Assembly (NCBI RefSeq): GCF_028583425.1
Contig: NC_072790.1
Span: 212,638,897 to 212,702,896, forward strand
Source of the DNA: Eublepharis macularius
Lineage: Eukaryota; Chordata; Lepidosauria; Squamata; Eublepharidae
DNA length: 64,000 bases
Direction: 5' to 3'
The position numbers and the translations under genes are program-made. The notes beneath the pieces are model-generated. The model was not told the origin of the DNA and made no database searches. It saw only the letters and a program-made list of their open reading frames with translations. Below, in pieces: positions 1-64,000 of this stretch (position 1 is its first letter; every line of letters starts with the position of its first letter).

Positions 1-334
1 ATTAGAAATTACCCATTGGTTTAATTGCATCAATCTGAGTTTAATCAGATTATACTTTCTTAATCGCCACAGTGTTTAAATTGCTTACCTTAACTAGGTA
101 GACTCATCACTGGTGTTGTGAATGGTCATTGTACTTATTGTGTATTGTTTTGCATTTTGCATAGAAATGTCCTAGATTACACCTCTGGCATTTTGAGGCC
201 ATTTAACCATACATTTCGCAATGTGCCCCTGTTTGTCAACTTTCATTTCATGTAGCTCAAGAATTTATTTACTTCAGTTATCACCCATTTTCATAAAAGT
301 GACTGAAGGTAGATTACAAACGATAGAAAACAAT

Positions 335-760
335 TAAATCAGACAGCGTAGGACATCCAATAAACCATGGAAGTATGGAGGCCTTCCTGACTTCTTCAGG
401 CAGGTTGTTCCACAAGGTGGGAGCCACAATGCAGAATGAACATGCACAAGCAGTTGCTGATCTAACCCGTTTGCAGGGTGGCACCTTTAGAAGACTTTGC
501 TCACTTGATCAAAACAGTTCATGTGCAGCATAGCAAGAGAAGTGGTTCTACAAGTACGCGGGCCCAAGACCATTAAGGGTTTTAGAGGTAATAAACAATA
601 CCTTGAAGGGAATCCAGTAATTGATTGGAAACCAGTGGAGTGACTGCAGAATGGGTGTAATATGCATACTCCAGCTAACTCTGGATGGTATCCAAATTGT
701 AGCGTTCTGTAACCAACTGGAGTTTCCAAGCTGAGGCAGGCTATAGCCAATGAAAAGTTA
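335..760 (-). repeat. L2-type LINE 3' fragment
   Basis: Antisense LINE remnant. It reads on the minus strand like the last coding part of the L2 copies at 2.2-4.3 kb and 10.3-12.1 kb (shared text such as 'cagtggagtgactgcagaatgg' split over positions 634-657, and 'cttcaggcaggttgttccacaaggtggg' around 395-422). It is old, with many stops and no long frame. Confidence 0.6.
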
Positions 761-1384
761 TACTTCAGCACATCTGTTAGCCTTTTCAGTGCCACAAGAC
801 TCCTTTCTTTGTTTTCTTTCCTCTGAATCATTTATGACTGATCATCATCAAATTCAGACTTAACCTATGTGGGACCCTGTTTGGACTAATCTTCTTGCAG
901 CCCATTAAGATCACAAGGAATGAAAAACATTAGTCTGTTGTTACCTTTTAAGTTATCTTTCACTTTTGCCCCATAAAATTAATCCTGAGCAGCATAAAAG
1001 GGAGGCAAACAAACCTGTCATTCAGAAAGTTGCAGCAAAGAGTAGGTTCCTCCCCATCCTCTTAGGGCAGTGTTTCTCTCCTTTGGGATTTTATGGCCCA
1101 CCGTATGTACATGCTGCCTTCTGAGCTTCTGAAACCTCTCTAATGGCACCATCTTTAGCAAGCAACCATGCAGATCTTAGGCATCCAGCTCACTGCGATA
1201 AAAATATGTAAAGTGGGGCACTAATCCTATACTGACATTAGAAAAGAACATGGTATCTTGTGACTTCCTCCCAGAATCTGGCAGGTACTAGAGGAAGAGG
1301 AGGAACCTGCTGTATCTTCTTAACAGCTTCCATAGTTAGTATAGCAATGTTGATTGCTGTGCCAAAACCCTCAATCTGTTTGGT
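761..1384. other. no gene seen
   Basis: AT-rich sequence with no convincing exon, RNA gene or repeat that I can name. Confidence 0.4.
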
Positions 1385-1545
1385 AAAATCAAAAAGAGTC
1401 CAGTAGCACCTTTAAGACTAACCAATTTTATTATAGCATAAGCTTAGCTTATGCTATAATAAAATTGGTTAGTCTTAAAGGTGCTACTGGACTCTTTTTG
1501 ATTTTGCTACTACAGACTAACACGGCTAACTCCTCTGAATCTGTT
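1385..1545. repeat. perfect 60-bp head-to-head palindrome of a PLE-like tail
   Basis: Arms 1385-1444 and 1446-1505 are exact reverse complements separated by one base (1445). The right arm continues into 'agactaacacggctaact' (about 1515-1532), a tail common on short interspersed copies in reptile genomes that I associate with hammerhead-bearing Penelope-like elements. The hammerhead part is absent here, so the family call is tentative. The palindrome itself is certain. Confidence 0.75.
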
Positions 1546-2234
1546 TGGTGACCCCTTTAGACTTCCCCTTACAACTAAACAGACAGGATAAGAGACATCT
1601 GTAAGATGGTGCTGCAGAAATCAGGTTAGCAGCAGAGAGCACAGAACTTGGGCCCGGCTATCCAGAGTCTTTCATTTGAGACTACATTGCCTTATGGTAT
1701 ACTCTCCTCCAAAGCCTCCCACATAAATAGCAGCCATTACTAAATTCCCTGGTTCAGGACTGTTGGTGCTCTTTTACATGCTAATAAGTTGTCAACAGTA
1801 GGACAGTAATTGTCAGTTATGTGCCATAAGAAAACCACTAGTGTGCTGTGGAAAAAATAAGTTAAGCAATACAAGCTCTCTGTGAGTTCAGTTACCCAAA
1901 GAGAAAGTTTCCCTCTGTACCTAGCTGTTATGGACCTTGTTTCCTTCCAGTTCTGTTCAGAAATGGAGCACTTATGTCCCAGAGATGAAATGCTGTCAGA
2001 GGAAGTTGCCTGTTGTATTTCTACATCAATCACTGATTTAGTCACTCTTGATCAAAAGGGCAGTATTTGTTTGAGAGTAGGCATTTCTTGCGCTTAAACA
2101 CACTCAAGTAAATATTTTTGCCTGTCAAAGTGAAGTCTGCCTTACCTATCAGAAGTCTGGGAAATACAAATGCAAGAGGGGTATACATATCAAAACAGGA
2201 TGATTCTTCTGAAAAACTAGGTGTCACTTTCCCC
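1546..2234. other. no gene seen
   Basis: Short overlapping open frames on both strands between 1740 and 2230 have no recognisable domain and no splice context, so I treat them as chance. Confidence 0.4.
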
Positions 2235-4330
2235 AGAAGTGAAAAAGAGTTTCAGGGCAGCAAAGCCAATTTTTTTATTTATTTATGTCATTTACGGTCC
2301 GCCTTTCTCACTGACACTCAAGGTGGATTACACAGTGTGAGAGTAGTATAGTCAGTATCAAGGACAATTTCGTAAACAATGGCATAGGGCAAATAAACAC
2401 AAGTTTACAAAGACATAACATTAGCAAAAATCCAATACAGAGTTCAAGAAATGCTGAAACAGAACATAAGCAATTCTAGGGCTGACATAGGAGCATGTAT
2501 TTAAAGCAACAGATAGTACATAAGGCAACTTAGTGGTGAAGTCTATGGTCCCTAAATCATTAGCAGAGCATCTGAGACCCCTCCCTACAATACAAAAGCC
2601 TTTTTGAATAATTTGGCTTTGCATTGTTTGTGGAAAGTCAGGAGAGTGGGAGCTCTCCTGACCTCCTCAGGCAGGCCATTCCACAGGGTGGGGTCACCAC
2701 AGAGAAAACCTGTGTATGGGCTGCTGTTGATTTCACCCATGTGCAGAGTGGCACCTGCTGTTACCAAAATTGGTCTCCTTGTGAATAGGAGGGAATTAGC
2801 AGCAAGGAGAAGGCTATGCAAGTGGGGCAACAAGTGGGATCCTCCACCAATTTTTACAGGGTCCCCTCCCCAAGGAAACTGCTGAGATGGGTGTTCTTTG
2901 AAATAAAGAGTAGTTTTTATTTAAAAGGGAAAACGTTCACACAAGCACACCAGAGTCCTAGGAAATTAGCCAGAAGTTGGAATAGAGTGAGGGATTCAGG
3001 ATATAGTTACCATCAGAGGAGTAGTGTAGTCATGTTCTCCACCAGGAGAGCTTAGGGAAGGAGACCCTAAGGGTACAGTGCTCCGAAGAGGTGTGCACAA
3101 TTTGAGGGGGCAAAGCCCAGGTTCTTTTAGGCTAAATCAGGCCCTGGGGTGGGAAGGTGCCTTGGCCATTAGGACAAAGACCTTAAAGGTTACCTCCCGG
3201 GAATGACAAAGGTTTGAGTACCTTTGTTTGGTGCTACCAGGGTGTGACAAATCTGATAGGTTACTCCTGGTGCTTCACAAAGAAACATCATTTATTAAAT
3301 GTTCCCAGAGCTTGGCTATTGAATTTAGAGTTTTGATAAATGTTCCCAGGAAGGAGTTACAAACTTATCAAAGCTGATTGGTGGTCCTAGATCGTAGGAT
3401 AGGATTCAATCAATTGGAAGAGGGGAGATTGGAATGTTTTAGAGCGGTGACTCACGAGCACCTCTATGGTCAAGATAGCACATTCTGCAGTATGCGAAGG
3501 CAGAAGCCAATCACGGCCAGTCGCTCAGCTTTTACTCACATTCCATTCATGACTCACTCTCCCAGGTGGAGTCCGGCAACACTTTGCTCAGCTGGCTGGT
3601 TTGCTAATGCAAATTAAGGTGCATCAGATTTAAGGAGCTTATGATTTTTATACCATAAGCAGCTTCTAAAGATGGCGGAGGCCGGGCTGACTGTTCACAC
3701 TGCAGGAGACTTTGTTCAGATGAACGAAGTTGCTGTGGAGGAACATAGTGAGGGAGGCAGTCCTGTAGGTATGCCAGACCAAGGCCATGAAGAGCTTTAT
3801 ATGTGACAACCAATACCTGAACTGAGCACGGTAACTGATAGGTAGCCAGTGGAGTGACTGCAGAATGGGAGTGATGTTCATGCTCTTGCTTGCTCCTGCT
3901 AACAGTTGAGCCTCAGCGCTTTGCACCAATTGAAGTCTTCTAGTTAACTTAGATAAGAGACCTATGTATTGTGCATTACAGTAGTCAAGTCTTGATGTTA
4001 CCATAGCATGGATCCAGGTGGCCAGGTCAGCCACATTGAGGTAAGAAGCCATCTTTCAGGCTAGAGTGAGGTTGTAGAAAGCATTTTTTGCAGCTGCCTT
4101 AACTTGTTTTTCTAGTAGTAGCATTGGATCCAGTATAACCCCTAGGCTCTTAACTGAGTCTGTGTGGGTCAAACAAACACCCTCAAAAGTGGGGAGTACA
4201 ATGTCCTTTAAGATCTCTGCCTTTCCAACAAACATCACTTCTATCTTGTCTGGGTTAATTTTGAGTTGTTCTTTTTCAGTCATTTCACCACAGCTGTCAG
4301 GCAGCAATCCAGGATTTCTACTGGGCAAGT
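2235..4330 (-). mobile_element. L2-type LINE, 5'-truncated and interrupted
   Basis: Non-LTR retrotransposon remnant on the minus strand. The region 4328-4056 encodes the end of the reverse-transcriptase domain and linker (..NPDKIEVMFVGKAEIL.., ..SLGVILDPMLLLEKQVKAAAKNA..). The region 4052-3666 continues with 'MASYLNVADLATWIHAMVTS' and a DYCNA motif, and 2833-2585 encodes the conserved LINE C terminus (..CGDPTLWNGLPEEVR..). The 3' end at 2240-2350 is the typical 'gtccgcctttctcactgacactcaaggtgg' type tail, split by divergence. The endonuclease and most of RT are missing. The frame is broken in several places, and a foreign block of about 0.77 kb (2836-3610) splits it. The plus copy at 10.3-12.1 kb is its sister. 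Confidence 0.8.
2836..3610. repeat. unclassified insertion inside the L2 copy, possibly LTR-like
   Basis: This block interrupts the L2 sequence. It carries AATAAA-type signals on both strands near 2900-2920 ('tgaaataaagagtag'), as a terminal repeat might, but I could not define TG..CA ends or a target duplication. The family is unknown. Confidence 0.35.
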
Positions 4331-7300
4331 AAATAGTTCATTACTTGGTTTAATTGAAACAGGCGCTTTTTATAAGGTGTGCACGTGGGTAAGCATCCAG
4401 ATAAAGTACAAGCACACTAGAAACAGAGAGGATGGTAGAACACCAAACTTTATTTTTGTATAGGTTTGCACTGCTAACACTGAGCCATTTGTTGGTATGT
4501 AAAAGGCAAAATTATTAGCAGCTGTAAGTGACATATAAGGGAGTATTTAAAATAAAAAATACAATAAAGGCAAGAATGTAATAAAGAAATACTCACTGCA
4601 GTGTTATGGTAATTTTCTTTGTTTTATTTTATGTAAAACCAGATGGAGGAAAACAACAGTACAGGTTACATTCTTTTTTTTCTTTATCCTTTCTGTATTC
4701 CTCTCCACAGGACCTTGGCTGCAAACCTAGGGACATTTTCCTAGGAATAGTCCCATTGAATAACATGACGGTTTGCTGTTAGTAGTTCTGTTTAGGATTA
4801 TTTTCTGTCCTTTATTGTTTTTGATTTTAGGATAGATAAGTTATTTTTGTCTGTTTCTTGAAACCAAGATATGGTGTTTGCATTAACAAAAACAAAGTAA
4901 ATAAAAAAGTAAATAACTAAATACAAGCACAGCCATTTTGAAATTGGTTGCTTTCCTACCAAGGAACCACAATTTGTAGCAATATACTGTTCTAAGGCCC
5001 TCCCAAGAGAAATCTCCACCTTCCCTCCTCTCTTTCCTGGGGCTAAAAAGCATTTTGCTTGTCCTTTGTCATTTGGTATTATCCTTGGGGTTTCCAGACA
5101 GTATTAATATGGGGTAGTGGTGGAGGATTAAGAGGTTTCAAAGGCTATTAAAAGACCACTGCTTCCGTCTAGAATTTCTTCTAATCCATGCAACTTGTGT
5201 CATGTTGTGCCAGAAAGAACTTCAATGAAAAGATCCAGCCATCTGTAATAAGGCTGCAGTTTATATGGGGTGGTACAATCTGAGAGCACATGCAAGTTAA
5301 GGCTGCCTTTGACAAATGCCGTCCTTAATAGACATGCAGTGGTGTATGATTTTCTTCCTGCAAAGGTTTACAAGGGTGCAGTGCAACAGCAAGGAATCCT
5401 GTTTGCATAAATGTTTTACATCCAAGTCCATCATCCAACCGCAAGACACTGTGATTCTGAATTATCCTGGATTGTAGTCAGGCTTCTAGACACCAGTGGC
5501 TTTTGAAACTTATATATGCCAACAGTTGTTCGGTTCTGTCATGTAGAACACTGCAGTGTTTGTGGAGGCACGACTGCCCTAATGTCACAGAGTGGCAGCA
5601 CGGGTGTCTAATTGCCATCGCGCAGGTTGCTCTAACAACATCTGCTGAAATTTTATTTTCTGCCCAGTAAGATTGCATAGACAGCATTCTGTGCATGGAC
5701 TCCAGAGTTGTGGAGCTCTGTGGAGTCCATGTCCAGCATACGGTCTGTGCAATTTTAATCATATTATGCAGAAGCTAGTTCAGTTAGCAATATGACAATA
5801 TCAGATATGCATTTATCCTCCAAAAATTGTATCCATCCCTTCTCGTGGACCCTAAGCTTCAAACTATGGATAGAATTGCTAGATTCTGTGCAGCCACTAA
5901 AATCTACCATAGTTCAATGCTGACTTAATTATTTATATTTGTTATTTTTATGTTTTTTAGGTACCCGTTTCCTGTAAATATTTTTGCTATTGTATGCCTT
6001 ATTTTGCTGGTCACTGACCATAAGAAACGATTGACTGAATTTGGAATAAGTGTGTGCTCATAGCTTGCCTGGGATCCAGAGAATTATTATAGTTCCATAA
6101 GTCCAAGGGGCTTTCTTGTTGTACTGAAGGCTGATGGAAGTTTCAAAACCAATTTAAGATGGGGCTTGGGTGTGTCTGATGTCCAAAGAAAGAGTGTCAA
6201 CAATTCCACTGGGCTAGCATAAACCCCATGTGTAAAACTCCACAGATCTCTTGATCTTGGGAACTGCTTCTTAGAGCACATTGACTTATGTAAATTCACA
6301 GTGCAGCCATTATTAATGACTGATTTTGGTAAGCATTAGAATTCTGAGGGGGATTCAGGATTTTAGGCCACCCCTTGTCCTCCCTTGCAGTAGCTTCTGA
6401 CATCCAGTGGAGGTGAGTTGTTTTATGCTGATCATCGCACCCTCAGGCTAAAATTCTAGACCCTACTTTTCTTATCCATGTCCTTAAAAAGTGGCACATA
6501 GCAAACAGGATCAAACCTAACATTTAGGAGTGGGCGGATGGCCATCAGGCACAAGGGGCTCATTGAATGTGTGCCTGGAATCTGTTGATTGTATGCATCA
6601 TAAATATATCTGTATAGTTGCATTGTCTGATTCTGGGACCCCATCCTGGACATTTGCCAAGGGCCCAGGAATTACTAAAACTGCCTCTCCTTAAAAGATT
6701 ATCTTCCTTTATTTTCATAACTATCTAGGCAAAAGTGTTTTAACAAGCATAGTACTGGATCTCTCTTCAGATGCTGATGAGATTGCACAGATAATTGGTT
6801 TATTAAATAAACTGCTTTGTCTTCCAACAGCAGCTGTTATCATTAAACAGCTGAAATGAAATGCATTTCACAGTCTAGGTCACCTAAAGCCAAATGTGTG
6901 AATGCACAATTAAGACAATTTGATGTCCATTTTCCCTTAAAATATCATGCTAATGTATTAAATGTGCAGTTAATTTCTTTGCATTAGAACACTTTGTTCT
7001 TTAACTGCTTAGTGAACCCTTCTGAATTACATTTACACTCCAAGCATTCCAAGAGGGTCTTGAAATAAAGTACGAATACAGTCCCTGGAAAGCTGGTCTC
7101 TTCAATCCCTACTGAAATTATGATAAACTTCAGAAGAGCACATATTCATTTCAATGTGACTTGCAGTGAAAAACGGGCCAATGAATTGCACCCTTGGTTT
7201 AGGCTTGCATAATAGGAAACATAAATTTACCTCTCATCACTTTATGTGAAAGCTGGAAATTAATCACTATCATAACCATCACGAAGGCTTCTTAAAAGGA

Positions 7301-7539
7301 GACATTGTTGCACTGAACCAGCCAGTTGGGCATAAGCCACATGCATTTACAGTGGAGCTTTCTGAATTTTTCAATAAACCAAGCAGTGTTCTTAAACTTT
7401 GTAACTGCAAAGCTATGAAAGGGCTAATTCATATCATATTTTTTCCTCAGAAGATATTCAGCTGAGCTTCCTCCAAAGAGCTGCCAAATTTTTCAGCCTT
7501 CTGCTCATGTCTTTAATACTAAATTGGTCTGCTTTCCAT
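4331..7539. other. no gene seen; intergenic
   Basis: I found no exon, SINE or LINE I can name. A small imperfect hairpin sits at about 5693-5732 (catggactccagag against ctctgtggagtccatg). MTIF2, the expected neighbour upstream of PRORSD1 in mammals, is not recognisable in the six frames here. Confidence 0.4.
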
Positions 7540-7700
7540 TTATACCCTACCTTGCTCTCCAAAGGGGACCCAACGTGGCTTTCATAATTATTCTTTCCTC
7601 CAGTTTATCCTAACGACCACCCAGTAAAGCAGAGTGAGGATTTGAGCCTGAGTCTCCCAAATCCTAGTCCAACACTCTTAACAACTACACTACAAAAGAC
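7540..7700 (-). repeat. tRNA-derived SINE remnant, antisense
   Basis: Reads on the minus strand like the squamate-type SINE body: 'gtgtagttgttaagagt' near 7680-7696, then a 'ttgggagactcaggctcaaatcc'-like B-box region, then a 'ctttggagagcaaggtagggtataaatgg'-like tail near 7540-7565. Strongly diverged. Confidence 0.5.
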
Positions 7701-7914
7701 TAACATGGGCAAGGACCCTATTGAAGGGGCTGGTAACTTTTTTTGGCAAGGCAGAATTAGATGACAATGCCTATACGTATACTATGAAAAGCTTCACCTG
7801 ATTTTTCAGAACATTTGCTTTGGCTTTTTGTTGGTTAACATTGCCGTCCCTTCTCCAGTGCTGGAGTGTGCTTGCTCTGATTTTATTTATTTTAAAGCAG
7901 CAAATAGCAATATG

Positions 7915-8135
7915 AAGCCAGTGTGGCAAAGTGGTTACAGTGGTAAACAAGGAACAACTGGATATGAATCTCCGCTCTGCCACAGAAGTTCACTGGGTGA
8001 TCCTGGGCCTGTCACAACCTCTCAGCTTTACCTACCTCACAGAGTTGTTTTGAGGATAAAGTGGAGAACAGGAGAACATGCTTTAGGTCCTCCTGATTAG
8101 AGAGGAAAGAGGGATATAAATTAAAAACAAATAAA
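7915..8135 (+). repeat. tRNA-derived SINE
   Basis: Starts 'gaagccagtgtggcaaagtgg', passes through 'tcactgggtgatcctgggcct' and 'cctacctcacagagttgttt' and ends 'gggatataaattaaaaac'. This order is the tRNA-head/body/tail layout of a SINE abundant in lizards. It does not fold as an intact tRNA gene. Confidence 0.75.
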
Positions 8136-8224
8136 AATAACATTGTTCCCGAGTTAAGAGAGCAAGCGTAATGCAAATGCTGAGACCGAGTATAAAAGTG
8201 CCTTGTTGGATTCTGGTTCTCAGC

Positions 8225-8455
8225 TTCAGTCACCCATCTGCATTATGGAATTGTGATGTTGTGGTTAGAGTGACAAACCAGGATCATGGAGATCTGCGCT
8301 TAAAAATCTCCACTCTGCCAAGATGTTTGCGGAGTGAACTTGGTGCAGGCACCTTCAGCCTATCCTATCCCTAGAAGGTTGTTATGAGGTTAAGAACAGG
8401 CAAATTGCATGTTTCCTGGAGCTCCTTAGAGGAGGGTGAGATATAACCATGGCTG
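8225..8455 (+). repeat. tRNA-derived SINE, diverged
   Basis: Second, more decayed copy of the same SINE type ('gatgttgtggttagagtgac' head, 'gaaggttgttatgaggttaag' body, 'gagggtgagatataacc' tail). Confidence 0.6.
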
Positions 8456-8539
8456 AGGAATACTGGCCTAGTTTACAAGCTCCTTGTAAGGATTATTGAG
8501 ATAATGTATGTAAAGCCCTTTACTGTATTATATACATTC

Positions 8540-8705
8540 TAAGTATAGGGGAAAAGTTCAATGGTTTAGCACAAACTTTGCATTCAGAAGGTCCAGGTTC
8601 AATCCCTGGTATCTTCAGTTAAGAGAGATCTCTGGGCGGAGGCACTTTTGCATTTGAGATGCAGCACAGTTGTTGGGCTCGCTCAAGAGCCTGAATTAGT
8701 GTTTA
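8540..8705 (+). repeat. tRNA-derived SINE, second family
   Basis: Head 'caatggtttagcacaaactt' with the B-box-like 'ggtccaggttcaatccctgg' at about 8590-8610, followed by 'atcttcagttaagagagatc'. The same family recurs at 15395-15545 (plus) and 46995-47215 (minus). Confidence 0.65.
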
Positions 8706-9029
8706 AAAAATTCTCTCCGGAGCAGCCTAAGTAAACTACAGTGTAGAGCCTCAGATTATGAGAAGCCTAACTACGCGCCCAATTACTAAATTACTGTTTG
8801 TTTTTTTGTAGTGATACAAGCCTCTTCAACCGTACGTAGTTTAGACCTCAGCATCTCTCATATAGACTGGCTCTCTTTCCTGCCTTCCAAGTTCCACTTA
8901 TTAAATAAAACGATTCAGGTCTCCATTTCTATAGATGCTTGCAGGAGAGTAAATCCTATTGAAAGGAATGGGATTTCCTTCCGAACCGAACGGTTAGGTT
9001 CACTCTATAAAGGATAATTTTCTCCCACG

Positions 9030-9213
9030 AACAGACGTCCACCCCCTTGCACAAAGCCTTAAAGTGACAGCAGCAATCCCGCTCTCCCTTTTTTAGCAGG
9101 AGCCGCCCTGCGGAAGCAAGCGCACTGCCGGCTTCCTCGTAGACTGTCGCCGTGGCAAGAGGGCTCTGGCTCGGAAGGCCTGCGGCGGCGAGTCGACAGT
9201 CTAGTCGCCGGCC
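9030..9213 (+). promoter_or_regulatory. PRORSD1: CpG-rich promoter and 5' UTR of PRORSD1
   Basis: GC and CpG content jumps from AT-rich flanks to a dense CpG stretch (about 9100-9360) that brackets the first exon. No TATA box is visible, as expected for a CpG-island housekeeping promoter. The exact transcription start cannot be read from sequence. Confidence 0.6.
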
Positions 9214-9294
9214 ATGACGGAGCAGCTTCGAGCGGCGCTGGACGAGCACCTGCGCGGCCTGGGCATCGAAGCGCTCTGCGTGGAACACCCCGAA
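9214..9294 (+). CDS. PRORSD1: PRORSD1 coding exon 1
   Basis: The ATG at 9214 opens 27 codons (MTEQLRAALDEHLRGLGIEA then LCVEHPE). They match the N-terminal helix of the family and end exactly at a consensus GTGAGT donor at 9295. The exon lies in the CpG island. Confidence 0.9.
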
Positions 9295-12200
9295 GTGAGT
9301 GAGCGAGCGGGCCGGCGGCCGGGCTTCGATTGCCCCGGAACGGGGCACTTTCGAAACGCTTTTCATGATGTGTTTGTAGCGACTTGTCTGCCTGCCTGTT
9401 GGATTTGGGGGACAAACTCAGAAGCAACCCTTTTTTTTCTCGACGGCCACGCAGTAGGAAGAAAAGCATGGTCATTTCCAGTTGTCACGGAGCCGGCTAC
9501 ATAATAATCGAAGGGTTGCCAGCCTCCAGGTGGGGCCTGGGAATCACCTGGAATCAAACTGACCCCCAGGCTATAGAGATCAGTTCCCCTGGAGAATGCT
9601 TTGGACGGTGGCGTCTATGATATGCCCTGCCTCCCTTATCCGCCCCCCCCAGGCTCCACCCCCTATCTCCAGGAATTTCCCAATCTGGAGCTGGCAACCC
9701 AAGGCTTCGGCTTGTGGGTGTTTGGAATTATCATACATACTGCTAGACACCAAAATCAATGAAAGTGCTGTGTGGACATATTTTGTCTCATTGGTCCATC
9801 TAGCCCAGTGTCTACTTTGGCAGCAGCACTCCTGGGTTTCAGGCAGGAGCTTTCCCCAGCCTACCTGGGACAGGGTTTGAACTCTGGAGCATTTGCATTC
9901 CTGAGAAAAGTGTAACACTTTGTGCTTCTTCCTGGGCAGGGGTTATACTGGATGATCTTTAGTTGTCTTCCAGATCTCTGCTTCTATCGCAACCTGGTAA
10001 TTAGCATTTAAGTGGGGAGAAATAATTCTGGAAGTGTGCAGAAATCATTCCGTGTAGTGATATGGACTGTAAATGTGGCTCAGCGGCTTGGAAGAATTTG
10101 GCGTCCAATTATATACTGTTATAGACAGGTATTTCTAGTGCCCTTCTGAGCTATTTGTTTGCCTTTATGGTCAGGTAGATGCTACAATGGCAAGTAAATC
10201 CCTTGATTAAGCAGAATAACGAACGGAAGCTGCTAAATTTCTTCTGAAGCTTTTAAAAATCAAGTAAGGACCACATAAGCAAACCACTAAGGTCTGTTGT
10301 AACTCAATCACTAAACCAGGGCACCTTCCCCCAGCTGCTCAAACAGTCGATTATCTGCTCACTAATAAAAAAAAAGCCATCCCTCGACAAAAATGATATG
10401 GCCCATTATTGCCCAGTCTCTAATCTGCCCTTTCTGGACAAAGTGATTGAGAAAGCAGTAGCTGACAAACTTCAGGTCTTCTTGGATAACTCGAGTGCTC
10501 TGAGTCTGGACCCTTTTCAGTCTGGGTTCAGATCACATCATGGGACAGATGTGAGACATATCATGCGGCAGAGACGGCACTAGTAGCTTTAGTGGATGAT
10601 CTTTGTCTGAATACAGACAAAGGCCATGCCTCCTTATTGCTCCTCCTGGATCTATGTGCAGCCTTTGACACAGTAGACTATGCCATCCTGTTGAGGCATT
10701 TAGAGACAGAAGTGGGCATCAAAAGATGTGCCTTGGACTGGTTTAAATCATTTCTCATGGAACGGACTTAAAGGGTTGCCATCAGAGATCTGCTATCTCC
10801 AGAATGGGAATTATCTTGTGGTATTCTGCAGGGCACAATCCTATCTCTCATGTTATTCAACCTCTATGTAAAGCCTTTAGAACTTATTCATAGCTATGGA
10901 GTGGGCTGTCATCAGTGCAGATAACACCCAACTCTATATCTCACTAGCCAAGTCCCCACTGGATGTAATAGAAATCTTGGATTGCTCGACAGATGTTGTC
11001 AAATGGCGGAAAACGAACAAATTGAAATTAAATTCAGACGAGAAGTGATGCTCGTTGGGAAGGCAGAGCTCTTGAAGGACATTGTACTTCCCACTTTTGA
11101 CAGAGTTTGTCTGACCCTTGCAGACTTGTTTAAGAGTCTAGGGGTTATACTGGATCCAGCGCTATTACTAGAAAAGCATGTTAAGGCAGCTGCAAAAAAT
11201 GCTTTCTGCAACTTCTCTAGCCTGAAAGATGGCTTCCTACCTTAACATGGCTGATCTGGCCACCTGGATCCATGCTATAGTAACATCAAGACTTGACTCT
11301 TGTAATGTACTATACATAGGTCTCCCATCTAGGTTAACTAGGAGACTGCAGTTAGTGCAAAATGCTGTGGCTTAGCTGTTACCAGGAGTGAGCTGGAGCA
11401 TGAATATCACTCCCATTCTGCAGTCACTCCACTGGCTACCTATCAGTTACTGTTGTCAGTTCAAGGTATTGGCTATCACATACAAGGCTCTTCATGCCCT
11501 TCGTCCAGCATACCTATGGGACTGCCTCTCTCCATATGTTCCTCTACAGCAGCTTTGCTCATCTGAACAGGGTCTCCTGTAGATGTCACCTTGCACATGG
11601 ATGAAATCAACAGCTGCCCCTCCACATGCATTCTCTGTGGTGGCCTGTCCTATGGAACGGCCTGCCTGAGGAAGTCAGGAGAGTCCCCACTCTCCTGGCT
11701 TTCTGCAAATGATGCAAAACTGAATTATTCAAAAGGACTTTGTACTCAGATAGGAAGACCGTATTGTAGGGAGGTAGACTTTGCCATGATGTTGCCTGAC
11801 ATATTATCTGTGGCTTTATGTATGTGCTCTTATGTATTACCTGTTGCTTTAAGTATGACCCTACTGGGTAGTTCTGGGTTGTCTGATATCAGTCCTAGAA
11901 CTGCTAATGCTCTGTTTTCTTCAACTCTGTATCAGATTTTTGCTTATGTTATGTCTTTGTAAACTTGCATTTATTTACCCTATGAGATTGTTTATTGAAA
12001 TGTCCTTGATATTCACTGTACTAATCTCACACTATGTAATCTGCCTTTAGTCTCAGTGAGAAAGGCAGACTATAAATAACAAATGAATCTTTTCTCTAAT
12101 AGTGATCACATGCAGGCAGTCATACTCCAAGGCAGGAGATTAAAATGTATATACTATACCGTGCTCCCATTATTAGACATTTTAAAACATTAGGACAAGT

Positions 12201-15200
12201 ATCACGATGATTGCCTTTAACATGTGACTATCTTTTGATACTGCTTTCTCAAAAAAATTCTTTTTATTACTACACATTAATTGTATTCTGTATGTGTTGA
12301 TAGTCACCTGAAACCTACAAATTCATGTCTTGTCCACTTGTCTTAATGTGAGATGAATGGTTGACTTTTGTTCATTTCAGTTGTTTTCTGGATTTATACT
12401 TGTAAATTTGGTTCTTAGTTCAAATTATATGAATTGGAGTTCAGAGTTCATATGTGGCCTCCTTTTTATGAGTGATTACTTGGATTATGTCAACATGTCT
12501 CCTCTTAAATGCAAGTTACTTTCCTTGCTTTATGGTTGTTTGACATCCTATCAATAAGGCATTAAGTAAGATGTAATGCTTGCAGTGCTTTCAAGTTGTC
12601 ATTATGTGGCTCTGTAGTGTTATTTACATCCTGTAACGTTAGTTTGCCTGTCTTCATTCTCTATCGTAGGGAGAATGTATCACCATATTGTCAAAGGAAA
12701 TCGTATATACTTTAATCAAAAAGGTAATCATGGAGGAAAGCCAAAACACCTCACCCACATATGACTGTCCTGTTAAGAAAGAATACTCCAGAGTGATAGG
12801 AGGCATTGTCACACACGGGCTAAATGGCAAACTATCATTAGGGTCACATAATGGATAACAATAAGGAAAACAAAACACATAGTTCTTTGCATAACTTCAT
12901 GCAAATGCAAATAATAAATACTAAAACACACAGCACAGTAATTTTAGAGATGGTATTTAGGAGTGTATATGAAGCCTATAGACACAATCCACTAGGCCCA
13001 TACCTCACTGGAACAAACAGGATTCTTGCTAAGTTCCTATCAATTTGATTGACATTTGTGCTAGAGAAATTCCCTGTGGATTGTGGTTTATGGCTTTTTC
13101 ATTTGCCCTAGATTTGATGCTGCAGGGTTGTAGACTCACCCTACTCCCCCATTTCCCTACCGCATCATGGTACATTTGAGCTTTTCCCAATTTTTATCTT
13201 TTCCAAAATCTGCTTTGCGGAAAAGCCTGGATGGTTACTGTAACACAGTTTTGCCAGTCCCACCTGCATGGCTGCCATTTTCCCTCCTCCCATAGCTGCC
13301 ATTCCTGCCCCTGCCACCAGAGGAGGGTGTTAAGAATGTTTTTTCTGCTAAGTAATATATGCCATTCTGTTGGTATATCACTGCGTCAATCAGGACCGGT
13401 ATTAGCACACGTTCAGGTGCCCATAGCTTCTGGTAAGGCCCTACTCACGTTTCCTCTTATGATTGCTGTGACAGACTGCACTTTTTTAAAAGTGCTGAAC
13501 AGCTGAAGGACACAGAGAGCTTTGAGTGACAGACTATTCCAAGGAATCTGATTGGGTAGCATGAGCTGGAAAGAGAAGCATCTGTTTTCAGCCTTAGCTG
13601 AGAGGAATCCAGTGTGAACAGTTGGGAGAGGGAGTTTGAGAAGTAGGTGCAGACTCCCATTCAGGTCAAAGAAAGGGGATACATCTTTTAAGGAGAGAAG
13701 ACTTTCTCTACCCAGTTAAATAGGGAAGTAGCTCTGGTGAGTGGAGATCCCTAGTCAAGTGTGGTTGGAAACTGTCTTTGGAAACCTTAAGATTCAATTT
13801 TTAAAAACCTGAAGGGTAGCACTGATGTTTGAAGAGAATTGGTTTGGGGTACTAGAAAGCAAGTACTAGCATTCTTAAACCAAAAAGAGACAGTGAATAC
13901 TAAAAGAAAGTGTACCAGAGTGTTTTGAGAAAACATGGGAACAAACATCTCTAAACACATGAATTTAAGTATCTGTGAAGATCATAAGAACTGAAGTCTG
14001 TGCATATACTGATTTTACCTCAGAAATTTTCAACCCCTAATTTCACCTGATCTTTCCTCTCTAAAATAGTTATTTTTTGAATTTAAAAAAAACACCTCTG
14101 GTGTCATTTCTAAGAAGGAAAGAGGAGGGAATGTCATACCTGTACTCACCCTTCCACTGCCTGCTTATGAGTGCTTTGTCACCTATGCTCCCAACTGCCT
14201 GTGCTGTGTAGTGCTGCTGAAGAAGGGCATGTGGACGGTGCACAAAGCAACAACATTCCTGGTGGCCATAGCAGGGGTAGTCCTAGCTCCCCCCCTCCCC
14301 CAGTACCATCAGGGAAAGGGTGTGTAGGCAGTGTGGGCAGCTGTGACTGTAGGTGTTGGGAGAGCTTGCAAGCGGGCTAAGGAAGGACGCAGGTGGGTGG
14401 GGGCACATGGGTGGGAAGGCTAGAAGGGGAGCCTAGTAGTTGGCATGGGGGCCTGATTGAGGAGTGGGTGAGAAGGCTAAACAGAGAGCCTAGTAGTTGG
14501 CATGGGAACCTGATTGGGGACCCCCAAAATCTGGAAGTAGCCATGATGTCAATTACCTGGCACAAAAAAAAGATCAAAAGCCTCCTGGTAGCTAAGAGGG
14601 AATGACCACCACAGGGGCTGGGGTAGGGAAAATATGGGGGAAATGCAGAAACCCTGTTGCCTCTGCACTGCATTGATAACCGCTACAACGGTGGAACTTA
14701 CGAAATAAAGTGCTGCTGTGTGAAACAGCACTAATGATTTAAAAACCTGCAACCGGAGAATTATGTGAGGGAGAGTCATGTATTGTCTCTATTGTTTTCT
14801 AGGTGTTCACAGTTAAAGAGATGATGCCTCACGTTCAGCACTTGAAAGGAGCACACTCCAAAAACCTTTTCCTTAAAGACAAGAAGAAAAAAGGATTATG
14901 GTTAGTGACAGCTCTACATGACAGGCAAATCAGTTTAAATGACTTGGCAAAGAAACTGGGTATTGGCAGTGGAAACTTGCGCTTTGCTGATGAAGCAGCC
15001 TTGTTGGAGAAGCTGAAAGTTGGCCCAGGTTGCGCAACACCTTTAGCTCTCTTCTGTGACTCAGGAGAGGTGAAGTTTGTGTTGGATGCTGCCCTTGTGG
15101 AAGGTGGTCATGAGAGGTTGTATTTTCATCCAATGACAAATTCAGCAACCATGGGGCTACGCCCAGATGACTTTCTAAAATTTCTTAAGTCTACAGGCCA

Positions 15201-15237
15201 TGAGCCTATACTTGTCCATTTTGATGATGTAGCATGA
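9214..15237 (+). CDS. PRORSD1: PRORSD1, trans-editing prolyl-tRNA deacylase domain protein (two coding exons)
   Basis: Small protein of the INS/YbaK/PrdX family (ProXp-ala type), which hydrolyses mischarged tRNA, notably Ala-tRNA(Pro), in the cytosol. Coding exons 9214-9294 (27 codons) and 14803-15237 join in phase 0 over a 5.5-kb intron with GTGAGT donor and TTTTCTAG acceptor, giving 171 residues, close to the family's usual length of about 170. Conserved marks in the second exon are the KNLFLKD motif around residue 46, which holds the catalytic lysine region of the family, the GCATPL loop, and the FHPMTN motif near the C terminus. Human PRORSD1P is annotated as a pseudogene. This copy has no internal stop and looks functional. 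Its position next to minus-strand CCDC88A fits the syntenic order known in mammals. Confidence 0.93.
9513..9700. mobile_element. MITE with GGGTTGCC..GGCAACCC termini
   Basis: A 188-bp sequence with inverted ends GGGTTGCCAGC / GCTGGCAACCC, internal 'ctccaggtggggcctgg' and 'tatctccaggaatttcc'. Such short elements are common in squamates. I could not confirm a target duplication. It sits in the PRORSD1 intron. Confidence 0.7.
9755..9905 (-). repeat. SINE-like remnant, antisense
   Basis: On the minus strand it reads 'ggaatgcaaatgctccagag' then 'ttcaaaccctgtcccaggta' and ends near 'gggctagatggaccaatgag' (about 9786-9805), the layout of the second SINE family. Located in the PRORSD1 intron. Confidence 0.5.
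10270..12090 (+). mobile_element. L2-type LINE, 5'-truncated, in PRORSD1 intron
   Basis: Plus-strand non-LTR retrotransposon copy. RT domain parts are clear: HYCPVSNLPFLDKVIEKAVA (about 10403-10462), DPFQSGFRSHHGT, a VALVDDL..LLLLDLCAAFDTVDYAILL stretch (about 10585-10690), then the VGKAELLKDIVLPTF and SLGVILDPALLLEKHVKAAA blocks (11050-11200) and the GLSYGTACLRKSG C terminus. The 3' end at 12020-12085 is the 'ctcagtgagaaaggcagact' tail. The endonuclease is missing, and stops and frameshifts are scattered along the copy, so it is inactive. It is the sister of the minus copy at 2.2-4.3 kb. Confidence 0.85.
12091..14802 (+). other. remainder of PRORSD1 intron
   Basis: AT-rich intronic DNA with no exon seen. 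A 57-bp unit is repeated twice at 14415-14528 ('gcctagtagttggcatggg' in both copies) inside a GC-richer block (14160-14660). The acceptor TTTTCTAG ends at 14802. Confidence 0.6.
14803..15237 (+). CDS. PRORSD1: PRORSD1 terminal coding exon
   Basis: Starts directly after the AG acceptor and reads VFTVKEMMPH.., with 144 codons and a TGA stop. It contains nearly the whole deacylase domain: KGAHSKNLFLKDKKKKG, GSGNLRFADE, GPGCATPLALFCD, ERLYFHPMTNSATMGL. The 3' UTR follows at once. Confidence 0.95.
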   Translation: MFTVKEMMPHVQHLKGAHSKNLFLKDKKKKGLWLVTALHDRQISLNDLAKKLGIGSGNLRFADEAALLEKLKVGPGCATPLALFCDSGEVKFVLDAALVEGGHERLYFHPMTNSATMGLRPDDFLKFLKSTGHEPILVHFDDVA

Positions 15238-15283
15238 TACCACTTTTGTATTTTAGGCATAGCAAATGACAGTGTACCCAACA

Positions 15284-15289
15284 AATAAA
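15284..15289 (+). terminator. PRORSD1: PRORSD1 polyadenylation signal
   Basis: AATAAA 47 bases after the stop codon; the only canonical hexamer close behind the terminal exon on this strand. Confidence 0.7.
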
Positions 15290-15394
15290 AAAAACTATAC
15301 TATTTCAAAGATATTGTAGGATTTTTTCAGTTGGATAATACTGGCTTCAGGGTGCACTTGATGATGCAGGGACATTCTCAGCAATACTGCTCTA

Positions 15395-15545
15395 TAGGAG
15401 AGGTCCATAGCTCAGTGGTAGAGCTTACAGTTTGCATATAGAATATCTTAAATTCAGTCCTCAGAATCTCCTCCTGAAAGATCTTTTTCTGTAGCCAGTT
15501 AGATAAACGTACCAGGAGTCTGGCTTGGTATAAGGCAGTTTCAAA
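15395..15545 (+). repeat. tRNA-derived SINE, second family
   Basis: Head 'gtccatagctcagtggtaga' with 'gcttacagtttgcatataga' and end 'ctggcttggtataaggcagt'. Same family as 8540-8705. Confidence 0.7.
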
Positions 15546-18500
15546 ATAATCCAACTGCTATATTAGGATAAGAGTTCCAAACCTTTCATTCTAGAAATCC
15601 ACAGAAGAATTTTTCATCGCTTCCAAAATTGCCAGCTAGTTCCAATACTGAACACACAGCCTAGTCTTTCATCAACTCAACCCTATTATAGTAAGTTTCA
15701 TTATTGTACTAGAAGATAATTGAATGGTAGGAACTGGGAGCTGTATCTTACAGGCTAGATACCATAGCTTTATAGAAAACAAATACTGGAAATTTCCTAT
15801 GCATCTCCATGCCTGCCCCTCTCATCTAGAATTTATTTAGGCAACTTACGTACTGCTTCCCCGGAGATTTACTTGAGGCTTGGAGTCACCTCCTACTAAA
15901 AATATCAAGCTGTGCTGCTTGCATATATCAGCTGTAGGAACTGTTGTGATTCTTGCATCAGCCTGCTGCTAGGAAACAAGACACCATATGGGCATCCCTG
16001 ATGTAAAGCTCATCCACTTGCTTTGCATTACCTATGAGCAGTCTGTTTCTTCTGGAATTTTGTATATTACAAATGAGCTTTGAAACCACTCATGTATGGT
16101 GTGATACAACTGAATTGAGCCTAGAGATGTGCAGGATTGGAATTTGTCATTGTGGTTTATGTCCTAGGTTAATGATTCTCAATAGATATCCTATGGGCAA
16201 CTTACCACTTGGCAAGCTTCTTCTGCTTCTCCATTTCTTTTACCTCCACGCTTTTTAGTAATAGATGCTGGATCTCAGCTGTTGTTATTGTAGGGAAATA
16301 CTGAAACCGGGACTGAATGGTAACATCAACCATAACAGCCGATACAGTGTAAAGGCAATGGTCCCCATGACAGCAAATCCACAATGAACTGCACCATTCA
16401 CAATCTGAAAACACTCTCCTAGATTCTCCTTTGCTTTATAAAACCCCCAAACAAACTACTCCATTTAGGTCTACTGCTTGTTTTTAAACATATCTCCAGT
16501 TCAGTTGTTTACCACTTCACTCACCAGTAGATAGATGCAAATGCTTTCCACATAAAACACAAACCAGTCTATAGCAGATTCTGTTCCCAAATATGGCAGT
16601 TTAGGCAAATGATGGTTTAACTGAATTAACATATATGGATTAGGTAGTATCAAGTTGTCCTATTTATAAAAGACACACATTGTAAATGATAGTGTGTGGA
16701 TCATCTGCACTTGTTGAAAGATGCTGTTGTGTGAACCCAGACTGGTGTCTGTGGACAAGGCTTTTTAATTTTTCAAGTCAAAAACTCCTTACTATCTCAT
16801 TGATAGCCTTTGAATTCCTTCCCTGCAGTTTCCCTCAAAACTGAAACTAACCTTTACCCCCCAAATCCTGACAATAGCTACCATCCCTTTTCTCCACATC
16901 ACTGATGAAGACAGTCATGGTGGCTTCGCATGGCAGAAAGGCAATGGGGAAAAATAAACATCCGATATTAAAGGATTTGCAGAGCAGCACTGTAAGGAAG
17001 GAGTATTATTCAAACATGGAATCTCCTGGTATTCTTGTGCATGCCCCATGCTGCCTTCTTGGAAAACAAGAGGAATTATGGCTGCAGAGCAACAGTGAGG
17101 GGATTGGTAGTAAATTTAGATCATTTTAAAAAAAATCTCAAACATTAGTTCTATAAATAATACATAAAATGATCTATGCTGTATCAGACCAAAAGGTACA
17201 TGTAATGATTTTACATATCCTATTTCCAACGGTGGTTACCCAGACAAAAACAGCAGAGTAGCCACTGTGTATCTCGCCAATGGTCCTAATTCCAGAATCC
17301 TATTTCAAATAGTTGCCAACCAACACCCGCCAAATGTCCATATATGGGACATGAAGGCCAAAGCCACTCTGTTGTTGCCCTCCACCACTGGAAATGAAAG
17401 GGCTACCAGTTCTGAAAATGAAGGTTCCATTTTGTGATATGGCTAACAGTCATGGATGTACCTGCCCTCTATAAATCTGCGTAATCCTTTTTTAAAGCCA
17501 ACAAAAATAGAATCTGTCATTATATCACATGGCAATGAATTTCACAAGTTTGTTACATGTTGAACAAACAAGTATTTGGTTTTGTCTGTTCTCTTATCTA
17601 CTTTCTCCTCTCATACATATTTTCATAAAGATCTATAAAGTCTCTCTATAAGTCTCTCTAAACTCCTCTGCCTTTCCTTGTAGGAAAGTGCTCTATCCCT
17701 TTGATCATTTTGGTTACCCTGTTCTGGGAAGTTCACAATCAGCAGCTTAAAGGGAATAGTTCTTCTCCTGTTGTCCCTAAGTGACATACTGTTTTTGAAG
17801 TTTGAGGTTCTATTTGGCCATTCTCGCTAATAATTGTTCATAAACTTGTCCTCCATGAATATGTAAAATTCCCATTTAAATCTAAAACATCTGACGCTCC
17901 ATCTTCTTCAGATAAGGGCCCTTATTAATTTAAATTTCATACCTCCTCCCCAATTCTGCACACTGAAATGGTTCCTGACTTCTTGAAATACCAGATAAAA
18001 ACTTACTTGAATCAAAAAGTTGAAGAGTTATTTGGCTTGGAATTTTAATAACATAATTAAGTAGTGTACAATGGCGAACATTACAAAACTCCTTAACAGG
18101 TATAAGAAAGGAAAACTACAGCTTTAAATAAGACCCTCTGTAAAACAACGTTTAAACAGTTTGTGTCTCACCCAGACGCTCCCCTATTAAGGCAGTTCTG
18201 TTCTTAACAATTGTTTGCGCTACACACACAATAGAGTTTACATACATTGGCCCCACTGTTGGAGCTGCACAGTCTCTCCAAACACAAAAACATTTTAAGA
18301 AATAATGCAGTCTGGAAAAGGCGACAATAGCCTTAGCAGCAGAGGGGAAATTAAATGGTTCATTGTGTTACAAACTGATTTCCAGCTTCCTCTTTATAGC
18401 TGTTGAATATTTTTGTGTGCAGTGAAAAAAGCCCTTTAGTTTCAAAGATGCTGGTTTTACAAACGGATGGCACATTTTTCTGACACTGTCTCAGATTTTA

Positions 18501-21500
18501 TAAACTGCTTTTAAAAATAGTTTATATTTTATAAACTGTTGTTGACACATGAAAATTCAGATGAAAGCGATTACATAAATTTAATTTTTTCTCACTCATT
18601 TAGAAAGGTGAAGCTTAGAGTAGTCAGGGATGCCAGATTATATTCCTCAATGTGCTCTGGAAGGGGAAATTAAAAATACACAGGGATGTACATCCTGCAC
18701 AAGATCCAGGTTCTGCTTTCCATGAAACTGTTATAAGAACAGCATTTGGCTTTATATGGAAAAGATGACTGAGTTTGTTGAGAAGGAACTATAGAAAGAA
18801 ATTACTTACAGCCCATAAGCTTCTTCCTACAAAGACTAAAGATTTTTTGTTTTTTGTAAAGGGAATATTGCATTTTTAAAAAAAACTTTGTACTAGGCTA
18901 CAGTGATCTACATGTAGTGCTTAATTCTGCCTGTGGCCAAAATAGGCACATTACACAATGTACCATCAACTTTTCCTGTGAAAGTTCGAGGCAAATAAAG
19001 TTCTTGCACTAATTTCACTGGTTTCAGAAGGCCTACTCAAGAAATTCTTGTAAAAAGGTAACATGCCTATGAAATCTTAAGCCATACACACAGGTAAATA
19101 AAACAAGTGCAAAGCTTTAAAAGGTGCAAATTTTAAGAAAATAGGTATGGTCAATCAGAGGGTTGGCAATGCATGAAAAGTGCATGATTGTTCCCCAAAG
19201 CTCTGTCAAAGCAACAGAATTAGACCCATGCAGTGTCAACTAGTTTCGGATGACTAGCTTTTGATGGGAAACCACTGATCTCTCCAAACTACTCACATAT
19301 TTAGAAAGTTTTGTGGCGATATAAGAGGAGACGGAAAAATCTGTGAAGCAAGTAATGAGCATCCACTACATGTCTCAGTATAATGTTTTAAAGCCACCTA
19401 AGTTTGCAACCTTAGTTTGTAATGGAGAACGATTTCTGACTAAACATACTGTCAAGACTTAACTAGTTGTTGGTGCTGCTTGAGGCTGTAGCATTTGGAT
19501 ACATATGAATGAATGGTAGCTCTTTTTATTGACATTATCATGGGCTTGCTGCTCTCTGTTTCCATAAGATTCTCCTGCAAAAGGAGAATGCTCAGAAACT
19601 CTAAGGATCCGGTGCTCGGAAAATTCCTTGAAAATGCTTTCTAAATAAATATGAATGGTCAATCTATTCTTTTAAATATACTTTTATGACAATGCAGTCA
19701 ATTCTACCGTGATCATGATACATGTCTCTGCTGACCTGGAAATAACTGATGTCAGCTAGAGCCCACTCTAGTCCGATACAACAGGAAGTGCTGCAATATA
19801 TTTCTCCTGCCTCATATGCATAGCTCAATTAAGGTCATAGCCATAATGAGCCTGCACTCTTTCTCTAACAAGCTATAAAGCAATGTTCCTGTGATCTTCA
19901 TGGGTCTAATACAAATTTGCTCCGCTCTGATCTCAAAGGGAAAAAACAATCACTGCAGTCCTCATGTGCTTAATTTTTATTCTGGCAAGTTAATTACATT
20001 AAGCATATATCTGGTTGTTTGAAAGCTTATGGATTCAGAAGTTATCAAATTATGGCCACAGTCAACTGCATAAAGGACAAAGTGTAGGTACAATCAAATT
20101 GTTGAAGCCTCTGGGCCACAGCTGACCAGACCCTCTACATGCTCTGGTTATGAGTAGCCTTGCCTATGAGGGTGAGCAAAGGCAAAGGCTACTAACCCTT
20201 TATATGGCTAGTTATACAGGAATGTACCTTGTGCAGCAATAAGGGCGCCAGGATCTATTCTAATAATCATATTATTGATGTAAAATAGATGTTTGTTGAT
20301 GGTGTTAAATGTTTTGTATGCTTTGTGAAATGGTCCCTATTCATTAAGAATTTACACACACGGCAGCTCTAAGTTATGTAAGAAAGTTAACTAAGAAAGT
20401 GAAAGGAAGGAGGGTTAAATATTCTCTAACATGCATAAACATTAGCAGGGTTGATCCCTAAGAGGTTAAAAGGTTATGTTTGATACATGTCATGGAAATA
20501 TCAACACACTTACTGGCTTGTAAGAAAATAAAACTTTGAAATTTAATATAAACCAGCATACAGTGATAACTTCATGAACTTTCCCCAGGATTAACCAAAT
20601 CTATTTTCTTGTGCTCTTTGCAAGAGTTTTTAAGACAAAAAATGTATACAAATATTTTAAAAGTACCAACAACATCAAACTTAATTCAAATAAAATTATG
20701 AAAAACAAAGCAGAACAACTTATTAGTAAGAAACCTAATAAAAGGAATGCCTTACAGAATGCAGATCATTATTATATTCCTATAAAGCTTCTTCTAAGCC
20801 ATAATCAGCTCATAGCAAAATCACAAATAAAAAACAAGTAAAAATACTAAATATTTAATGTAATAGAGCTTTATCCTGGAAATACTGTTTGGTAGTGAAG
20901 GAAAAAATGAGGAGGGAAATTTCAGAAATATTTCTTCAGTCAATTTACTGACAGAAAAACTGGAATATGGTAATGTAATATAATGTGTGTTGGAAACACT
21001 TATAAACAATTAATTTCTATAGAAAGTTGATTAAGGTGTTAAGTTGAATTTTCAGGTATGTAAACGGTTTCTTTTTGCCATATGCACCAAAATAAACAGC
21101 TTAATCTTCTTTGAAGAATAGCAGTCATGCAAATTATGCAGCAAGGCTGTAAAGTGCCAATGAGCTTGTGGGGCTTTTAAAAAAACAAACAAACAAACCC
21201 TATATTTACAACAAATTCCACAATATACTACAGCCTTTCCCCCTTCAGATTTACAGAACTAAATATTGCTAATTACGGCAGAAGCAATAAGCAATTGGCG
21301 ACTAACTCCATAAAGCAGTAACTTCATAAAGAAAGAAGTAATTGAATTCCTGGAGTAATTCTTGAGACCACACAGCCCTTGGTCCTTAGAGAGATGAAAA
21401 TTGTCCCTTTTCAGTAGATCTTAACAGTGCAATGAATGTGCAATAAATTCCATCTTTTAAAAAAATTCAGCAGGAGATGCTAGTACAGTTCCTTGATTCA

Positions 21501-22802
21501 AGGAAAGAAGATTTGTATTTCTTGACTGCTCTACTCACGTAGGACTGTAAAAACTTTCCTCAACTTTTTTTTTAACGTGATTCCTATAGTCGGATGCCTT
21601 GTTACTTCAGAAATAAAGGCTGAAGGATACTGAAGGACACTTTTCTCTCTGTGTTCAATTGAAAAGTAGAAAGAGAAGAAAGAAAATGTAAGAAAAAATT
21701 CAAGACACAGAGGACATATAAAACCAGAGTAAAGCTACTGAAAGGGCTAGTAGAACATAGCGGAAACAGCTTGAACAATGACAGAATGGGCAGAAAAGAG
21801 CAGATGATAAATTATGGGTACTGTGCAGTTAATAAGTCTTTCACCAACTTGCGTTGCAATACTTTTAAGATGTTTCAAATGAAAGGCTGTGCATATACTG
21901 CAATTCTGTGGTAATATGGAAAAGTGCAGAATGTGGTACTAGGTGCCAAATTCAGTTTCATAAGAGCTATCTTTCTAAAAGGAAATTTTCTAGCCCTTAT
22001 GTTTACAAATAAATGTTTCAAAATGCATTTTCTCAGAAGTCAGAAGGATGATTTAGTTAAATTTCCATGATTATTGTTCCTTGCCTCTCATATCTAGAAA
22101 GATGAGAATAAATTATACAAAGAAGAAAAAAAGCAATATTATATAAAATAAAAGCCGTCATGCAAGTTTATCAATTTGTTGAGGTTACAAAATTCAGTTT
22201 TTCTTGGCAAAGAATTTAAGATTGCTAGGTTGAAAAGTATCCTTTTAATATACACACAGCCCTGATCATGCATGACTTTTACTTTAAGCAGAATTGATAC
22301 ACTTGAAATTTCTTCTGAAGAAGTTTAAATTGAACCTTAAAAAATGACCAGCTTTGTACAATATTATTTTAGGGATATCCAAAACAGATGGGTTCCTCCA
22401 AATATTGGCATAAACACAAGATCTATCGATACATAGTTACACTGGCATAGGATTACACAGGAGACACAAAGTTGACATGTGTCAATCAAAGTTCATATAA
22501 CTTGCTGAATTATCTACAGGAAGACAATCTGGGAGGTGAGTTTTGGGGAAAAGGTGAGTTTAAAAGATGCAACTTTCATTTGGGTAGATAAAACTAAGTA
22601 CCACCTGTTGGTTTGGCTTTAGTAATTAGCAAGACAGAGGGAGCCATGTAATGCAAGCAGTATTGACAAATGTTAACGCAATGTGCACTTGTTCTTACAT
22701 TGTTAGTTTTTTTCCCCTTCTGTAAATGAAAACCATCTCATTTACATGCTGGGCAGAAAACTCACCACTTGGCCCACATCTCATGTAGTGGGGGTAATAG
22801 AA
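15546..22802 (-). other. AT-rich tract, likely CCDC88A 3' UTR plus intergenic DNA
   Basis: There is no coding exon on either strand. The part just below 22803 must be 3' UTR of the short CCDC88A transcript. Minus-strand AATAAA candidates (plus-strand TTTATT) occur near 19516 and 19974 and at about 15831-15836, but I cannot choose between them. An old CR1-type LINE remnant occupies 17170-17760. Confidence 0.5.
17170..17760 (-). repeat. CR1-type LINE 3' remnant, antisense
   Basis: The plus strand carries, in order, degraded versions of 'catcacatggcaatgaatttcacaag' (17525-17552), 'ctcttatctactttctcctc' (17590-17610), 'aaactcctctgcctttcctt' (17660-17680) and 'tgatcattttggttaccctgttc' (17702-17725). 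These match the antisense of the well-known CR1 3' region. It is heavily decayed, so old. Confidence 0.65.
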
Positions 22803-22867
22803 TTAGGAGCTTTGTTGCTCCCTAGACCTGTTTTTTGAATTTCTGCTTTCTGGTTTAGTTTCCACAT
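22803..22867 (-). CDS. CCDC88A: CCDC88A alternative terminal exon (short, mammalian-type C terminus)
   Basis: A 65-nt exon on the minus strand after a TTCTTCTGCAG acceptor. It completes the codon left by the donor at 27889 (A + AT = Asn) and then reads [20 protein letters not shown] and TAA. From memory, human Girdin ends [21 protein letters not shown], so the match covers the split codon, length and stop. It is far too short to be listed by an ORF scan. The intron 27889-22868 is 5.0 kb. The expected transcript uses 28379-27890 as its penultimate exon. Confidence 0.93.
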
Positions 22868-25800
22868 CTGCAGAAGAAAAGCATGTCATGTTATTTGTTT
22901 AGCAGGGAAAAAAACAAGATGTTTTCACATAAAAACATATAATGCACCAGAGATAGAAGGCATACAAAAATAAAGGATTGGGAATAAGAAGGGAAAGTAG
23001 GAATGCAAACCAATTGCTCTATGGGGTTATTTTGTTATTTTTTTCTTTGCATTATAGGTACCCCTCACCTCCAGAGTTATGCTTAGAATTTATCACTAAA
23101 CAAATTTTGTTCAAAAGTGAAAAAAGAGGGAAATATATGCACTATGCCTAATTACTTCAGTCAAGGTTGTGCAATTGATGTATTCACCTCAGTAACTAAG
23201 CCTGTAAAGCAGAAAACTATCCCTTTCATGCAAGAAAATGAAACATGCAAAACCAAATTATCTTAAGCTACTTACTCAGAAAACTAATGCTTCATGTAAG
23301 CCTTCCCTTGCAAGCAAAACAGTTATTCCAGTTCATAGCAGAAGAATTAACTCAGTTTCCCATGCTTCTCTTCAGAAGGTGGCCCTATATTTAACTCTGA
23401 CTTCATGCAACTAAATAGGAATGTGCACTAAATGGGTCTATGTAAAGATTCACCTATGGTATTACTTCACCACCCACTTTGTAGCTTAAACCAGCATTAC
23501 TAAATTAGTACCAACCCTTATTTGGAAAATTTGAAAAGTGGTATGGTAAATGTAGGATGATATGAGATAGATGAGTGATTAAGCAATCACACAACTTCAG
23601 TGTGCAAAAAGGCTAAGAGTAGCAGACAATGCAGATGTCTGCTATGCTAGCATCTTTGTACATCAGTTAGTCCCATGAATTTGCTCTTAAGTAATTATTT
23701 CTAAGACCAAAATATGCTAGAAGAACTGCAGATATATGGAGGAAGATACTGGCAATCTGTTATGTGAAAAAGTGGTATCAGCAACAGTTCCAAGAAATAA
23801 TGCAAATGTCAAACAAAAGGGACAAATCAGTCTTTGATGTGGTTGTTTAACTGGTGCTCATCAGCATTAATCTTCAATAGAAAAATGTATATCATAATGG
23901 TTTACACAAAACACAATAGTGGGCATACAGTTAGATGAAAAATTTTGATACTAAACCTTATTTCCTCCAATATTACATAGATTATAGAATCCACCTTCTT
24001 TTACATAATTTTATAAGCTGTCTAGGTTAATTCCCCTAAAATGAATGGCAGATCATTTAGAATGGAGTGTAGAGCACTCAAAACATTACAAAAAACATGC
24101 TGCAGCTATGTGGAAGTGTGAAATTTTGCTGATCATTTGTAGTGTCACATGCACTGTTCAATAAAAACTTATTGATATTCACGTAGCCGCATTCCCCACA
24201 GTAAATTCAACAGCAATAGAGGTGGCCTCTGCTAAGTGGAATTTAAAAAAAATGTATGCACATATTTTGTCTTTTTATTGGATAACAGTTTTGTTTCTTT
24301 AAATTTTCCAGCCAGAAATACTGGGTATCATTGTATGTAATTGCACGCAAAGATGATGACTATGCTAACATAAGACTTGCATATTCTAAATGCTCTCTGA
24401 CTCAATAGGAGCTATACTAGAAGTTTGTGTATTTTTCCTTAATTAACTCAGCAAAATAATGAGGTAGATCCTCCAACTCCTTTCCTCTGTGTTGACTTTT
24501 CCATTCACAGAAGACTACTGCCCCATTCAGATGTCATAACACCATAGCTTGGGTTGAATCCAAATCAGCTTTTTCACTCGATCTCAGCTGATTCCCCTCC
24601 TTATTAGAGTCCCCATCTGTATGTCTTTTGTGTATTCAGGGGTCACATAATTCCCTGCACAGCTTGCGGGAGCGGGGGGGGGGGGCGGTGTTGAATGGGA
24701 CCTCTCCCTTTCTCATCATCAGAAAATTTGATTGGATCCAACCCCTTGTTTATCATGCAGACTCACATATGGAATGCGATTGAAAGCCTCTTGATTTGGG
24801 AAACCAGGAAATGCCTTTGCTGTGATGTTGGTATGCAAATATCAGTGCAAACTGAAGGTTATTTCCTATCCATAAACAGGGATTATAAATATGTGTTTGT
24901 GTCGAGAATCCTGGTTTGTAGGGAGGAATAAAAAATCCTGTTTGCCCAGGGGTCTGCATTTGGATACAGCAAATGGGAGTTAGCTTTAAACCGCACATGA
25001 TAGGGAGGAGGAGGAGGGAGGGAGCATGCAAGCATAGCAAACAAGCTGTTTGTGACTGACACAAACAGAGGTTTATTCTGACATCTGAATGTGATAAAGA
25101 AATCTTCTGTGAATGAAAGAAATCTTTTGAATGGAAAATTCCTCGCTTGAATCTTAGAATCTGATCCATAACTAGGAAATGAAAAGCTATAAATTAACAT
25201 TTATGGTACTTTTCATCAATTGTGTAGCCCTATATTGTGGGAAGTAGTAACGGTAACAAGACAGGAAAGTTGTTTTATAATTGTGATGAACGCTTTCTCG
25301 GATTGATTCTTCTCAAAGCTCTCTGAAATCTTTCCATATACCCAATCAAAAATCCAATTCAACATGGGCCGATTTAAACAACATGCCCCTACTGGAGTAA
25401 ATGGGATTAAACTGGTTTATATAAAGCCCTTGATTTTAACTGCTGCAGTCAGTTCGTTAGTCTCCTTATACTTTAAACAGAGGACAGGAAAAGAAAATCT
25501 TTTTATTCAGACTAGTTCTTTGTCCACCAGATTGTCCAGAAGTGACCAAAACAACAGAGCTGAAGGATTTCTTTCTGCAAACATTTGAAATTTTCCCTCA
25601 TATAGGTTTTTCTTGTATTTCAAATTTTAAGCACTGATAGAAGTTTCTAGAAAACAAAAATGGCAAGCGAGTTCTGTGTACAAGGGGAATTTCTGGTTTT
25701 AAATCATGGCCCCCTTATACAACAGCAAACCATTTCTAAAAATGAGATTTTCAAAAGCATTTTCAAAAGCATGCTGTTACTCAAAAGCAAATGCCTAAAA

Positions 25801-28800
25801 TAGTTTTTTTTAAAATCCTAGCCAGTATTTTTTGCATAAGTAATTGCTGATATTTAACAGACTCATTCAAGTGCGATTTTAAACACTCGTATTTTAAAAG
25901 ATTTTCAGGTGCTCATATATTAAAAAAATTCAGTAATGATGATATTCATATGAGGTGCTCATATTTTAAAAGATTTTCAGTAACGACGGTATCCAGCTCA
26001 AATACACTACTTTATACTCTTAAGGATCTCCACTAGTTTCACTTATCTGGTGGTTATTAGAACTTGTCTTTCTTGAACAGCAGTCCTACTATGCTGTATG
26101 ACATACCATTTTAGAAAACATGGATACTGTGAAAAGCAAACTGCGATATAGCATTTTTGTTTCATTTTTAAATCAGCTATTACATCCTTAACAGAAAAAT
26201 AATACCACTTTTCCATTTTATTCTTTATTTTAACACACTGTTAATATTCAGAGAAACCTTTATAATAAAAATTAAGATAAAATTCTGGAGACAAGACAGT
26301 ACGTAACCACTTAAGTACATCAAGCATGGTAAGGAAAAGCTTGTGAAAGGTAAAAAGATAAAGCTGGTCAGTCTTTCCAATGCAACTTCTACATTTAATT
26401 ATGTAGCTTTAACCAAAAATAAATAAATCACCATTTAGGTTTTCCGACATTAATGTTTTATTAGTATGAACAGTAGTTCATATTTATTGTGCAAATTATA
26501 AGCCCAGAATTATTTTGCCTATGATTTATTTCATGAATGGAATTTGCATATGGCATAAATTGAAAGCTAGAGATGCAAAGCACGGTTTGCATTTGTTCAG
26601 TATTATGTGCAGGAAAAAGAAAATACATTTTCATTTAAAGGCCCAATCCAAAAGGAATTAGTCATGACTAAGACTGCAACCTAGCTGCACTTGCTCAAAA
26701 ATAAGCTCCATGAGCAAAGATTACTTTTGAGTAATGAGCATAAAACTGGGCTGGAAGTCATTAAGCAACAAGACAAGCTTTGAAATCAGACATACTGCAG
26801 AACCATGCATATTTACTCAGAAGTAGACTCCATTTTATTAAGTGGGCCTTACTCCAGGTAAGCGTGCACAAGTTTGCAACCTTAATCACAAGTAATTGTT
26901 GCTGGATTGGGACCACAATGAATAATTCACATGATACTGGTGCATCTGAAAGAAAAACAGAAGAAATTACCATTGCTGAAAGTTACCTGGTATTTTGTGC
27001 TATTTCTGGCACAGCAGCATGCAACTGGTTTAGCATGCATCCAGCAATAAACAGAAAAATAAATTATTTGTAACAAATAGAAAATAAAGAATACAGACTG
27101 TTAGCTTGCGTTAACACTTTTAAAGGCATGCAGAAAATACACAATGCAGTTAATGTTTCGTGCAAGCTTTGGCATGGTTACAATTTTTCATTCAGCCACA
27201 TGCTAAGAAAAAAAGAATGAGTTTATTTTTCTTCAGTCAGAGGAAAAACATGTACACTTATAGCTACTGCCCTAGCTAGTAAATTATTTAAATATGACCT
27301 AAACATTAAACATTTGTTTTCAACATCCCCATTGTACGGGAAAAGATACTAATATTATTTCTATTTAATCACACACAACCATATTCATACCAAACAGTTT
27401 GGCTATCTTCAGAAACTGGTAATGAGGATTTACTCTCACTTGCGTTTACATGTGCAAGGACAGTAAATTCACTGCTATTCTGTGTCACTTCTAAGTTACT
27501 ATCATCAAAATTCTGATTCTCAGAAGATAGTCTGTGATCCTTCTGTGGAGTTTTCACTGATGACTCAGAAGTTTTACTGGTTGCTTTTGATACAGGTCTT
27601 TGAGGCAATCCACTAACACTGCTGACTAATTCAGTGTTAAGCGACAAAAATGGCCCAGATAAACAGACTGCAGAGAATTTCTCTGCACTGCTCACTGATG
27701 GGCCTACTTTATCACTGTACATGTTACTACAAGAAAGTGTTTTATCAGTCCTTGAATTCTGCTTTTCCGGTTTATGAGCAGAATAATCTAGCATAGCTAT
27801 AGTACCTAAATCATTTTCTGACAGGGTAACGGTAGTATAAGGTTTATAATGAAAAATATGAGAAGACTGCTGCGGAGGATCATACTCACTAGAAGCTGAT
27901 GGGACACTTCTGTCAACTGTAGGTGGAGATGGGTCGATTGATATTGGTTGTCTAGGGTCTTTAGATAAAAAGTCATGGATACTTGTCCTCCGAGTAGTTC
28001 CTTCAGCTGTAGAAATCACACTGCTTGCACGAGGTAAAGTAGCATAAGGGTTACAATCTTTTGATTGTCGTTGTGATAGGCTCATTTGTGAGTTTTCCTT
28101 AACAGACCTGGTCTTGCTTTTAGTCCCTGCTGTAAGTGTTTTTGAAGAGTTCAAGAAACTGGGATCTTCCATTCTATGTGTACTAGACCTTGCAATGTGG
28201 TCTTGCTTAGCTAACTTTCCATCGGAGAATTCAGATGTGTTTTTCACACTCTGTGATCTAGCAATACCACTGCTGACTCCTGACTGTTTCCTTAGTTTTT
28301 CTCTTCCTGCTAATTCAGCATTTTCTGAGAAAATTTTCATTACTTCATCCAGAAGATTCTCTTGGCTTGAGGACTTGATCTGTAAAACACACCCCAAACA
28401 ATTTATTCTATGCCGAGTTTTCAAAATGCAAATAGAAATTTGGAAAGCTGCTATAGAATAAACATGTAAAACTATCAATGCTGTTTCATCTTATGGAAAT
28501 CTTTAATCCTTATTTTGCTATCCAACTCTAGTAGTATGTATATATTATGCATACACATTCATGGAATACCCACAACTGATGTTATTCCACTTAAATGTAC
28601 TACTGTATAGACTGGGGGGAGAGGGGAGGGAGGGGGGAGAGATTCCTCCCTTGAAAAATTCATACTGCTCTATTTTAAATTAAGGATGGGCTTTCCCCCC
28701 AAAATCATAATGTTTAATTGGATTGCCATTTCACTTTCAAATCGCTCATATATGCTTCTCGCTAACTAGTTAAAAACTGAACATCATGTACAAAAGAGCC

Positions 28801-31800
28801 TATTCCTGAAATTATTGTGAGCTTCTGCATTTGAAGTCCGTGGAAAAAATCCAAGATGCAAGAACAAGACTGTCTTTTCCTTTTCTCCAAAGCAAGACTC
28901 CTTTAATAGCCACCTGAATGTTTCACATGCATATCTTGACTAAGGAACCACAGCATTTGCGGAAACACCAACCAGTTCCAACAGTTGTCAGTAAACTGAG
29001 AATATTATTGTCTTAGCTTCAAAAAGCTTGAAAAGTACAAGGCCATAAATTAATATAAACTACTAACATTATGCTCCTGTCTATCTTGTTTCATAGAGCT
29101 GTTTTGTATTAAAAGTAAATGAGTGGAAATTATGGCCTTGGATTAAAAAAGACCACAGAATCTAGTTTTATTATTTAGGTACATATTCAATTTATTCAAT
29201 TAACATAAGCATAGAAACGCTGTTATTTACCAAGAAAAAAAACAGGGTTTCTCACCTGTAACTGTCGATCGTCGAGTATCTTCTGTGCAGACACACATTG
29301 GGGACTGCGCAGGCGCAGGCCAGCCACGGAAAGATTTGCCTAGCTTTTAGAGACGTCAAAGGGGATGCTCGGCGAAGCCGCGCATGCGCGGTGGTGTTCC
29401 CGCCAAAACGCGGCCACCAGCTTGAGCGTCCCCGGCATTCCCTCAGTTCACCTGAGCCGCCGGAGAGCCAAACACATATAGAAAACAGCACTCACAGCGG
29501 GGCAGGCGGGAGGGAATGTGTGTCTGCACAGAAGATACTCGACGATCAACAGTTACAGGTGAGAAAAAACAGGGTTTCTCACCTGTAACTGTTGATCGTC
29601 GAGTCTCTTCTGTGCAGACACACATTTGGCCTGCGCCTGCGCAGTCCCAATGTAGGGCTGCACAGAAGGACGACGACGATCCCTGTTTATCGTTGTCGTA
29701 CTTCTGTGCAGCCCCACATTGGGAGAATAGCGAGCATCTCACCAATGGGGGCGGGTGTGAGTGTTCAGTGGAATAAGGAATGCAGGACAGCCGTGCCAAC
29801 AGCTGATTCACATCGTGCATTCACGTCCACAGAGTAATGTCTGATGAAGGTGTCTGGTGTAGACCAAGTTGCAGCCTGGCAGATGTCCTGAAGAGGGTCT
29901 CCACGGAGGAAGGCAGCAGAAGCAGCTTGTGCTCTAGTCAAATGGGCAGTCAATGAAAAAGGGCACTGCACTCCAGCCTGATGGTAACACAGTTTAATCG
30001 TGGACACAATCCATCGAGAGATAGATTGGGCAGAAGCAGGAAGACCTCTGCAAGAACCAGAGTAACACACGAACAGTGCAGGAGACTTCCTGATGCACGT
30101 GGTGCGATGTAAATAAAACAATAAAGCACGTTTAACATCCAAAGTGTGTAGTGACTGTTCCCCCGGGGAAGAGGGTGTTGGGGAAAAGGAGGGGAAAACC
30201 ACCTTTTGTTGTAAATGAAACTTCGAAACCACCTTTGGTCGGAATTCCATGCTGGTGTGGAGGACAACCTTTTCTGGGAAAAACTGCAGAAACGGGGGGT
30301 CAATGCGAAGGGCAGTAAGTTCCCCCACCCGTCTGGAGGACGTAACTGCCACCAAAAAGGCCACCTTCTGAGTGAGCAGTGGCAAGGGACAGGTTGACAG
30401 AGGCTCAAAGGGCTTGAGCATCAATTGGGAAAGGACTAGGGACAAGCTCCACTGAGGAACCGGTGGAACCCTAGGAGGGAAAGTCTTAAACAGACCTTTC
30501 AGAAATTGTTTAGAGAGCCAGTGGGCAAAAACAGTCCTCCCATCAATCTGCTCATGAAAGGCAGAAATCGCAGCCATATGCACCTTAATGCTGCTAAAGG
30601 TAAGACCTTGCGAATGTAGAGTCAAAAGGTAATCCCGTACCAGGGGCAGTGGACAGGTAAAGGGGGAGACCCCTTTAGGGGCCAACCAAAGGGAAAACCG
30701 TGACCACTTCCTATGATAGGACACCCTGGTGGACCGTTTGCGGGCACTGAGGATGATCCGCAGAACCCCAGAAGACAGGCCTACTCCAGGGGGAGCAGGA
30801 GCCAGGCAGCTAGGTTTAGGATTTCCACATTGTGGTGCCGGATCCCATCCCTGACTAGCAGGTCTGGAACAGGCGGCAGAGGCAGGCATCATCCCTGAGA
30901 AAGGGAGAGCAACAGGAGAAACCACTCTTGACGGGGCCAGCGTGGGGCCACCAGGATACAGTGGGTCTTGAAGGCCCTGACCCTGCAAAGAACTTTGAGC
31001 AGGAGAGGGAAGGGCGGGAAGGCGTAAAAGAACCCTGGGGTCCAGGGAATTTGGAAGGCGTCTCCCAAGGAGCGAGGGTCTATCCCAGCCCAGGAACAGA
31101 ACAAGGGTGCTTTCTTGTTCTCGGCCATCGCAAACAGATCGACTCGAGGCCACCCCCACTTGCGGAAAACCGGCTGAAGACAGGCACGGTTGAGGGACCA
31201 TTCGTGTTGTGGTAGGAACACTCTGCTGAGCGTGTCTGCTGAGGTGTTGAGTTCCCCGGCAATGTGAATGGCCCGTGGGAGGACGTTGTTGGATATGGCC
31301 CAGGTCCAGAGAGCCGTGGCTTCTGCGCAGAGCTTGAGTGACATCTTTCCTCCCTGCTTGTTGATATAATAACAGGCTGTCGTGTTGTCCGAAAGGACTT
31401 GAACCCGTTTGTTGTGGAGCGCATTTGCAAAAGAAGCAAGGGAGTAACGGATCGCTCTAAGCTCTAGCACATTAATATGCAAATTAGCCTCAGCTGGGGA
31501 CCAAGTGTCTTGGGCCGTCAAAGTGCCACAATGTCCTCCCCAGCCCAGAGTAGAGGCGTCAGTTGAGACAGTGACGTCAGCCAGGAAGGTGTCAAAAGGA
31601 CAACCCGCAGACAAATTGTCTGAGACCGTCCACCAGATCAAGGACCGCAGTACCACCCTTGGCATGGAGAACCGTTGGTGTTGACTCATGGTCAAGGGGT
31701 CGAATTTGCGAACAAACAATTTTGCAAGGGTCTCATGCGTAACCGTGCAAAAAAGACCACACCAACAGAGGAGGCCATAAGGCCCAGTAAGGTCTGGATC

Positions 31801-34800
31801 AGGAGCGCCGTTTGAAAACGGTCAGAAATGAAGTGTTGGGCTAGAGAATCCAGCCTGCGGAGCCTATCAGGGGGCAAAAACGCTCTCCCCAGGGGAGAGT
31901 CAAAATGGACGCCAATGAAGCGTATGGTCTTTACAGGAGACAGAATAGATTTTGCATAATTCACCATAAGCCCCAACCTGGAAAGTAACGACAAGGTGAG
32001 GGTGAGGTGACCTTGGAGGGAGTCTGCAGAGGGCCCCATCAGGAGCCAATCGTCCAAGTAGGGGTAGATGACACAACCCATGGACCTCAGATACGCCACC
32101 ACAGCGGCCCTACACTTTGTGAACACACGGGGGGCCGAAGCCAGCCCGAAAGGCAAAACCATGTACTTGTAGGCAGTACCCCCACAGAGAAAACGGAGGT
32201 ACTTCCTATGCCCCTCGTAGATGGGGATGTGGAAGTAGGCATCCTTCAGGTCTATAATGGCTAGCCAGACATCCACTTCCAAGAGCTCTATGACCTTAGC
32301 CAAGGTCAGCATCCGAAATTTTTGGACCCTGAGATAGGCTGTTAAGACCCCGAAGGTCCAATATGGGTCGGGACCCCCCGTCCTTCTTGTCCACAAGGAA
32401 ATACCTGGAGTAAAACCCCCGAGGGGACACAGACAGATTAACCACACGGATAGCACCCTTATTCAGCAACTCCAAAACATTATTTTTCAGAACATCATCA
32501 GAACAGGGGGAGGAACGGGGAGGGTGTGAAAGAGGAGGGGTGTCAGTGAACAACAACTTGTAACCACGGGCCACGATTGTAAGGACCCAACAATCAGTAG
32601 TAACCAGCTGCCAAACGGGCAGAAAAGGCCGGAGCCTGTCCAGGAAGGGAGCACGGTGAACAGTGCTCGGTGGCGACAACTGGGGAGCTTCCAGGTCTAG
32701 TCAGAAGACGGACTTCTGCCCAGAAGTTGAGGCCTTGGGTGACGAAGGCTGCTGCTTCCCCCTGGAACGGCCAGAATGCCTAGACGTGTGCCTCTGCGGG
32801 GCTGAGTAGGAGCGCTGACCATCGGGCTGACCATAAGAGAATCGCCCCTGACGCTGGTGGTATGGCTGGTACGGGGTCTGGTAAGGTTGAAACCGCCCGG
32901 AACGGTACCTTGGAGCATTCGGAGGATGAGACACAACGACCCCCAGAGACTTTGCCGTCTGATGGTTTTTCCGCATCTGGGAGAGAGACTCATCGGTCTT
33001 TTCCGAGAAGAGGAGGGCACCTTCAAAGGGGAAATCCTCCAACTTGGCCCGCTTTTCTAGGGGCAAGGCCGTCGACCTCAGCCAGGCGTGACGGCGCAGC
33101 ACCACCGAAGATGCCATAGACCGAGCCAAGGAGTCAGCCGCATCCTTTCCTGCGGTCATCTGTTGCTTGGCAAGCCTGATCGCCTCTGCCTGCAGAGTCT
33201 TGACCAAGGGGCGCTGCTCCTCTGGAAGGTCTGCAAGATGGGAAGACAGACGCTTCCAGAGGAACAGGTTGTAGGAGCCCATGATTGCCTGGAAGTTGGC
33301 AATGCGGAACCCCAGAGAAGCAGAGGAGTAGAGCTTCTGTCTGATGTTGTCAAGCTTCCTACCCTCACGGTCAGCAGGTGCGGAGGACGAGCCGTGTCGG
33401 AACCGGGCATGGACCTCCTCGGCAACCAGGGAAGACGGCTTTGGATGGGTAAACAGGAAGGGACAGTCTTCCTGCTTCAGCCGATAGTACCGGTCCACCT
33501 TCTGTGCGGTCGCAGGAACTGACGCAGGAGTCTGCCAAAGCGCGTGGGCATTATCCACGAAGTCTTCCACCAGGCGGAAAGCCACCGGGGAATCGGAGTA
33601 TAAGGCCTCCAAGAGCTTGCTCTTTGGCTTGTTGGTTGTCGCCGAGACATCCAGCTCAAGGGCCACCGCCATGCGAGACATCTGCTCAGCGAACATCCGG
33701 TAGTCATCATTCGGGGAAGAGGAACGGACATCTCCTACCATTTCGTCTGGAGATGGATCGGACGCCAGGATGGAGGAATATTCAGAAGGCGATGCGAGGC
33801 CCTCCTCATCTTCCAAACTGGAAAACTCCGGGGGAGCAGGCACCGAAACGGTGGTGGCTGGCCTGGTCGGAACCGATGGACGGGTTCCATACGCGGCAGA
33901 AGGCTGTGGCACTCCCTGAGAGGTAGATGGAAAGGGAGGCGGATAGGCAGGCATGGCAGGCTGGGTCGGAACCAGGCCGCTCGGAGCTGACTGCTGGAAA
34001 AGGGGCGCCGACGCCTGTAGCCAGGAAACAAAATCCTGCCAAGTGGTCACGTTACCTATGCCCGGAACCGACTGCCAGGGCGGTACAGCAGGTGGAATCG
34101 GCAACGGCCACTGTCCTGGAATGGAGCGGTGAGGGTCCGAGGGCGGAACCGAGGACCAGGGCAGAGGTGGAACCGACGGGTCGGATGGAAACGGAGCAGG
34201 CAAGGAGCGCTCCAACTGTGCGTACGGATCCGGTAGGTCCGGCATGGGGACATAGTCGTCTTGCACCACAGGCGGTGGCGTGCGAGGAGGGGATGGAGTG
34301 TGAAGGAACTCCTCAATACTTCCCTCAGCCACAACAGACACGGGGGATTTTGGAAGATCCCAGCCAACGGTGGTCGCAGACGGCACCCGCTTCTTGCCCT
34401 TCGACTTCAACTTGGCTCCGAAGTAGCCCTAGTGGTCGAAGATCGGGAGGCAGATCGCTTCTTCCCCGGAATTGAGGACTCACCGGAAGCAGGCTTGGGG
34501 GTCGACAGCTTCGGAACGGGCCGCTCCATCGGATCTGAGGATGGGGTCAGATCCGAGGACTTCTGCGATGGGGACGGAGCCGAGGAACGGGGCTTCTCGC
34601 CAGACTGGCTTCCCGATGACTTGGGGGGGAGAAGGTTGGCCTCCCACAGGAAAGCCCTTAACCTGGCCTTCCTGTCGCTCCTCGCCTTCAGAGTGAAGGA
34701 CATGCAGGTAGTGCAACGCTCCACGACGTGACCCTCGCTCAGACAGATGAGATACAAGTCATGGCCGTCGGATTGGGTCGTCTTTGTCCCGCATCGCTGG

Positions 34801-37800
34801 CACTTTTTAAACAGCGACGTCTGAGGCATCTTAATGCCAGATATCTCCCAAAAGTTGGTAAAAAGGAAAGATATCTCACGAAAAAAGTAGAGAGAACTCG
34901 CTGAAGAGAATGCTGATCGAATAGATAACGCTAGGAAGAACCTTTCTCGATGGCGGCGAAAAAGGAACTGAGGGAATGCCGGGGATGCTCGAGCTGGTGG
35001 CCGCGTTTTGGCGGGAACACCACCACGCATGTGCAGCTTCGCCGAGCGTCCCCTTTGACATCTCTAAAAGCTAGGCAAATCTTTCCGCGGCTGGCCAGCG
35101 CCTGTGCAGTCCCCAATATGGGGCTGCACAGAAGTACAACGACGATATTACAATTTTTTTTAAAAGTAGAATGCTGACAATAACCTGTGCCCTATTTTCA
35201 ACTGTCAGAGACATGCATGAATATTAAATTCTTAAACTAAGATCACAGACTTCACCTGTATAAAAAAGGTCTCTGAAGAAAGACTTTTTAATCTCTAATA
35301 ACTTGCAGGCACTAACATATACCCACACCCAACAGTTGTCCTGACTTATAAATAGAAGAGGTAAAGTTCCAGCTCAGTTCATGATAGAAAACACATCTGG
35401 CAAAATACTCACTGATACTCACTTAGGTCACATTTCCTCTTACCTCTGTTGAAATAACCTTATTGCTTTCTTCCAAAAACTGCTGCAGACTAACCACTTC
35501 ACTCCCAGGAGAGTTGGTCTTAATTCTCCACGTTCCTTGTCTGTCCAGTGTTTCTGACATTTTGTGATGGAGTATGGGACTAGACCTGGCGTGGCTTTTC
35601 AAATACTGGACAGGACTGCTGCTGCTGCTGGACCATGCTTCGTGATCATGAAGCAGGCTAAATTCTCCGCTGCTGTGGCTTTGCGGCCTGCTTTGATTAT
35701 TAACTGCACCTGCTTTGGGGGGTAAATAGTATTGACAACTTTGTTACATTAGGTAAATAAATAAAAACACAACAAGCACATTCTGAATGAGATACAAGAC
35801 ATCTCAGATATTGTCTGGATGATTTTTTCAATGCATCAAACAGTCAGTTGTAGGGATGTGCGTTTCGGCATTCAGAATGCCGAAAGAATGCCGAAACAAA
35901 AGTGTTTCGGCTTCTTTCAGGGAATGCCGAAACGTTTCGGGGAATCCCGAAACGTTTCGGGTAGCCGAAAGAAAAAAGCCGAAACGTTTCGGGATTCTTT
36001 CGTCTTTCATTCGGCTTTTCAATGGGAAAATGCCTCCGTCTTCCCGGACGTCTGGGGGAGGCATCTTCCCACCGAATAAGCCCAAAATTGGTGGGGACCT
36101 TCCTCTAACCCTTCTCTAACAACCACCCAAGTTTCAGACAGATTGGACTTTGGGGGGCCATGTTATGGCCCCCCAAAGCAGGTCCCCCCATCCTCCCATA
36201 AAGGAGCATCTTCTTCATTATTTCCTATGGGGAAAAAATGAAGAAGCAGGCTTCCTTTGCCAGGGGTGGCATTTTGCATGCAAAATGCCCCCTTACCCTC
36301 AGGGGCCCTTCTCCCACCCCTCCTCCCACCCCCCACCAAGGCTCAGCCTGCTCCCACTTGGGGGGGCCATTTCATGGCCTCCCCAAGTAGGTGCTCTAAT
36401 CTCTACCACTGACAGCTGGGGGAGGCTTGTGTTGCCAGGGGTGGCATTTTGCATGCAAAATGCCCCCCAACCCTCTGGGGCCCTTCTCCCACCCCTCCTC
36501 CCACCCCCCACCAAGGCTCAGCCTGCTCCCACTTGGGGGGGGCCATTTCATGGCCTCCCCAAGTAGGTCCTCTCAGCCCCTAAATTCCACCCCTTACAGC
36601 TCCACACAAACCCAATTCCCCCCAGCTGCCACACACAGACCCAAATCCCCACATTAGCCCCTCACAGACCCAAATCCACCCCCACCTGCCCCACACCCAT
36701 AACCCCAGGAACAGGCTGGCAAAGGCCAGCCCTCTCCCTTTGTTCCCTATGCTGGGAACTTCTAAACTCTCTTTCCCTGGGCAATTCTGCACAGCCCAGG
36801 GGTGCCACAATGCTGGGCACACTTCTGAGTGCCAGCTGGTCCCTGTGAAAGAGCACCTGAACCACAGACACCCTCCCTCAAATTCCCCCACCACCTACAG
36901 AGATGGCTGGCCAGCCAGCCCCATTGTTCCCTATGATGGGAACCAACTGCACAACAAAGAATAAAACAAGAACAACACAAAATAAAGTTTTTTAAAAATT
37001 ATTTTCTCCCTTCCAAAGTACAAGTAGGCAAAGCATTATGACACATAACACCAGCAGTCCCCCACACAGAAAAATAACACAACTCACTTAACATCAGAGA
37101 ATCACAAAGCACGATTCCTGTCAAAAACACTTTATTTCTTGAACAGCTTTAGGCTACACAGCAGGGGGGGAACACCAAAGGGCATGGCAGCAGTATCTTA
37201 CACAAAAATAACACAACTCACTTAACATCAGAGAATCACAAAAGCACAATTCCTGTCAAAAACACTTTATTTCTTGAACAGCTTTAGGCTACACAGCAGG
37301 GGGGGAACACCAAAGGGCATGGAAGCAGTATCTTACACAAAAATAACACAACTCACTTAACATCAGAGAATCACAAAAACACAATTCCTGGCAAAAACAC
37401 TTTATTTCTTGAACAGCTTTAGGCTACACAGCAGGGGGGGAACACCAAAGGGCATGGAAGCAGTATCTTACACAAAAATAACACAACTCACTTAACATCA
37501 GAGAATCACAAAAACACAATTCCTGGCAAAAACACTTTATTTCTTGAACAGCTTTAGGTTACACAGTAGGAGGGCACAAAAGGGCATGATAGCAATGTAC
37601 TACAAAAAATAATACAACCCACTTCACCGTTTTTGACAGCAATTGTGTTTGTGTGATTCTCTGATGTGAAGTGAGTTGTGTTATTTTTGTGTAGTACACT
37701 GCTTTCCTGCTCTGTGGTGCCTTCCTACTGTGTAACCTAAAGCAGTTACAGAAATAAAGTGCTTTTGACAGCAATTTTTTGGGGTGATTCTTTAATGTGA

Positions 37801-40800
37801 AGTGAGTTGTGTTATTTTTGTGTAAGATACTGCTTCCATGCCCTTTGGTGTCCCCCCCCTGCTGTGTAGCCTAAAGCTGTTCAAGAAATAAAGTGTTTTT
37901 GACAGGAATTGTGCTTTTGTGATTCTCTGATGTTAAGTGAGTTGTGTTATTTTTGTGTAAGATACTGCTGCCAAGCCCTTTGGTGTTCCCCCCTGCTGTG
38001 TAACCTAAAGCTGTTCTGTGTGGGGGACTGCTGGTGTAATGTGTCATAATGCTTTGCCTACTTGTACTTTGGAAGGGAGAAAATAATTTTTTAAAAACTT
38101 TATTTTGTGTTGTTCTTGTTTTATTCTTTGTTGTGCAGTTGGTTCCCATCATAGGGAACAATGGGGCTGGCTGGCCAGCTATCTCTGTAGGTGGTGGGGG
38201 AATTTGAGGGAGGGTGTCTGTGGTTCAGGTGTTCTTTCACAGGGACCAGCTGGCACTCAGAAGTGTGCCCACCATTGTGGCACCCCTGGGCTGTGCAGAA
38301 TTGCCCAGGGAAAGAGAGTTTAGAAGTTCCCAGCATAGGGAACAAAGGGAGAGGGCTGGCCTTTGCCAGCCTGTTCCTGGGGTTATGGGTGTGGGGCAGG
38401 TGGGGGTGGATTTGGGTCTGTGAGGGGCTAATGTGGGGATTTGGGTCTGTGTGCGGCAGCTGGGGGGGAATTGGGTTTGTGTGGGGCTGTAAGGGGTGGA
38501 CTTTAGGGGCTGAGAGGACCTACTTGGGGAGGCCATGAAATGGCCCCCCCAAGTGGGAGCAGTCTGAGCCTTGGTGTGGGGTGGGAGGAAGGGTGGGAGA
38601 AGGGCCCCAGAGGGCTGGGGGGCATTTTGCATGCAAAATGCCACCCCTGGCAACACAAGCCTCCCCCAGCTGTCAGTGGTAGAGATTAGAGCACCTACTT
38701 GGGGAGGCCATGAAATGGCCCCCCCAAGTGGGAGCAGGCTGAGCCTTGGTGGGGGGTGGGAGGAGGGGTGGGAGAAGGGCCCCAGAGGGTTGGGGGGCAT
38801 TTTGCATGCAAAATGCCACCCCTGGCAACACAAGCCTCCCCCAGCTGTCAGTGGTAGAGATTAGAGCACCTACTTGGGGAGGCCATGAAATGGCCCCCCC
38901 AAGTGGGAGCAGGCTGAGCCTTGGTGGGGGGTGGGAGGAGGGGTGGGAGAAGGGCCCCTGAGGGTAAGGGGGCATTTTGCATGCAAAATGCCACCCCTGG
39001 CAAAGGAAGCCTGCTTCTTCATTTTTTCCCCATAGGAAATAATGAAGAAGATGCTCCTTTATGGGAGGATGGGGGGACCTGCTTTGGGGGGCCATAACAT
39101 GGCCCCCCAAAGTCCAATCTGTCTGAAACTTGGGTGGTTGTTAGAGAAGGGTTGGAGGAAGGTCCCCACCAATTTTGGGCTTATTCGGTGGGAAAATGCC
39201 TCCTCCAGGCGTCCTGGAAGACGGAGGCATTTTCCCATAGAAAAAAGCCGAAAGAATGCCGAAATAATGCCGAAAGAATCCCGAATCCCGAATCCCGAAA
39301 GAGATTCTTGTTTCGGCTTTCAGCTTTAACGATAGAGAATTTTCTTTCGGCTTTCTACTTTCGGCTATAGCCGAAAATTTTTGGCTTGCACACCCCTAGT
39401 CAGTTGTCACAAGATATTCAAAGACCGACTGAAAGGTCACATTAGATACAGTTTCATTTTGTTGCCTTACCTGTTATGGCTCTTCAATACAGAATTTCAC
39501 TTTTTAAACATAAAAACAGCCTCATTTATTTTTAACCTCTCAAAAGTGCCAGATTCCAGGACACTAACAGTGAAACCATAAGCTGAGTTACTCTCATCTA
39601 AGCTCACTGAAATCAGTGGGCTTAGACTGGAGTAACTCTGCTTAGGATTTCACTGTAAATATATAGAGATTTTTATGACTCATTTCATGTTTAACAAAAC
39701 TACAGACAGAATGTTGAATTTTGCTCTTATTTATGACATATTGCAAGAAGACAATGTAAAATATGGAATAAAAATACTGTCAGATTAATTTCTATCCTCT
39801 CTTTTTATTATATAAAAAGGCATTCCACTGATTGTTTATTTCAGTCTGTCATGCTTGTATCTTGGAAGAGAAATGTCACATTTTGGAAAAAATAACAGTT
39901 GAAAATATACCAATTCACCCCATGTTTCAGGGTCTCTGAAAGAAACTGTATCAAATAAGACCCACTATCTGCTATTTGTATTATTCTGATTTTTTTTCTT
40001 AATCAGTAGAACAGAACCATACCACAATGTGCAGTATATTACTGCAAAGCATTATTTATACTGGAAAATAAAAACAACAACTGTGCATCCATATTTACCA
40101 CACACAACTTTATGTGTACCACTGTGTTTTGTCACAGAGAAGGGACGACAGACCATGCCCATTTAGGTGAGTTTGAAGGCTGGCATCAGAAGACAGCAAG
40201 AACACCATCTGTCCCCAGTTGTTCCAAACTGGCAGTACAGATCAGTCAATCTAGAACTTTGTGTACATTATCAGTATACTATCCTTAGTTTTCTAGCATA
40301 TTCTTCTAGTCCTTATGCAACAGTTCTTTAAATTTTTCTTCAGTGTACAATTGTTCTCTCCCCACATTGTTAAACTCATGTCTTTCACCCTGCATTCTCT
40401 CTTCCTCATCCACCCCATTTTCATTTGACAGACTACCTTCTGTTTCTTTCCTTCCCATCCCTCTGTTCTGTAAAGTTTTCTTTACTCACTCCTATAAATA
40501 ACATTCCTGCTTCTACTTCTTTTCCTTCTTTCTCCTCTTTGCCTCAGTCAATGGCTATCCTCAATTATGGCTAGATCTTCCTTTTCCTTCTGAATGACTT
40601 AAACTTCTTATTTTTATTTGCTTCTCCTTTGCCTGCTTCTCAAACCCTGCTGCTGATTCCCGTTACCTAATCCACAACAAGTATGACACAAGAGGTGCTC
40701 CACTAATTATTCTGAAGGCCTGACTCAAAATGCTACCTAGAGATTCATCAATAGATTATTTTTAAAACAAATAAAAATAGCAGCAGTTAGCTGCAGCAAG

Positions 40801-43800
40801 TATGTGTGGGAGGGGAAGGTAGAGGTTCTTTGCACTTGTACTGTTTCCTTGACTGTAATCTCCCCTCACCCTGCCACTCCAAAGCAGTCCAGCCCTCAGT
40901 TCTCTGCTGCCTTTTCACCCTTCCTGAACCTCAACTCCACTGCTTCTCAACTCCACTCAACTCCACTGCTTGTAGATCCTCTTGCTTTACTTTCTTCATC
41001 CCCTCTACATCACAGATTTTGCTGATGATCACTATTCACAGACTTCACTAATCCCATTCTATTGAATGCCTCTTGAAGAAAATTAAAAGCTATGCTCTTT
41101 GTTTCAGTTACTGGGTTAGATTTTCCATTCAGAATACAGAACTTTCCTGTCTCCCCTGTCCCACTGCAGCTTGCTGGTCTCCACAGAATGCTGCTCCTAG
41201 GGGATAAAGTATCGTGTGGAATGGGTGAGGGGTCTGCAGCTAGCAGGGGGAATCAGTGGAAATTGCCAATCCAACTGAGTTTCTTGAACCATATTTTGAA
41301 CACAGAAAAAAAACTATCACCCTGATAAACTTCTTAACTAATAGATTTTCATGCAGTGCCAGACTGTATCCTCCAATTCCTGCTGCAACATCATGGTTGT
41401 AATGGTAAAATGCTCTATGCAGAAAAAGCAGAGTTGCATGTGTGAATATATGAAGATTTGCAATATTCAGTAATCTCTTTCTTAATGGATTTATTCTGAC
41501 TCAGAGGCCACCCTACATCAAAGCCTCATTTAAAAAGAAAAAAATGGGTCTAGATGATCAAAGAACAAAATCCCACATGCTGAGTTGTTTCCCACCCTCC
41601 CCAAACTCATGGAGATGAAGCACATGTGTCAATTTGCCTAGAAGCATACCTTTGACTTCATGGAGTGAGGCATTATTATTGCTATTGCTAGTGGATGTTC
41701 TGCCACTATCAAGGCTGGCTGGTCTGGAAGCTAAATGAAAAAAAATCAGTAGACAGCATGAAGCACATATCCATAGCAGATGGTACTGTGCCTGGTACAT
41801 TCTGATCACAGAATGCTGAGGCAGAAAATCATGCACTACTGGTATTGCACAAGCTGAGCATGCACACTGTTAAAAGTGTGGTTTCTGAGAGGTGGAAAAA
41901 GCAGGAGGAGCAGCAAGGTACAAAAGAATGGGGGGGGGCATGTTTAGAATCAGAACTGGTTTATTGATAGGAAAACAGAATTTCAAAAGGAACAGCCAAC
42001 ATGCAGAAAACTAGTTGTGGTTAAGGCACTTACAACAGATTTGACATGGAACTTTGCACATTGCAGAAATGTCACCAACAGGAAGAGCAAGAGCACCTGC
42101 ACAGTTTATGTTCTGTACTCCTAACCAATATAAGCATAAAGGCAAGGTTAAGAAGCTTTAAAATACTAGACTACTTGAATCAAACTGGATTATATTTATT
42201 TGTAGAAATCCATTTTTAATAAAGATTCTGTTGTAGCTTCAGGTATTTATTTGTATAACTACTTTAAAATTTGATACAGAAAATATTACATTGGATGAAT
42301 TTTGAGGTAGGTTTCTTAAATAAAAAGCTAATTCACAATTGAACTCTAAGATACTCAAGATTACACAGAGAAATTTGGATCCTGTTTAGGTGCACTTCAT
42401 ACTCTATGTTAAGAAAGGAATAAGGATGAAAGAAATGGGAAAGATCCCATACAGTTAGATGAGATGCAAGAACATGCACACTTGCAATGCTGATTATCCC
42501 CTATTTCTGGACAAACTTCAATAGCATTCCTGTATAGGTCTTATGTTTCACACACTATTAAACTGCAAATCTTACCATGAATTCTTGATCCAGTACTAGA
42601 ATCATCGCTAATTCCTTGTGGACTTACATCTTCGAAAGATGTAGCATCTAGATGGAAAACAAAAGAAAACTGCATTGCAAAAAAATAATCTGAATCTATT
42701 ATCCACTAAATGGTATGATACATTTTATGTTTGAATTATAATTATTTCTTCTTAGGTAATCTCATGGTCCCCCCCAAAAGTTTACAAGTATTGAAACTTT
42801 TTCCCCATCCAATTAATCCATAAATCCACAATTCCATTATTCCTGGGGGGTTGGGGGGTGGGGTGGGGCAGGAAAAGCATGTGAAATGAACATGAACAGA
42901 TTCTAACAATGCTACTGTTACCAACACAACCACATCACACTGTGAAAAGGTTCTACCTATACCTTTATTATTAAGCAACTGCTTGGATCTCAAGCCTGCA
43001 GCAGAGTTGACAGTTGCAAAGTTGATGGATGTAGTAGAGAAGGCCATAGATCCCAATTCTTTTCTCCTTTTACCCGCAGATATATCATCAGGACCCTCCA
43101 GATGCTCAGAACTACCTGTCCATTGTCCTCCTGCTAGGACCATGGACTGCATCAGGTCATTCATGGCTGGGATGCAAATGAAAGCAAATGAATCAGCATG
43201 GTTCAATGTTTTTTAAATTTTTATTTTGCACTGTTAAATGCCTTGCATTATCTAAGCATCAAAGCATATCGAAAGCTACAGTCACAAGTTATTATATGTT
43301 ACAGCATGCAATTGGCTGAATGAATGAAAAGTGTTAAAAAGCCAAAGCCTTCTTGTAATTGCTTTTTATTAGCCACAACCGCCATGCTTGTGCTGGAAAT
43401 CTATACAGCAGATAAATATATATGTTAGAAGCTCTGATATGTTTTGCAATGACAAAATGGAATGAACAGGGTAAGATGAGCAGAAATGCTATACAAAAAT
43501 CAGTATTGGCAATGATTGAAAGTCCTTGTTCAGAGCAGGCTTCTGCAGGAATAGTCTGTGTTGCACAACACTAGAAAAAGGATCTGAAATAAATGCATCC
43601 TGCAACAGCTATTTTTACTATGCTACAAACACTGCAGTGCCCTCCTCCAACATTTAAAAGAATACTTCATTGAAGAAGAAATGACAAAAATATTTGTTTT
43701 CCTCCCCTTTGACTTGGAATGATAGAACAGGCACTGATTTTGAACCAAAGATTGTATAACTATATCATTTTCAATCTTTGTAAAATCAGTTACTGAACAT

Positions 43801-46800
43801 GGAGTTCAATGTTTGGAAAACATAGTGCATTGCATTGTTGTATATGTGCAATTATGTGTGTAATACATATGTTCAAATACATGTAATTTCTATACATTGA
43901 ACATAAATATGTGAATTAATTGCATGTGTGTAAATAGATGTAGGCATATGAATGCTTACATATTATTTAGACACCCCAAGTTGTGGGCATTGAGTATCTA
44001 GGTGTTCAGAAACATTGCTTCAGCTCCTTGTATTATAGCAGGACTTGCACTGTATAAAACAGGGAAAAAGTAGCGCAGTCCAGGGAAAGGTTAGTGACAT
44101 TAGTAATGGAAGCCAGTGTAGCCATTTAAAAAGAAGCTGAACTGTCATAAAATCTTACACATGGAGCGACGGTAGAAGGCCTTCATTTTGTCTTTTTCCT
44201 TCGGTCTGTTCCTCAAAAAGGGCAGCCTTTTCAGTGCAACCACTTTTATGTCATAGCATAAGGAAAAACGGAAACGGGAAGATGAAAGAAAAAGGGGAGA
44301 AGAACAGATGGAAGTTAAATGTTGAAACTAAGGACAGAAATGAATGCTTGAGTTTCCACTAGGTGTACTTAACTAAAAGCTATTAACCTTATGCTGCTGA
44401 ATGACAATGGAATATGAAGCTTCCACAATGAAACTTTAATATAACCCAAGAAATTCTGGAAATTATGTGTGAGGAAGATAAGGAGCTTTCAGAGTTAAAA
44501 ACTGCTAACTGCCTGGAAAACAAACAAGAAGGAAAAATACCAAAAACAGATTTTGTGCATGAGAATCAGAACTCAGCAAAACCAGGCTTTCGGAGGGGGA
44601 AAAACCTCTTGGGGTGGAAATAAGCATACTCGTTTAATAAAACATCTTTTAATAAGTAGTATTTTAATGTTTTGCTACCAGTGCAGTTCTGTATTTTTAC
44701 ACCGAGGCTCATTTTAAAATTCATTAGCTTATTTCATTCAATCGCAATCAAGAGAGTAGCAGCAAATGTTTTAATGCAATATCTGAAAAAGTTCTTGCTG
44801 GTCAAGGAATTTGTTGAAAGGAGTGCAGAATGCACTAATTATTTAACAGAGTTCTACTTAGGAGTTCCTGGTTAGGTGGCAACTGTACTGTTATTCTGGA
44901 GGGGGGCAGAGGTATCGAACAGAAAAATGACCAAACAAAGAGAAGAGAAATAATGACAGTGCAAAAAGTTTTACATAAATCATTAAAATTAAAATTCTGC
45001 AAAGATAATTTTAATTTATGTTTCACAGAAAAAGCTTATCTTGTGCTAAGATTGGAGTCATAAGCAACAGGATCTTCTCCTTAGTAGCAGGTGTTTGCAA
45101 TTCAATGTGGCATTATTACCAATCTGAGCACAAAGAATGCAAGTCATGGGTGTGAAACTGAATGCCTCCTCTGAAAGAAAGACTGTTAGTCACTGATCTT
45201 TTACTTACATATGATCTGGCCCTCTTGGCTTGAGGCCTTGATGCATAAGGAGAAGGGGCTTATGTCTTTACCCTCCTGCACCATTTTTCTGACCTGAAAC
45301 AGCCTCAGGGAGGCCACTATAAGCCCATGTGGAAAAGCCTGCAGTTAGCTCAGTGGTCAGTTCCTGAATCACCTAGTTCTTGGTGGCTGTGGGATTCTTG
45401 CACATATTGTCGGAAATGTCAGCCCCCTAGACTTAACTGAGGGGCTCAGTTGCAGGCCGCGGGGGATGGAGGGCAGGATGGCATGGTGGCCAACATAGTG
45501 GAAGGTGGGCGTGGGCTCCCTGTGATCAGTGGGGCAGCCCTCATTGCCTAGATTCAAACTGCAGCCAGCCAATCAGAGCAGGCTGACAGTCTCCTCTCAG
45601 ATCCGCTGACAGCTCTTGTAAAGAGAGGAGGAGGCCCCTGCCCCTAAGCACTTGGCTCGTGGCCGGCATCCCACCCAGGCCTCCATTTTGTCACAAGTTT
45701 GGAGTGGAACAGGCGGTTGGGGCATTGGGCACCAATCCGTTTGGGGGGGAACAGGGCCAGTGAGTTCATTTCCCTATTATGGGGATCCCCTTAAGGGGTC
45801 TGGGGAGTGCAGCATGGCAGGTGCATGGCCAGCTTGGGGGCTCTCAGGTCTGCCTCACTCCCAGGTGGCAGAAGATCTGCACAAGGGTACACACCCACGT
45901 GGTATCACCCAAATTGTCATCCCATGGTTTCCCTCCCTCCTCAGCTCGGGTCTGAGGGGGTGTGGCGGTCATCAGTTGGCAGGCGGGTCAGCCGATGCTA
46001 GGATCTGTGCCCTATGTGGCACCAATGCTCTGAGCTGTAATTCAATCAAGTTGTGGCCTCTATTAACTCCATCATAGTTGTCTGTGTATTTTGTCGCCTT
46101 GCCCCCGAAGCTCACCTCCTCCCCTTGACAGTGGGCTGCAATAGGTGAACTCCATCTAATCTAGCAAGGATCTGAGTTCTTCAGCAAGATTTCATATTCA
46201 CAGAAAAGCAAAACTATAAATCATGTAAATAAACAGATAAGTATCAACATTGAGAGGACTGCCTTCAACTCCCCCTCTATACTGTATAAGGTTGAAATGT
46301 CAGCAAGCCATACCTAAATGCCTATGTATCTATGGAAAAAAATGAGAGGGGTGATGACTAACAATGTTTGATAGAATGCATATGTTCACAGATGGCACAC
46401 ACATGGCAAGAAGGTTGGCTTGACCCCAGCACTTAAGGGAATGCTGATTTCCACCAATCCCCCCACTCTTCACTGCAGACTTGAGAGTCCAGTGACCTTA
46501 GTATGTACAGGCATCAAGCATGTACAGGCACTAGTATAAAGATAATCATCTCCTCTTAAGGAAGTTAAAGACTTTTGAGTTTTAACTGTATGGTTGGATA
46601 CTGGCTGCTGAAACATAAACTCTCTTTCTCCATGGCCATCAATTATTTATAAACCCAGTACAAACACATTTAAAAATGCATCTCCATTTTCAAACATTCA
46701 TACAAACTGTACAAGATCCATTGCCAAGGCAGAAAATATTTATTTGGAAATGATCTAAGATACAAATACGTTCTCCCTGTCATAATTTTTGGGAAATATT

Positions 46801-49800
46801 TTACTTTGATGAAAATAACTCTCTAGCAAGATTATTTTGAGCAAGAACCAAGTCTGCTATAGAATGAAATCAGTTCAGAAACATCAACAAATCAGCCTGG
46901 CACTGTGCAATTGCACCACATGCTCACATAACTTGGTCTCAGTCACATTCTCGGCCTTCTCCCCTTGTGTACTATGATTTCCTCCCTCCCTGTTTGCTGG
47001 CTTACCACGAACACATGAAGCTGCTTTATCCTGAATCAGACCATTGGTCCAGCAAGGTCAGTATTGTGTACTCAGACTGGCAGAAGCTCTCCACGGTCTT
47101 AGGAAGAAGTCTTTTACATCACCTACTACCTGATCTTTTTAACTGGAAATGCTAGGGATTGAGCCTGGGACCTTTTGCATGCCAAGCACCTGCTCCATTG
47201 TTGAGCACAGCCCCTCCCCAGGGCTCCATAGTTTTCAATTATATGCACAACCCATCATATGCCCAGTTTTAATATCTTGTCAAATCATGGTTAGTCAGCA
47301 GAAAAATAACACAAGGAGAGAGGACACTTTAGCTCTTGAAAGGAAGCGGGGAGGATGGGAGCCTGAGGCTTGTTTACATAGCTTCAAGGTATGGGTTGGA
47401 TCCAGACTAGCATTTCCATGGGTGTAAGGGTTTGCGCTCGTGGAGTCTACTCTCCTGCTTCTCTCTGTCTTGTGGCAACCCAAAATGCCCTCTAAAATCC
47501 TGTTCCTGAACCCTTTCCATAGAAACAGGATAGCAGGCTGTTGCAGGAGAGGGAGCTTGGGAAAGTCACGCTGTGCAGGGAGAAATCTCTGTCTCTGAAG
47601 AAATGGTAGTCTGGATCAAAATCTTTGGCTTGATTTTACATCTGAATGAGTCTCTTTTTATCTATCACCAGTTAAACAGGATATAAATATTCTGCCCTTA
47701 TTTTCTCTCCCCACCAATACTCCCTTATACCAGCTGCCTCCAGCATTAGAAAGTGGCTATAGAATACAATCGGACCACGGTGTGAATGCTGAATTAACCA
47801 ATTAACACCATGCTATAAGCTGGCAATTAACAATACTGAGTTTACTTTTAACAGTACTTAAAAAATAAAACAAGGCGTGTACAGGCAGAAATACAATCAA
47901 ACAGAAGTCATTCTCAATGTACAGGAAAACAGGGTTAACATACCTGTAACTTATGTTCATCGAGTTCTTCTGTGCTGACACACATGGGGCTGCTCAGGCG
48001 CAGGCCAGCCGCCGGAAGATTTTTTCATCGCTTTCCTCAGCTCCAAAGGGGCCGTTGGGTGCACGCCTCAGCGACCGTTTCCCGCCCAAACGGTCATGTG
48101 TCCAACGGCGACCAACGGCCCCTTCCCTCAGTTCATCCTTGCCGCCACTATCCCACACACAAATTTAATTCTCCTTGTAATAATTCTTAATTAACACTTT
48201 TTTTTTTTGTAGTAGGAGTTCACAGCGGGGCAGGAGGGAGGGATGTGTGTCAGCACAGAAGAACTTGATGAACATAAGTTACAGGTATGTTAACCCTGTT
48301 TTCATCTTCGTTCTTCTGTGCCTCCACACATGGGAGAGTACCAAGCTTCACACAATAAGGAAGGTGGGGTGAAATCCAACTCAATTTTATTATGTACCAA
48401 AAATATTAACACAAGATAAATAACTTGTTCAAGAAACATTAGAGTTGTTCAATAAACTATATACGTATATACATATACAGAGTTTCAGTCTCCATCATTG
48501 GAGCAAAACATTCAAGTGTACTGTTATGCAAACAAGGAGTGAAGGACAGCCTTGGCCACAGCAACATCCTGCTCTGCATTAACATCCATAGCATAATGTT
48601 TTACAAACGTGTCAGCAGACGACCACGTAGCCGCTTTGCAGATGGTGACAAGCGGCACACCCTTGACGAGCGCTGACGAGCGCTGCCTGAGAGCGTGTGG
48701 AGTGGGCACTGACCCCCAGTGGACAATCCACCCCAGCCAGAGCATATGCCTTAGAAATGGCCAACACTATCCATCGGGACACTGTTTGGGACGATGCCCT
48801 ATGACCCTTGTCCTTACTTCCAAAGCAGACAAAAAGATGGGGACTGCTACGGAAGTCCTTTGTCCTGTCCAAATAAAAGGCTAAGGCCCTCCTCAAATCT
48901 AAAGTGTGAAGGGCCTTTTCCCCTTTAGAAGATGCATTCGGAAAGAACACAGGCAACGTGATCTCCTGTGACAGGTGGAAGGTGGACACCACCTTGGGCA
49001 GAAACTTAAGGCACGGCCGCAGGACCACCCTATTCTTATGGAAAAGAAGAAATGGGGGGTCAGCCCTGAGTGCTGCTAACTCGCTAACCCTTCTAGCAGA
49101 TGTTACAGCCACCAGAAACGCTACTTTGTAAGGCAGTAAGTCCAAAGGGCATGTAGCTAACGGTTCGAAGGGAGGCAGCATCAACCTAGATAGTACGAGG
49201 GAGAGAGACCATTGAGGCACTGGTGGTGACACAGGCGGGTAAAGATTAAACATCCCCTTTAAAAACTGACGAGATTTATGGTGTGAGAACACCGTACAAC
49301 CGTCAACATGCTCGTGAAATGCGGAAATAGCCACAAGGTGTACCTTTAGGGAGGTAACCCTAAGCCCTTGGTCTTTCAAATGACATAAATAGTCAAAGAC
49401 GGACCCTAAGGGGCTACTAACAGGCACCAGATTCTTTGAAATTGCCCAAGCCTCAAACCTAAGCCACTTAGCTTTGTAAGCCTGTCTAGTGGAGAGTTTC
49501 CTTGCATTTAGAATGACTTTCTCCACTTGCTCAGAATAAGTTACAGGCAGGGTAGAATCCGCCAGACAGACAGGTGCAACTTCTTGGGCTCGTGGTGGAA
49601 CAAGCTCCCGTTCAGCAGATCCTGCCGGGGAGGCAGACTCACATACGTCCGATTGGACATCTGCAACAGTTTGGGGAACCACACTTGTCTCGGCCAGAAG
49701 GGTGCTACCAGAATGCAATCTGCATTGTCGTTCTCTATTTTGCACAACACCCTTGGTATTAGCGGGAATGGTGGAAACATATAGTGCAACCTGTGGGTCC

Positions 49801-52800
49801 ACGTAAATTGGAAGGCATCCCCAATAGAGAGGAGGTCGCTTCCTGCCCTTGAACAAAATATCTGGGCCTTGGTGTTTGCTGACATTGCAAACACATCTAT
49901 GCTCGGTTGGCCCCACATTTGGAAGATCAGCCCAATGTACTTTGCGTTTAGTTCCCACTTGTGGTCCAACACGTGCACTCTGCTCAGGGCATCTGCCCGA
50001 GCATTGTCTGATCCCGCTACGTGTATTGCCCGAAGCATCACACCATTCTGGATCGCCCATTGCCAAACGAGCGTGGCCTCCCTGCAGAGAATCATAGATG
50101 CTGTGCCCCCTTGCTGGTTTAGGTAATACATGGCAGTCGTGTTGGCCGTCTGCACCAACACCTGACGGTTTTGTAGCAGTGCTGCAAGGGACACAAGTGC
50201 AAAACAAATAGCTCTTAGTTCAAGAACGTTAATATGCAGGTTTCTTTCCCTTTCTGACCATACATCCTGTACGCACACAGCACCACAACAGGCACCCCAT
50301 CCCTGCAGGGACGCATCAGTGGTCACTGTAACCTCAGGATGCAGATAGCCAAACAGGGTCCCTTTAAACAAGTTCTCATCTGACAGCCACCAGTTAAGGG
50401 AGGATAGAATGACCCTAGGTATGGATAACTTGAGAGATGGAGGGTGGCGTATAGCATCATACCTCCGCACAAACCAATTTTGGAGCGGACGCATATGCAG
50501 TCTCGTAAAGGGTACTACTGAGGTAGCAGCTGCCATGTGGCCCATTAAGCATTGTATCATGTGGACAGATTGGAAACGATTTCTCTTAAACATGGAAACC
50601 AATCCCTTAAGAGACTTAGTTCTTTCCTGCGGAAGCAGTGCTTTACCCTCAACGGAGTCTAATACTGCACCAATGTAAGAGACCTTATGGCTAGATACCA
50701 GCTTTGACTTATCCAAATTTACCAGCAGACCCAAACGTTTGCATGTGCTCAGCACTAACTCTACAGCGTGCACAAGCCCAGCCTCAGAGTCTGCCACGAT
50801 GAGCCAATCATCGAGGTAAGGAAAGATGGTACAGCCTTTCTCTCGAAGGAAAGACACCACAGGAGCCACACACTTGGTAAATACCCGTGGCGCCGTGGAT
50901 AGGCCGAAGGGAAGCACCCTATAACGGAACACCCTTCGTTTGTAAACGAAGCCCAGAAATTTTCTGTGCTCCTCTAGTATTCCAACATGGAAATAGGCGT
51001 CCTTCAAATCAAGGACAGCAAACCGATTCCCTTTCTTTAGCAAGGAAATTACAGCAGACAGTGTGACCATCTTAAACTTCATCACTTTCAGAAAGGCATT
51101 AAGACCCCTTAAATCTAGAATGGGATGTAAACCCCCATCCTTTTTGGGGACTAGAAAGAAACGAGAAAAGAAGCCTTTCTTAGACTCCTCGTATGCCACC
51201 TCCTCCACAGCACCCTTGGCCAAGAGAGATATGATCTCATCCTCTAGCTCAGCCATGGTATTATTCACAGCCCTTAACGGTGAGATACACCTAGGCAGTT
51301 CAGTGAATTCCAGCCCGTATCCATTGTTCACAATTGTTAAGACCCATGAGTCAGATGTTATTGGCTCCCATTCAAATAGGAAAGGCTTCAGCCTGTCCGA
51401 AAAAGTCAGGGCTGTGACTGGTTCATCCCGTCAGAATTGCCTCCCTGCTCCTTGCAGATCTTTTTGCTGAGCAGGAGGCTGAGATGGACGGGGCTTGAAA
51501 GGCCTACGCCTCCTGGGTTGCTGCGCGGGAGTGTAATGGCGCTGAGAAGCAGGGTACTGCTGGAAGTAGGGACGCTGTTGGTATCTCCCATGGTACTGGT
51601 ACGGGTTGTATCTCGTGGGGTACTGTAGCTTGAAAGCAGACCTGTCTGCCGAGGTCACTCCCAACGACCGAGCCGTCTGCCTATCCTCTTTCTTCTTTTT
51701 TAGCGCCTCATCAGTGGTGCTGGAAAACAGAGAATCCCCTTCAAATGGCAGATTCTCAATTTTGGTCTTCACCTCTTGTGAGAGAGCTGTTGACCGGAGC
51801 CAAGAGTGCCGTCTCAGGATCACCGCTGATGACATACCACGGGCAGCAGTATCAGCTGCATGGCTCCCCGCATTCATCTGCTGCTTTGAAAGGCGAATGG
51901 CTTCGTTCTGCAGCAGGGACACCACCGCCTTCTTATCTGCAGGCAAGTCAGCGACATAAGGCATCAGCTTCTCCCACAGGTAGAGCAGATAGCCAGCCAT
52001 GATGGTTTGGTAGTTGGCTATACGGAGGGCCAGGGCCGAGATGGAGTATTGGCGTCTGCCCAGGGCGTCCATCTTCTTCCCCTCCTTGTCTGGCGGGACG
52101 GAAGACGAACCTGACCGACGGTGCTGGATCTCCTCAGCAATCAGGGATGAAGGTGGAGGATGCTTGACAAGCGATTGCCATGTACCTTGCTTGATTTTGT
52201 ACATCTGCTCAATCCGCTTCGATGTAGCTGGCAGATCTGAAGGCACCTTCCACACCTTCTCCACTATCTCCTCTACGCCCTCCAACATGGGGAAACCCAC
52301 CGTAGCTGGGTTGCCACCATAGATGCGACACAGGAGCTTGTCCTTCGTCTTAGGCGTGGCTGAAGAAATATCGATCTCCAACGCCTTTGCCATACGGACC
52401 ATCTGGTCTGCGTAGATACGGAGGTCCTCATAAGGGGAACTCGTACTAGGAGCCACATTGTCATCTGGAGACGGTTCCGACAAGGACTCAGAGCCACATT
52501 CGTAGCCAACAGCAGCCTCCTCCTCATCAGAGGCAGGAACCGACACCTCATCAGCTGGAAACGGTGGAGGTAGCCACTCACGCTGCCTGGATGTTGATGG
52601 CCTCGGATCCCAGGAGTCATACCCCGCAGGAGCCCCACTCCATTGACAGTGGTAAGGAGATGGAATATAGGAGGCCTGCCGGTGCCGGGAAGCCAAGGAA
52701 CGCTTGGAACCGACGCTTTCCACATCAGAGACAGGGCGTTGGCTCCGAGTGGAGGAAGCTGGAGACGCGGAGGAGAGCTCCCTGGGTGTGTGTCGGATCC

Positions 52801-55800
52801 GACGAGGGGCAGCCGGGCTCGGTTCCGGCGATGGAGCACTCAAGACCACAACATACGCACCCGGATCCGGTACGTCCTCCGGAGCAGAACGGTCCGGCGA
52901 GTTCAGATGAGGGGAAGGCGTGCGTGGAGAAACCAGCACTACCTCATCAGCAGACTGGCGCCATGGGGACCAAGAGTGTCGATGTTTGGACTTCTTCGGC
53001 TTCTTCGACGGCAGTTCTGAGCAGGCTCTCGGATCCGAAGCCCTTTTGGTGGAGGACTTCTTGCCAGCGGAGGTAGTCTCGGTGCTGCAGTGGCCTTTGG
53101 TTCCGGCGTCGGAGTCGACAGGCAGGTAGGATCCGACCCCATCGGATCCGATCCCGAAACCGACTTCCTTGGATCCGGTCTCGACGACGCCTTTTCTCTC
53201 GGCGATTTTGGTGACATCGCCACTTGTGAACCCGCTTTTGGTGCTGCTATACTCGCCGGTCGAGATGTCGACACCGACTTAGCAGAAGCCACAGAGCCCG
53301 CTCGTGAATGCCGTTCGGCCGAGGAGCTAAAGGCAGCCTTTGGGGAGGACAACGGAGTTTTGCTCACCACCGAAGGGGGCCTGGAAGTCTCCTCTCCATT
53401 CAACACTTTCTGCTACAGGGATGCCTTCAAGCGCGCAGACCTCTCCTGTCTGGCCTTATGGGTGAACTTCTGGCAGATCTTACACGTTGGAACAATATGA
53501 CCCTCCCCAAGGCAAAAAAGGCACAGATCATGCCCATCTGTTTGGGCCATCTTTGTCTGGCACTGAGCACAGTGCTTGAATAAGGCCTTAGAGGCCATGT
53601 TTAAGGGGTTCAGCAATACGCGTCGTCGAATAACAGTCCGAGTCAATACACACCGAGTCCAAAGTCTGTCCAAATCAGCAAGAAGAAGACTAAGCCAAGT
53701 CCGAAATCCAAGTATCAAAACCGAAATATCAATCACGAAGTAAGCAATCACTATGAAGCGCGGAGTTGCGAAGCAAACATTCCCTTCTAGCGGCGGCAAG
53801 AAGAGAACTGAGGGAAGGGGCTGTTGGTCACTGTTGGACACGTGACCGTTTGGGCGGGAAACGGTCGCTGAGGTACGTGCCCAACGGCCCCTTCAGAGCT
53901 GAGGAAAGCAATAAAAAAATCTTCCGGCGGCTGGCCTGCGCCTGCGCAGTCCCATGTATGGAGGCACAGAAGAACGAAGATGAATTGTTCTTCCTAGCGA
54001 AAGCAATTTGCTGTAGAACTAAAAGAATATACACACCCTCAGATGGGGTATACCACCATACTAAAAGATTTCACCAATTGTGAATCCAAAAATGTTGTAT
54101 ATTTAGCTTTTTTTCCCATGTGGCCTCTATTATGTAGGCATTAATACAAGGAAAATTAAAGTAAGGATGTTGGAACATGCATCTAGGGTCAAAAATAAAA
54201 TTGTAGAGGCTCCCTTAGTGCAGCATTTTTTAGACAAACAACATGTCTCTGAAGATTTAAGATACTTCGTAATTTATAAATATGACCCTAATCCCTACAA
54301 TCTAAAGGGTATTAAAAAGACATTGTTACAAAAAGAAACACAGTTTATGTATGAATATAAAACTTATGCACCTTATGGTCTCAACAATGAGGTAGATTAC
54401 ACTCCCTTTATCTAAAGGTACTTGTTGCTTTAAGCAACAAGTGTAATTGATCTGAATGAGGATTTAAGCATGACAATAGAGGTAAAGACATGCAGCTCTT
54501 TACCGACTGAGCTGCATTGAAAGGAAGGGAGAGGTGGAACGCTCTGATCTAAAGTAGGTGCAAGCTCACAAGTATGTTTATTGCGTGTAGGGTGAGTTCA
54601 CTTTTACAAAATATGTTTTCTATACATATATATATAAAGATTATTTCTCTAGTTTATGCTATTTCTTACACAGCTATTTGTGAAACGTGACTCTGACGAA
54701 GGCATCGAAATGCATGCTATAACTGGATATGCGTAGGTTGTGTGCTCATTAACAGGACTGTAGAAGATGAAAGACTGAAACAGTGGGAAGAACAATTCCT
54801 GTACATTGAGAATGACTTTTGTTTGATTGTATTTCTGCCTGTACACGCCTTGTTTTATTTGGTTGTTGTGGGTTTTCCGGGCTGTATTGCCGTGGTCTTG
54901 GCATTGTAGTTCCTGACATTTCGCCAGCAGCTGTGGCTGGCATCTTCAGAGGTGTAGCACCAAAAGACAGAGATCTCTCAGTGTCACAGTGTGGAAAAGA
55001 TGTTGGCAAGTCATTTGTATCTACTCAGGAGGGGTGGGGTTGAGCTGAGTCATCCTGTAAGAGTTTCCCAGGGTGTGGAATGCTAATGGCGGGAGGCTTC
55101 ACTGTATCCTGAGGAGGTTCTTTTGCATATGGATTGGTGCTTGATGTGCTAATCTTCTCTGCAGGGCTATTGTCGAGTATAGAGTGTTTTGTTAGCCTGG
55201 TGTTTTCAGAACTAGAAACCATGCTCTGTTCATTCTTAAGGTTTCTTCTTTCCTGTTGATGTTTTGCTTATGCTTGTGAATTTCAATGGCTTCCCTGTGC
55301 AGTCTGACAAAGTAGTTGGAAGTGTTGTCCAGTATTTTGGTGTCCTGGAATAAGATACTGTGCCCTGTTTGAGTTAGGCTATGTTCAGCCACTGCTGATT
55401 TTTCAGGTTGTCCAAGTCTGCAGCGTCTTTCATGTTCTTTTATTCTTGTCTGGATGCTACGCTTTGTGGTCCCGATGTAAAGTTGTCCACAGCCACAGTT
55501 TTTGAATCATCTCAACAACATCCACCGGAACATACAATTCACAATGGAGAAAGAAATCGAGGGAAAACTCCCATTTCTGGATACCTTGGTCATCCGCAAA
55601 GCAAACTTTCAGTTAGGTCACAAGGTCTACAGGAAACCAACTCACACTGATCGGTACTTACACAAAAACTCCAATCACCACCCCCGACAGAAAAGAGGGA
55701 TAATGAAAACATTAGTGGATCGCGCAAGACGGATATGTGAGCCGCACTTTCTCAATGAGGAAATTAATCATCTAAACCACGCACTTCAGGCAAATGGCTA

Positions 55801-58800
55801 CTCCAGAAATGAAATCCGAAGAGCAATCAAACCCAGGATGAATCAAACAACTAAGGAAAAACAGTCTCCTACAGGAAAAGTGTTTTTGCCATATATCAAA
55901 GGAATTACTGATCAGATGGGAAAGCTTATGAAAAAGCATAACCTTCAAGCAGTATTCAGACCCACCCGAAAAATACAACAGATGCTACGATCAGCAAAAG
56001 ACAGTAGAGACCCCCTCACCTCTGCAGGAGTATACCATATACCCTGCAGCTGTGGACAAGTTTACATCGGGACCACAAAGCGTAGCATCCAGACAAGAAT
56101 AAAAGAACGTGAAAGACACTGCAGGCTTGGACAACCTGAAAAATCAGCAGTGGCTGAACATAGCCTAACTCAAACAGGGCACAGTATCTTATTCCAGGAC
56201 ACCAAAATACTGGACAACACTTCCAACTACTTTGCCAGACTGCACAGAGAAGCCATTGAAATTCACAAGCATAAGCAAAACTTCAACAGGAAAGAAGAAA
56301 CCTTAAGAATGAACAGAGCATGGTTTCCAGTTCTGAAAAACACCAGGCTAACAAAACACTCTATACTCGACAATAGCCCTGCAGAGAAGATTAGCACATC
56401 AAGCACCAATCCATATGCAAAAGAACCTCCTCAGGATACAGTGAAGCCTCCCGCCATTAGCATTCCACACCCTGGGAAACTCTTACAGGATGACTCAGCT
56501 CAACCCCACCCCTCCTGAGTAGATACAAATGACCTGCCAACATCTTTTCCACACTGTGACACTGAGAGATCTCTGTCTTTTGGTGCTACACCTCTGAAGA
56601 TGCCAGCCACAGCTGCTGGCGAAACATCAGGAACTACAATGCCAAGACCACGGCAATACAGCCCGGAAAACCCACAACAACCATCGTTCTCCGGCCGTGA
56701 AAGCCTTCGACAATACTTGTTTTATTTGTTAAGTACTGTTAAAAGTGAACTCTGTATTGTTAATTGCCAGTTTATAGCACGGTGTTAATTAGAAAGTGGC
56801 TAGGCAGACTTGCAACTATCTGTGGAAAAATTTGAAAAAAAATGCTGATTGTTGGAAATACCTAGGCGTAAAGACATCTTTTAGATTGGAAAAGATAGCA
56901 ACTACAATCTGAACCTGACGACAAAGAATAACCAGTAAAAGTATCAGTTCTAAATTAGTATAACAAGTAATCAATACGATTGCTTCTAAGATTCTAAAGC
57001 ATTTGTGTTTTTACTCTCATACAGCAAATACTGAGATTTCCAAATAGAAAACTGAAATTAAGAACATAAGAGCCTGCTGGATCCACCCTGAGCCCTTCGT
57101 GGGGAGGGCGGATTGGAAATGCAAAGTAAATAAATTAAAATAAATAAAGTGGTACATATAGTACAGCAACTTGTTTTACAAAGTGGCCAACCAGTTACTC
57201 TTGTTGATTATCCTTATTATTAGATTATATATAATTCATAACTAACAGATTACTAGTGCATCAAAACTATGCAGTTTGGTAGCAGTTGAGGGGGAGGGGA
57301 CAGTCCAAGCTTAACAACAGCTTTCAAGAAGTGGTAGTGGAAGATAACTGCAGCTAAGTCAGCACTGTGCAAAAAAGCACTTGTTGACTGGCTAGCAGCC
57401 CAATAGTGTCAGTATGTGCAAGGGCTGCTAGCCAATCAGCAACTGCATGATGGGTCAGTGGCTGATGGAGCAACTCCCTGCCTCCACCACCATCTCCTCC
57501 TAATGCTTACTAGTAAGGACATGTTTTCCCTTTCCCCTAACTGCCCCACAGAAACATCCCCAGCCACCTGGGAGTGAGGTGGACTGACAGCCCGACTGGG
57601 CATGCACTGGCCATTTCTCACTCCCCAGACCCCTTATGGGGATCCTCTTAACAGGGAAACTGAGCCTGAGGGCCCTGTTTCCCCCCCCCAAATGGATCAG
57701 TGTCCAATGCACAATACGCAGCCTACTCACCTCAAAGTTGTGACGAAAGGGAGGGCTGAGCGGGATGCCACCATGGGCCAAGTGTTGAGGGGGTGGGGGC
57801 CAGCCTCCCAAAACAGGAGCCTGCGCCGGATGGGCATGGGCATGCTCCCCCAGCCCCTGGTCATCCCCCGCCCCACCACAACATGGTGGCCATCATGTCG
57901 TCTCCCCGCTGACCTCCCCCACATCGCCCGCAATCTGGCCCCCCAGGTGAGTCTGGGAGCCACTGCATCTTGTGGCACCTTAAAGACTATTGAATTAAAC
58001 CTTTGAGTTGGAGCTCACCTCTTCAAGTAAGTTAAATGTTACAATCAGTTGGTTGAGAGATTTATACCCAAACCTACAAACAGCAGAAGGGAGCGTGGAG
58101 TGAGAGAGATCAGAAGGCACAGTTTGTATGACATTACACTGCAGAGCACAAATTAAAAAAAGATTGTCAAGAAAGGACACCATTTCACTCAAACTCAGTG
58201 TTGACCATGATGACCTGGTATAACAGGATGAATCTAAAAAGTATACATGAATCTGTAAGGAACATCTGTAAGGAACGCTAATTTTTGTAGTGAAGTAGCC
58301 ATCCCAAAGCCTTGCTGAATCCAAGTCTGATAGCACTAAAGTCTGCATATAAATTCCAAACTAGCAGTTTCTATCTGGTTTCTTCTTCTGAAACTTTTCT
58401 GCCAAAGCAGTACAACCTTTACTGAATGCCCAAGGAAAGTGAAATCCACCCCCCCAAGGTTTCTAAGTGTTTCCATTTTTTATGTCTGATTTCTGTCCAT
58501 TTATTCTCTTGCATAGGAACTGTCCAGTTAGGCCAAGGTAATGCCAGGGGGCATTGTTTGCACATGATAGTATCATATTACATCTTGTCCTCAGTAACTT
58601 GGCCTTCTGAATGCCACTTAGATCCTCAAGGAGGTTCTCTGTACTAACTTCTCCCTTGTTTTCATACTGTTTGTATTTTTGGTTGCACACTTCTGTCAAA
58701 TGAACACTTAATGCATCTGACAAAATGAATTCTAGCTCACAAAACATCATGCCATAATTGATTAGTTAGTCTTAAGGTGCCATAAGACTGTTATCTTGGC

Positions 58801-61800
58801 TACAATTATGATGCGTGGAATTCCTAGTTGATCATATGTTAACTGTCATGAACTAAGTTTTCTCACATGGATTCAGCACTCCAAAGAAGTAAATCATATC
58901 AAATGATATGTCCAAGTTTGCTATGCTGAATTCCTTTCTGTCCATAGTGTCCATTAGAAGTGGGCACGGACCGGGAAAAAACCACAGGATGTCGGGCCAT
59001 GGCCCATGGCATTTCACGGACCATGGACTTTTTACTGACCTGTCCCAGTTCGCGGACCAGTTCGGGTCCATGGTCCGTCACTTCTGGGGACCTGTCAGCT
59101 GAAGCCAGCCTGTGGGGGAGCGCCTGTTTCCGGGCCGCTTGCAAGCGAGGGGCATGGAAATGGGCGCTTTAAACCCTGCGCCTTGCTTCAGCTGACAGGC
59201 AGGGAAGTCCACCACCTGTTAGCTGAAGCCAGCCCCATGGAGGAGCACCCACTTCTGTGCCATTTGCAAGTGAGGGGCATGGAGACAGGTGCTTTAAACC
59301 CTGTGCCTTGCTTCAGCTGGCAGGCGGGGAAGTCCTCACCTCTCAGCTGAAGCCAACCTCATAGGGGAGCGCCTGTTTCCGTGCCACTTGCAGCTGACAG
59401 GCAGGGAAGGCACTGGGATATCTGGATTCACGGACCCATGGCCCAAAAGTTGTCAGGTCCATGGAAAACACACGTCCCATGACCCACTGGTTCACAAACA
59501 CCAAGCCAGGCTGGTCCATGTCAAATTTTGGTCTGTTTTCCGTTCCAGGACCACCTTTAGTGTCCATACTTAACATTTTCTCTGAGATACTAGTAAAAAT
59601 GTTTGTCAAGCAACTTACAGCACAATATTCTATTTCACACTATGCGGAGTGAAAATGTAGGAAAATACTGCATTTCACACATCCTGTGCTAGTGTAGTTT
59701 CATGCAATGCAGTGATGGCACAAAGCATGCTGAAGTAGTATGGAGAGGAGAAGAGATATCAAAGTGCCAAAATGTTTACTTTCAAATAATATATAAAGTG
59801 CTTACAGAGGATAGATTTCCATACTATAATAGCTCCTGGTCACCCTGCTGCCCTGGCCTATGTGCCACCATAAAGTTTTGGGAGACAGGTAGATGATTCA
59901 GCATTTTGCCTCCCACATGCAAGGCTGGAGACAGTGTCCCACTGTGCCAACTGCATCACAGGACTAGGCTGCTCAGGAGCATGCAGCAAACTCAAGATCA
60001 ATTCAGAAGCAGTGAAAGGATATTAGTATGGAAGCATGTTGTAAGGATATCTACATACATAAAGGAAGAAACGTTATGAGTGAATGAGAAGAAACAGCAG
60101 AAAAAGGAGCAATGTTTATGGGTAAAGGATAGGTACCAATTTCACCTGCTAGCTTTAACTCTCAAAATTTCTCATTTTAAATATTACAGATGCTAAGAAT
60201 ATTCATCTGCTGTAGGGCTTGATTCCCCATCCCTGATTCTGTAAGAAAATGGATCAAATTATTGCTAAAGCAATCTTTCCCCTTAATATTTTGAGGTTTT
60301 CCCTCCAGATGAAGTTACCATCAGATTACACCAGATACTGCTCCTAACTAAAATGAAACAATTTACTCACTGCTGCTTTTTTTGGTCCCCACAGTCTGAC
60401 CATCTTCAAGTGAGTTTGAGCCCACCGAAGAACTATCTTGACTGTCCTGATGGGGTAGTTGAAGAAATCCTTCACTAGATTCTGAGCGGGTAGGTGTCAG
60501 AGTAAGAGACTTGAGACGTTCTCTGTTAACATCCTTCTTAGATTTTATCAACTTCCTCATTTTCAGAGTAATCCAATTACCCCTCCTTATAAAGATATAA
60601 AAAGAAATATTAATTTTAGAATTACATTTTGACCCTCTGGCATTATTTAAAAATAATTTCTCTTTCGATCTAGCCTGTACGGGCATATTTCTGATGGACT
60701 TAACAGATCTGAATCATTTTCAAGAAGAAAGATGTGTTCTTTAAATTTGTGATTATGTATTACCTTCTTGGTGGTGATGGTTCATAAAACTTATACTGAT
60801 CCATAATTTTTTCTTCCAATTTCTCTTTTTGTCTTCTTAATTCATTTAGCTTGTCACTGAGAAGATAAGTAGATATATATTTCAAAAGATATTTACATTT
60901 CTACAGTTTCTTTTTCTGTGAATTGTATATTTAAGCATTTTAGCGCCTTTCAGATGGTTTTTAAAACAGATGCCATCTAATGGTAATATTTTATTTCTAG
61001 GAAATTGGATGCACTGTACAGAACATAGATGACAAAAACAGCACTTTGAGCCTGAAAACAAACTGGAACCCAGTGCATTTGGTTTAACATATTTCACTGA
61101 GATCTAGTTATGATTTTGGTTATTGCTTTCTGAACCAGCTGAAGTTTCTAGACAGTCTTCAAAGGCAGCCTGATAGAGAATGCATTTCAAAAGTCTAACC
61201 TTGAATAAGTTTGTGACTGTCTGAAGTTATTTTTACTTTTAAAGAGGTTGTTAAAGGCTGAGTACTGCCCATAGAACCACACTAGCACAAGAGAATACAT
61301 GTACATTTTAAAATGAAAAAAAAATAATATGAATTTCCTTCTCCTACAACAATGCCCTACCATTTAGTTTGCATACTTCCTCTGTTCAACACTGATGTGT
61401 AAATCCCTCCTTTGTTTTTAAAATAAGTAATTAGTGATAAAACTATTACAAATACAAATTTCTCCTCATAAGCAGGCTAGTTCTCCAATCCAGTACATGC
61501 ACTGGATTATCATATTGCCATTGAAACAGTAATGTATTTAAAAAAGTACTCTTTTAAAATAATTTGGAATGCTCTTTAAAGATACGTTGCAAATGATATT
61601 TTTGAGTATTCAGCTGTACAGTCATATATATCAGTTCTGTATCTATGGAGAAGCAGCATTGGCATATTCTAGAGCTTTTAAAAGCTCAAGATATTTTTTA
61701 AAATGTTAATAATTTAGTTCCATTTGACAATCTAATTGCAGTTATGTCATGTACAACAGGTTCACTTTTTAAAGTTACTCACATATACTGTCTCTGTTCA

Positions 61801-61928
61801 ACATGGAAAAGATCTTTGCTTTCCATATTCTGCTCCAATAAAGTTCTATTTTGTAGCATTAATGTTTGTATTTGATCCAATAGATGCCTGTTTTCTTCCT
61901 CCAAATTTCCTTTTAGCTGGCTAAGCAA
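22803..61928 (-). CDS. CCDC88A: CCDC88A (Girdin/GIV), 3' part: eight consecutive exons plus an alternative last exon
   Basis: Girdin is a large cytoplasmic coiled-coil scaffold. It links microtubules, actin and membranes, is an Akt substrate, and activates Galpha-i through a C-terminal GBA motif. In this window exons 61928-61783, 60856-60764, 60585-60371, 43166-42963, 42647-42576, 41730-41650, 35709-35444 and 28379-27369 join with matching phases and encode 695 residues to the long-form stop. All splice sites are GT-AG. Order along the protein: end of the coiled coil, basic Akt-site segment ([13 protein letters not shown]), ASLHEVK linker, [11 protein letters not shown] ([16 protein letters not shown]), then the tail ([11 protein letters not shown]). 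Upstream exons lie beyond the right edge. The alternative end at 22867-22803 gives the mammalian-type tail. The CCDC88A rather than CCDC88C identity rests on these motifs and on PRORSD1 as neighbour. Confidence 0.95.
22868..27368 (-). other. CCDC88A: intron of the short CCDC88A form / 3' UTR of the long form
   Basis: No other exon was recognised. It holds a G13-type homopolymer run near 24668-24682 and the short repeat at 26640-26885. For transcripts that ignore the 27889 donor, the sequence below 27369 is 3' UTR; a minus-strand AATAAA lies near 27221-27226. Confidence 0.55.
26640..26885. repeat. short interspersed repeat (MITE/SINE-like)
   Basis: Contains 'catatttactcagaagtaga' (about 26807-26826) followed by 'agtgggccttactccaggta' (26841-26860) and 'gtttgcaaccttaatcac'. 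This is the squamate-wide short repeat of the type 'tttactcagaagtaagtccc'. Diverged, with ends not defined. Confidence 0.5.
27369..28379 (-). CDS. CCDC88A: CCDC88A last exon, long form with Daple-type PDZ-binding end
   Basis: After a TTTTACAG acceptor it reads [15 protein letters not shown].., [11 protein letters not shown] (human Y1798 site kept) and [10 protein letters not shown]. The first 490 nt (28379-27890) correspond to human Girdin. At 27889 the sequence CTA|GTGAGTATG is a strong splice donor at exactly the human exon boundary. Read through, the frame stays open for a further 173 residues and ends VWYEYGCV. That extension is rich in Ser/Thr, has no domain I know, and ends in the class of C terminus by which Daple binds the Dishevelled PDZ domain. 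The tyrosine corresponding to human Y1764 is replaced ([10 protein letters not shown] against recalled TEDTYFISS). Confidence 0.92.
   Translation of the reverse strand: MKSSSQENLLDEVMKIFSENAELAGREKLRKQSGVSSGIARSQSVKNTSEFSDGKLAKQDHIARSSTHRMEDPSFLNSSKTLTAGTKSKTRSVKENSQMSLSQRQSKDCNPYATLPRASSVISTAEGTTRRTSIHDFLSKDPRQPISIDPSPPTVDRSVPSASSEYDPPQQSSHIFHYKPYTTVTLSENDLGTIAMLDYSAHKPEKQNSRTDKTLSCSNMYSDKVGPSVSSAEKFSAVCLSGPFLSLNTELVSSVSGLPQRPVSKATSKTSESSVKTPQKDHRLSSENQNFDDSNLEVTQNSSEFTVLAHVNASESKSSLPVSEDSQTVWYEYGCV
28614..28640 (+). other. G-quadruplex-prone tract in CCDC88A intron
   Basis: Four or more runs of at least three G within 27 bases (GGGGGGAGAGGGGAGGGAGG and onward), about 235 bases upstream of the last-exon acceptor on the template side. 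Confidence 0.5.
29240..29515 (-). repeat. DIRS copy 1, 3' inverted terminal repeat
   Basis: Its core, about 29293-29452, is the reverse complement of about 34962-35120 at the other end, including 'aaagatttgcctagctttta' and 'gttcccgccaaaacgcggcc'. The outer edge (29240-29292) is repeated inverted in the ICR at 29516-29567. Confidence 0.88.
29516..29724 (-). repeat. DIRS copy 1, internal complementary region with a nested mini-unit
   Basis: The two ICR halves are complements of the outer edges of the 3' end (29516-29567) and the 5' end (29681-29724), the DIRS1 hallmark thought to template circle formation. Between them lies an extra segment of about 113 bp (29568-29680) that itself consists of one copy of each outer edge. 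Confidence 0.75.
29765..31201 (-). CDS. DIRS copy 1 tyrosine recombinase region
   Basis: Phage-integrase-fold recombinase of DIRS elements. The N-terminal SAM-like core-binding part is recognisable ([16 protein letters not shown]), followed by [13 protein letters not shown] with the catalytic arginine, the late [11 protein letters not shown] block where the family has H-x-x-R, and the FIRHYSVDV block holding the nucleophile tyrosine. It overlaps the RNase H region in another frame, as usual in this order. It belongs to a fossil element. Confidence 0.88.
   Translation of the reverse strand: MVPQPCLSSAGFPQVGVASSRSVCDGREQESTLVLFLGWDRPSLLGRRLPNSLDPRVLLRLPALPSPAQSSLQGQGLQDPLYPGGPTLAPSRVVSPVALPFSGMMPASAACSRPASQGWDPAPQCGNPKPSCLAPAPPGVGLSSGVLRIILSARKRSTRVSYHRKWSRFSLWLAPKGVSPFTCPLPLVRDYLLTLHSQGLTFSSIKVHMAAISAFHEQIDGRTVFAHWLSKQFLKGLFKTFPPRVPPVPQWSLSLVLSQLMLKPFEPLSTCPLPLLTQKVAFLVAVTSSRRVGELTALRIDPPFLQFFPEKVVLHTSMEFRPKVVSKFHLQQKVVFPSFSPTPSSPGEQSLHTLDVKRALLFYLHRTTCIRKSPALFVCYSGSCRGLPASAQSISRWIVSTIKLCYHQAGVQCPFSLTAHLTRAQAASAAFLRGDPLQDICQAATWSTPDTFIRHYSVDVNARCESAVGTAVLHSLFH
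30889..32456 (-). CDS. DIRS copy 1 reverse transcriptase and RNase H region
   Basis: RT blocks are [30 protein letters not shown] and the catalytic YPYLDDWLL; the RNase H part starts [15 protein letters not shown] and continues through LRAIRYSL. It is a broken fossil, so I give it as one region. Confidence 0.85.
32701..35030 (-). CDS. DIRS copy 1 Gag-like region
   Basis: Starts with [16 protein letters not shown] and a second Cys pair ([14 protein letters not shown]), a zinc-binding N terminus also seen in copy 2. It continues as a proline-rich middle and a conserved part ([20 protein letters not shown]-type, [17 protein letters not shown]) that aligns with copy 2 at 51.4-52.9 kb. Fossil; probably nucleic-acid packaging. 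Confidence 0.75.
34958..35146 (-). repeat. DIRS copy 1, 5' inverted terminal repeat
   Basis: Reverse complement of the 3' repeat core. Its outer edge ('cttctgtgcagccccatatt' on the minus strand) is complementary to one ICR half at 29681-29724. Confidence 0.85.
35444..35709 (-). CDS. CCDC88A: CCDC88A exon with the GBA (Galpha-i-activating) motif
   Basis: 266 nt, phase 2 to 0, donor GAG|GTAAGA. It reads [19 protein letters not shown].., [25 protein letters not shown] and the GBA motif [18 protein letters not shown]. The Phe corresponding to human F1685, the SP site (S1674) and S1689 are all kept. The acceptor is a tandem AAAGCAG. Using the first AG adds one Ala (VKAGAVNN, the human form); using the second gives VKGAVNN. 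The exon start could therefore be 35712 or 35709. Confidence 0.95.
36257..36605. repeat. 175-bp tandem repeat, left arm of the palindrome (2 copies)
   Basis: 'ttgccaggggtggcattttg' starts at 36257 and again at 36432, a 175-bp period. The right arm has three copies (38641, 38816 and 38991 mark the same internal point). Confidence 0.85.
37079..37620. repeat. 135-bp tandem repeat array, left of palindrome centre
   Basis: 'aactcacttaacatcagaga' starts at 37081, 37215, 37350 and 37485. Each unit includes 'cactttatttcttgaacagc', so AATAAAG lies on the minus strand. The mirror array on the other side starts at 37652, 37784 and 37919. Confidence 0.88.
37640..38030. repeat. 135-bp tandem repeat array, right of palindrome centre (inverted)
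   Basis: Three inverted units of the same repeat ('gtgattctctgatgt..agtgagttgtgtta'). They are more diverged next to the centre, and the outer units are close to identical to the left array. Confidence 0.82.
38466..39010. repeat. 175-bp tandem repeat, right arm of the palindrome (3 copies)
   Basis: 'ccacccctggcaa' recurs at 38641, 38816 and 38991. One more copy than the left arm shows that the arms have diverged by repeat-number change. Confidence 0.83.
39399..41649 (-). other. CCDC88A: CCDC88A intron sequence
   Basis: No exon seen. A short squamate interspersed repeat lies at about 39555-39660 ('cagtgggcttagactggagt'). Pyrimidine-rich DNA at 40380-41000 yields short chance frames only. Confidence 0.5.
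41650..41730 (-). CDS. CCDC88A: CCDC88A exon ([13 protein letters not shown])
   Basis: 81 nt between a TTCATTTAG acceptor and a GTATGC donor. It reads [20 protein letters not shown] then SLHEVK, essentially the human sequence. Phases 2/1 fit both neighbours. Confidence 0.95.
42576..42647 (-). CDS. CCDC88A: CCDC88A exon ([11 protein letters not shown])
   Basis: 72 nt, CATCTAG acceptor, GTAAGA donor, reads (D)[20 protein letters not shown] then RIH. Homologous to human Girdin [20 protein letters not shown]. Too short for an ORF scan. Confidence 0.95.
42963..43166 (-). CDS. CCDC88A: CCDC88A exon ([10 protein letters not shown])
   Basis: 204 nt, acceptor TGCATCCCAG, donor GTATAG. Reads [38 protein letters not shown] and SKQLLNNK. 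It joins the Thr codon split from the 60371 donor, although that exon is 17.2 kb away. Confidence 0.95.
43167..45239 (-). other. CCDC88A: CCDC88A 17.2-kb intron, first part
   Basis: AT-rich intronic DNA with no exon or nameable repeat recognised. Confidence 0.5.
45240..46160 (+). repeat. unclassified interspersed repeat, copy A (LTR-like?)
   Basis: GC-rich block whose part 45655-45850 matches the reverse complement of about 57555-57800: 'ggggatccccttaaggggtc' here against 'ggatccccataaggggtctg' there, followed in both by 'tggggagtg'. The end contains 'aattcaatcaagttgtggcc', which resembles a polyadenylation-region terminal repeat. Ends and family are not settled. Confidence 0.45.
46161..46994. 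other. intronic, nothing recognised
   Basis: AT-rich intron sequence of CCDC88A without an exon or a nameable repeat. Confidence 0.4.
46995..47215 (-). repeat. tRNA-derived SINE, second family, antisense
   Basis: The plus strand reads 'gaacacatgaagctgcttta', 'tgaatcagaccattggtcca', 'cctgggaccttttgcatgcc' and 'ctgctccattgttgagcaca', the reverse order of the SINE's tail, body, B box and A box. Confidence 0.78.
47216..47744. other. intronic, nothing recognised
   Basis: No exon or nameable repeat before the target duplication at 47745-47759. Confidence 0.4.
47926..48237 (-). repeat. DIRS copy 2, 3' inverted terminal repeat
   Basis: Core 47985-48130 is the reverse complement of 53800-53960 ('ggccagccgccggaagattt' against its complement). 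The outer edge is 'acagggttaacatacctgta', repeated inverted in the ICR. Confidence 0.88.
48238..48347 (-). repeat. DIRS copy 2, internal complementary region
   Basis: 48242-48302 is the inverted 3' outer edge and 48303-48340 is the complement of the 5' outer edge ('tcttcgttcttctgtgcctc'), directly abutting. This is the canonical DIRS1 circle-junction template. Confidence 0.88.
48524..50207 (-). CDS. DIRS copy 2 tyrosine recombinase region
   Basis: Recombinase core with [29 protein letters not shown] (catalytic Arg), the late SAHSTRSQA block (H-x-x-R) and FVKHYAMDV with the nucleophile Tyr. It overlaps the RNase H part in another frame. Fossil; given as one region. Confidence 0.88.
49541..51331 (-). 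CDS. DIRS copy 2 reverse transcriptase and RNase H region
   Basis: About 596 open codons. RT blocks are [30 protein letters not shown] and FPYLDDWLI with the catalytic aspartates; RNase H is [14 protein letters not shown] with [11 protein letters not shown] conserved post-RNase H part follows ([20 protein letters not shown]). Confidence 0.9.
   Translation of the reverse strand: MNNGYGLEFTELPRCISPLRAVNNTMAELEDEIISLLAKGAVEEVAYEESKKGFFSRFFLVPKKDGGLHPILDLRGLNAFLKVMKFKMVTLSAVISLLKKGNRFAVLDLKDAYFHVGILEEHRKFLGFVYKRRVFRYRVLPFGLSTAPRVFTKCVAPVVSFLREKGCTIFPYLDDWLIVADSEAGLVHAVELVLSTCKRLGLLVNLDKSKLVSSHKVSYIGAVLDSVEGKALLPQERTKSLKGLVSMFKRNRFQSVHMIQCLMGHMAAATSVVPFTRLHMRPLQNWFVRRYDAIRHPPSLKLSIPRVILSSLNWWLSDENLFKGTLFGYLHPEVTVTTDASLQGWGACCGAVCVQDVWSERERNLHINVLELRAICFALVSLAALLQNRQVLVQTANTTAMYYLNQQGGTASMILCREATLVWQWAIQNGVMLRAIHVAGSDNARADALSRVHVLDHKWELNAKYIGLIFQMWGQPSIDVFAMSANTKAQIFCSRAGSDLLSIGDAFQFTWTHRLHYMFPPFPLIPRVLCKIENDNADCILVAPFWPRQVWFPKLLQMSNRTYVSLPPRQDLLNGSLFHHEPKKLHLSVWRILPCL
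51431..53600 (-). CDS. DIRS copy 2 Gag-like region
   Basis: The N terminus has two Cys pairs ([22 protein letters not shown]), followed by a Ser/Pro-rich linker and a conserved part ([38 protein letters not shown]) shared with copy 1. The C terminus is basic and rich in Tyr/Gln/Arg. Likely nucleic-acid binding; fossil. Confidence 0.75.
53770..53983 (-). repeat. DIRS copy 2, 5' inverted terminal repeat
   Basis: Reverse complement of the 3' repeat core; the outer edge 'tcttcgttcttctgtgcctc' (minus strand) recurs in the ICR. Confidence 0.86.
54693..54709 (+). ncRNA. possible hammerhead-like motif in PLE-A
   Basis: CTGACGA followed closely by a GAAA (CTGACGAAGGCATCGAAA region) in the PLE tail. 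The spacing is that of a minimal hammerhead core, but stem II is not convincing, so this is weak. Confidence 0.3.
54919..54949 (-). ncRNA. hammerhead ribozyme core, inverted PLE-B arm
   Basis: On the minus strand CTGAAGA, stem GCCAGC/GCTGGC and GAAA, as in the forward copy at 56594-56624. Confidence 0.65.
55502..56518 (+). CDS. PLE-B RT C-terminus plus GIY-YIG endonuclease (338 codons)
   Basis: Residues 1-120 carry the RT C-terminal part and linker typical of PLEs ([31 protein letters not shown]). The GIY-YIG nuclease starts at residue 176 ([26 protein letters not shown], with Arg and Glu of the family at about 194-203) and contains the PLE-specific CSC Cys pair. It is followed by [12 protein letters not shown] and a Ser/Pro-rich end. 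RT palm motifs are missing because the element is truncated. The frame itself is open, a sign of a recent insertion. Confidence 0.9.
   Translation: MNHLNNIHRNIQFTMEKEIEGKLPFLDTLVIRKANFQLGHKVYRKPTHTDRYLHKNSNHHPRQKRGIMKTLVDRARRICEPHFLNEEINHLNHALQANGYSRNEIRRAIKPRMNQTTKEKQSPTGKVFLPYIKGITDQMGKLMKKHNLQAVFRPTRKIQQMLRSAKDSRDPLTSAGVYHIPCSCGQVYIGTTKRSIQTRIKERERHCRLGQPEKSAVAEHSLTQTGHSILFQDTKILDNTSNYFARLHREAIEIHKHKQNFNRKEETLRMNRAWFPVLKNTRLTKHSILDNSPAEKISTSSTNPYAKEPPQDTVKPPAISIPHPGKLLQDDSAQPHPS
56594..56624 (+). ncRNA. hammerhead ribozyme core, PLE-B 3' end
   Basis: CTGAAGA (56594-56600), a six-pair stem GCCAGC/GCTGGC around an 8-base loop (56601-56620), then GAAA (56621-56624): the CUGANGA..GAAA core of hammerhead ribozymes, which PLEs are known to carry near their ends. 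Confidence 0.7.
56803..57289. other. intronic; SINE/LINE tail at 57070-57160
   Basis: The part 57090-57160 ('gagcccttcgtggggagggc' then (AAATA)n) is a retroposon 3' tail on the plus strand. Nothing else was recognised. Confidence 0.45.
57290..57830 (-). repeat. unclassified interspersed repeat, copy B
   Basis: Reverse complement of part of the repeat at 45240-46160, sharing the 'ggggtctggggagtg' and 'ctcactcccaggtggc' blocks. The pair lies in inverted orientation 9.5 kb outside the nested PLE/DIRS stack on the left and 0.5 kb outside it on the right. Confidence 0.45.
57831..58954. other. intronic; two PLE-tail remnants
   Basis: 57963-58025 ('gtggcaccttaaagactatt', then 'ggagctcacctcttcaag') and 58752-58800 ('tagttagtcttaaggtgcca') are degraded copies of the tail seen in the palindrome at 1385-1545. 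No exon was found. Confidence 0.45.
58955..59559. mobile_element. non-autonomous hAT element, 605 bp, with internal tandem repeats
   Basis: An 8-bp target duplication GTGTCCAT flanks it (58947-58954 and 59560-59567). Ends are TAGAAGTGGGCACGGACC and its imperfect complement. Three copies of a 124-bp unit ('agctgaagcc' at 59097, 59221 and 59345) fill the middle, and subterminal 'ggaccatgg' motifs flank them. No transposase. Confidence 0.87.
59568..60370 (-). other. CCDC88A: CCDC88A intron, end part
   Basis: No exon or nameable repeat between the hAT element and the exon donor at 60371. Confidence 0.45.
60371..60585 (-). CDS. CCDC88A: CCDC88A exon with the Akt-site segment
   Basis: 215 nt. Starts inside an Arg codon ([19 protein letters not shown]) and contains [20 protein letters not shown], where the Ser of R-x-R-x-x-S corresponds to human Akt site S1416, then [14 protein letters not shown]. 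Donor is A|GTGAGT; the split Thr codon is completed at 43166. Confidence 0.96.
60764..60856 (-). CDS. CCDC88A: CCDC88A exon, end of coiled coil
   Basis: 93 nt, reads [30 protein letters not shown], almost identical to human Girdin; heptad-like charged helix. Acceptor CTTCTCAG, donor GTAATA. The last codon is completed to Arg by the next exon. Confidence 0.96.
60857..61782 (-). other. CCDC88A: CCDC88A intron
   Basis: AT-rich intron with no repeat I can name. Confidence 0.5.
61783..61928 (-). CDS. CCDC88A: CCDC88A exon, coiled coil
   Basis: 146 nt, reads [20 protein letters not shown] and [16 protein letters not shown], ending QRQY(I). Human Girdin is nearly the same. This is the most upstream CCDC88A exon in the window; the N-terminal hook domain and most of the coiled coil lie beyond 64000. 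Confidence 0.96.
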
Positions 61929-62319
61929 CTGTTAAAAATGTACAAAACTGTATTTTAGTATCAGTAATGACTGCAACTACTTGTATTCTATACAATATAG
62001 AACAGTCAGAAGAGGAATAATATAATAAAAGGTTGTATCTGGAAAATTTACTTGCTGTCCATTGTTATTTTTCTAAGCTATGAATTTAAAGAGCCCCCCC
62101 CCCCGCCCCGGTTCAGGAGAATACAGAAACAAAGGGATTAATCACCACTACCGGGGGTGATTATTGGCCATTAATCCAATTCAATTCAAATACCTTTAAT
62201 GGCATACAGCCATTAATCCATTATCTAATGTAACAATATCATATAGATTGTAAATCAGTCTTTGATCTTTTTAGATACGCCAGGATGGAAATTTCACAGC
62301 GATTGATGTAGTTGCAGAA
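61929..62319 (-). other. CCDC88A: CCDC88A intron
   Basis: A C-run at 62093-62109 and a short repeat-like 'attcaaatacctttaatggc' near 62186-62205. No exon. Confidence 0.4.
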
Positions 62320-64000
62320 AATCCAACAGGTAAGTTCGTTGCTATGCTAATATCCAGTTGATAATTGTGTGTATGTGTTGTTTCCCACAGGCAGGATCAT
62401 GCTGGAGTACAGAGGCGTAGCAGCCCCTGCACTCCCCATACGGATATAGCTGTCATTTAGCAATACACTGGCTTGTGTCAGACTGTGGCTAGATAAGGCA
62501 CTCTCTGCAAGATTCCCTTTAGAAGCAAGAATAAGTCCAATGTCTGGCAAAGGAAGCTTTATTGCAGAAAAGGTCCATTATAGTCCACTGTCCTGAATAG
62601 GAGACTCAGGATGGTACATGATCATTGTTACCAATGAAGAGCAAGCATAGGATACAGAGTAACAATACCCATCTGGAACAGCCTCCCCCCACAGTTCTCA
62701 AAACAACATCTTTCAGTCCTGGGAAGCTGCTCTCCTTCAAGGCCAATGCCTGGTGGAACGGTGTTAGACAAAACAGTCTCCTCTGGTGGGAATGCTGCCT
62801 GGGAACTGGTGCACCTGAGGAGAAAACACTTAAACACTAAAAGCATTAGAAAATGGAGTCAGTATAGTTAAGATATACACTGGACCTGACATTTCTGCCC
62901 CCCTTAAAATAGATCCCCCCCTGGTTTATATGGGTAGCGAGTATGAAAAGCTTTGGTCAATCTAGGAGCATGAACATGTGCAGAGTTCACCCATTCATCG
63001 TAACCAGAATCAAAGTCCTTCCACCTAATGAGGTAAAAAAGCTGATTTCTCTTGATTTTAGAGTCCAAAATTTGTTGTACCTCATAGTGTATTTGGTCGT
63101 CAATTAAAGTTGGAATGGGTGGAGCTTTGATATGCCATTTGTTGTCGGTGGGAGCTTTCTTCAAAAGGCTGACATGGAACGTATCATGCACATGGCGAAG
63201 GTTCTTGGGCAATGTTACAGCAACAGTCACTTTATTTATTACCTTGCGCACAGGAAAAGGTCCTAAGAATTTCAGAGCGAGTTTGCGGCTTGTCTGAGCT
63301 AGCTTTAGGTTCTTTGTGGAAATATACACATGGTCTCCTGGTTGTAATTCCCATTCGGCCACACGATGGCGATCTGCGTACTTTTTGTAATCCAGTTTGG
63401 CTTTTTCAAGGTGTCTCTTAATGATAGTCCATTGCTGCACCGCCTCCCCCCACCATGAGGATACATCTGGCAATTTAGAGGAATGGAGAGGGGGTGCGTC
63501 CAATGGGAAGGGATTGAAGTGAGTCCCATATACAATTTTGAAGGGGGCTTCTCCCGTTGAAGCGTGTACACTGTTGTTATAGGAGAATTCGGCTAGAGGG
63601 AGAAGGTCCACCCAGTTATCTTGTTGAAAATTGATGTAGCAACGAAGGAACTGTTCTAATATTTGGTTTGTTTTTTCGGATTGCCCGTCGGTTTGTGGGT
63701 GGTGGCTTGAACTGATACCTTGTTCAATATTCAACATTTTCAAAAGCTCCCGCCAGAAGTTGGCAACGAACTGTCCGCCGCGATCCGAAATCACCTTGGA
63801 CGGAAAAGAATGTAATTTTACGATGTGTTTTAGAAACAGATCCGCTAGTTTTCGAGCGGAGGGTATAGCAGTACAGGGGATAAAATGGGCTTGTTTGGAG
63901 AACAGATCTACCACAACTAAAATACAATTATGTCCTTTTGAAAGAGGTAGATCAGTGATAAAGTCCATGGAGATTACTTCCCAGGGCCTGTTCGGCGTTT
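62320..64000 (-). mobile_element. Ty3/Gypsy chromovirus, 3' part, running off the window
   Basis: LTR-retrotransposon fossil on the minus strand. The 3' LTR starts with TG at 62891 (TGTCAGGTCC), directly after a purine tract (AAGGGGGGCAGAAA). It carries AATAAA near 62552-62557 and ends somewhere near 62.32-62.35 kb (left edge unresolved). Upstream of it lies the integrase region. The visible part shows no obvious break. The rest, including protease and RT, lies beyond 64000. Confidence 0.88.
62892..63968 (-). CDS. Ty3/Gypsy integrase catalytic core, GPY/F module and chromodomain
   Basis: 354 residues open to the window edge region. Catalytic core MDFITDLPLSKGHNCILVVV with the first Asp, VISDRGGQFVANFW with the second, and HHPQTDGQSEKTNQILEQF with the Glu. 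The GPY/F-type module is KFLGPFPVRKVIN. The C-terminal chromodomain (IHYEVQQILDSKIKRNQLFY, LIRWKDFDSGYDEWV) defines a chromovirus. Fossil element; the start shown is only the first Met in view. Confidence 0.9.

Follow-up and report, generated by a model that had tools for sequence, protein, structure and literature searches.

A probable squamate copy of the GIV/GIV-L alternative terminus of CCDC88A (Girdin), with a conserved island inside the long tail

In this stretch of Eublepharis macularius DNA, the minus strand holds the 3' portion of the CCDC88A gene (Girdin, GIV), which raises the question of whether one gene may end its protein in two ways, with and without a C-terminal PDZ ligand, through the use or non-use of a single splice donor. 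The window, i.e., the whole stretch of 64,000 nucleotides that was analysed, contains eight coding exons assigned to the gene, which run from 61928 to 27890 on the minus strand, and the set is completed by the exon in which the short-form coding sequence ends (22867-22803, minus strand); all of the introns between the assigned exons are GT...AG, and the frame is continuous. Frame and splice sites place the furthest upstream of the assigned exons at 61783..61928, followed by those at 60764..60856, 60371..60585, 42963..43166, 42576..42647, and 41650..41730, all on the minus strand. The next exon (35444..35712, minus strand) has a tandem acceptor at 35712/35709 and carries a G-protein-activating GEM/GBA stretch at 35512-35459, which we take to be the GEM motif from its match to the human motif; judged from the sequence, this motif is present upstream in the same protein as the long tail. 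A Pfam scan of this exon and of the terminal exon frame found no family up to E 1, and nothing matched Rfam in the whole window at the gathering thresholds.

The alternative is set up by the eighth exon, the equivalent of human exon 31, whose constitutive part of 490 nt (27890..28379, minus strand) is preceded by an AG and has the alternative donor at its end. The donor sequence at 27889 on the minus strand is CTA|GTGAGT, and the GT of this alternative 5' splice site, CTA|GTGAGTATG, occupies 27888..27889. In the spliced form, the 5,022-nt GT...AG intron at 22868..27889 (minus strand) is removed, the split codon A|AT reads as Asn, and the short-form (Girdin/GIV) last coding exon, placed by frame and splice at 22803..22867 (minus strand), ends in SREQQSS. 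In the unspliced form, the split codon is A|GT (Ser), the donor bases are read as Ser-Glu-Tyr, and the frame remains open for 173 codons, from the split codon at 27890 to 27372 on the minus strand, up to the TGA stop at 27371-27369. This extension with its stop (27369..27889, minus strand), which is specific to the long form GIV-L, ends in VWYEYGCV, and the C-terminal PDZ-binding motif WYEYGCV (27372..27392, minus strand) is supported both by the translation and by the ends of the homologues. On re-reading of both frames and the splice sites, the coordinates that the initial annotation had given to the donor, the exons, and the extension proved to be right, and its proposal of one gene with two Girdin C termini, formed by the use or non-use of one donor, agrees with both frames and with the splice-site consensus.

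A chance open frame can be rejected from the shuffles and from the full-length homology to annotated long Girdins. When the 519-nt extension was shuffled 20,000 times with its dinucleotides preserved, no shuffle stayed open; the other five frames of the extension have 8-28 stops, and elsewhere in the intron an open stretch of 173 codons is reached from 0 of 3,901 starting points (the longest being 146 codons and the mean 17). Translation, shuffles, and homology all uphold the original reading of an unspliced frame open for 173 codons with a VWYEYGCV end.

This two-isoform terminus is not new, given that it was published in 2021, when GIV-L, the long CCDC88A/Girdin isoform, was described by Ear et al. 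(J Biol Chem 296:100493, PMC8042451). According to that article, the splice after exon 31 is not made in human GIV-L, which gains approximately 150 residues and a PDZ-binding motif (PBM); a BLAST search with the invertebrate EYGCV motif led to GIV transcripts predicted in vertebrates, the coding sequence of the motif lies in the intron that follows human exon 31, and human GIV-L was found by RT-PCR in some cell lines. The same text reports that Dvl co-precipitates with GIV-L, and not with GIV, in a manner that needs the PBM, that the localisation of GIV-L to cell junctions in human cells also needs the PBM, that PARD3 binds GIV-L through its third PDZ domain, and that PDZ binding was demonstrated for the human and zebrafish proteins (PMC8042451). 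The binding of Galpha-i is described as weaker in GIV-L than in GIV, and, in BRET experiments, GIV-L dissociated Gi trimers only when Dvl was co-expressed, and not alone (PMC8042451). The PBM is considered by Ear et al. to be conserved, rather than lost, as had once been hypothesised, and the EYGCV PBM is found at the C terminus of the Girdin of C. elegans and Drosophila, the invertebrate protein being described as having no GEM motif (PMC8042451). A 2024 review (PMC10943482) restates the point on the GIV-L PBM and cites work on the tyrosines beside the Daple PBM.

The window resembles the GIV-L of Ear et al. in the gene, in the unused donor, and in the kind of tail and PBM, and its extension has 173 codons versus the approximately 150 residues of human GIV-L. 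The extension carries the equivalent of human exon 31 on past the unused splice site, with the short form arising from the same donor, and it ends in a C-terminal EYGC[VI] PDZ-binding motif. The window is best read as the squamate copy of the known GIV/GIV-L two-isoform terminus of CCDC88A, and we give this identity as GIV-L a probability of roughly 0.93. The long end had been proposed to be Daple-type and old, in accordance with the WYEYGCV in the window and with the motif that PMC8042451 places in the Girdin of C. elegans and Drosophila.

In the mechanism proposed here, use of the donor at 27889 would join 27890 to 22867 and yield short Girdin (GIV), without a PDZ ligand. If the donor is not used, the exon would run on and would probably be cut and polyadenylated past the AATAAA at 27227, such that this composite last exon would give rise to GIV-L, with its WYEYGCV end. 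In such a composite terminal exon, the splice donor would be in competition with the intronic poly(A) site, and the EYGCV end may bind PDZ domains (Dvl, PARD3), which would recruit Girdin to cell junctions together with its GEM motif for Galpha-i binding. Both forms are presumably made in this animal.

An AATAAA at 27222..27227 on the minus strand, which lies 141 nt past the stop codon of the long form and is followed by T-rich sequence, is the candidate signal for polyadenylation of this form, and the GIV-L mRNA probably ends after it. By plain intron retention, on the other hand, the 5 kb intron would stay, in whole or in large part, in the long form, which would end at the same distal poly(A) site as the short form, a rather unlikely course that competes with the poly(A) step only and otherwise overlaps the best explanation. 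This course would agree with the description of the isoform by Ear et al. as having no splice after exon 31 (PMC8042451), and an AATAAA such as that at 27227 could arise by chance in AT-rich DNA. It fits less well, however, with the combination of an AATAAA and a downstream T-rich stretch just beyond the stop, or with the four further AATAAA found by 26462, and a retained 3' tail of 5 kb after a stop would be unusual. It seems likelier that the terminal exon is composite, with a poly(A) signal of its own, than that the intron is simply retained, and of the intron-retention or alternative-last-exon event first envisaged, the choice at a single donor stands, while plain retention becomes less likely given the AATAAA at 27227. 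The stem "polyadenyl" does not occur in the main text of PMC8042451, and CCDC88A was not found in the 8 papers listed, of 214 matched, in a literature search on intronic polyadenylation and this gene.

The conservation of the long form among sauropsids was examined using the 336-residue read-through frame as the query, which returned 2,200 protein matches, with the best 120 being listed and several isoforms per species being counted; given that the query contains the tail, this list favours proteins that have it. Among the 120 matches listed, the eight best are girdin or CCDC88A by name, which bears out the assignment of the gene to CCDC88A, and a few lower ones are hypothetical or CH-domain proteins, and the coverage of the frame is 98-100% in these best 120 of the 2,200. 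The first two species in the list are Heteronotia binoei, whose girdin isoform X1 has 82% identity with all 336 residues covered, and Sphaerodactylus townsendi, with 81% identity to the read-through frame, as would fit a probably gekkotan sequence. The read-through product can be aligned from end to end with annotated long Girdins of geckos, snakes, turtles, crocodilians, and birds. These annotated long isoforms are mostly computer predictions. The presence of YGCV-type ends in related sauropsid Girdins, which had been suggested as a check, was borne out among the matches listed, all 120 of which end in [VI]W[YF]EYGC[VI] (100 in VWYEYGCV, 17 in IWYEYGCV, and three in other variants).

The tail changes faster than the constitutive exon, with a mean identity to the window of 0.50 versus 0.70 in 60 distinct sauropsid tails, although its last 12 residues reach 0.87 in the same set. 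Within the constitutive exon frame, the mean identity is 1.0 at residues 121-140 and 0.91 at residues 101-120 (60 distinct sauropsid tails). The donor consensus A|GTGAGTAT supplies the codons of the conserved SSEY that comes right after the junction, and part of the conservation of SSEY may therefore serve splicing, which means that the splice site, and not the protein, may be the cause. The greater variability of the tail would be in keeping with a relic, i.e., an ancestral PDZ ligand that is no longer made in squamates and whose open frame was kept by inertia, but this is very improbable, given that the 173-codon frame is intact, that the annotations of geckos, other lizards, snakes, turtles, birds, and primates include long tails, and that decay would be expected to break both the conserved last 12 residues and a conserved internal island of 15 residues.

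The initial annotation had also held that the PDZ ligand was lost or cryptic in mammals. A second search used only the constitutive human exon, with query residues 1000-1150 scored, which makes the list free of selection on the tail. Among the best 120 of 1,742 matches (primate where named), 97 end in RSREQQSS, 21 in VWYEYGCI, and 2 otherwise, and the human long and short Girdins part at the same residue as the two forms of the window. The 21 primate tails end in WYEYGCI, whereas the window ends in WYEYGCV. One of the 2 proteins with other ends, P0187 (1,958 residues, from a contig of 6,392 bases), runs from the Girdin start Met to the tail through NTELVSNISGLPP, and its terminal residues after the tail presumably represent translated sequencing adapter, to judge from their appearance. 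As the contig has only 6,392 bases, P0187 is best read as coming from a spliced mRNA in which the donor was left unused, which would make it evidence of a GIV-L mRNA; alternatively, it may be a processed copy within a genome. The supposed mammalian loss was wrong, given that at least 21 of the 120 proteins listed (primate where named) have the tail with its WYEYGCI end, and it is rejected both from these primate long tails and from the published human GIV-L, whose detection by RT-PCR is reported in PMC8042451. The assignment of the usual Girdin end to 22867-22803 was correct, on the other hand, with at least 97 of the same 120 proteins ending in RSREQQSS.

The WYEYGCV PBM of the window is shared with Daple (CCDC88C). 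A Daple search, whose scoring covered the 7,988 candidates with the most shared words and the query up to its last 46 residues, gave 636 matches, and at least 119 of the best 120 listed (mammalian where named) end in VWYEYGCV. When the profile of 66 GIV-L tails was compared with that of 102 distinct Daple tails in hhalign, only the last 13 columns aligned (probability 97, E 1.2e-10), and no tail homology was detected beyond the PBM by this comparison. This profile result would be compatible with an old PBM with divergent spacers, and agrees with PMC8042451 and PMC10943482. The nearly identical C terminus might suggest that the gene is itself CCDC88C rather than CCDC88A, an identification that is rejected as wholly implausible, given the girdin or CCDC88A names of the eight best matches and the unrelated tail profile outside the last 13 columns.

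If its last 14 residues are set aside, the GIV-L tail is variable, except for a single block. This conserved island, which lies inside the extension at 27603..27653 on the minus strand, was located through the best run of 15 residues outside the last 14 residues, where the mean frequency of the commonest residue is 0.918 versus 0.626 for the tail minus these last 14 residues; in the 66 sequences (including the window), with relatedness uncorrected, 0 of 5,000 position permutations reach its conservation. An alignment of 27 rows shows no variation at frame residues P243, F244, L245, N248-V252, S256, and P259. The NTELV core is found in at least 117 of the 120 sauropsid Girdins listed, which were selected for their match to the whole frame, and NTELVS is present in all 21 of the primate long forms, which were not selected for the island; the Daples differ from the GIV-L tail in this respect, with the core in 0 of the 120 listed.

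Modelling of the 336-residue frame with 26 aligned sauropsid proteins in AlphaFold2 gave a mean pLDDT of 44 and one helix (residues 6-21), with values of 39 and 38 in the two ten-residue blocks of the island, which is predicted to have no confident fold of its own. A sequence search of solved structures with the terminal frame returned two matches (E 0.41 and 0.5), which were taken as chance. The string NTELV does not occur in the main text of PMC8042451, and no paper with NTELVSNISG was found by a text search of the main texts that the analysis covered. From the sequence comparisons, the chances appear evenly balanced that the island, which geckos and primates share and the Daples examined lack, is a functional linear motif in addition to the PDZ ligand. 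Alternatively, as the comparison used protein sequences only, the constraint may act on the RNA rather than on the protein. If the island is indeed such a motif, GIV-L would have a binding partner not shared with Daple, and the splice choice would switch two docking sites together, which makes the island a concrete target in the search for a GIV-L-specific partner.

Apart from the conserved island and the candidate poly(A) signal, the window is an ordinary copy of the published isoform pair. In this squamate genome, the PDZ ligand of Girdin is an old and maintained alternative end, rather than the subject of a mammalian loss, and the balance between GIV and GIV-L could be studied in other amniotes.

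Two large intronic stretches of CCDC88A (Girdin), both on the minus strand, carry reverse-transcriptase frames (Pfam RVT_1), at 29765-35063 and 48524-53892. Given these frames, together with a weak integrase-like match to Phage_int_SAM_1 (below the curated cut-off) in a separate frame of 29765-35063, the two stretches suggest DIRS-type tyrosine-recombinase retrotransposons. Upstream of the assigned CCDC88A exons, a chromodomain-type integrase frame (62904-63998, minus strand; Pfam rve, SH3_Tf2-1 and Chromo) continues past the end of the window, and is presumably a piece of a Ty3/Gypsy-like retrotransposon. On the plus strand, a 345-codon frame (55481-56518), in which a 15-residue segment was noted, returned zero matches in a Pfam scan at E 0.001 and is reminiscent of Penelope-like GIY-YIG elements.

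Within the gene itself, the choice of acceptor at the tandem AG sequence AAAGCAG (35709-35712, minus strand) would, judging from the sequence, add or remove one alanine in Girdin. Among the 120 sauropsid Girdins that rank best of 2,200 matches, where several isoforms per species are counted, KAGAVNN occurs in 39 proteins and KGAVNN in eight.

Two optional minus-strand exons are intact, with AG/GT borders. The first (44159-44242) encodes a 28-residue peptide whose VALKRLPFL was found in 64 of the same 120 sauropsid Girdins and in 63/120 proteins of the primate search (best 120 of 1,742 matches). The second (42034-42120) is cysteine-rich, encoding 29 residues and a following (S), and its CQIC motif was present in none of those 120 primate-search proteins and in 31/120 of the sauropsid set (best 120 of 2,200), among them proteins of alligator, plover and rhea; this exon may represent a sauropsid isoform of Girdin.
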